Source: a virus
IMG/VR virus record: IMGVR_UViG_3300046006_000062
Location: 1-29,577 of that record
Direction: 5' to 3' (one strand)
DNA length: 29,577 bases
Shown: positions 1 to 29,577 of the stretch, one piece after another
How positions within the stretch are numbered: the stretch's first letter is position 1
Layout: the number at the start of each line of letters is the position of its first letter
Translations under genes and position numbers: made by a program
The notes under the pieces: model-generated
The model's database searches: none
What the model saw: the letters and a program-made list of their open reading frames with translations, nothing else
Told to the model about the DNA's origin: nothing

Positions 1-5
1 AAATT

Positions 6-3000
6 TTATTTGTACTGCGGAGAACGAGTGCCTTCTACTAATGGGTAGACAAACGGAGCTTCTTTATCTGACACGGACAAGCCTTGATATGCTTTACCAC
101 GACGTTCGGCACGAGATTGCAACGACTTACTAACCGTTTCGCCGTTGATTGCTAGCATTGCATTCTTAGTATTAAACTTATCTATTTCTTCCAATATCTC
201 GTCAATCTTGTCGTCGTCATCTTTACGCACTGCAACATCTAAACGATTTAATATGTTTTCTTTTTCTCTATTTATTTTTGTCACTATTTGTTTAGCCATA
301 AAGTTAGCTTTTTGTACTTGAGCTACTTCAGTGCTACCAAACCCTAAAGTCTGTGCAAGCAATTTACCTGTTGTATAAAACTCAGGGTTCATAATTTCAT
401 CACCCTTAGTAGTAGTTGCACCTTCGCTCTTTAGCCTCATTGCAGATAACCCACCTTTAAGCCATGCTGGAGAAAGTTTTTCAAACCCTCTATTAAGCTG
501 CCCTTTATTAAAGTCATCAAAAGCACCAGCAAAGTTTGCACCTACGCTACCAATAGGACCAGTAAAGCTAAACACAAAGTTTTGGAAAGCTTCACGAGAA
601 GTTTCTGCAGGAGCATCGCTTCTAAACCACAAGCCATCCAACGAAGTAGAAGTGCCTACGTTTAAGTCGGTGTAAGCAGATATTGGGCCCATTTCAACCC
701 CACGAGCTAATGTTTGAGCTTGCTCTTCAGTTAAATTAAAAAAGTTAGCTAAGCTGCTATCAGGACCAAAATAGTTAGGAATAAACCAATTTCTAAACCA
801 CAAGTCTGTGCTGCGTCTACCAAGAGGGTTGCCCTCGTCATCTTCATCGTAGTCTTCGTCTTCTTCATCTCGCATCAATTCACGAATACCGTCTGTCATA
901 CCCATAATGAAGCTGTACAAGGGGAAGCCTGTAACACCAGCAAATAAGCCAGTCATGCCCAGAGTGCCAAAGAATTTAATAGCTGCTTCTTTCTTTTCTT
1001 CCTTGTTTAGAAATGGCAGCATACCGTAGAAGTTACGTACTAAATACGATGTCATCTGCAGTGGGTAAGTCAAAAACTGAAATGCAAGGCGTCCGCCTGC
1101 AGTCTTCATTGGGGGCGGTTTGTTGTACTGAGTGTAGTTAAACAACGCATCGTACGTTAGCTTTAGAGCTTTTTCAGTAGCCGCATCAAATGCGGCATTG
1201 CCGTCCATACCCTTTTGCTTTGCATCTGCGTAGGCTAGCTCAAATGCAGACATGTACATAATCTCACGGGAGATACGCTCAGCGTGGTGAAATGCGCCAC
1301 CCATTAAATCAAACGTAAATCTAATCCCTCTACTGACTACATTTTTATAACGAGCGCTAGGCACTGCAGACATTGCTGTCATATCCCCTGCATAGGTAGA
1401 CATAAATATGTCTTTGTCATTAGCAAAGTTCCAAGCGTCTTTTAATACTTTTCTGTACGCTGGGTTTGGATGCTCGTTTACGTATTTAGAGTCATTGATA
1501 GACGGCTGACCCCATGAGGTTATTACATCACCGTTCTCGTCTTTTTTAGTTGTACCTAATTTGCTCCACAAAGCACCATACCTAGCAGCAGTTGCGGTAG
1601 CCTTGCCAATGCCAAACTCAGCCCCAAGGGTAGGTAGACCGACAATCGGTAACTGCGTCATCTGCACAAGCGCAGATTTAGGAGAAGTCAAAAGCCAATA
1701 GAACACAAATTTGTTACCAAGTGAGGCAACTTGATCCCAATCAAGCCCTTCTTCAGGGACTGTAGGAGTAATCTCGTTAATAGCTCGATTACTAACTTCT
1801 CTAATAATAGTAGCTAGCTTTAGCTTGTCTGGATTCTGTTGTATCTCTGCATATGCAGCAGCTATACCGTTGCGGATTTTATCTGAATATTTTAGTCGAG
1901 CTAACTGATTAGCAGCGGTGTGCTGGCTGACAATAAAGTTGCGGATTACATCGGCACTAAAACCAGTTTTACCTTGACGGTGTACAAACTTACGACGGAT
2001 GTCCTTATCTGGTAGGGTCATTAAGTACATCTGATAGATATTGTCTTTAACAGCATCAATATCTGACATTTTGTTTTGGTCTAACATTGCAAATATTTCT
2101 TTAAGCATATCGCTAGATTCAATATGCTTTTCCCTTAGTTTGCGAATGTCATTTCCAATATCTATATCGCCGTCAGCAATCATCTGATCTTTGGTGCGCT
2201 TGTCTCCAGCTTTATTAAGCTCAGCAACACGGGTTTCAATAGCATTGTTACGAGCAACTTCCCCTTCAAACATATAGAACTCGCCGCTTTTGCCCTTGCC
2301 TACGCTAAACCAGAAATTACCGTAACGCATCAATGGGAAGTAGACCTCTAGTAACTTAGCTTCTTGAAACGTTTTAGTAATAGCAGCAATTAATTTGCCT
2401 TTTGGAGTAGACGCATCGTTAACATCTCCAGGTACATTAGAAGCTTCAATCTTATCTTTTAGCAGCTGCTCATGCATGTCAAAGGTTTTTTTATAGCTAT
2501 CCTTAGCCATCTTATAAATAGCGTGTCCTTCACCTTTACCAAACTTACCTAGTTTTTCCCAGCCACCCATGGTGTATTTCTCACCAGTAACAGGGTTGTT
2601 AAAAGCACCACCTTCATACACTAACTTAATTGCTGCAGTGCGTTCAGTTCTTTGCTTTTTAAGGTTAGGCAAAGTTTTAGGGTCTGTAGATGGGTTAAGT
2701 ATGTCATTCTCAATGCGCTGTAGCTTAGGATCGTTCTTTATAGCGGTTGCTGCATCAGGGTGTTTAGTAGGGTCTACTTCTAATAAAGTAGAGGCATTAA
2801 TTAAGTCAGCAAGTATCTTGCCACCCTCTTCGTATTTTTCATTAAAGTTAATCCAAGCAGGAGTTTTTTCAGAAAGCTCACGGATCATTTGCACCCGCAT
2901 GCCTGCCATATCATCTACAGCGTTATTAATAACTTTTAGGTTACTAATCTTATCTCCAGCTATACGAGTAATATCTTCTGTTGTAAAAGCTCGTAACACA

Positions 3001-6000
3001 AGTTTTAATTTAGTAACGTTTATGGCGCCGTAAATAGCTTTCATCAAACGAATAGCGTCATTGGCATTTCTAACTTGCATGATTAATTCGCCAATTGAAC
3101 CATTTAACGTAGAGTTTCTATTGGATAGCCGAATTTTTCTAAGCAGGCTTTCTACTAACTTTAACTGTTTAGGTGGCTTAGGTGCTTTAGGTGGTGCAGG
3201 TTGTTTTTTAGCCTTGGCTGCATAGACCCTGCCACTAAGCGGTTCAGTCTCTAACTTGTACATCGGAGCAGCAAGCAATTTATTTGTAACAATAATTAAA
3301 TCTTGGAGAGCAGAACTATGTGTCTCATCCATATTAAACAACTTACGTATCCCTTGTACAAACCGATTAAATAGTTTGTTAATAAAGCCTGGGGGCACAC
3401 CCGCATATTCGCCAGGAGAAAGAAGTAAAAACTCTTGCATAGCAGGTAACGACAAACCGTATGCTACAAATTCTTTAATATCAGTAAAAGCATCTTCGGG
3501 GATGTCCAACATATCTTGAGTTAATAACCCCAGGTTATCGGACAAAAGTGCTTGTTCTTTAAGAAGGTCATAGTTTTGCTTAGCTGCATCCATGGTCTCC
3601 ATAAGTTCACGAACAGGAACTCGTAAGAAATTAGGAATAGGTTTACCCGCTTCTTTTAGTTCTAAATAGGTATCAATTTGCTTAACGGTTGCAGCGTGTA
3701 AAGCTTCGTGTAATACAACAGTATTGTTAATACCGCCGCTACGCATTACATAAATAGTCTTTCTGTCAGGTACATATAAACCTGCTGCCCCCATCATCTT
3801 GTCTCGTAGGAATGCAGTAGGCATATCGTCTGCACTATCTACTACAACAAACTTAACTCCGTTAAGAAAAGGAAGTAACCGTCTAGCTAGTAGTTTTTCA
3901 AAAGGGTTGCCATTATTAGCAATCCAAGCTACTGCTCCTCTAGCGTTGTTGAATTTTTCAAAGACGGTGTTATCCTGTCCGTTAGTGGATTCACTAATTT
4001 CGGCACGGCTAGGTGCGCCTATTTTTTTCTTAGACTCGTATATTTGTTTAGCAGTTTCAAGTTCTTTGGGGTCAGCTGTTTTTAATAACGTACTAGCTCT
4101 TTTACCCGCAGTCTTATTCTTTTGGTCAGGATCAACAGATAAACGATATGCCGTCTCAAGTGCGCCTATGCGCTGCAGTTTTAATTGGGATAACTGAGAT
4201 ATTGCGTCTTGTTCGTTAGCAGCATTATTAATAATTTGCTCTGTATTTACTTCTTGGGTTAAAACTTTTTCTGCCCTATTAATATCATTACTAGCGTTAC
4301 GACCAATATCTTGGCGTTGTTTTTTATACGCAGCATCAGCAGCTTGTTGCTCTGGAGTTTTTGTAACAATTGGTCTACCACGAGATTTACCTATTTTAAC
4401 TGGGGGTTTTCCATCTTCTGTAGTATCTGTAGTATCAATAGTATCCGAAGAGGGTGGTTGTTGTTTGTCATACGCATCAATTATGGCGTCATCTAAAGCA
4501 CGGGTTTCCCCTGTTGCTGTTTCCTTTAAATAATCTTTTTTAGTAAGTCCTAGTTGAGCTGCTTTGGCTTCTATTAAACGTCTAGACGCCATTGTGGCAT
4601 TTCGTTTGTTAGCTGGGCTAGGATATATGCTAGTTGCTTCATCTGCTGCAATTGATTTAGCGTATAAATCAACTAAATTTTGAGGTACGGTAATTGCTGG
4701 GGGAGTAGGTGTACCAACACCAGCAGCTTGTTGCTGAGCGGCAATTTGTTTTTGACGTAGGCTTTCTTTAGCATTTGCTAATGCTTGTTCATTTGTTAAC
4801 TGGGGGTACTTAGCTTGTAGTTCGGCAGCTAATGCACTGAGTTCAGTTCCTTCTCCGCCTCCAACAGCAGTAGTAGTCGTGCCAGCTGTTGCCAGGTCTC
4901 CTCCGGTAGTGTCAATAGCTCCGGTGTCGGTTTCGATTGGTTTGCTAGGCACAGAAACGCCTGATTGATCTGTTCCACCGATAGTTGATTCAGTTCCATC
5001 TAATAGCCCTCCTTGCAAAATAGCATCGCCTGCAACGGCGTAGGCTTCTTGTTCAGTATATGGTTTTTTTGTATCTGGGTTGATTGCACCCTTTAGTTTC
5101 TCAACAGTCTCATTAAACTGCTGACCTAAATTTTCTATAGCACCGGGGGCATTGAGTTTATCAAGGATTTTCTTTTGATCTTCAACAGCTTTAGCTTCTG
5201 CTTCTTTTTTAGCAATCGTAGAGGGTAGACGTTCGTAGGCTTGTTGCCCGCCAAATGCTGCTGTCTCTAATAAACTAGTTGGACCTTCACCAGCAGCTTC
5301 TAAAACTGCTCGACCAGGTTTTTTAACCTCACCTTCAGTAGCAAGCTGAGCAAGTATTTCTCCGCCACCACCGCTTATTATTTGTGCAGTAGGTTGAGCT
5401 ACACCAATATTAACCGCTTCTTTTGCTAATTGATTTTTTATTAATTGTTTAGGCACTAACATCTTACTAGCTAACCCAGCAGCTGCCGTATCTGCTACTG
5501 CAATAATAGAACCGCGGGTTAATGCATGCCCGTACGCTTTAGCAAATAACACAGGGTCATTAAGAGCTTTATTTACTGCTACGGGGTCTCTAGTATCAAC
5601 TCCGTTATCTTGAAAATACTCCATAACTCCAGAAGACAATTCACTAGCAAAGCTAGTGCTACCCATAGCCAATGCACCAACAGTAGGATTACGTGTTACA
5701 GCACCTAGTACAAGAGCAGGGGCAACTTGTGGCAAACTTTCTAAAGATACACTAGCCATAATACCAAGAGGATCGGCTTGAAATGCTTGGAATGCTTGTC
5801 GTGCAGTTGTTACATCATTTAGTAATTCAACGGCTGGTCTTTTTCTAATTTGACTAACTTCTGCTTGAACACCCATTACTTTCTTTTGTGCTTCTGCTTG
5901 CCGTGCCTGCAATGATTTAATTGCGGCTTCAGCTTCTTCTGGTTGAAGAGGCGTCATTTCTCCAGTTACTGGATCCCGTGGACCAACTTTGCCTTCTTGT

Positions 6001-6443
6001 ATTGCATTAATTTCTTTTTGAAGACTAGTAATTTCTAAGTTTGGAACAACAGTTGATAAGCCTTTAACCCCTGCTTTTATTGGATCAGTCTGTCTTTGTA
6101 AAAAAGGCACTTCTTTTTCGTACTTTGCAGTTGCTTCTGCTAACTGACGTTTTTGCTGTTCAGTTAAACCTGCACCTGGTTGTGCTGCAAAAGCACCTCT
6201 AGAAGTTTCAGCTTGCGAAGTTATTTCTTCAGGACTACTTATAGGCGCAACTTCTGTTGTTGGCGCTACTGGAGCTTTAACTACAGGTTTACTTTTTGTA
6301 AGTAGATAAGTCAATATTTCAGTATCAGCAAGACCCGCTTCCCTAGCTCCTGCTAAGTTATATTTGTATTTGTTGGCAAGGTAGTTATTAATCTCAGCGT
6401 CGCTAAGACCTGCTTTCCTTGCACCTTCAACGTCATATGCCAT
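6..6443 (-). CDS. Giant polyvalent / DNA-ejection internal virion protein with HExxH zincin site (2145 aa)
   Basis: Likely packaged in the virion and ejected with the DNA, as in the large polyvalent proteins of podoviruses (the role of T7 gp16). Residues 1-25 and 26-50 are two copies of a short helical repeat (core GARKAGLSDAEI / GAREAGLADTEI). A coiled-coil, Ala/Gln/Lys-rich region follows. A zinc metallopeptidase signature, HEALH, lies at residues 912-916, with a likely third ligand E991 in KEFVAYG, which fits a gluzincin-type fold. Residues about 1575-1790 (SPKSALVQMTQLP, later NKPPPMKTAGGRLAFQF) resemble the LPD38-type region of polyvalent proteins; this is from memory. A hydrophobic segment (about 1820-1848) is followed by an acidic patch DEEDEDYDEDDEG. 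Its start overlaps the upstream stop as TAATG. It is the last complete gene of the chain. Peptidase function is inferred from motif only. Confidence 0.85.
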   Translation of the reverse strand: MAYDVEGARKAGLSDAEINNYLANKYKYNLAGAREAGLADTEILTYLLTKSKPVVKAPVAPTTEVAPISSPEEITSQAETSRGAFAAQPGAGLTEQQKRQLAEATAKYEKEVPFLQRQTDPIKAGVKGLSTVVPNLEITSLQKEINAIQEGKVGPRDPVTGEMTPLQPEEAEAAIKSLQARQAEAQKKVMGVQAEVSQIRKRPAVELLNDVTTARQAFQAFQADPLGIMASVSLESLPQVAPALVLGAVTRNPTVGALAMGSTSFASELSSGVMEYFQDNGVDTRDPVAVNKALNDPVLFAKAYGHALTRGSIIAVADTAAAGLASKMLVPKQLIKNQLAKEAVNIGVAQPTAQIISGGGGEILAQLATEGEVKKPGRAVLEAAGEGPTSLLETAAFGGQQAYERLPSTIAKKEAEAKAVEDQKKILDKLNAPGAIENLGQQFNETVEKLKGAINPDTKKPYTEQEAYAVAGDAILQGGLLDGTESTIGGTDQSGVSVPSKPIETDTGAIDTTGGDLATAGTTTTAVGGGEGTELSALAAELQAKYPQLTNEQALANAKESLRQKQIAAQQQAAGVGTPTPPAITVPQNLVDLYAKSIAADEATSIYPSPANKRNATMASRRLIEAKAAQLGLTKKDYLKETATGETRALDDAIIDAYDKQQPPSSDTIDTTDTTEDGKPPVKIGKSRGRPIVTKTPEQQAADAAYKKQRQDIGRNASNDINRAEKVLTQEVNTEQIINNAANEQDAISQLSQLKLQRIGALETAYRLSVDPDQKNKTAGKRASTLLKTADPKELETAKQIYESKKKIGAPSRAEISESTNGQDNTVFEKFNNARGAVAWIANNGNPFEKLLARRLLPFLNGVKFVVVDSADDMPTAFLRDKMMGAAGLYVPDRKTIYVMRSGGINNTVVLHEALHAATVKQIDTYLELKEAGKPIPNFLRVPVRELMETMDAAKQNYDLLKEQALLSDNLGLLTQDMLDIPEDAFTDIKEFVAYGLSLPAMQEFLLLSPGEYAGVPPGFINKLFNRFVQGIRKLFNMDETHSSALQDLIIVTNKLLAAPMYKLETEPLSGRVYAAKAKKQPAPPKAPKPPKQLKLVESLLRKIRLSNRNSTLNGSIGELIMQVRNANDAIRLMKAIYGAINVTKLKLVLRAFTTEDITRIAGDKISNLKVINNAVDDMAGMRVQMIRELSEKTPAWINFNEKYEEGGKILADLINASTLLEVDPTKHPDAATAIKNDPKLQRIENDILNPSTDPKTLPNLKKQRTERTAAIKLVYEGGAFNNPVTGEKYTMGGWEKLGKFGKGEGHAIYKMAKDSYKKTFDMHEQLLKDKIEASNVPGDVNDASTPKGKLIAAITKTFQEAKLLEVYFPLMRYGNFWFSVGKGKSGEFYMFEGEVARNNAIETRVAELNKAGDKRTKDQMIADGDIDIGNDIRKLREKHIESSDMLKEIFAMLDQNKMSDIDAVKDNIYQMYLMTLPDKDIRRKFVHRQGKTGFSADVIRNFIVSQHTAANQLARLKYSDKIRNGIAAAYAEIQQNPDKLKLATIIREVSNRAINEITPTVPEEGLDWDQVASLGNKFVFYWLLTSPKSALVQMTQLPIVGLPTLGAEFGIGKATATAARYGALWSKLGTTKKDENGDVITSWGQPSINDSKYVNEHPNPAYRKVLKDAWNFANDKDIFMSTYAGDMTAMSAVPSARYKNVVSRGIRFTFDLMGGAFHHAERISREIMYMSAFELAYADAKQKGMDGNAAFDAATEKALKLTYDALFNYTQYNKPPPMKTAGGRLAFQFLTYPLQMTSYLVRNFYGMLPFLNKEEKKEAAIKFFGTLGMTGLFAGVTGFPLYSFIMGMTDGIRELMRDEEDEDYDEDDEGNPLGRRSTDLWFRNWFIPNYFGPDSSLANFFNLTEEQAQTLARGVEMGPISAYTDLNVGTSTSLDGLWFRSDAPAETSREAFQNFVFSFTGPIGSVGANFAGAFDDFNKGQLNRGFEKLSPAWLKGGLSAMRLKSEGATTTKGDEIMNPEFYTTGKLLAQTLGFGSTEVAQVQKANFMAKQIVTKINREKENILNRLDVAVRKDDDDKIDEILEEIDKFNTKNAMLAINGETVSKSLQSRAERRGKAYQGLSVSDKEAPFVYPLVEGTRSPQYK

Positions 6444-8836
6444 TACGAGTTATCAGCATCAAATTGAGCAGGGTTTGCTTTACCTTTACCGCCACTAGGC
6501 GCAGGGGATGACTGCGCTTGTTGCCCACCTTTCATTCGTCGCTCTTCTTTACGATACAACTCTTGTAAATAAGTATTTGCATTATTAGTACCGTTCTTTT
6601 TGTCTTCTTTTTGCAGTCTACGAAGCTCTTTATTATCTGGCGAGTTATAGTTTTTAGATAAAGAATTGTCTACGTTATCACGAGCTTTATCATACAGATT
6701 AGTTCCTGCAACTTCAGCCGCAGTATCCGCACGTTTAGCAGCGGCACCACGACGACCTAAAAGCTCATCCATTCCTTCATTTAATAGAACAGCATCAGGT
6801 CTTTTATCTCCTTCAGCTCTTTTCCTTGCTAAATAATTATTTGCATAACCCATTAGTTCACCGGGGGACTTCATACCAGCAACTTTTTCTCTGCTAGTAC
6901 GATCAAGCCCTTTATCAATCAATGCGTTACCAGCGGCAATATCACCTACTTTTACTAGACGCTCACCTTCAGCAATTTCAGCCATACCTTTAGCAACACC
7001 ACCACGACGCTCTCTAAGTCCTTCTTGGCGGGCTATTATTCCAGGCAATGTTGCTTGACCTGCTCTAGCACCTGCTTGCCCTAAAGGGCCTGCTTGAGCA
7101 GCTAAGTTAACACCAAAGTTTAACAAGTCATATCCTCTAGCTTGTTTTTCCGCATCTCCCAAGGCAGCCTGTTCTTTAGCGTAGTAGTCAGCAAGCCCAG
7201 CTTTAGGGGCGCCAATACCAGCAGCTTCACGTTGTCTTTTAACAAACTCAGCAGCTTTTTGACGAGCAGCAAATTCTTTTTCTAAGTCCAACTCAACTTC
7301 ACCCTCATTAGCAAAAGCCACAATACCGCCACTAGCGGCATTTAGCATATCCATAGACCCAGCAGGTGCGGCAGGTAATCCAGCTCGCTCAGTAACAGGG
7401 GTAGGTAAACCACGTTGATCTTGAGCTATGGACTGTTGAGCTTGTGTTTCAGCCTGCTCTCTAATCTTTTGCTCTTGTAATATCTGTATTGCCATAGCAC
7501 GAATTTCTTCGCTAGGACTGCTTTGCGCAACACGATTTAACTCGTCAGCGTTCATCATCATTAATTTTTGACGGATACCACGAACTACTCCGCTATCAGG
7601 ATTAGCCTGAACCATTCCTCTATTAGCGTAGCCTGCAACGCCACCAGAAGCTAAATCTTTGATAGTTCCCCCCTCTGCAAACAAACCAGCTTGCTTAGCG
7701 CCAGCCGCACCAGCTAAAAGACCAAGACCTTGCGTAATGGGAGCGGGTGCTGCTTGATACGTTTGTGTAGTAGTTGCTTGCATTGGTAAACCACGCAACA
7801 TATTGGACATCATGCCTAATTGCAGGAGCGGGTACTGTTGTTGTGTTGCATAGTCTTGGGTAGCTTGATTAATCTTAGCTTGCTCAAGTGCTTGTTGTTG
7901 CGCACCCATTTGATTTTGCAAACCAATAATGCCTTGTTGTGCTTGTAATTGAGCACCGCCTAATTGACCTATTTGCCCAGCACCCTGCATAGTTTGACCT
8001 AAACCTTGTAAACCAACACCAAGACCTCCGTAACCAGCTTGTAATCCTTGAAGTCCTAAATTAGCACCAAACTGTTGAGACTGTAGCGCTCTATCGTAAG
8101 CAGACTGAGAGCCTTGAGCTTGGATATTAGATAAGTTAGAAAGTAAATTACGCTCACGCTCACCTTGCATCAAAGCCTGACGTGCACCGCCATAAGTACC
8201 TTGCCGAGACGCTCCTAAATTTTGAGCATTTTGTGCCATCTGCGCTTCACGTACAGCAGCTGCTTTGGCAACATCAGTAACGCTTTGTTGATATGGCGAC
8301 ATGTATGCTTGCATGGTTCCAGGACTTGTTACATTTTGTGCGTATTGTTGACCTGCACCAAAACCTTGTTGAGCGGCTGCTGCTCCTTGACCTGCTAACC
8401 CCATAGAACCCATAGCGCCTAAACCAGTTAGTCCAATAGCTTGTTGATATTCACCAGGTGTTTGTAACGCAGCAGTAGCTTGTTGAGCTTGCCGTTGCAT
8501 CGGACTGAACGGCGCAAAATAATTACTTACATCCGTGCTATAGGGTCGATATGGTTTAAATCCAGTAATATTAAAACCACCTTCTGCAGTTGGAGCGCCT
8601 TCAAACAACTGCTTCTGAGTTGCTTCCAACATGTTAGTAACATATGGTTTTGCATACTCAGGAATATTAGTTTGATACGCAGTACTCTGTTGGGGTGGAG
8701 GAGTGCCACCACCACCACCACCGCCTTTGCCACCGCCACCACAAATGTACCCACCACCAAGCTTGCGCTGAGTGACGCTATCGCCTAGGGTTTCACCGAA
8801 GGCTTCTAACTCTCTACGAGACCAATTCTGTTTCAT
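6443..8836 (-). CDS. Internal virion / ejection-type protein, Gly/Ala/Gln-rich (797 aa)
   Basis: No enzyme signature is seen. The N-terminus carries a near-pure glycine run (about residues 33-45) followed by PPPQQ, then a conserved-looking segment NIPEYAKPYVTNMLEATQ. Residues about 120-340 are low-complexity Ala/Gln/Gly helix, as in virion ejection proteins. Two related motifs occur further on: LASGGVAGYANRGMV (about 395) and AASGGIVAFANEGEV (about 498). The C-terminal third is charged and helical and ends in a basic Gly/Ser/Pro tail. The ATG is preceded by GGGAGCGGG inside the upstream GNAT-like gene, which it overlaps by 23 nt. The position between a GNAT-like protein and the giant polyvalent protein matches the internal core proteins of T7-like phages. 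The role is inferred from position and composition. Confidence 0.8.
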   Translation of the reverse strand: MKQNWSRRELEAFGETLGDSVTQRKLGGGYICGGGGKGGGGGGGTPPPQQSTAYQTNIPEYAKPYVTNMLEATQKQLFEGAPTAEGGFNITGFKPYRPYSTDVSNYFAPFSPMQRQAQQATAALQTPGEYQQAIGLTGLGAMGSMGLAGQGAAAAQQGFGAGQQYAQNVTSPGTMQAYMSPYQQSVTDVAKAAAVREAQMAQNAQNLGASRQGTYGGARQALMQGERERNLLSNLSNIQAQGSQSAYDRALQSQQFGANLGLQGLQAGYGGLGVGLQGLGQTMQGAGQIGQLGGAQLQAQQGIIGLQNQMGAQQQALEQAKINQATQDYATQQQYPLLQLGMMSNMLRGLPMQATTTQTYQAAPAPITQGLGLLAGAAGAKQAGLFAEGGTIKDLASGGVAGYANRGMVQANPDSGVVRGIRQKLMMMNADELNRVAQSSPSEEIRAMAIQILQEQKIREQAETQAQQSIAQDQRGLPTPVTERAGLPAAPAGSMDMLNAASGGIVAFANEGEVELDLEKEFAARQKAAEFVKRQREAAGIGAPKAGLADYYAKEQAALGDAEKQARGYDLLNFGVNLAAQAGPLGQAGARAGQATLPGIIARQEGLRERRGGVAKGMAEIAEGERLVKVGDIAAGNALIDKGLDRTSREKVAGMKSPGELMGYANNYLARKRAEGDKRPDAVLLNEGMDELLGRRGAAAKRADTAAEVAGTNLYDKARDNVDNSLSKNYNSPDNKELRRLQKEDKKNGTNNANTYLQELYRKEERRMKGGQQAQSSPAPSGGKGKANPAQFDADNS

Positions 8837-9266
8837 GTTTTACCCGCTCCCTAATCCAGCGACAGTCAGCTTTATTCATTTCAAAAACTACTAAATCCCC
8901 GCCATCACAATGCATTCCTGGGAAACGAATGGCTTCTTTAAATCCCAGTTTCTTGTCATACTCCATAGCCTTTGTATTTTGACTATTTACAATTCCAAAA
9001 GTTTTTTCTAAACCCAAAAAGTTAAAAGGATAATCAAACGCACCAAACAATAAACCCTTAGGTGTATAACCACCTTTTAAATTAACCATGTGCATTTGGC
9101 AAGTCTTTCCTATAAATGCCGTATACCCAATAACCCACTCAATCTGATTGTTTTCATCTACCCAAAACAACGCTTGAAAATCTGCACAAGGTTGAACTCC
9201 AGCATGCTCATATAAATAGTGTTGGGCAATCGCCTTAGCTTCATTTGACTGAGCACCCTTTAACAT
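8814..9266 (-). CDS. GNAT-fold protein, possibly T7 gp13-like (150 aa)
   Basis: The C-terminal half has a GNAT acetyltransferase-like motif: NSQNTKAMEYDKKLGFKEA (residues 94-112), matching the N-x-x-A-x-x-x-Y-x-K-x-GF signature. Central strands such as VIGYTAF and MHMVNLKGGY precede it. Phage T7 gp13, an internal virion protein, belongs to a GNAT-like family, and here the gene likewise sits just before two large internal-protein genes. The likely role is therefore virion assembly, or acetylation of an unknown substrate. I do not see a clear acetyl-CoA pyrophosphate loop (R/Q-x-x-G-x-G/A), so catalysis is uncertain. The ATG abuts the stop of the upstream 567-residue gene (TAA-ATG). Confidence 0.7.
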   Translation of the reverse strand: MLKGAQSNEAKAIAQHYLYEHAGVQPCADFQALFWVDENNQIEWVIGYTAFIGKTCQMHMVNLKGGYTPKGLLFGAFDYPFNFLGLEKTFGIVNSQNTKAMEYDKKLGFKEAIRFPGMHCDGGDLVVFEMNKADCRWIRERVKHETELVS

Positions 9267-10970
9267 TTATGCAGGCATGTATCTACTAGCTTTAACTGCG
9301 GGAGCTTGTTTCTTTTTACCCGTTCTAGCTTTGCGAATCTTGTTCATCATGCTATATAACTTCTTAGCACCAGCATCCGTAGAGCCATTACCTAAATGCG
9401 AAACAACATCCGCTGGTACAACAAACTCTCCATCAGCCAACCGTGCTGGTTGCTTTCCAGCAATAGTAGCAGGAATAGAATCAGACATACCATCACCAGG
9501 TCCTTTAAGCATTCTTCCGCCATCAGAGTATCCTCCTAGGTTATAACGCATAGTGCCACCAGCAGCGGCTTCTTCTATCTCAGGAGTAGCGCCTTTAATA
9601 TCGCCTAGACCTTTAATTGAGGTTTTAGGAAGAGCAACTGGCTTAATACCAGCACCCTTACCTGCTTTGCCTAAACGGACCATAGAGGCAGTAAAGGCAT
9701 CTTTTCTAGCTGTATCTACGTCAGTATCTCTAAATATACCTGTGCGTGGAACCCCAACACTTTCTGGTAAATGTTCTATTCGTTGCTGCCCTTGTCTATC
9801 CAAGTAATCTTGTAACACATTAACTTGACCTTTACTTCTATATCGAGCAACGCCACCAGCCGCATACCTCGTATTAAGTAAACCGTTTTGCATATTACCT
9901 TGCATTAAGCCTCTAGCTTCGTCCATACCAGATTCATCGTCAAAAGAACCTCCAGCAGCTAACTCCATAACACCACCCTGAGCTGCATATTGAGCTTGGT
10001 AATACGGATTAGGTCTTGGAGCCTCGTAGGCTTGGTAGTTTGGACTTAGTTTGTAACCTTTAAGTCTTCTATCGTATTCATCTTCTTGATACCCTGCAGG
10101 ACCTGCACCTCGTTGTTGTTGATCTCCTACTAAAAGAGGTATTGCAGCGCTACCTATAGCACCTACGTTACTACCTAAGAAGCTTCCAGCAGCGGGTACA
10201 CTCGTGCCAACTTCTTTAAGTCCTGTAGCTATATTACTTCCTGTAGTAGCACCAGCAGCACCTTGCGCCCTACCCGCAGCACCAATAACATCTTGAGGAC
10301 TAGCCCCAGGAGCATTTAAAGCAGATTGATAGCCTTGTACAGCTTCTGAAGTTAGTCCTGGAAAATTATTGGTGTTTCCCAAAAACCCTTGGGCTGCTTC
10401 TTGGGTAAGCTGTTGTGCTCCACCTGTTTTAGCGTACAGATCCGCATAGTTAGATGGGAGGGTTAAACCCTCTGCAGCTGCGGTTTTAGCAGCTTCTTGC
10501 GCTACTTGTTGTGATCCTTGTGTAACGGCTTCATTAGCAACGGTTTTAAATCCTTCAGTAGCAGCTTGTTGCCCTGCTTGAGCAGCAGCTTGTCCACCCA
10601 CCCCAGCTAAACTAGTAGTTAACCCAGCACCACCATAGGCGCCTAAACCAGCCATAAGACCCTTTTCTACGCTACCTGTAGCCACGCCATAACCAGCACC
10701 AGTAATCATTCCAGCTGCAAGGGGAGAAAGAGCGCCACCAGAAAAATACATTAAACCTGCCCCAACAACTACTGGAAGGACTTGTTCTAGAAACCCAGCC
10801 TCTACAAGACCAGTATCGGGGTTAATAGTAAGGGAGCCGCCGTTAGCCAAAGCCAAAGCTTGTAAACCTTTAATCTCATTCTTAGACATATGAACAAGTT
10901 CAGTGTCCCTACCACGACCTTTGGTCTTTAGATAATTTGCTGTGTTATGCAATCCACCATTTGTGTTCAT
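9267..10970 (-). CDS. Internal virion / ejection-type protein with glycine-zipper region (567 aa)
   Basis: Residues about 60-130 are rich in small hydrophobic residues (VLPVVVGAGLMYF, then GAGYGVATGSVEKGLMAGLGAYGGAGL). This looks like a glycine-zipper, membrane-inserting segment suited to forming a trans-envelope channel during DNA ejection. An Ala/Gln-rich helical region follows (AAAQAGQQAATEG). The second half carries several Gly-Gly loops (MELAAGGSFDD, YAAGGVARYRSKGQV, AAAGGTMRYNLGGYSDGG). The C-terminal block GDGMSDSIPATIAGKQPARL, followed by ADGEFVVPADVVSHLGNG, is one I recall from many environmental phage proteins. The start overlaps the upstream stop as ATGA. An alternative ATG at residue 28 (MSKNEIKGLQALALANGG) begins the conserved part and may be the true start. 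Confidence 0.8.
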   Translation of the reverse strand: MNTNGGLHNTANYLKTKGRGRDTELVHMSKNEIKGLQALALANGGSLTINPDTGLVEAGFLEQVLPVVVGAGLMYFSGGALSPLAAGMITGAGYGVATGSVEKGLMAGLGAYGGAGLTTSLAGVGGQAAAQAGQQAATEGFKTVANEAVTQGSQQVAQEAAKTAAAEGLTLPSNYADLYAKTGGAQQLTQEAAQGFLGNTNNFPGLTSEAVQGYQSALNAPGASPQDVIGAAGRAQGAAGATTGSNIATGLKEVGTSVPAAGSFLGSNVGAIGSAAIPLLVGDQQQRGAGPAGYQEDEYDRRLKGYKLSPNYQAYEAPRPNPYYQAQYAAQGGVMELAAGGSFDDESGMDEARGLMQGNMQNGLLNTRYAAGGVARYRSKGQVNVLQDYLDRQGQQRIEHLPESVGVPRTGIFRDTDVDTARKDAFTASMVRLGKAGKGAGIKPVALPKTSIKGLGDIKGATPEIEEAAAGGTMRYNLGGYSDGGRMLKGPGDGMSDSIPATIAGKQPARLADGEFVVPADVVSHLGNGSTDAGAKKLYSMMNKIRKARTGKKKQAPAVKASRYMPA

Positions 10971-11335
10971 ATAATAGTCACCGTTACCGTTCCTACGTTA
11001 CCCGTTCCTGATACACCTTGAACATTAACTAAAATAGAGTTGGCTACTACCGTTACACTGCCAACCGACCCAGTTCCCGACACCCCTTGTACATAGGCAA
11101 AGTTTAGCGAGACTATCTTTAAGTACTCGCCATCCTGAAAGACTGTGCCTTCTGGCAAATTGTACCCCGATGTTGGCAAATTTAATAGCCGTAACCCGTC
11201 TAGTTGCAAGGCAGCATTGGAATCGCTTTGCGTAAAGTAAAGCCTTAATGCCCCAATTAACTGCGCCATGTGCTGTTGGTCGTATTCGACTGGAGCCAGA
11301 GGTAAAGCTGGCGCACGGAACCGTTGCATTCCCAT
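10967..11335 (-). CDS. Small structural protein with two VSGTG repeats (122 aa)
   Basis: The N-terminal half (APALPLAPVEYDQQHMAQLI) is a short helical region I recall from small proteins next to tail-hub genes in aquatic phages. The C-terminal half carries two copies of a repeat with core QGVSGTGSVGSVTV / QGVSGTGNVGTVTV, about 22 residues apart. The same repeat fills the 313-residue protein at 21248-22189. The start overlaps the upstream hub stop as TAATG and its stop overlaps the next start as ATGA. It is probably a virion component; no function can be assigned. Confidence 0.75.
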   Translation of the reverse strand: MGMQRFRAPALPLAPVEYDQQHMAQLIGALRLYFTQSDSNAALQLDGLRLLNLPTSGYNLPEGTVFQDGEYLKIVSLNFAYVQGVSGTGSVGSVTVVANSILVNVQGVSGTGNVGTVTVTII

Positions 11336-13383
11336 TATCTACGCCCATCTGGTCTGCCATCCAATCTAGGACTACCTAACTGCCATTGAACATTTAAGTC
11401 AGAAGATTGAATCTGAATAGCCATCTGTCTAGCCCTAGCCCGCATAAATATTTGCTCGGTATATACGTCTACCGAGGTCTCAATAACCTGCTGGGATTCT
11501 GTATTGGAATATGCGTTGCCAGGAAAGTTCCGTGGTTTTATTAACATTGTGACCGCAGGCAAGGTGGCAGTCGATCCCGCAAAGTTAAGGTCAGGGATAA
11601 TCCGTTTGGTCAGGATAAACTGATCCCCGTCCACAAGATCAAAGTCTGACGAGGCAATATAAGAGGTCATTGCCGTTGTGTCATCGTTTAAACCCTGTTC
11701 GTGGTTATAGATAATGCTGTCGGCAGTCATTGTGGTCTGGACTACAAGCTGGGAGATATTAACGGTATAAGTGCCTATCCCACCAGTTCCCGTGCCTAGG
11801 GCAGTAATCTTAGTGCCTGTAGCTACTCCAGTACCCGTAATGACTGAGCCTACTTGCAGGATACCAGTAGATATTGCAGTTACATTTAGGGTTGTACTGT
11901 TATTCAGAGAGCCTGTAAAAGACGTTGTGGTAAGTGCTTGAGGGTATTCCCTTAGAGACGAGTCTGACCATGCAGTACGATCTATTGTGCCGTAGTACCA
12001 AATCTTTTCTAAGTGGTTATAAATCACATAGGCGTTATTAATTTGACTATCTGCCGTTGGATAGAACCACCAGATTTCATTCCATCCTTCGTTTGTTCCT
12101 GAGATAATCTGGTCGGCTTGAGTGTAGTTAAGATTCTCAAATACGTGATTTCTTAAGGTACATGGGAGGGTCTCTACCCGTCCGCCATAGGCATAGAACT
12201 TATCATGCCCCATCCAATAAGCCGTGTTATTGACGGTAACAACCGCCCGTGGGCTAAGGATTGAAATGTTATCAGAAAGCTCTTGAAGACCGAAAACGTC
12301 CGTAGTGCCTAGGAACTGTAAAGAATTAAGGGTTCCCTCTGTATATACAAGGATCTCCTGACGAGTCGCTACGGCACAGACTATGGCAGAACCACGGGAT
12401 ACCCGTAAGAATCCTGCTGAATTAGTGACTAGCGGAGTCCAGACATTAGGTTGATCTTGGGTGGCAAAACGGATTAATAAAGGATCAGATGTCCCTCCGC
12501 CAAACGGTGTACAGCCAAAAGCCAACAAGTGTTTATCGTTCTGAGAAACTAATACTTGCATTGCCTGAGTAGGGACGTCAGCAGGAGCTACTCCGTCAAT
12601 AGTTGTTGTGGCTAAAGGTGTAGCCCTAGTTCCCACACCGCCAGAATACTTCCAATAGTATATTGTTCCATCACGGATATTAGCCACTAGATCATCGTCA
12701 AAGTTTTGTAAGAACCAATCCCGTTGAGGTGCGTAAACAGGCGTAGCTGATCCTAAACCCCAGCCAACCGTACCCCATGTACCTGAACCCCAGCCGTATC
12801 CAGCAACACCGCCATCGTTACCTATATTGATTTGGAAAGCTGCGGTAATAGCAGAACCACCACCTGAAGTTGAAGATGAGGCTGCTGTGGCTGCGGTAAT
12901 CCTAAATGAGTTAGAGTCAACAAAAGCAATAATAAACTCAGTGTTTAGATTTGGTGCTGTAATCCCACCAACCGCTACTGCACCAGAGAATGTGACATAA
13001 GAGCCATCTGTAGCACCGTGACCTGAAATAGTCACCGTAACCGTTTTAGAGCCACTAACCGTGGTGAAGCAGTTATCGGTTGTTGGAGTAGTAAAAGTAG
13101 CTCGTATTGGGGTAATGTCGTATAAAGTCTGCCCTGCTTCTATATATAGTTTTCTAGAAGTTCCAAGAGCTAGGTAGTTATCTGCAACCGTGGTAATCCA
13201 ATTAAAGACTTGCCGACAGGTTCCCACCACAGTAAATAAACCATAACGAAGCCAGCCGCCCATCTTCTGTGGGTATCCTGAGCGAAAGCGGATTTTGTCG
13301 CATTCAAAGAACCCACCTTCATTGGTGTAGTTAGTCTGGTCTCTGTTTAAACCTGGTTTGAATTGTAGTTTCTGTAATGGCAC
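11335..13383 (-). CDS. P22 gp10-like packaged-DNA stabilisation / tail hub protein (682 aa)
   Basis: The N-terminus, [19 protein letters not shown] and then [20 protein letters not shown], is typical of the gp10-like (Phage_stabilise) tail-hub proteins of podoviruses. I chose the GTG at 13383 because it gives this family N-terminus; AAGGG lies about 8 nt upstream. A TTG at 13425 would add 14 residues reading back into the lysin gene. Two insert-like domains stand out. One, at about residues 106-184, resembles the E1-FCCH-type beta domain found in phage proteins ([23 protein letters not shown]). The other, at about 488-553, is Thr/Gly-rich ([31 protein letters not shown]). A Trp-Gly patch ([16 protein letters not shown]) lies at about 196-211. 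The role is closure of the DNA channel and assembly of the tail. Confidence 0.8.
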
Positions 13384-13393
13384 GGGTTTACCC

Positions 13394-13822
13394 TTAGACG
13401 TATTGACGTGTTCCTGATTTGTCAATGATAAGGGCTTGCCGTCTTGGTGTCATGTCTTTTGTATTAGGGACTGAGATATGTGTCCAGCGGTCAAACTCAC
13501 GGATAATTTGGTCGTAGCCAATGCCAGATGCAATCACCGCTTTGACAACTTCATCTGGCGTCATACCTGGTACTCTAATATCGGCAGCACAACCTATGCG
13601 ATGTTGTGAGGTGTTGCGACTTCCAACGGCATTGTTCACGGCTTCTGATCTAAAGGCGGAGTTAACCATAATCGGCTTACCACCCAACACAGTCTTTACC
13701 TGTTCTAAGAACTCTGCTAATCGGGTCAAATTTTCGGTTTCTTCTACATTTGGTGTGTTATCAAACTGTCGATGGTCGGTGATCGTTAGTTCTTCAAAGG
13801 TAAAGTGTTCACTTAGATTCAT
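13394..13822 (-). CDS. Endolysin: M15-family D-Ala-D-Ala carboxypeptidase-like (142 aa)
   Basis: This is a peptidoglycan-cleaving lysis enzyme. Zinc ligands of the M15 family are visible: H74 and D81 in [10 protein letters not shown], and H115 in RWTHISV. The N-terminus [13 protein letters not shown] is typical of small M15_3 phage endolysins. The segment [13 protein letters not shown] just before the first histidine is the usual conserved Ser/Arg region. The length (142 aa) is normal for a single-domain phage lysin without a cell-wall-binding module. It overlaps the holin gene by 14 nt, forming a lysis cassette. No signal peptide is present, so export would depend on the holin. Confidence 0.92.
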
Positions 13823-14219
13823 CTTTGGACCTCTTCATATCCATAATCTTCTCAAGAGTACGCCCGCCAAAATAGAAGGACATGATTAACATACCCCACT
13901 GCCCAAGCAGTTCTACATAGTTGTTGTTTACCTCAATATCGGCAGCGGATAGACCAGCAAAACTAGTGTAAACAACCAAAATAAAAACAAGCGTCATAGG
14001 GCGGATGTTCTTAGACAACCAGCTATCACTAGCCATATCAGCTTGCTGGCGTTTTGTCAGTTCTTGAGCCTCAATGTTGTCGGCATTAAGTTCAGCTAAC
14101 CTGCCTTCTTGTTGCATCTGTAATAACTCTTTTTGAGCCTTTGCCTTAGCTTCAGGGTCAGGGATAAACTTGTCTAGGACTTTCATCCCAACATCTACTA
14201 ATGCCATTAATGGAATCAT
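13809..14219 (-). CDS. Holin, 3TM-type family (136 aa)
   Basis: This protein permeabilises the inner membrane for lysin release. It has the hallmark arrangement of the phage/GTA 3TM holin family: an N-terminal amphipathic segment, a charged coiled coil (DPEAKAKAQKELLQMQQ, residues 21-37), then MASDSWLSKNIRPMTLVF leading into membrane segments at about 74-92 and 102-118. A charged C-terminus follows. The start overlaps the upstream stop as ATGA, and the lysin gene starts inside its 3' end. The family assignment rests on recall of the SWLSKNIRP motif and on the lysin next door. Confidence 0.88.
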   Translation of the reverse strand: MIPLMALVDVGMKVLDKFIPDPEAKAKAQKELLQMQQEGRLAELNADNIEAQELTKRQQADMASDSWLSKNIRPMTLVFILVVYTSFAGLSAADIEVNNNYVELLGQWGMLIMSFYFGGRTLEKIMDMKRSKDESK

Positions 14220-14839
14220 TTTTTACTCCTTGATAACATAGTTGCAGCAATAAAAAGCATGGCTTTTGCTTGTTCTAATTCGGTTGGGGGGTTATCCCAA
14301 CCAACGGTAATCTGTCCTACAAACCTACTAGGGTCTGGCGGTACACTAATTCTACAACCAAAGGTCATGCCTTTTTCAATATACCAAAGCCCAATTTCTG
14401 ACTGTGGCGCTTTGTATACACCGCAAGGAATATCACCAGCCATTAAAGCTACTACATCTTGGTTATTTGATTGATTAGAAGTAAACAACCCAACATCCAA
14501 ACCATCATTGGTTTTATCCCGCCCCGTCTTTGTATAGGCTCGATACTGTATGCGAGTGCCAAACAAAGGATTAACTTTAAATATTGTTACTATAGTTGCA
14601 TCAGTCGTTTTAAACAAATGAACCGCTACATCGTCTACCCGATCTTCGGCAATACTGGGTAGCTTTTGACTCTCTTTATAAGTACCAACAATTAACTCTT
14701 TATTTTCGTAAAACGCCCAAGCACCAAAAACTAAAATTGCCATCAAAATAACCGCAAAAAGTTTAAATGGGGAGTCTACATACGCCAATATTTTAGATAA
14801 AACATCGTCTGAATTGTTTAATGGCATATTTATTTCCAT
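14216..14839 (-). CDS. Membrane-anchored protein next to the lysis genes (207 aa)
   Basis: A single strongly hydrophobic helix lies at about residues 24-43 (SPFKLFAVILMAILVFGAWA), followed by a roughly 160-residue domain predicted outside the membrane, of mixed alpha/beta character, with two cysteines (IPCGVY, TFGCRI). This is an N-in, anchored topology. An alternative start, MPLNN at 14827, sits 2 nt after the upstream stop and is equally plausible. The gene joins the holin by ATGA, so it may be a lysis accessory such as a spanin-like or antiholin-like protein. I recognise no family. Confidence 0.7.
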   Translation of the reverse strand: MEINMPLNNSDDVLSKILAYVDSPFKLFAVILMAILVFGAWAFYENKELIVGTYKESQKLPSIAEDRVDDVAVHLFKTTDATIVTIFKVNPLFGTRIQYRAYTKTGRDKTNDGLDVGLFTSNQSNNQDVVALMAGDIPCGVYKAPQSEIGLWYIEKGMTFGCRISVPPDPSRFVGQITVGWDNPPTELEQAKAMLFIAATMLSRSKK

Positions 14840-15276
14840 CTACCCCATGTGCATTCGTAAGCAATCCAAGTTGCAAATATGTAACACAACGCCATAACGC
14901 TTTTCATTACCCGTCTATCGCTTTGCTCTAAATACTTATCACGTTTGTCTTCCCACTGCTTTCTAGCTTTAATACCCTGTATTTCTTCCCACGCTTTTTC
15001 GCCATACTTTTTAACTATTTCGTGCTTAATCTTTTCTTCAGACTGCTTGGCTAACATCAGCCTTTGAAACTCGTCTACTGCTTCAATAATTGTTGTGGTA
15101 TCAGGATTTACAACCCTTGAATTCTTCCTTGATGCTGCTCTTTCTTTTGCTGCCTTATCCGCTACTGCCAGTACGCCATCAATTGCTTTGCTAAGTTCTT
15201 CAGACGCCTTTACCGACTCATTAAGAGTCTTTGTGACCTGTTTCGTGCCATCTATAATTCCAAACGGATCGGGCAT
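14830..15276 (-). CDS. Coiled-coil protein with C-terminal TM helix (148 aa)
   Basis: Residues 10-50 and 65-122 are highly charged helices with heptad-like spacing (SVKASEELSKAIDGVL, EEKIKHEIVKKYGEKAW). A single hydrophobic helix follows near the C-terminus (about 123-140, VMKSVMALCYIFATWIAY) and a short basic tail. The tail-anchored coiled-coil layout and the position directly upstream of the lysis genes suggest a membrane-associated lysis or adsorption accessory. No lipobox or cleavable signal is seen, so it is not a classical Rz or o-spanin. The start ATG has only a weak upstream purine run. Confidence 0.65.
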   Translation of the reverse strand: MPDPFGIIDGTKQVTKTLNESVKASEELSKAIDGVLAVADKAAKERAASRKNSRVVNPDTTTIIEAVDEFQRLMLAKQSEEKIKHEIVKKYGEKAWEEIQGIKARKQWEDKRDKYLEQSDRRVMKSVMALCYIFATWIAYECTWGRWK

Positions 15277-15284
15277 GATTCAAT

Positions 15285-15497
15285 TTAGAACACCTTTCCG
15301 CCAGCGGCAGGAACTGAAGTAGCATGAATAGAGATATGCTGTTTTAGGTTTAAAGGAGCTTTACAGTCTGAGCAGGTATCTGCCTTTAGCTCGGCTTCAT
15401 CTAAGTCGTAACCACAGGCGGCACAAACCACTTCTATTTCGTGGTGCGGCTCAATTAAACCGCCTTCTAGTGTTCTAGCTTCTACTGTCTGTTTCAT
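15285..15497 (-). CDS. Small zinc-ribbon protein (70 aa)
   Basis: Two CxxC knuckles are present: C25/C28 in VCAACGYD and C42/C45 in TCSDCKAP. They are separated by 13 residues, as in rubredoxin-like or zinc-ribbon modules. The rest is a short N-terminal strand region and a C-terminal tail. The start overlaps the stop of the kinase/nucleotidyltransferase gene as ATGA. Such mini-ribbons often act as structural or adaptor modules; no specific role can be given. Confidence 0.7.
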   Translation of the reverse strand: MKQTVEARTLEGGLIEPHHEIEVVCAACGYDLDEAELKADTCSDCKAPLNLKQHISIHATSVPAAGGKVF

Positions 15498-16321
15498 GTT
15501 AGCCCCATTTCTTTACGGATCTTGGTTGCTGAAATATTGTGCGTTGCATCATCAAATGTTTCTTGTTCGATCTTGTAGCCAACGTCACGCCCGTAGGTAA
15601 TGTTGGTAATGTTAGGAACGACTTGAATTTCGTACTGACCTTGAAACAACGGGTCTAAATCACGCTTGATGTTTGACTTTACTTGCTCAATGGCAAACGG
15701 GTTAGAACCCTGCCAGCCTTGACAATCACGGATTTGGATAACTACCTGACCTGTCTTGGCGATAGCACGTTCAAACAAAGCTCTGTGACCTGAATGCCAA
15801 GGTTGCCATCTACCAAGCATCTGTACGGTTTCAGATTGCCAGTTAAAGGTAGGTCTGCGTCTGTTCTCAATGATGTGGTTACCGATGAACTCAGCCCACT
15901 TCTCGCAGTTCTGCTCCGTAACACGGAAGTCGTAGACTGTTGGCGGAATAAAGGCTTTGTTGGTATCTTCGTACCGACCAGCATCAATCGTGTCCACCCA
16001 AATAGTCCAGTCGGCTTTGAAGTTATTACGCATCTCAACCAACGGTGCTACAAAGTCGCAGATCACATAATCACCGCCAGCTTCTAACGCAAACTGAGCC
16101 ATACGCAAAGATTGACGAATACGACCTTCGTTGGAGAAATCCCAGTCGTTGTACTTCTTACGCACTTCGTCAGCATTAAACCAATTTACTTGTGCGTTAA
16201 AGCCAGTAAAGGCTTCGCCATAGTCTTTGCGGGTTCCGTTTGTTTCTAAATACTTCTTTAGAGCTTCGGCTAAGTAAGTCTTACCTGAACCTGGCAAACC
16301 CATGATTAGTATCTTTTTCAA
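15494..16321 (-). CDS. APS-kinase-like / HxGH nucleotidyltransferase fusion (275 aa)
   Basis: Domain 1 (about residues 1-155) is a P-loop kinase: Walker A GLPGSGKT at 8-15, then WFNADEVRKKYNDWDFS and GRIRQS, matching the adenylylsulfate-kinase pattern (D-x-x-R, F-S-x-x-x-R). Domain 2 (about 165-275) is an HxGH-superfamily nucleotidyltransferase: GRWQPWHSGH at 170-179 and ISATKIR at 263-269, nearest to NadM/NMN-adenylyltransferase or cytidylyltransferase types. The start is TTG at 16321 with GGAGAT 6 nt upstream; the next ATG (residue 7) would cut off the first strand of the P-loop fold. It follows the GT25 gene directly. A link to the sulfotransferase 2 kb upstream (a sulfate donor supply) or to making a nucleotide-activated sugar or alcohol is inference. 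Confidence 0.82.
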   Translation of the reverse strand: MKKILIMGLPGSGKTYLAEALKKYLETNGTRKDYGEAFTGFNAQVNWFNADEVRKKYNDWDFSNEGRIRQSLRMAQFALEAGGDYVICDFVAPLVEMRNNFKADWTIWVDTIDAGRYEDTNKAFIPPTVYDFRVTEQNCEKWAEFIGNHIIENRRRPTFNWQSETVQMLGRWQPWHSGHRALFERAIAKTGQVVIQIRDCQGWQGSNPFAIEQVKSNIKRDLDPLFQGQYEIQVVPNITNITYGRDVGYKIEQETFDDATHNISATKIRKEMGLT

Positions 16322-17023
16322 TTATATCTCCAAGTTATCGTTTCTAATGGTAGAACGCCCTTCTAATGGTCTGCCAAGAATGGTTGTATTTGTTTTGTCA
16401 TTATCCCAGTCATTGTAAGCAAAGATACCCATCTGATGAATTGGGAATATATCTGCTCGCAACATAATGTCAAGCGGTGCGTTAATACCATACTTCAATA
16501 CATGAGCAAGCATATTTTTTGCTACCGCTGGATCAATAGCATAACTGTGCGCTCGACAAATAAAATGATAGTTTGAACCTTCTGAAGCGTGTGGCGGTGT
16601 AGGTAATACCTTCCATCCTTGATTAACTTGTTCGTAACTACCCAAATAACAAATTGAATTAAATACTGAGTGTTGCGTGTAAGGCTTCACCATAATGGCA
16701 TCATGCTCTAAAATAACAATTGGTTCATCGTCAAGCACACACTTCTGCCATAGGCTAATATGAGATAAGGCACAGGCTACTTCACCACGAGTTAAATAAT
16801 GGTCAGTTATTTTTACCATTGCTGGAATACCATTATGTTGAGTAGGTGGTTTTATTGGATTTTTTATACCGTTATAAGCATCCCAGTATTCCCATGGCAT
16901 ACCCGCTAAATCACAACTGTCCGAACACCGTTTTGCTTTTTCCTCTGATTCAACATGATGTTCAATGCGAATAATATAGGCTTTAGAAACAGTTAGGTTG
17001 TAACTGTAATTAAGAGAAATCAT
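16322..17023 (-). CDS. Glycosyltransferase family 25 (LPS biosynthesis type) (233 aa)
   Basis: It has the GT25 layout: an N-terminal Rossmann strand (KAYIIRIEHH), then RGEVACALSHISLWQKC (residues 79-95), then the acidic EHD motif VILEHDA (E106, D108), the counterpart of the ExD nucleotide-sugar/metal site. A later segment, RAHSYAIDPAVAKNML, fits the family's substrate-side loop. GT25 enzymes transfer galactose or related sugars onto LPS cores, or onto proteins. Here it overlaps the RCC1 gene stop as TAATG, so it is co-translated with the likely receptor-binding propeller. It could alter host surface glycans or decorate a virion protein. Length is slightly short but complete. Confidence 0.85.
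   Translation of the reverse strand: MISLNYSYNLTVSKAYIIRIEHHVESEEKAKRCSDSCDLAGMPWEYWDAYNGIKNPIKPPTQHNGIPAMVKITDHYLTRGEVACALSHISLWQKCVLDDEPIVILEHDAIMVKPYTQHSVFNSICYLGSYEQVNQGWKVLPTPPHASEGSNYHFICRAHSYAIDPAVAKNMLAHVLKYGINAPLDIMLRADIFPIHQMGIFAYNDWDNDKTNTTILGRPLEGRSTIRNDNLEI
16326..16331 (-). promoter_or_regulatory. Ribosome binding site that decides the TTG start at 16321
   Basis: GGAGAT codes the last E-I of the GT25 protein; its GGAG core ends 6 nt before the TTG that opens the kinase/nucleotidyltransferase. The TTG directly follows the upstream TAA. Confidence 0.7.
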
Positions 17024-18132
17024 TAATCTTCTACACCAAACATAAAACCAAAAGGGGATGAGGCTATTTTAGACCAATTACCAGAACCAACTTGAGTAGG
17101 AGAAGAACGAGGACTTACATCGCCTAAACCTAATTGACCATTACTATTACGACCCCATGTCCATAAAGTTTTGTTTGTTTTAATGCCGCCCATTTGATAA
17201 CTAGCTGATACCTGAGACCACTCAGCACTTCCAAGTTGGGTAGGACTAGATCTGTTTGTGCCACTACCTGCACTTCCTAAACCTAAAGAACCAGCAGTAC
17301 CATTATAACCCCATACCCACAAAGTGTTATCTGTTTTAAGAGCAGCACGAAGACCAGTACCATTTGCTGAAACAAATGACCAATCAAGTAGTGCGCCTAT
17401 TTGAACAGGACTAGAAAAACCTATATAACTATTAGTGCCTAACTGACCTTGACCTTGAAAACCCCATGCAAAAAGCGCTCCATTTGTTCTTATTGCGTGT
17501 TCTCCATTATCACCAAGAGCTACGGAAGACCAAGAACCAGCAATCTGTACTGGAGACTTGATAGGAGCAGTAGCAGTTCCTTGACCAAGCTGTCCATTAC
17601 CGTTATTGCCCCAGATCCATAAAGAATTATCAGTTTTTATAGCAGCGCCCGCACGAGTACCGCCAGATACCTTTGCCCAAGTTAGTAATCCTCCAACTTG
17701 AGTAGGAGATGAGCGAGCGACCTCATCTCCTTGACCTAATTGACCTGTAGCATTTGGTCCCCATGTCCATAAAGATCCATCTGTTTTTACAGCTACACAA
17801 GCACCATTGTACATAGTAGCACTTACGCTAGACCAATCCATTAACGCTCCAACTTGAGTGGGGCTAGATCTTCGAACTCTATCATTTTGACCAAGCTGTC
17901 CCGCACCGTTATATCCCCATGTCCACAGAGTTCCATCTGCTTTAATAGCAGCAACACCATTACCAGCACAGCTTATAACAGTCCATTCCTCATTATCTAC
18001 TTGAACAGGAGAAGATCTATAAGTTCTGTTATTTGTACCTAATTGACCTTGATAATTATCACCCCAACTATACATAAATGGAATTTGTGCTGCGCCAATA
18101 GAAGCTAATAAACCTTGAAGAATACCAGTCAT
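17023..18132 (-). CDS. RCC1-repeat seven-bladed beta-propeller, possible receptor-binding protein (369 aa)
   Basis: Seven RCC1 repeats are visible, each with the pattern (L/Y)-x-x-WG-x-N-x-x-GQLG. The WG pairs lie at about residues 23, 72, 124, 174, 223, 274 and 327, a steady spacing of 49-53. Each is followed by RSSPTQV and a W-x-x-V-S strand. Seven blades make a closed ring. A short N-terminal segment (MTGILQGLLASIGAAQIP) could anchor it to the virion. The gene lies just downstream of fibre-type genes and a possible fibre chaperone, so a distal adhesin role is likely by context. The start ATG at 18132 is preceded by GGGAGAA encoded in the last codons of the upstream gene. Catalytic activity is not expected. 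Confidence 0.88.
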   Translation of the reverse strand: MTGILQGLLASIGAAQIPFMYSWGDNYQGQLGTNNRTYRSSPVQVDNEEWTVISCAGNGVAAIKADGTLWTWGYNGAGQLGQNDRVRRSSPTQVGALMDWSSVSATMYNGACVAVKTDGSLWTWGPNATGQLGQGDEVARSSPTQVGGLLTWAKVSGGTRAGAAIKTDNSLWIWGNNGNGQLGQGTATAPIKSPVQIAGSWSSVALGDNGEHAIRTNGALFAWGFQGQGQLGTNSYIGFSSPVQIGALLDWSFVSANGTGLRAALKTDNTLWVWGYNGTAGSLGLGSAGSGTNRSSPTQLGSAEWSQVSASYQMGGIKTNKTLWTWGRNSNGQLGLGDVSPRSSPTQVGSGNWSKIASSPFGFMFGVED

Positions 18133-18134
18133 TT

Positions 18135-18566
18135 TTATTCTCCCAATGCGTTAATATCTTCGTGCGTTACAGCAGAATTTATAGCATCTATGCGAGCTTC
18201 AAACAAAACACGAGCTGCGTCAACTGTGGCAGCGTTATATTGTGTTTCAGGATAGTTGTCTGTTTCTTTTGCAATTTCTGCATTAACTACAGATTTAAAT
18301 ACTTGTTTAACCATATTTCGCAACATATCTTTACGTTCATCTATTGTAATTTCACGTTTCCCCCAAACAATCTGTGCTGGGGTTACATCAAGATTAAAAT
18401 GATGCGTAGTTATTATTTCACGATTTGGGATTGTTTCTGGCATTAACTCAACCGCTTCACGCCAGCCAGGTTCATTGGCTATTTTTTCATCCGATGGCTT
18501 GTAATCCACAACGTTTAATATTTGACCGTCTTTTACCCGAATCCAAAAGCCCATTTTCGTAAGCAT
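18135..18566 (-). CDS. Possible tail-fibre assembly chaperone-like protein (143 aa)
   Basis: The N-terminal half is beta-rich (GFWIRVKDGQILNVVDYKP), then a segment VTPAQIVWGKREITIDERKD leads into a long helix. This V-x-W...T-x-x-E-R-K layout is common in small tail-fibre assembly proteins, but I cannot name a family with certainty. The ATG at 18566 has AAGGAG 7 nt upstream, inside the end of the sulfotransferase gene, giving an 80-nt out-of-frame overlap. It sits between fibre-type genes and the RCC1 propeller, the place where fibre chaperones are often found. Treat the role as a guess. Confidence 0.6.
   Translation of the reverse strand: MLTKMGFWIRVKDGQILNVVDYKPSDEKIANEPGWREAVELMPETIPNREIITTHHFNLDVTPAQIVWGKREITIDERKDMLRNMVKQVFKSVVNAEIAKETDNYPETQYNAATVDAARVLFEARIDAINSAVTHEDINALGE
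18138..18144 (-). promoter_or_regulatory. Ribosome binding site of the RCC1 gene, coded in the upstream 3' end
   Basis: GGGAGAA codes the final G-E of the 143-residue protein and lies about 5 nt before the ATG at 18132. Confidence 0.7.
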
Positions 18567-20301
18567 TGCGTAACTCCTTTTTCAAATTACTAAAGACTGA
18601 TACCCAGTCGTTATGATTTTTTTGACGAAACAGCTTAACACTGTCATACCACTCAGTACCATTTCCAGGTTTAGCCCACAAATAGTATGGCAAAATTGGA
18701 ACTACAATCCATGTAGGTATTCCCATTGCACCAGCTAAATGCGCTACTGATGTACATGAAGAAATTACAAGATCACAAGATGCAATAGATTTTTCCGTTG
18801 CATTCCAACTGGAAAGATCTGATTCTTTTACCCAAACTGGGCAATGTTCAGAACCCGCATCACGTTGAAGACTTATGTATTCAACATCTAACCCATCAAC
18901 TGCATTAAACATAAATTGAGGTGGGAATAAACGGTGTTGTTCGTGTTCAAACTGTGGATTTCCTTGCCAACGCAGACCAATCCTAATCTTGTTACTTTTT
19001 TCTACATCAGGACGAGGTACGTAAGATGAGCCATCAATATCTTTATATTGCCACTGTAGCGGTATAGATGCTGTCATAGATGGAACCCAAAAATCATGCA
19101 CAACACCAGACATAGCTTCATGTTGGATTACCATATCCACGCCTTCAGCTTTTCTAATCATTGTTGCTAGTGATCCTGAGCAAGCCACAATCACCTGATT
19201 ACCAAGCCGTTTTAACTCACGGGCAAAACGCAGTCCATGTATTTGATCACCAAGACCAGCTTCAAGATTTAAAAGAGCAGTGCCAGTTTGTATTCCATCC
19301 CAGATTGGTGTTGGTACTTTTGGTACTTCATTGCCAAATACTTTTTCAACTCGCCCACGATTAATTAACGTCATACCGTCAAGCAAATTGCCATTACGCA
19401 ATTCATACCAACCTTGATTAAAAGCAACACGATTATTTTTTGGTTCTTTAGTTACTAATTCTTGTAGAATTTTTTTGCTACCTTCAAAATCACCTATTAG
19501 GCTTAGTGCTAGTTGTTTACTTAGAGGATGAATTTCTTTATTTTGTAACGATTCATCTCTCCAAAAACATGGCTGTAAAAAATTTTGATACATATGTTCT
19601 AAAACATCTTTGCTATTTTGATTGTGTTGTTTTTTTAATTCTGGCTTGATGTCATGCAATCCTGGCAGCCGCCATACTTCTTCATCTCGTTCTTTTGGTG
19701 CAGTTTTATCTAAATGATTAAAATCGTACTCAAAAGACGGTAACTCAAGAAATTCTTCAATGTTACGCAATTGTTTTTGTGGATCTTTTATTAAGTCTTC
19801 ATATTCAATAAACAAAAAACAAGACTTGTCATAGTTATAGCCTGATTGCAATATTTGATAAGACTGTTTTAAATGATGGATAAATTCACTGTTGTATAAA
19901 AAATCTTCTAGATCGGTTGGTTTTGCAATCCTTACAAACGATGCTGCACAATCTTCTACATTTCTAACGGTAGCAATAATTTTAGGTTTGTAAGGTAACA
20001 ATTCTTTTAATACTCCAATCGTAGTAAATTCTGCCCAATTACGAGCTTTGTCAATTACAACAGGTTTATCAATGTGCTTATAACGAGCATCCATTATCCC
20101 GCACAATACTGCTTTAACTTGTTCAATTTCGGTAGATGCTTGCTCCGCAGTACTATTTTTCCATGCGTTAAATGTGTTAAACATCAACTCGCCAAGACCA
20201 CTAGTGGCACTAGCGTGTAATGCTGGATGTTGATTTAATAAAGCAGCAAGAACAGTACTACCTGATCTTGGAAGTCCCGCAAGAAAATAAAACTTTTTCA
20301 A
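18487..20301 (-). CDS. Sulfotransferase / GT9-like glycosyltransferase fusion (604 aa)
   Basis: Domain 1 (about residues 1-270) is a PAPS-type sulfotransferase: 5'-phosphosulfate loop GLPRSGST at 9-16, and R113 plus S121 (VRNVEDCAASF) with the canonical 8-residue spacing of the 3'-phosphate site. A short helical linker (VAFNQGWYELRNGNLLDGM), possibly TPR-like, follows. Domain 2 (about 320-590) is a GT-B domain resembling GT9 heptosyltransferases: EAGLGDQIHGLRF and the nucleotide-sugar motif SSCTSVAHLAGAMGIP with H521. I chose the TTG at 20301 (overlap TTGA with the upstream stop, AGGAG 10 nt upstream) because it gives the family N-terminus MKKFYFLAGLPRSG. A GTG at 20328 would add 9 residues. 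The product may sulfate and glycosylate a surface glycan or a virion protein. Confidence 0.85.
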   Translation of the reverse strand: MKKFYFLAGLPRSGSTVLAALLNQHPALHASATSGLGELMFNTFNAWKNSTAEQASTEIEQVKAVLCGIMDARYKHIDKPVVIDKARNWAEFTTIGVLKELLPYKPKIIATVRNVEDCAASFVRIAKPTDLEDFLYNSEFIHHLKQSYQILQSGYNYDKSCFLFIEYEDLIKDPQKQLRNIEEFLELPSFEYDFNHLDKTAPKERDEEVWRLPGLHDIKPELKKQHNQNSKDVLEHMYQNFLQPCFWRDESLQNKEIHPLSKQLALSLIGDFEGSKKILQELVTKEPKNNRVAFNQGWYELRNGNLLDGMTLINRGRVEKVFGNEVPKVPTPIWDGIQTGTALLNLEAGLGDQIHGLRFARELKRLGNQVIVACSGSLATMIRKAEGVDMVIQHEAMSGVVHDFWVPSMTASIPLQWQYKDIDGSSYVPRPDVEKSNKIRIGLRWQGNPQFEHEQHRLFPPQFMFNAVDGLDVEYISLQRDAGSEHCPVWVKESDLSSWNATEKSIASCDLVISSCTSVAHLAGAMGIPTWIVVPILPYYLWAKPGNGTEWYDSVKLFRQKNHNDWVSVFSNLKKELRNAYENGLLDSGKRRSNIKRCGLQAIG

Positions 20302-21218
20302 GTTAAACCTGCTCCTGAAATAATCCACTCAGTACTTGTTAATTTAACACACGTTGCTATGCCATTTGCAGCAAGGGTTCTGCTGCCTGTTGTGCCGTCA
20401 ACAGCTAAACGCATGGTATCGGTATTAATTGCGATCGTTACCACACCAGCAGCATTTTGATTTATAAATGTAATAGCTGTGCCAACTGGATAAGCAACTG
20501 AGGAGTTAGCTGGAATGGTAAAAGTTCGTGCTGTGGTATCAGCAGATGGGTGAAAAATTTGTTTACCAGAATCTGTAAGAACTAAAGTATAAGCAGTAGA
20601 TTGTGAATTTTGTGGAATATTGCGAAACCCAACTGCATCTGTGCCGTCTACAGTACAACTACTCAAAGTACCACTGGACGGTGTGCCAAGAACAGGAGTT
20701 ACTAAAGTAGGTGAATTACTTAGCACTACATTTGTAGAGCCTGTAGAAGAAGTCACGCCTGTACCACCAGAAGCGACTGGTAGGGCTGAACCCAAAGTCA
20801 AAGAACTGAGGTGCGTAATTGCATCTACTACGTTTGTGCCGTTATTAAATACAAACATTGACTTACCAGCAGCGACTGCAATTCCTGTACCTGATGTGTT
20901 CTTTACCGTAACGGCATCTGCTAGTCCGTTGTTAATAAGATACAGCTTCTCAATTTGGCAGCCTGAACCAAGGATTAAGTTCCTTGCCCCGCCAGAAGTA
21001 CCTGTAAGGTTTAGTCGTAGGTTACGAGCCGTTTGAGCCGCATTGCTATCCGTAAGGGTAACTGTAACGTCCGCACTAGAAAAGGCGACATCCGCAGATC
21101 CTGTGATTGCCTCGCTAATTGCAACAGAGAAGTTGTTGTTGGTCGTGGTTCCCCATGTACCTGTCTGGTCACCTGTACCAATCAGCTCTATTTTAAGATC
21201 ACTATATGACGATGCCAT
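20298..21218 (-). CDS. Tail-fibre / structural protein (306 aa)
   Basis: The N-terminus (SSYSDLKIELIGTGDQTGTW and then GTTTNNNFSVAISEAI) is a virion-attachment type found on many podovirus and myovirus fibre or baseplate proteins. The middle carries the common fibre segment LPVASGGTGVTSSTGSTNVV, followed by VLGTPSSGTLSS. The C-terminal 100 residues are beta-rich (ARTFTIPANSSVAYPVGTAI) and end in WIISGAGLT. Composition is dominated by Thr, Ser, Gly, Ala and Val, as expected for a trimeric beta fibre. Its stop overlaps the TTG start of the sulfotransferase. It may be the fibre that carries the downstream RCC1 adhesin, but that is inference. Confidence 0.8.
   Translation of the reverse strand: MASSYSDLKIELIGTGDQTGTWGTTTNNNFSVAISEAITGSADVAFSSADVTVTLTDSNAAQTARNLRLNLTGTSGGARNLILGSGCQIEKLYLINNGLADAVTVKNTSGTGIAVAAGKSMFVFNNGTNVVDAITHLSSLTLGSALPVASGGTGVTSSTGSTNVVLSNSPTLVTPVLGTPSSGTLSSCTVDGTDAVGFRNIPQNSQSTAYTLVLTDSGKQIFHPSADTTARTFTIPANSSVAYPVGTAITFINQNAAGVVTIAINTDTMRLAVDGTTGSRTLAANGIATCVKLTSTEWIISGAGLT
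20312..20316 (-). promoter_or_regulatory. Ribosome binding site that decides the TTG start at 20301
   Basis: AGGAG lies 10 nt before TTG, which overlaps the upstream TGA as TTGA. Together with the family N-terminus MKKFYFLAGLPRSG this favours TTG over the upstream GTG at 20328. Confidence 0.7.
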
Positions 21219-21247
21219 AATTTTTCCTTACCTAAATAATATCCGTT

Positions 21248-22189
21248 TTATGCTGCTATTTCAATCCAGTTCGGGGTTTGGCTAGTATCAATTTCTAACC
21301 AGAAAGATACCGTTCCAACCTGCCCTACTGACTGTACACCTGTAACACTTACATTTGGCGCACTTCCAACTACTGTTACTTGACCAGTTGAGCCTGTTGC
21401 CTGAAGCCCTGTTACTGGAACATTAATTACTAGGTCTACTGTTACGCTTCCTTGACCAACTGTGCCAACTACTCCTGTAACACTAACATCTGCATTACCT
21501 ATTACACCAACACTGCCAATTTGTCCTGTGCCTGAAACGCCTACTAATTCAACTGTATTAATAGTTACGCCACCAACTGATCCTGTTCCTCCAACACCCG
21601 TAACAGAAACTTGAATACCTTCTTGAACTGCTGCTTGACCTATTTGTCCCGTGCCACTAACACCTGTTAAATCTATTACACCTGTGCCTGTAACTTCAAC
21701 TCCGCCAATACTTCCTGTTGCTAGTAGTCCTGTTACTGGGACGTTTGCCGCTGCATTTACAGTTACACCGTTAATTGCTGCTGTACCTGATACTCCTGTA
21801 ACACTTACATCTACGTTTGTAATAATGGCTACTGAACCTATTGCTCCAGTTCCAGCTACTCCCGCACTACCTATACCCCAGCCAGTATCGCCCCAACCTA
21901 AATAACCCCAACCATCAAGGTAAATTTCTACGTTGTCTTGCTTTAACGCTTGACCTATTGCTCCCGTACCGCTAACACCTGTAAGGCTTAGAACCGAATC
22001 TCCTATAACTGTTACACCATTTACACTAGCTGTACCAGATACACCTGTAAGGCTTACACTAGCATTTTCAGCTACTACTGCTGTTCCTACAGCTCCAGTT
22101 CCTACAACCGAAGTACTTCCAAATCCCCAAGGCGGGTCACCCCATCCATCGAGACCAAAGCCTTCTAGAGAAACGGATACATCAGCCAC
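21248..22189 (-). CDS. VSGTG-repeat structural protein (313 aa)
   Basis: Nearly the whole protein is a degenerate repeat of about 19-22 residues with core SVTGVSGTGxIGxVxV; roughly eleven copies can be followed by eye. Alternating hydrophobics and Gly/Thr turns suggest a beta-solenoid or stacked beta-hairpins. Two Trp-Gly inserts (DGWGDPPWGFGS near the start and DGWGYLGWGDTGWGIGS near residue 80) break the pattern. The C-terminus ends in SFWLEIDTSQTPNWIEIAA. The start is GTG at 22189 with only a weak purine run upstream. The repeat also occurs in the 122-residue protein at 10967-11335. It is likely a virion surface or tail component. Confidence 0.75.
   Translation of the reverse strand: MADVSVSLEGFGLDGWGDPPWGFGSTSVVGTGAVGTAVVAENASVSLTGVSGTASVNGVTVIGDSVLSLTGVSGTGAIGQALKQDNVEIYLDGWGYLGWGDTGWGIGSAGVAGTGAIGSVAIITNVDVSVTGVSGTAAINGVTVNAAANVPVTGLLATGSIGGVEVTGTGVIDLTGVSGTGQIGQAAVQEGIQVSVTGVGGTGSVGGVTINTVELVGVSGTGQIGSVGVIGNADVSVTGVVGTVGQGSVTVDLVINVPVTGLQATGSTGQVTVVGSAPNVSVTGVQSVGQVGTVSFWLEIDTSQTPNWIEIAA
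21300..22170 (-). repeat. Degenerate tandem coding repeat (VSGTG units)
   Basis: Within the 313-residue gene the plus strand shows recurring blocks such as cctgtaacactaacatc and cctgttactgga at intervals of about 57-66 bases. They code for the SVTGVSGTG units. Copies are diverged at third positions, so this is an old protein-level repeat rather than a recent slippage expansion. Confidence 0.7.
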
Positions 22190-22201
22190 ACCGCATTAAC
22201 C

Positions 22202-22639
22202 TTAAGCGATGCGAATAATTGCACCAGTCGCAGTAGCCGCTGGGAACACAATCGTAAACGTACCTGCTGTAGAAGACTTAGAACCACCAAAGTCTAAAAT
22301 AGCTACGGCTGGATTACCTGTTGCAGTATCGTTATATATCATGGCGCCAAATGCTGTAATGGTCGCAGTGGTAAACGATAGGTCCGCAAAGTCGGTAAGC
22401 GCTGTAGTTCCAGAAGAAGTTGGAGTAACTTTACTTAGAGTTCCGCCACCCGCAGTATATGAACCAGAAGCCGCTACTTCGTTAGTTGTTGTATAAGCTG
22501 TGGTAGCCGCAGTAAACGAAGCTGAGTTGTTATACAAAGCTAGTTTAAACGTGTTACCTGAGACAGCCGTAAAGTTATGCACAGCCTGTAAGATTTGAAC
22601 CTTAAAAGATGTTGGCATGAAGTTACCTGTAAAAGCCAT
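22202..22639 (-). CDS. Small phage structural protein (145 aa)
   Basis: It begins MAFTGNFMPTSFKVQILQAV and continues with FKLALYNNSASFTAATTAYT, a pattern I recall from abundant small virion-associated proteins of environmental phages. It is beta-rich and Ala/Thr-rich, and ends in hydrophobic strands (GTFTIVFPAATATGAIIRIA). A good ribosome site (AAGGAGAA) precedes the ATG. No signal peptide or enzyme motif is present. Likely a tail or decoration component. Confidence 0.7.
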   Translation of the reverse strand: MAFTGNFMPTSFKVQILQAVHNFTAVSGNTFKLALYNNSASFTAATTAYTTTNEVAASGSYTAGGGTLSKVTPTSSGTTALTDFADLSFTTATITAFGAMIYNDTATGNPAVAILDFGGSKSSTAGTFTIVFPAATATGAIIRIA

Positions 22640-22640
22640 T

Positions 22641-22928
22641 TTAAATTCTCCTTAATAAATTAGCAGCCTCAACTTCACCGCCTTGTACACAAACTTGAAT
22701 GCAACTAGCCCTTTCGGACTGTGCTGCACGACTCAAATATTCAGAGATTGTACGCTCTAATGCTTCTCTGAAATACTTTGCTTGCTCTCGAATTTCGGGT
22801 GGGGCAGTTTCTGATACCCCAATGATCCTATTTACGCAGAGTTCTGTCAATTCTTCAAGCGGTAAACCGCCATAATTACTTGTTTTTACGAGAGGGCTGA
22901 TAATATCGCCAGTTTTAATTTCAAACAT
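22641..22928 (-). CDS. Small helical hypothetical protein (95 aa)
   Basis: I do not recognise this protein. It is mostly helical (LPLEELTELCVNRIIGVSE, then IREQAKYFREALERTISEYL), with four cysteines including SCIQVCVQGG near the C-terminus. The ATG is preceded by AAGAGGACA, which also codes the last residues (KRT) of the upstream DUF115-like protein. Its position in the structural operon suggests a small assembly or virion-associated factor. Confidence 0.6.
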   Translation of the reverse strand: MFEIKTGDIISPLVKTSNYGGLPLEELTELCVNRIIGVSETAPPEIREQAKYFREALERTISEYLSRAAQSERASCIQVCVQGGEVEAANLLRRI

Positions 22929-23636
22929 TTATGTCCTCTTTGCTTCTGGTGGGTTGTACTCCACCTCGTCTTTTACCGTATCTTTAACTTCTGAGTACTT
23001 TTTAGCCACAAATCGCTCGTTTTCTAGCCCTACGACCAACGGATCCTTAAGACGATGATAGCCGTACAGCTTACTAATAGTCGGCTCGCTGGTGTCTAAC
23101 AGGCATGATCCTTGAGCTATACCAACCTTAATACCCCGTTCCATTGCCTTTGCCAGTAAAAACTCGCAACACGCCCTACCTGCCTCAGCAAAGTGGACTA
23201 CGTTTTTGTAAGAAAAATCAATCCCATACAGGTGGATTTGCCCTACTTTGGCAGCAATTGCATAACCAATAGCAAAGGCTACGGTGTTGTTAAAGTATCC
23301 CGTCCCGCAAGCATTCATTACTTCATCTAGGGGAAACTCTACTAATCCAGGACAACGGGGGTCTAGTTCACAGGTATAGATTGGTCCTGTGTGCTTCTCT
23401 AGTACCGACCGCATAAGTCCAGTTTGAGTGCCTGCATCATCACTGTCTAGGAATCGGCTGGCTGGATCTAGCATAAAGACTCGGTCGTGGTAAATGACCC
23501 CTGCCATAGCGTTAATTGCCCATACTTCATCAATTGGCTGAGAATGGGTCTTGGCTAGGATAAACTGACTATGGGATTTGCCCATTGCCACAATAGCAAT
23601 GCTTTTACCTGATAAGTTTGGAACTTTATTAATCAT
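22929..23636 (-). CDS. DUF115/MAF-like Rossmann protein (235 aa)
   Basis: It has a Rossmann-type start (KSIAIVAMGKSHSQFI) and then IDEVWAINAM, followed by FNNTVAFAIGYAIAAKVGQI and HLYGIDFSY. This pattern (GG/NNTV...A...G...I-x-L-x-G-x-D) matches the DUF115 family, which includes the motility accessory factor and sugar-related transferases. Phages often carry such genes near their tail modules, presumably to alter glycans or tail proteins. The C-terminal 40 residues are charged and extended. It joins the upstream adaptor-like gene by ATGA. Enzyme activity is not proven. Confidence 0.65.
   Translation of the reverse strand: MINKVPNLSGKSIAIVAMGKSHSQFILAKTHSQPIDEVWAINAMAGVIYHDRVFMLDPASRFLDSDDAGTQTGLMRSVLEKHTGPIYTCELDPRCPGLVEFPLDEVMNACGTGYFNNTVAFAIGYAIAAKVGQIHLYGIDFSYKNVVHFAEAGRACCEFLLAKAMERGIKVGIAQGSCLLDTSEPTISKLYGYHRLKDPLVVGLENERFVAKKYSEVKDTVKDEVEYNPPEAKRT
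22932..22940 (-). promoter_or_regulatory. Ribosome binding site inside the KRT end (22928 start)
   Basis: AAGAGGACA codes the final K-R-T of the DUF115-like protein and lies just before the start of the 95-residue gene. Confidence 0.6.
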
Positions 23637-24292
23637 CTGACTTGGTACTTTACTTGTCCATTTCTATAGGAGTCTTGACCATCTTTTGCATCACCTAATT
23701 GTTTAAGTTCTGTCATGGCTCTAACATAACGTTCTTTGTATAAAGTAACCGCATCGGCATCGGATTTCATAAAATTAGCCGCTTCTATTAAAGCACCATA
23801 TAAGAGCACTGAATCAAAATTATTTCCCAGCCAAGACGTCCCAGCCGTCACAATTGAAGGTGGATAGTAGAAATAATGAAGCTCTGTAGCATAACTAGCG
23901 TTTGGGGTAGGTCCAAGAATAAAGGTGTTATCGTTAAATACAGCGTAATACTGAGGTTCTCCAAAGAACGCAGCGTCTGTACTTGGGAATGACTCACGGA
24001 TAAAGCTAACATCTTTATTTAGTAAGTATTTATACTCATTTACCGCATTAATCACCGCAAAACTAAAGGTAGCTAACCAATCTGTGGGGGTTGCTACGTA
24101 CTTATTGCCACTAGTCATATTACCTGTAACGTTTTGGCGAAACGCAGGTAGCTGTACGGTATTAAAAACACTTTGCTCGGCAAGCTGTACAAACCTAGCA
24201 ATCTGCTCGGCAGACGTAAACGACCCTACTGTCGCTGGGAAGTCATTCTCAGCAAAGCCTTTAATAGCGGACGTTAACTGCGTGTAATTCAT
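23633..24292 (-). CDS. Phage adaptor protein, SU10-type (219 aa)
   Basis: This is likely a head-tail adaptor or connector protein. It has the layout of the SU10-like adaptor family: N-terminal helices with IARFVQLAEQSVFNTVQLPA, then a beta segment (KYVATPTDWLATFSFAV) and a late helical part (LLYGALIEAANFMKSDADAV, LYKERYVRAMTELKQLGDA). The segment FGEPQYYAVFNDNTFILGPT resembles the beta domain of gp4/gp11-type connectors. It joins the upstream basic protein by ATGA, with GGGAAGA upstream. The assignment is from pattern recall, not a search. Confidence 0.75.
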   Translation of the reverse strand: MNYTQLTSAIKGFAENDFPATVGSFTSAEQIARFVQLAEQSVFNTVQLPAFRQNVTGNMTSGNKYVATPTDWLATFSFAVINAVNEYKYLLNKDVSFIRESFPSTDAAFFGEPQYYAVFNDNTFILGPTPNASYATELHYFYYPPSIVTAGTSWLGNNFDSVLLYGALIEAANFMKSDADAVTLYKERYVRAMTELKQLGDAKDGQDSYRNGQVKYQVR

Positions 24293-24543
24293 CCCATCTT
24301 CCCGCTAGACATACGACCTTTGGTTGCTGCACCAGCACCACGCATCTCAATCTTGCCGTATTGATTTACGGGTCTACCATTACCTTTACTAATCCCATCA
24401 ACAGAAATATTCATGTTAGCCATTTCTTGAGCACCCGTGGTGTCTTTAACAGTAACAGGTTTGCCGTCCATTGTATGCGGCTTAGCATAGACTTTAGCGT
24501 CTCCGACTTCCTTACCCATTACTTTTTTAGAGAATTTAGGCAT
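24289..24543 (-). CDS. Small basic protein with cationic Gly/Lys tail (84 aa)
   Basis: It is lysine- and glycine-rich, without cysteines or hydrophobic segments. The tail EMRGAGAATKGRMSSGKMG is of a type I recall on small proteins of aquatic phages. The bases coding the final GKMG (GGGAAGATGGGATGA) also serve as the Shine-Dalgarno and start overlap of the adaptor gene. The start overlaps the upstream gene as TAATG. It may bind nucleic acid or act in assembly; the function is unknown. Confidence 0.65.
   Translation of the reverse strand: MPKFSKKVMGKEVGDAKVYAKPHTMDGKPVTVKDTTGAQEMANMNISVDGISKGNGRPVNQYGKIEMRGAGAATKGRMSSGKMG
24297..24303 (-). promoter_or_regulatory. Ribosome binding site inside the SSGKMG tail (24292 start)
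   Basis: GGGAAGA codes G-K-M of the 84-residue protein and lies 4 nt before the ATGA start of the adaptor gene. Confidence 0.7.
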
Positions 24544-24755
24544 TATCGACCCCTTCCAGCGGATTTACGCATCATGCCTTGGTTCTGAACTTTTGCTAAA
24601 TTACGCCCAATTTTCTTCATTACCATCTGGTCTTTACCACCCATCTTTGGCTTTGCCTTCATGCCCAAGACTGTAGGACCGCTATCACCTAAGTTTTTAC
24701 CTTCAGTCTTGCCTTTTTTAGCAATCCCATCTGCGCTTTTCTTAAACATTTTCAA
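24543..24755 (-). CDS. Small basic protein with N-terminal KSADGIAKKGKT motif (70 aa)
   Basis: The segment FKKSADGIAKKGKTEGKN (residues 4-21) is a copy of the motif found at the C-termini of proteins further upstream (ASKRADGIAIRGKTRA and relatives). Here it is N-terminal, which shows that it is a portable peptide element. The rest is Lys/Met/Gly-rich and ends RKSAGRGR. The ATG has AAGGAGTT upstream. Net charge is strongly positive. Function unknown. Confidence 0.65.
   Translation of the reverse strand: MKMFKKSADGIAKKGKTEGKNLGDSGPTVLGMKAKPKMGGKDQMVMKKIGRNLAKVQNQGMMRKSAGRGR
24550..24557 (-). promoter_or_regulatory. Ribosome binding site inside the SAGRGR tail (24543 start)
   Basis: GGAAGGGG codes the G-R-G end of the 70-residue basic protein and lies 6 nt before the TAATG start of the 84-residue gene. 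Confidence 0.7.
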
Positions 24756-24759
24756 CTCC

Positions 24760-25182
24760 TTATGTTGTTGTTACCGTTACACTACCTACCTGACCTTCTG
24801 GTGCCAAATTGTTTGGGGTTAGACCATCATTTTGTGACCCCCCAACAGGGTTCCATCCCCATTGAAATATTCTACTACCACCTTCTGGAAAACCAACACC
24901 CTGTAGGGTAGTGTCGTTTGTTCCGTTAATCTGTAAACCGCTACTTCCAGATACTTGATAGCTTACATCGGGTCTAGGATTCCGAACAGCCTGTGGGTCA
25001 TCCACTGGGTACATCCCTAACGACAATTGTGGCTGATCTGGTTCCCAACAACTAGGGCATACCAAAATATTCTTTATTTGCTGCTTAACAACTAACTTTT
25101 TAAGCTCCTTTAGCTTATACCGCTGACCGCATCGGTCACATTCGGCAATCGCAAATTTGCCACTACTAAATTTATTAGGCAT
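24760..25182 (-). CDS. Zinc-ribbon virion-associated protein (140 aa)
   Basis: Two CxxC pairs, C15/C18 (ECDRCGQRYKLKEL) and C42/C45 (LVCPSCWEPDQP), form a treble-clef or zinc-ribbon module. The second pair is followed by LGMYPVDDPQAVRNPRPD, a combination I recall beside adaptor genes in environmental phages. The C-terminal half is Gly/Asn/Pro-rich and ends APEGQVGSVTVTTT, which resembles half of the VSGTG repeat. I chose the ATG at 25182 (8-nt overlap with the upstream gene); a TTG at 25203 would add 7 residues read through the upstream coding end. Confidence 0.75.
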   Translation of the reverse strand: MPNKFSSGKFAIAECDRCGQRYKLKELKKLVVKQQIKNILVCPSCWEPDQPQLSLGMYPVDDPQAVRNPRPDVSYQVSGSSGLQINGTNDTTLQGVGFPEGGSRIFQWGWNPVGGSQNDGLTPNNLAPEGQVGSVTVTTT

Positions 25183-26101
25183 AGAAGTTCGCCCTAGGAA
25201 CAAACCTAGAAGCGGCTTTTTCTCTGTCCTCCGTAGAAGCCATGAGCCACTGCTCCTCGTATTCCTGTTTTAAAAAGGGTAGCCGCATTTGCCCGTCAGG
25301 TAGCTTCTGAGCCATGTAGAAAGCCAATCCTGCCACCATGCAAGGTAGTAATCTAAAAGGTATGTCCTGCTCAAAAGTGCCATTTGTGCCAGCGTCTTGG
25401 ACTCTACGTAGTCTCCAATAGACAAAGGTATATGGACCACCGCCTGCGTCAGGTGTGGGCCAGACATTTACAGCAGGTAAGTTTTGAACTGTAATCACCG
25501 CAGCAGAAGTGTGTGCCGCAGCAGTCGTACCGTTTTGCCCACGGTTTACATTAATTAGATTATTGCCTGTCACATTGGAGTAGCTAATGACTTCAGAATC
25601 AATTTTAATAAAACCTGTAGTCGATAAGTAACTAGCGTTAGAAACAGGAATAGTCGTAGCTGTTGACGTAATCGTACTAGCTAGGGTTGCTGAGGACGTA
25701 TTAGACTGACCAGACTGGCGGTTAAACCACATCTGAATAGGGCGTCCAGTGGTTAACTTATTAGGTATTGTTGCCCAAGTAGACTCTGAAATACGACTAA
25801 TATTGATGTCAACTTGATTACTTGCAACACCATTATTCTGACGAATTACCGCATCTAAGATGTCAATAGTATCTACGGGCATTGGGTATAAGCCTTGTCC
25901 TGTAGTGAATAGAATCTGACCTTGCTCAATTGTCCAAAGGTTAATACCACGATTAGCCCATTCAATCGTCAAAAGGTTTAAAGACCTACGGGCAGTCCGC
26001 ATATCGTAACCCGTACGCAATTCCGTACCACAACGCTCAAAAGCCTCTTCAATGAGGTTATTAAGGTCTAGGTTAAACGCTACGGTTCCAGAAGTACTCA
26101 T
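25175..26101 (-). CDS. Head-tail adaptor-like protein with inserted beta domain (308 aa)
   Basis: Helical N-terminus LNNLIEEAFERCGTELRTGY, then MRTARRSLNLLTIEWANRGI and NLWTIEQGQILFTTGQGLYP. This is the connector layout of P22 gp4 or T7 gp11-type adaptors in aquatic podoviruses. Between WFNRQ and NLPAVNVWPTPD lies an insert (about residues 132-207) with IPVSNASYLSTTGFIKIDSE and VNRGQNGTTAAAH, a small beta module I recall in unrelated phage proteins. After it come VYWRLRRVQD and a helical C-terminus (LKQEYEEQWLMASTEDREKA). Start ATGA overlap. The function is by analogy. Confidence 0.78.
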   Translation of the reverse strand: MSTSGTVAFNLDLNNLIEEAFERCGTELRTGYDMRTARRSLNLLTIEWANRGINLWTIEQGQILFTTGQGLYPMPVDTIDILDAVIRQNNGVASNQVDINISRISESTWATIPNKLTTGRPIQMWFNRQSGQSNTSSATLASTITSTATTIPVSNASYLSTTGFIKIDSEVISYSNVTGNNLINVNRGQNGTTAAAHTSAAVITVQNLPAVNVWPTPDAGGGPYTFVYWRLRRVQDAGTNGTFEQDIPFRLLPCMVAGLAFYMAQKLPDGQMRLPFLKQEYEEQWLMASTEDREKAASRFVPRANFYA

Positions 26102-26445
26102 ATCTTCCTATATGGTTTTACTTTTGCTTTGATCCCTTTGGGCTGCGGAACAAACTGTTTCCCAGCTGCTTTTCCCGCCCGCTTTGCTCGTGTTGTTGCT
26201 GCGTACTCCTGTGAGCTTAACGCTTGTATTGCCTTCTTGGGCAAGTATCTCTCGCCCGTCTCGGACGACTTCTTGCCTGACTTGGTCTGCCAGTCTTGGT
26301 CTCCCCAAGATTTTAAAGATTGCTGGGATTTTGCCAAACCACCCCCTGCCATCTTCTTCTTTTTGCTGGCGCAATGAGCCTTCTCCGAGAACCCCTTTGG
26401 GCTGTCGCAGTTGATCGACTTTTTGCGCTTGTCCGACCATTTCAC
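26098..26445 (-). CDS. Small basic protein, SQEYAATTRAKRAG type (115 aa)
   Basis: It is strongly basic. Visible segments are SWGDQDWQTKSGKKSSETGE, RYLPKKAIQALSSQEYAATT and RAKRAGKAAGKQFVPQPKGI, a combination I recall in many small proteins of aquatic phages. Two cysteines lie early (INCDSP, AHCASK). The start is GTG at 26445, overlapping the upstream stop as GTGA. A second long reading frame over the same bases (26108-26458) lacks any family pattern and is rejected. The ending RKI (AGGAAGATA) doubles as the ribosome site of the adaptor gene. It probably binds DNA or a structural partner. Confidence 0.72.
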   Translation of the reverse strand: MKWSDKRKKSINCDSPKGFSEKAHCASKKKKMAGGGLAKSQQSLKSWGDQDWQTKSGKKSSETGERYLPKKAIQALSSQEYAATTRAKRAGKAAGKQFVPQPKGIKAKVKPYRKI

Positions 26446-26870
26446 TTATAGCCTCCACCTGCTGCTTTATAACGTTTAGCCATTAACTGGGCTTTGCGAG
26501 CTGACCATTGACCAGCACCAGTTCCCTGCACCGCTGCGGCTTTGATGCTGTTAAAGATCCGCTTACGCAAACTTGGTTTTGTGTAATTGCCTGCCTCGTT
26601 TACTTTAGACTTAGCCTCACCACCTTCTTTGTATTTAGCAGTTCTAGCTGCACTAGCAAAGTCACCCTTCTTAGGAGCGCCTTTGGATCCAGCACTACGC
26701 ATCTTCTCGCCTGACCCAGAAGCTATGCGTTTTTTCTTTGCGGCGATATTAGCGTAGAGACCACCACCAGCGTACATCTCCACATCTTCTGGATTATCTT
26801 TACGCTTGATAGTTCTCTTTCCAGGCATCTTAGAAGGGTTTATATCTCCCATACCACGACTTGGTCTCAT
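26442..26870 (-). CDS. Small basic protein (142 aa)
   Basis: Lys/Arg/Ala-rich throughout. Visible pieces are MPGKRTIKRKDNPEDVEMYA, AGGGLYANIAAKKKRIASGS and AQLMAKRYKAAGGGYK. No cysteine, TM segment or enzyme motif is present. The GGGLYANIAAKKKRIASG segment echoes the Gly-Gly loops in the other small proteins. It overlaps its upstream neighbour as ATGA and its downstream neighbour as GTGA, so it is tightly coupled. Unknown function; a nucleic-acid- or capsid-binding role would suit the charge. Confidence 0.65.
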   Translation of the reverse strand: MRPSRGMGDINPSKMPGKRTIKRKDNPEDVEMYAGGGLYANIAAKKKRIASGSGEKMRSAGSKGAPKKGDFASAARTAKYKEGGEAKSKVNEAGNYTKPSLRKRIFNSIKAAAVQGTGAGQWSARKAQLMAKRYKAAGGGYK

Positions 26871-27085
26871 GCTCTTGTCTTTCCTCTAATTGCTATGCCA
26901 TCTGCACGTTTAGAAGCAGAAGATACCTTGCCACCTTTTTTCATGCCTTTTGCAGCAACCATAGCCTGTAACATTTTTTTAGCTTTTGCCTCATCTTCAT
27001 TAGTAGTTCCAGAGGAAGCTCCTGTTCCAGTTTCTGCCATACCCTGCTTAAACATTTCAATCATTTGTGGCGCCATAAACCCCAT
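26867..27085 (-). CDS. Small protein with C-terminal KRADGIAIRGKT tail (72 aa)
   Basis: The N-terminal part is helical and Met-rich (FMAPQMIEMFKQGMAE). A Ser/Thr/Gly linker leads to a helix (NEDEAKAKKMLQAMVAAKG). The tail is KKGGKVSSASKRADGIAIRG-KTRA. The tail bases AGAGGAAAG form the ribosome site of the next gene, which begins at the ATGA overlap. The same tail, with about 24 of 26 identical bases in its centre, recurs in the upstream 126-residue gene. Confidence 0.68.
   Translation of the reverse strand: MGFMAPQMIEMFKQGMAETGTGASSGTTNEDEAKAKKMLQAMVAAKGMKKGGKVSSASKRADGIAIRGKTRA
26879..26887 (-). promoter_or_regulatory. Ribosome binding site inside the RGKTRA tail (26870 start)
   Basis: AGAGGAAAG codes R-G-K of the tail of the 72-residue gene and lies 8 nt before the ATGA start of the 142-residue gene. 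Confidence 0.7.
26898..26923 (-). repeat. Direct repeat copy A coding ASKRADG
   Basis: 26 bases of this stretch match the stretch at 27128-27153 at 24 positions (plus-strand core ccatctgcacgtttaga). Both code S-S-A-S-K-R-A-D-G in neighbouring genes, which points to duplication of the tail, or to strong selection on it. Confidence 0.65.
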
Positions 27086-27087
27086 AG

Positions 27088-27468
27088 TTACACCATCTTC
27101 CCTTTAGTTTTACCTTTAATGGCACATCCATCTGCACGTTTAGAGGCGGAAGAACGAATAATACCGCCAGCTTTGTTATTTCTCATTAGGTCACGGTTAG
27201 TCTTTGGTATGCCAGTGCTACCACTACTACCGCTAGGTAATCTACCCATATCTTGAAGTCTTTCGGTATAGGTACGTGAGCGCGTAGCTTCAGCATTTGT
27301 TTTTTGCTCTCCTGCTATTTTGCTTATTTCATCCCTAGCCTTTTGAGCCTTCTCAGCTTTCTCTAGAATTTCGTCAAACTTTCCAGGACCATGCTTTGGC
27401 TTGGCTGGATATTTCTCCTGCCCGTCACCGCCAGTCTTTTTAGAAGGGTCTATAGGATTAATTGCCAT
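27088..27468 (-). CDS. Small basic protein with C-terminal KRADGCAIKGKT tail (126 aa)
   Basis: The first 40 residues are Lys/Pro/Gly-rich (KTGGDGQEKYPAKPKHGPGK). A charged helix follows (FDEILEKAEKAQKARDEISK), probably a coiled coil. A linker of polar residues precedes the tail AGGIIRSSASKRADGCAIKG-KTKGKMV. The tail codons AAAGGGAAGATGG act as the ribosome site for the 72-residue gene, 2 nt after the stop. The start ATG directly abuts the upstream stop. Confidence 0.68.
   Translation of the reverse strand: MAINPIDPSKKTGGDGQEKYPAKPKHGPGKFDEILEKAEKAQKARDEISKIAGEQKTNAEATRSRTYTERLQDMGRLPSGSSGSTGIPKTNRDLMRNNKAGGIIRSSASKRADGCAIKGKTKGKMV
27096..27103 (-). promoter_or_regulatory. Ribosome binding site inside the GKTKGKMV tail (27085 start)
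   Basis: AGGGAAGA, identical to the element at 28033-28040, codes the K-G-K-M tail of the 126-residue gene and lies about 10 nt before the next ATG. Confidence 0.6.
27128..27153 (-). repeat. Direct repeat copy B coding ASKRADG
   Basis: This is the partner of the copy at 26898-26923, 230 bases away, in the 126-residue gene. The two mismatches are third-position changes. Confidence 0.65.
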
Positions 27469-27789
27469 TTAGCAAGCCTTACCGCCGCCCATCATCTTAA
27501 TCATCTTGCCTTTGGTCTTACCTTTGATTTCAATGCCACCACCTTTAGCCATACCGTGCAGACGCTTTTCGTGACCCTTAACGGCTTTAGTAGCTACCTT
27601 CTTCATCATTGGCTTGTCTTTAGCCATATCTGAATGAACCTTACCACCGTGTTTCATTTTGCCTTTACCGTCAGCAGCAAACGCTGGGACTTTTTCACCA
27701 TCTTTCATAACCATTGGCATACCATTAGACATCTTTATGGGTTTCTTTTTAGCCATAATAGCCATCATTCCTGGATTCATCTTTTTCAT
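27469..27789 (-). CDS. Lys/Met-rich small basic protein (106 aa)
   Basis: Extremely rich in lysine (about a quarter of residues) and methionine (17 by my count). Visible pieces are MKKMNPGMMAIMAKKKPIKM, NGMPMVMKDGEKVPAFAADG and the tail KGGGIEIKGKTKGKMI followed by KMMGGGKAC. The tail is a variant of the shared GKTKGKM motif. No secondary structure other than short helices is obvious. The gene ends directly at the ATG of the next gene. It may condense DNA or bind a virion partner; this is inference from charge only. Confidence 0.65.
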   Translation of the reverse strand: MKKMNPGMMAIMAKKKPIKMSNGMPMVMKDGEKVPAFAADGKGKMKHGGKVHSDMAKDKPMMKKVATKAVKGHEKRLHGMAKGGGIEIKGKTKGKMIKMMGGGKAC

Positions 27790-27794
27790 GTCAT

Positions 27795-28028
27795 TTACCT
27801 TTTAATAAGTTGGTCAATTTTGTCTTCAAGTTTGTTAAACCTTGCGTCCATGTGTTCAACAATGCGGTCAACTTCTGCTTTAGTGACGTTATCACGTGCT
27901 ACCTCCTCACGAGTCTTATTTAATAAAATATCAATCCGTTTTAATTCGTTGAACTTTTCGTGCATGACGTATCCAATAAACGCTATAAATATTGTAAGTC
28001 CACCAGTCCAAAGTTCCAATACATTCAT
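27795..28028 (-). CDS. Membrane-anchored coiled-coil protein (77 aa)
   Basis: A single TM helix lies at about residues 7-23 (WTGGLTIFIAFIGYVMHEKF). A charged coiled coil runs to the C-terminus (RIDILLNKTREEVARDNVTK, then VEHMDARFNKLEDKIDQLIK). This is a common layout for small phage holin-like or membrane-associated proteins and for DUF1640-like helices. It sits among the small basic genes, far from the main lysis cassette, so a holin role is uncertain. ATG overlaps the upstream stop, with AGGGAAGA 4 nt upstream. Confidence 0.65.
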   Translation of the reverse strand: MNVLELWTGGLTIFIAFIGYVMHEKFNELKRIDILLNKTREEVARDNVTKAEVDRIVEHMDARFNKLEDKIDQLIKR

Positions 28029-28345
28029 ACCATCTTCCCTTTAGTCTTGCCACGGACTTCGCACCCGCCACCACGAACTGATCCGCCTTCTTTACAGTTC
28101 CAAGCCCGTAAAGATTTGTTGATGCGTGAATCTGGGTCATTGGCAGTTTTAGCAGATGTGAGCTTTTTCTTCATACCTGACATTCTGGCGCAAAATGACT
28201 TCTTTCTTGAACCGCCTTCTGGTTGAGGACGCTTTAATCCAGGTTTGCCAGGATTGGCTGCGTTGTACGAAGCTCTACCCTTGGCGTTTAAACCGCCTTC
28301 AGGGTTTTTGCCCTCTTTGCGTTGCCACGCAGGAGTCTTAGCCAT
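28025..28345 (-). CDS. Small basic protein with CEVRGKTKGKMV tail (106 aa)
   Basis: It begins MAKTPAWQRKEGKNPEGGLN, continues with AKGRASYNAANPGKPGLKRP, then a basic middle (GGSRKKSFCARMSGMKKKLT) and NDPDSRINKSLRAWNCKEGG. The N-terminal K-T-P-A-W-x-R-x-E-G-K-x-x-x-G-G-L-N-x-K-G-R segment is one I recall from many aquatic-phage proteins (a DUF6321-like pattern; name uncertain). Cysteines C-A-R-M and N-C-K may form a metal site. The tail is GGGCEVRGKTKGKMV, and its codons carry the next gene's ribosome site. Confidence 0.7.
   Translation of the reverse strand: MAKTPAWQRKEGKNPEGGLNAKGRASYNAANPGKPGLKRPQPEGGSRKKSFCARMSGMKKKLTSAKTANDPDSRINKSLRAWNCKEGGSVRGGGCEVRGKTKGKMV
28033..28040 (-). promoter_or_regulatory. 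Ribosome binding site inside the GKTKGKM tail (28028 start)
   Basis: AGGGAAGA on the minus strand codes part of the K-G-K-M tail of the 106-residue gene and lies 4 nt before the overlapping ATGA start of the TM/coiled-coil gene. Confidence 0.7.
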
Positions 28346-28850
28346 AATAAATCTGCGCTGAATCCATGCTACTCATGTAAGCATAGATCCCATTAGTTGC
28401 TAACACGCCTTCACCAGGAATAATTGGTGAGTTTTGGAAATCATCTGATGCGTGTGTTTCATAGGTTAGTAACCAACGATTAACTCCACTAACATACAAA
28501 GCAGCCGTGGACGCTATCGAACCGCTGTTAATGTCAGTCAACGTAAACGAATTTGCATCTACTCTAGTAATAGAATAGTTGCCGTCTGTTGCTGATACAC
28601 CCCCAGTAGAATCGAAGTGAATACCAACCACATCGCCTGTAGCTAAACCATGAGACGTTTTAGATACTGTTACTAAAGTTCCTGTACGTGCATAAGTAAC
28701 GCTAGACGTTACAGGAGCGACTGTCGTATCAAATAATACTAAAGTTCCACCGCCACCAAAGTATGAAATAGCCTTGACACGGTTGCGCCCAAGAACAAAG
28801 AACCCACTTTCGTTTAAGTGTCCTTGTTTTACATCATATTGCATAGCCAT
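28338..28850 (-). CDS. Head surface / decoration-type structural protein (170 aa)
   Basis: It begins MAMQYDVKQGHLNESGFFVL, then GRNRVKAISYFGGGG. This pattern is common in small structural proteins coded near the capsid gene in aquatic phages. Residues 51-110 form a beta domain like the E1-FCCH-type module of phages (SKTSHGLATGDVVGIHFD, then TDGNYSITRVDANSFTLTD). The C-terminus ends IIPGEGVLATNGIYAYMSSM. The ATG has AGGAGA upstream. It is probably a decoration or fibre component of the head; not proven. Confidence 0.75.
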   Translation of the reverse strand: MAMQYDVKQGHLNESGFFVLGRNRVKAISYFGGGGTLVLFDTTVAPVTSSVTYARTGTLVTVSKTSHGLATGDVVGIHFDSTGGVSATDGNYSITRVDANSFTLTDINSGSIASTAALYVSGVNRWLLTYETHASDDFQNSPIIPGEGVLATNGIYAYMSSMDSAQIYYG

Positions 28851-28851
28851 T

Positions 28852-29004
28852 TTAATTCTCCTGGTCTGTATGTTGAGCAGCGAGTTTAGCTTTTAGCTCT
28901 TCAATTTGCTTAGCCTGCATCGCTACAATACCCATAACATGATCTCTTTGAGATTCCAGAAGCCCAAGCATTACCTGAACTTCTGGGTCTTTATGAGTCA
29001 ACAT
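28852..29004 (-). CDS. Short helical protein (50 aa)
   Basis: This short frame fills the only sizeable gap in the window. It begins MLTHKDPEVQVMLGLLESQR, continues with DHVMGIVAMQAKQIEELKAK, and ends LAAQHTDQEN. It is a charged, amphipathic helix likely to form a coiled coil. The start overlaps the upstream stop as TAATG, and its 3' end contains the AGGAGA ribosome site of the next gene. These couplings support a real gene, though the product has no known function. Confidence 0.6.
   Translation of the reverse strand: MLTHKDPEVQVMLGLLESQRDHVMGIVAMQAKQIEELKAKLAAQHTDQEN
28857..28862 (-). promoter_or_regulatory. Ribosome binding site AGGAGA for the 170-aa gene
   Basis: AGGAGA on the minus strand lies 6 nt before the ATG at 28850, within the last codons of the 50-residue gene (Q-E-N). 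It supports both the start and the reality of the short gene. Confidence 0.75.
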
Positions 29005-29577
29005 TAGGTTTGAGTACCAACAACTACCCAGGTTGGGTTGCTGATTGCACCAGTATTGATATACAACTTACCACCAGCCGAATCAACATACAAAGAACCC
29101 GTACCAGCAAAGTTATCGCCAGTAGTGCCATTAGTTGGAACACCTGCGTCAACCATAACTACAACGTCATCTTCCATACGGATGTTAGCTTTGGTATATG
29201 GTCTAACACCAGAAGGACCGCCAGCATCAGCTACAGGGTCTTGCATCTTCAGATCAATACCAAATTCAAAGCCAGAACCAGCTGTGGTTTGAGCCATTGC
29301 AACACCAAAAGCGCAACGAGCGGTAGTTACACCAGAATCGCCATCCATAAACGCCATAACAGCAGCATCGCCTGACAGGGTATTAGTATTAATAGTACCC
29401 ATTACACCAGCCATTAAGCCGTTGTTAGCATATGTGCCAATAACTGCAAACTCACCTACTGTACCAGCCATATGGTTAAAAGTAGTAGAAGGAGCCACAG
29501 CAAAAGGAGCACCACACTGGACACGTCCAAATACAGAGAAAGCCTCGCCAGGAGTTAAATAGCTGCTTGAGCCAAAA
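29004..29577 (-). CDS. Structural protein, 5'-truncated at the window edge
   Basis: The frame is open from the window edge; the visible part starts GSSSYLTPGEAFSVFGRVQC. A GTG at 29498 is internal and not needed as a start. The protein is beta-rich with segments TTFNHMAGTVGEFAVIGTYA and GDAAVMAFMDGDSGVTTARC, and a late block DNFAGTGSLYVDSAGGKLYI. That last block (GSLYVD-x-x-x-GKLYI) is a short beta module I recall at the ends of other phage head and fibre proteins. It is probably a capsid-associated or fibre protein, placed before the decoration-type gene. The upstream part is missing. Confidence 0.72.
   Translation of the reverse strand, partial: FGSSSYLTPGEAFSVFGRVQCGAPFAVAPSTTFNHMAGTVGEFAVIGTYANNGLMAGVMGTINTNTLSGDAAVMAFMDGDSGVTTARCAFGVAMAQTTAGSGFEFGIDLKMQDPVADAGGPSGVRPYTKANIRMEDDVVVMVDAGVPTNGTTGDNFAGTGSLYVDSAGGKLYINTGAISNPTWVVVGTQT

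Follow-up and report, generated by a model that had tools for sequence, protein, structure and literature searches.

The DNA analyzed here (hereafter the window) is the whole 29,577-nucleotide stretch of the virus record IMGVR_UViG_3300046006_000062, and it contains a series of minus-strand genes whose last codons carry a Shine-Dalgarno (SD) sequence for the gene that follows. SD sites overlapping upstream genes are an already known phenomenon. The original prediction named at least eight such junctions, and all eight codon strings were found in their places on the minus strand. The K-G-K codons of a peptide tag (described below) read AAAGGGAAG both at 28034..28042, where the next start is at 28028 in an ATGA overlap and the spelling class is that of the Ct5 tags of relatives, and at 27097..27105, where the next start is at 27085. 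The R-G-K of the same tag is written AGAGGAAAG at 26879..26887 (Ct2 tag class; next start 26870, ATGA overlap). The other cited tails contain AGGAAG (R-K, 26104..26109; next start 26101), GGAAGGGG (G-R-G, 24550..24557; next start 24543, TAATG), a weak GGGAAG (G-K, 24298..24303; next start 24292), AAGAGGACA (K-R-T, 22932..22940; next start 22928), and GGGAGAA in a tail ending G-E (18138..18144; next start 18132). The last of these, the eighth, falls outside the prediction's own span of 22928-28045. Several of the eight are weak: the site at 24297 offers only GGA, and that at 27096 only AAGG, 15 nt from the start. The strongest sites inside genes were absent from the prediction, and these are TAAGGAG, the strongest of all (L-R-R, 22648..22654; next start 22639; -12.0 kcal/mol), GGAGG in a G-G-G tail (26452..26456; next start 26445, a GTG; -10.9 kcal/mol), AAGGAG (S-R-S, 14226..14231; next start 14219; -10.7 kcal/mol), and AGGAG in an acidic tail (Q-E-N, 28858..28862; next start 28850; -9.8 kcal/mol). 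Nor are the tails all basic, as had been proposed: D-Q-E-N, A-L-G-E, and D-N-L-E-I spell SD sites via GAG or GGA-GAA codons.

The observation of SD sites in gene tails was confirmed when the window's 28 close junctions (gaps from -14 to +5) were compared with synonymous re-codings, in which the last seven amino acids were held fixed and their codons redrawn from the genome's synonymous codons. Mean anti-SD pairing was -6.65 kcal/mol, against a synonymous expectation of -5.26 kcal/mol (sd 0.34), on a score of plain Watson-Crick stacking that leaves G-U wobble pairs unscored and assumes a canonical anti-SD for the host. Because only 1 of 2,000 shuffles was as good, the signal exceeds what chance and amino-acid content together supply; complementarity to the 3' end of 16S rRNA is above the amino-acid expectation, as functional SD sites in upstream coding tails should be.

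To place these junctions in a wider setting, we analyzed 1,392 co-directional junctions from the window and, mostly, its relatives, with starts called by an SD-blind rule; gene and start calls were computational, and some starts will be wrong. Gap lengths had two modes, at -8..3 and at 8..13, with a trough between them at 4-7, and the commonest gaps were -4 (247 of 1,392) and -1 (187 of 1,392), the stop/start overlap or abutment that is typical of translational coupling. The SD energy peaked 3-9 nt before the next start, at SD distance. In close pairs this peak lay inside the upstream tail (-6.25), and in spaced pairs in the spacer (-8.6), over a background of about -3.3. A synonymous SD excess at the SD position was found in close pairs only (-1.38 kcal/mol, p 2e-16, 190 tail families). 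There was none in spaced pairs, none 15-45 nt upstream, and none in far pairs, a class that includes missed genes and hence was no main control; at gene ends before spaced starts the excess was even reversed. That SD-like codon choice should be lost when the next gene is distant was therefore borne out, in that the excess vanishes once the next start is 8-20 nt away, and tail SD sites depend on a close downstream start. Over the set, 61% of the SD signal came from synonymous codons and 39% from amino-acid choice.

Both parts could be seen at the codons 7-12 nt before the next start, where shifts were assessed with a family bootstrap. In tails without the tag, Gly was written GGA/GGG in 72% of cases at these positions vs 21% in the gene body, Lys as AAG in 63% vs 35%, Arg as AGA/AGG in 85% vs 26%, and Glu as GAG in 62% vs 29%. 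GGA/GGG was likewise frequent (82%, of a small weighted number) among the few end-proximal Gly codons of spaced pairs without the tag. Among amino acids, Gly rose by 8.2 percentage points in close pairs, Lys and Arg together by 6.2, and Glu by 3.5, and none of the intervals included zero. Gly dropped in spaced pairs, where Glu was flat, and the rise in Gly and Lys/Arg was confined to the stretch 7-12 nt ahead of close starts. Because the genes in close pairs differ in kind from those in spaced pairs, the amino-acid part stands on less firm ground than the codon part, and it is not a matter of basic chemistry, since acidic Glu is enriched alongside Gly and Lys/Arg. At the very last residue, which is outside the SD zone, Lys/Arg made up 45-52% at gaps -4 and -1, mostly as AAA; this excess fits the general C-terminal Lys bias of bacteria (PMC7246954).

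Comparison of the tails with one another revealed that the four conspicuous basic ones in the window, three of which (28033, 27096, and 26879) were among the eight cited, are copies of one peptide tag with the consensus SAS-x-RADG-[CI]-A-x-[RK]-GKT-[KR]-[GA]. It is common to five otherwise different small proteins and is the only sequence that they share, in the manner of the shared terminal peptides that target proteins to capsids. C-terminal copies are RGGGCEVRGKTKGKMV (28028..28075, minus strand), which stands behind a DUF6321 domain and has Gly codons GGC then GGG; SSASKRADGCAIKGKTKGKMV (27091..27153, minus strand), with GGT then GGG; and SSASKRADGIAIRGKTRA (26870..26923, minus strand), with GGA. 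A subterminal copy, KGGGIEIKGKTKGKMI (27499..27546, minus strand), is followed by nine residues (KMMGGGKAC), and its Gly codons, GGT and GGC, are at no SD position. The N-terminal copy, MFKKSADGIAKKGKTEGK (24696..24749, minus strand), is far from any downstream start and has GGC and GGT. The DUF6321 domain (PF19846) occupies residues 12-82 of the protein at 28025-28345. Its homologue in Pelagibacter phage HTVC115P ends in RAWNC, after which the window protein adds the tag, of about 24 residues. A tblastn match to DUF6321 that runs past the stop in HTVC115P resembled a remnant of the tag but proved not to be one.

At least 374 distinct instances of the tag were collected. Its end is 2, 5, or 10-24 residues away from the stop, or at residues 6-7 from the N-terminus, in small proteins of the head-to-adaptor gene cluster. 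Without the tag, their bodies fall into at least 46 single-linkage groups, one of which holds most of the tag genes. The most conserved stretch, AS-x-RADG, is upstream of the SD zone and is written in many synonymous codons. All of the instances have the fixed spacing G-x4-G-[KRH]-T, nearly always with GKT, and so match the Walker A consensus, although G and T were among the positions on which the search was based. We rejected a P-loop NTPase reading on architecture, as the motif frequently has just 2 or 5 residues behind it and no P-loop with a following helix in an NTPase fold was recognized, and on a structure model in which the tag is predicted to be unstructured (one model; pLDDT about 43-51, no strands).

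The tag is written in two spellings, and the choice between them follows the place of the next start. Among the matches listed, where five residues follow GKT the first tag Gly was GGA/GGG in 7 of 122 cases and the second, which is mostly 8-14 nt before the next start, in 103 of 122; where two residues follow, the Gly was GGA/GGG in 78 of 81. Subterminal tags had these codons in 1/81 and 4/76 cases and N-terminal tags in 4/62 and 6/54 (again among the matches listed). Thus, the tag Gly is GGA/GGG only where the SD of the next gene falls, and GGC/GGT elsewhere. New loci repeated the C-terminal counts as 6/132, 90/132, and 31/35, and gave 3/52 and 0/43 for subterminal tags, among the matches listed. 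Scored per locus, the switch went 87 to 1 with 5 ties, and with relatives collapsed 52 to 0 at 90% identity and 11 to 0 at 80% (all among the matches listed). When the tag stands before a spaced start (8-25 nt), the peptide is kept and GGA/GGG falls to 5/22 from 304/372 (p 1e-8, among the matches listed); the spaced cases are few (22), a single junction type accounts for 8 of the 10 spaced RGKTRA cases, and two cases with a TTG start overlapping the stop were moved to the close class by hand. The SD is therefore overlaid on the tag and is not its cause, because the peptide stays when the next gene is spaced while the SD codons mostly go.

These data bear on the strong form of the original prediction, namely that the Lys/Arg/Gly-rich tails exist for the SD of the next gene and that their basic chemistry is a by-product. 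The codon choice and the Gly and Lys/Arg rise do need a close next start, the rise falls exactly 7-12 nt before it, and amino acids contribute about 39% of the signal. For the tails at 28033, 27096, and 26879, however, the idea is already contradicted, as these are the one conserved tag, which is preserved in sequence both before spaced starts and at the N-terminal and subterminal positions free of SD sites, and whose most conserved residues are upstream of the SD zone. The rise of Glu and the AAA spelling of the last Lys also speak against it, and we consider this form unlikely. Identical tails at genes lacking a close neighbor were to have refuted it; the same peptides do occur there, but their codons differ. 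An effect of gene ends independent of the next gene, such as termination context or low structure, could be proposed, since the SD-like Gly lies 4-5 residues from the stop in either coupled form of the tag, so that distances to stop and start are nearly confounded. With the next start 8-25 nt away, though, the same Gly, still at residue -4 or -5, is mostly GGC/GGT (5/22 vs 304/372, among the matches listed), and the ends of spaced genes show the absent or reversed excess noted above, so that this account is very improbable.

Inheritance of the codon pattern from a few ancestral DNA segments, rather than selection, has in its favor that genes in the same genome have similar tag DNA (GCTTCTAAACGTGCAGATGG, for example, occurs at two window genes) and that one single-linkage group dominates. 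It has little probability, only slightly less remote than that of the gene-end account, given that within families 4 and 5 the two tail forms switch their Gly codons to the new SD place, that 52 of 55 sequence clusters show the pattern and none reverses it (among the matches listed), and that other tag positions are synonymously diverse while non-tag genes share the codon shift. A different question is what the tag does. Instead of a docking or packaging signal, it could be a basic tail that binds nucleic acid or a remnant of gene duplication: the proteins that carry it are strongly basic (median net charge of +0.105 per residue), and the tag is predicted to lack structure. This is a real possibility, a little short of even, as recognition, and more than charge alone, is suggested by the conserved residues (S-10, A-11, R-8, A-7, D-6, and T+2), which are not solely basic, and by the exactness of the end points.

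The tag was also sought outside these phages. No match was obtained by tblastn against 50,697 phage records with tag proteins of 126 and 68 aa, or with the 23-aa tag tail, a short query of little power, and the tag was absent from the stretches read in DSL-LC04, HTVC023P, ct7L0027, and HTVC115P. One protein scan of bacterial and archaeal genomes found no tag, and the single contig that a DNA pattern scan brought up is a phage fragment carrying the same module. PHROGs and Pfam held no family for it, only DUF6321 and weak or unknown-function matches; solved structures gave no usable match, and the literature search returned no paper on DUF6321 and nothing on such a tag. The portable tag appears to be undescribed so far.

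Overall, our data very probably reflect two layers written in the same bases, an SD overlay met mainly by synonymous codons and a protein-level tag that is re-spelled to accommodate it. SD sites are present in the tails of preceding genes, as the statistics show, and the conspicuous tails are a conserved tag on otherwise different small proteins. In this compact phage most genes abut or overlap by 1-8 nt, so that the ribosome-binding site of the next gene must lie in the last 2-6 sense codons. Selection meets this chiefly with synonyms: Gly is written GGA/GGG, Lys AAG, Arg AGA/AGG, and Glu GAG. Amino-acid choice contributes less, with Gly, Lys/Arg, and Glu up and Asp down. Judging from the overlaps and the SD signal, a site in the tail may allow the next gene to be started through coupling or reinitiation, whether by ribosomes that are terminating or by new ones. 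The tag is kept for a reason at the protein level, and its codons form an SD only where one is required by the next start and avoid it elsewhere.

Several features of these tails have been seen before. PMC2784483 (2009), which also cites Eyre-Walker, reported that SD sites are common at spacings of 1-4 nt, inside the upstream coding sequence, that mid-length spacers are scarce, and that A/G-rich codons precede the stop; this phage set has all three. That study treated stop-codon use and spacing, without overlapping pairs, whereas here the codon and amino-acid parts are separated. SD sites were also weaker in tails (-6.25) than in spacers (-8.6), in contrast to prokaryotic genes, for which PMC2784483 cites an SD strength that does not vary. 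The same paper also reports a GGTGA stop/SD fusion in the fusellovirus SSV4, likewise a compact viral genome with one stretch doing both coding and SD work; there the stop codon joins the SD, and here the sense codons of the tail do, those of a conserved peptide included. The enrichment of Lys/Arg at last residues, and of NNA before TGA from ATGA overlaps, found in PMC7246954 (2020) recurs in these phages. That paper ties the Lys/Arg bias to protein levels and degradation, and here a second, position-specific pull, acting 7-12 nt ahead of the next start on Gly, Glu, and Lys/Arg, depends on the neighboring gene.

We infer that the tag is a putative docking or packaging signal of small virion or assembly proteins. 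A tentative extension, which we hold somewhat below even, is that uncultured aquatic phages use SAS-x-RADG-[CI]-A-x-[RK]-GKT-[KR] as a virus-specific, portable, and putatively common address for docking or packaging, in two spellings, with and without a ribosome site, because it is often C-terminal in overlapping genes. Its carriers are several small proteins encoded between the capsid and tail-adaptor genes, with the tag at the end or start. The internal head proteins of T4 have a capsid targeting sequence that is N-terminal and cleaved. They may offer a functional analogy, as several unrelated small proteins with one short terminal peptide, but the tag described here is mostly C-terminal and is known from sequence.

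The tag constitutes a natural experiment, as one peptide occurs at several positions and one synonymous choice flips with the place of the next start. It lets codon and amino-acid effects be measured apart (about 60:40), and it shows that an SD is selected for where required and selected against elsewhere. The tag marks a set of small phage proteins, mostly of unassigned role, that probably have a partner in common. These findings bear on how far regulatory sites in compact genomes shape the proteins that they overlap, and they caution against taking the C-terminal composition of overlapping genes for pure protein chemistry or for a mere by-product.

The window, a 29,577-base IMG/VR virus record, has all its main genes on the - strand, beginning with a structural gene at 29,577 and running downwards. 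For the gene at 26101-25175, the matches were to tail or portal adaptors of phages with short tails. The eight junctions at which the original prediction had basic gene tails double as the Shine-Dalgarno (SD) site of the next gene were all present in the sequence. The best Watson-Crick anti-SD pairing 4-20 nt before the next start was scored for 28 junctions with gaps of -14 to +5 (close junctions; negative values are overlaps), by a simple score without wobble pairs and with a canonical anti-SD assumed. It averaged -6.65 kcal/mol vs an expected -5.26 (sd 0.34) when the last seven residues of the upstream gene were re-coded synonymously 2,000 times. Just 1 of the 2,000 shuffles was equally good, and gene tails in the window therefore spell SD sites above chance. 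The description of these tails as basic was accurate for some, but the strongest in-gene SDs, which include TAAGGAG in NLLRRI, lay partly elsewhere (AGGAG in DQEN, GGAG in NALGE and DNLEI). Downstream of the structural cluster, at 17023-18132 and 18487-20301, an RCC1-like repeat protein (GALLDWSSVSA...TDGSLWTWG) and a large protein with a sulfotransferase-like start were observed by eye.

Relatives were represented by 155 further loci from two partly overlapping scans of viral contigs, with kinship treated by clustering alone. Genes were called by dicodon score and starts by an SD-blind rule, with some uncertainty in start positions. The 1,392 distinct co-directional junctions had bimodal gap sizes (-8 to 3 and 8 to 13 nt), similar to the bimodal spacing reported for bacteria by Palleja et al. 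(PMC2784483); few gaps were of 4-7 nt, at which the SD would coincide with the stop codon. SD energy peaked within the tail of the upstream gene in close pairs (-6.25) and in the spacer in spaced pairs (-8.6), with a background of about -3.3, indicating that SDs are weaker in tails than in spacers.

With amino acids held constant, anti-SD pairing at the SD position of close pairs was stronger than expected by -1.38 kcal/mol (p 2e-16 across 190 tail families), whereas tails of spaced genes, and regions 15-45 nt upstream, had no synonymous SD excess or slight avoidance; that of far pairs was not significant. SD-like codons at gene ends thus depend on a close next gene, as had been proposed. Relative to the gene body, the total effect of -2.63 comprised -1.04 from amino acids (39%) and -1.59 from codons (61%), or 37% and 63% with tag genes (see below) left out. 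In non-tag tails, Gly codons 7-12 nt ahead of the next start were GGA/GGG in 72% of cases (21% in the body), and at the same distance AAG made up 63% of Lys (35%), AGA/AGG 85% of Arg (26%) and GAG 62% of Glu (29%). Residues shifted also, by +8.2 points for Gly, +6.2 for Lys+Arg, +3.5 for Glu and -2.9 for Asp (all bootstrap intervals exclude zero), while in spaced pairs Lys+Arg rose by a non-significant 3.4, Gly fell and Glu was unchanged. That basic tail chemistry is a by-product of SD spelling is partly supported by the Gly and Lys+Arg enrichment, but acidic Glu is enriched too, so what is favoured is codons rich in purines. At gaps of -4 or -1 the last residue was very often Lys/Arg, mostly AAA, beyond the SD zone, which resembles the general C-terminal bias of bacteria (PMC7246954).

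The by-product explanation fails for three of the eight tails, which are one conserved peptide that is kept before spaced starts. This tag, SAS-x-RADG-[CI]-A-x-[RK]-GKT-[KR]-[GA], occurs on five otherwise different small proteins of the window (24696-24749, 26870-26923, 27091-27153, 27499-27546 and 28028-28075), which have little else in common. Across loci we found 374 distinct instances, mostly on proteins of 60-200 residues, all 374 with G-x4-G-[KRH]-T spacing. The C-terminal consensus was A94% S98% x R100% A90% D95% G [C/I] A [I/V] [R/K] G K T [R/K] [G/A]. G and GKT had been pre-set in the search, as had one adjacent position, and the others were free to vary. C-terminal tags stop exactly two residues past GKT (RGKTRA-stop) or five (KGKTKGKMV-stop); others end 10-24 residues before the stop, often with GGKAC, or start at residue 6-7 of another protein. 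Subterminal forms (27469-27498 and homologues) commonly finish in GGKAC, GGAC or MGKAC, a conserved C-terminal Cys. In the Pelagibacter phage HTVC115P, the homologous DUF6321 protein ends where the tag begins in the window protein. A structure model of one carrier had a helix at residues 30-62 and an unstructured tail (mean pLDDT 64, low confidence). Stretches of viral contigs that matched a degenerate DNA pattern for RADGCAxxGKT numbered at least 120. The same pattern matched once in bacterial and archaeal genomes (257 Gb), and this match was itself a phage contig.

Tag ends also varied with the junction. Coupled tags mostly ended in Val with TGA or TAA, and those before a spaced gene tended to finish in Cys or Tyr (KIC, KMY), mostly with TAA (L075, L079, L137, L140, L153, L156, L163 and similar loci), so that the final residue seems to go with junction type. 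At loci L021 and L072, with tails finishing GCTTGAGACC, which start codon the next gene has in stop/start overlaps is fixed by the third position of the final codon (GCA-TGA gives ATG, GCG-TGA GTG and GCT-TGA TTG), while the next protein remains M-R-P-S-R-G.

The codons of the tag provided a natural experiment. Against a background GGA/GGG use of 33%, the five-residue form had these codons at the first Gly in 7/122 and at the second in 103/122, and the two-residue form at the first in 78/81. Subterminal (1/81 and 4/76) and N-terminal tags (4/62 and 6/54) had few at either Gly. The spelling therefore indicates the position at which an SD is required by the next start; away from that position its level, far under background, is as expected if in-gene AAAGGA-type strings are selected against. 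Even within a single protein family, two-residue ends had GGA/GGG at the first Gly and five-residue ends at the second. The direction was 87 to 1 per locus, and 52 to 0 and 11 to 0 after relatives were collapsed at 90% and 80% identity. New loci obtained with the DNA pattern had the same trend (five-residue form 6/132 then 90/132, two-residue form 31/35, subterminal 3/52 and 0/43). Where the next start was 4-25 nt off the peptide was kept, yet GGA/GGG occurred in 5/22 vs 304/372 before close starts (p 1e-8). Most spaced RGKTRA cases were from a single type of junction, and two cases with a TTG start had been moved by hand to the close class. The same tails thus do occur without a close neighbour, but mostly without the SD codons.

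Overall, the statistics show that gene tails in these phages carry an SD layer, which probably drives coupled translation of the next gene, and the tag is a feature of the proteins themselves. In 12 larger records nearly all tag copies fell within one few-kilobase cluster (in a 60-kb record, for example, at 53.8-58.6 kb). Because the tag is on different proteins, has exact end points and is confined to the capsid-to-adaptor cluster, we favour the hypothesis that it may serve small virion or assembly proteins as a shared docking or packaging address.
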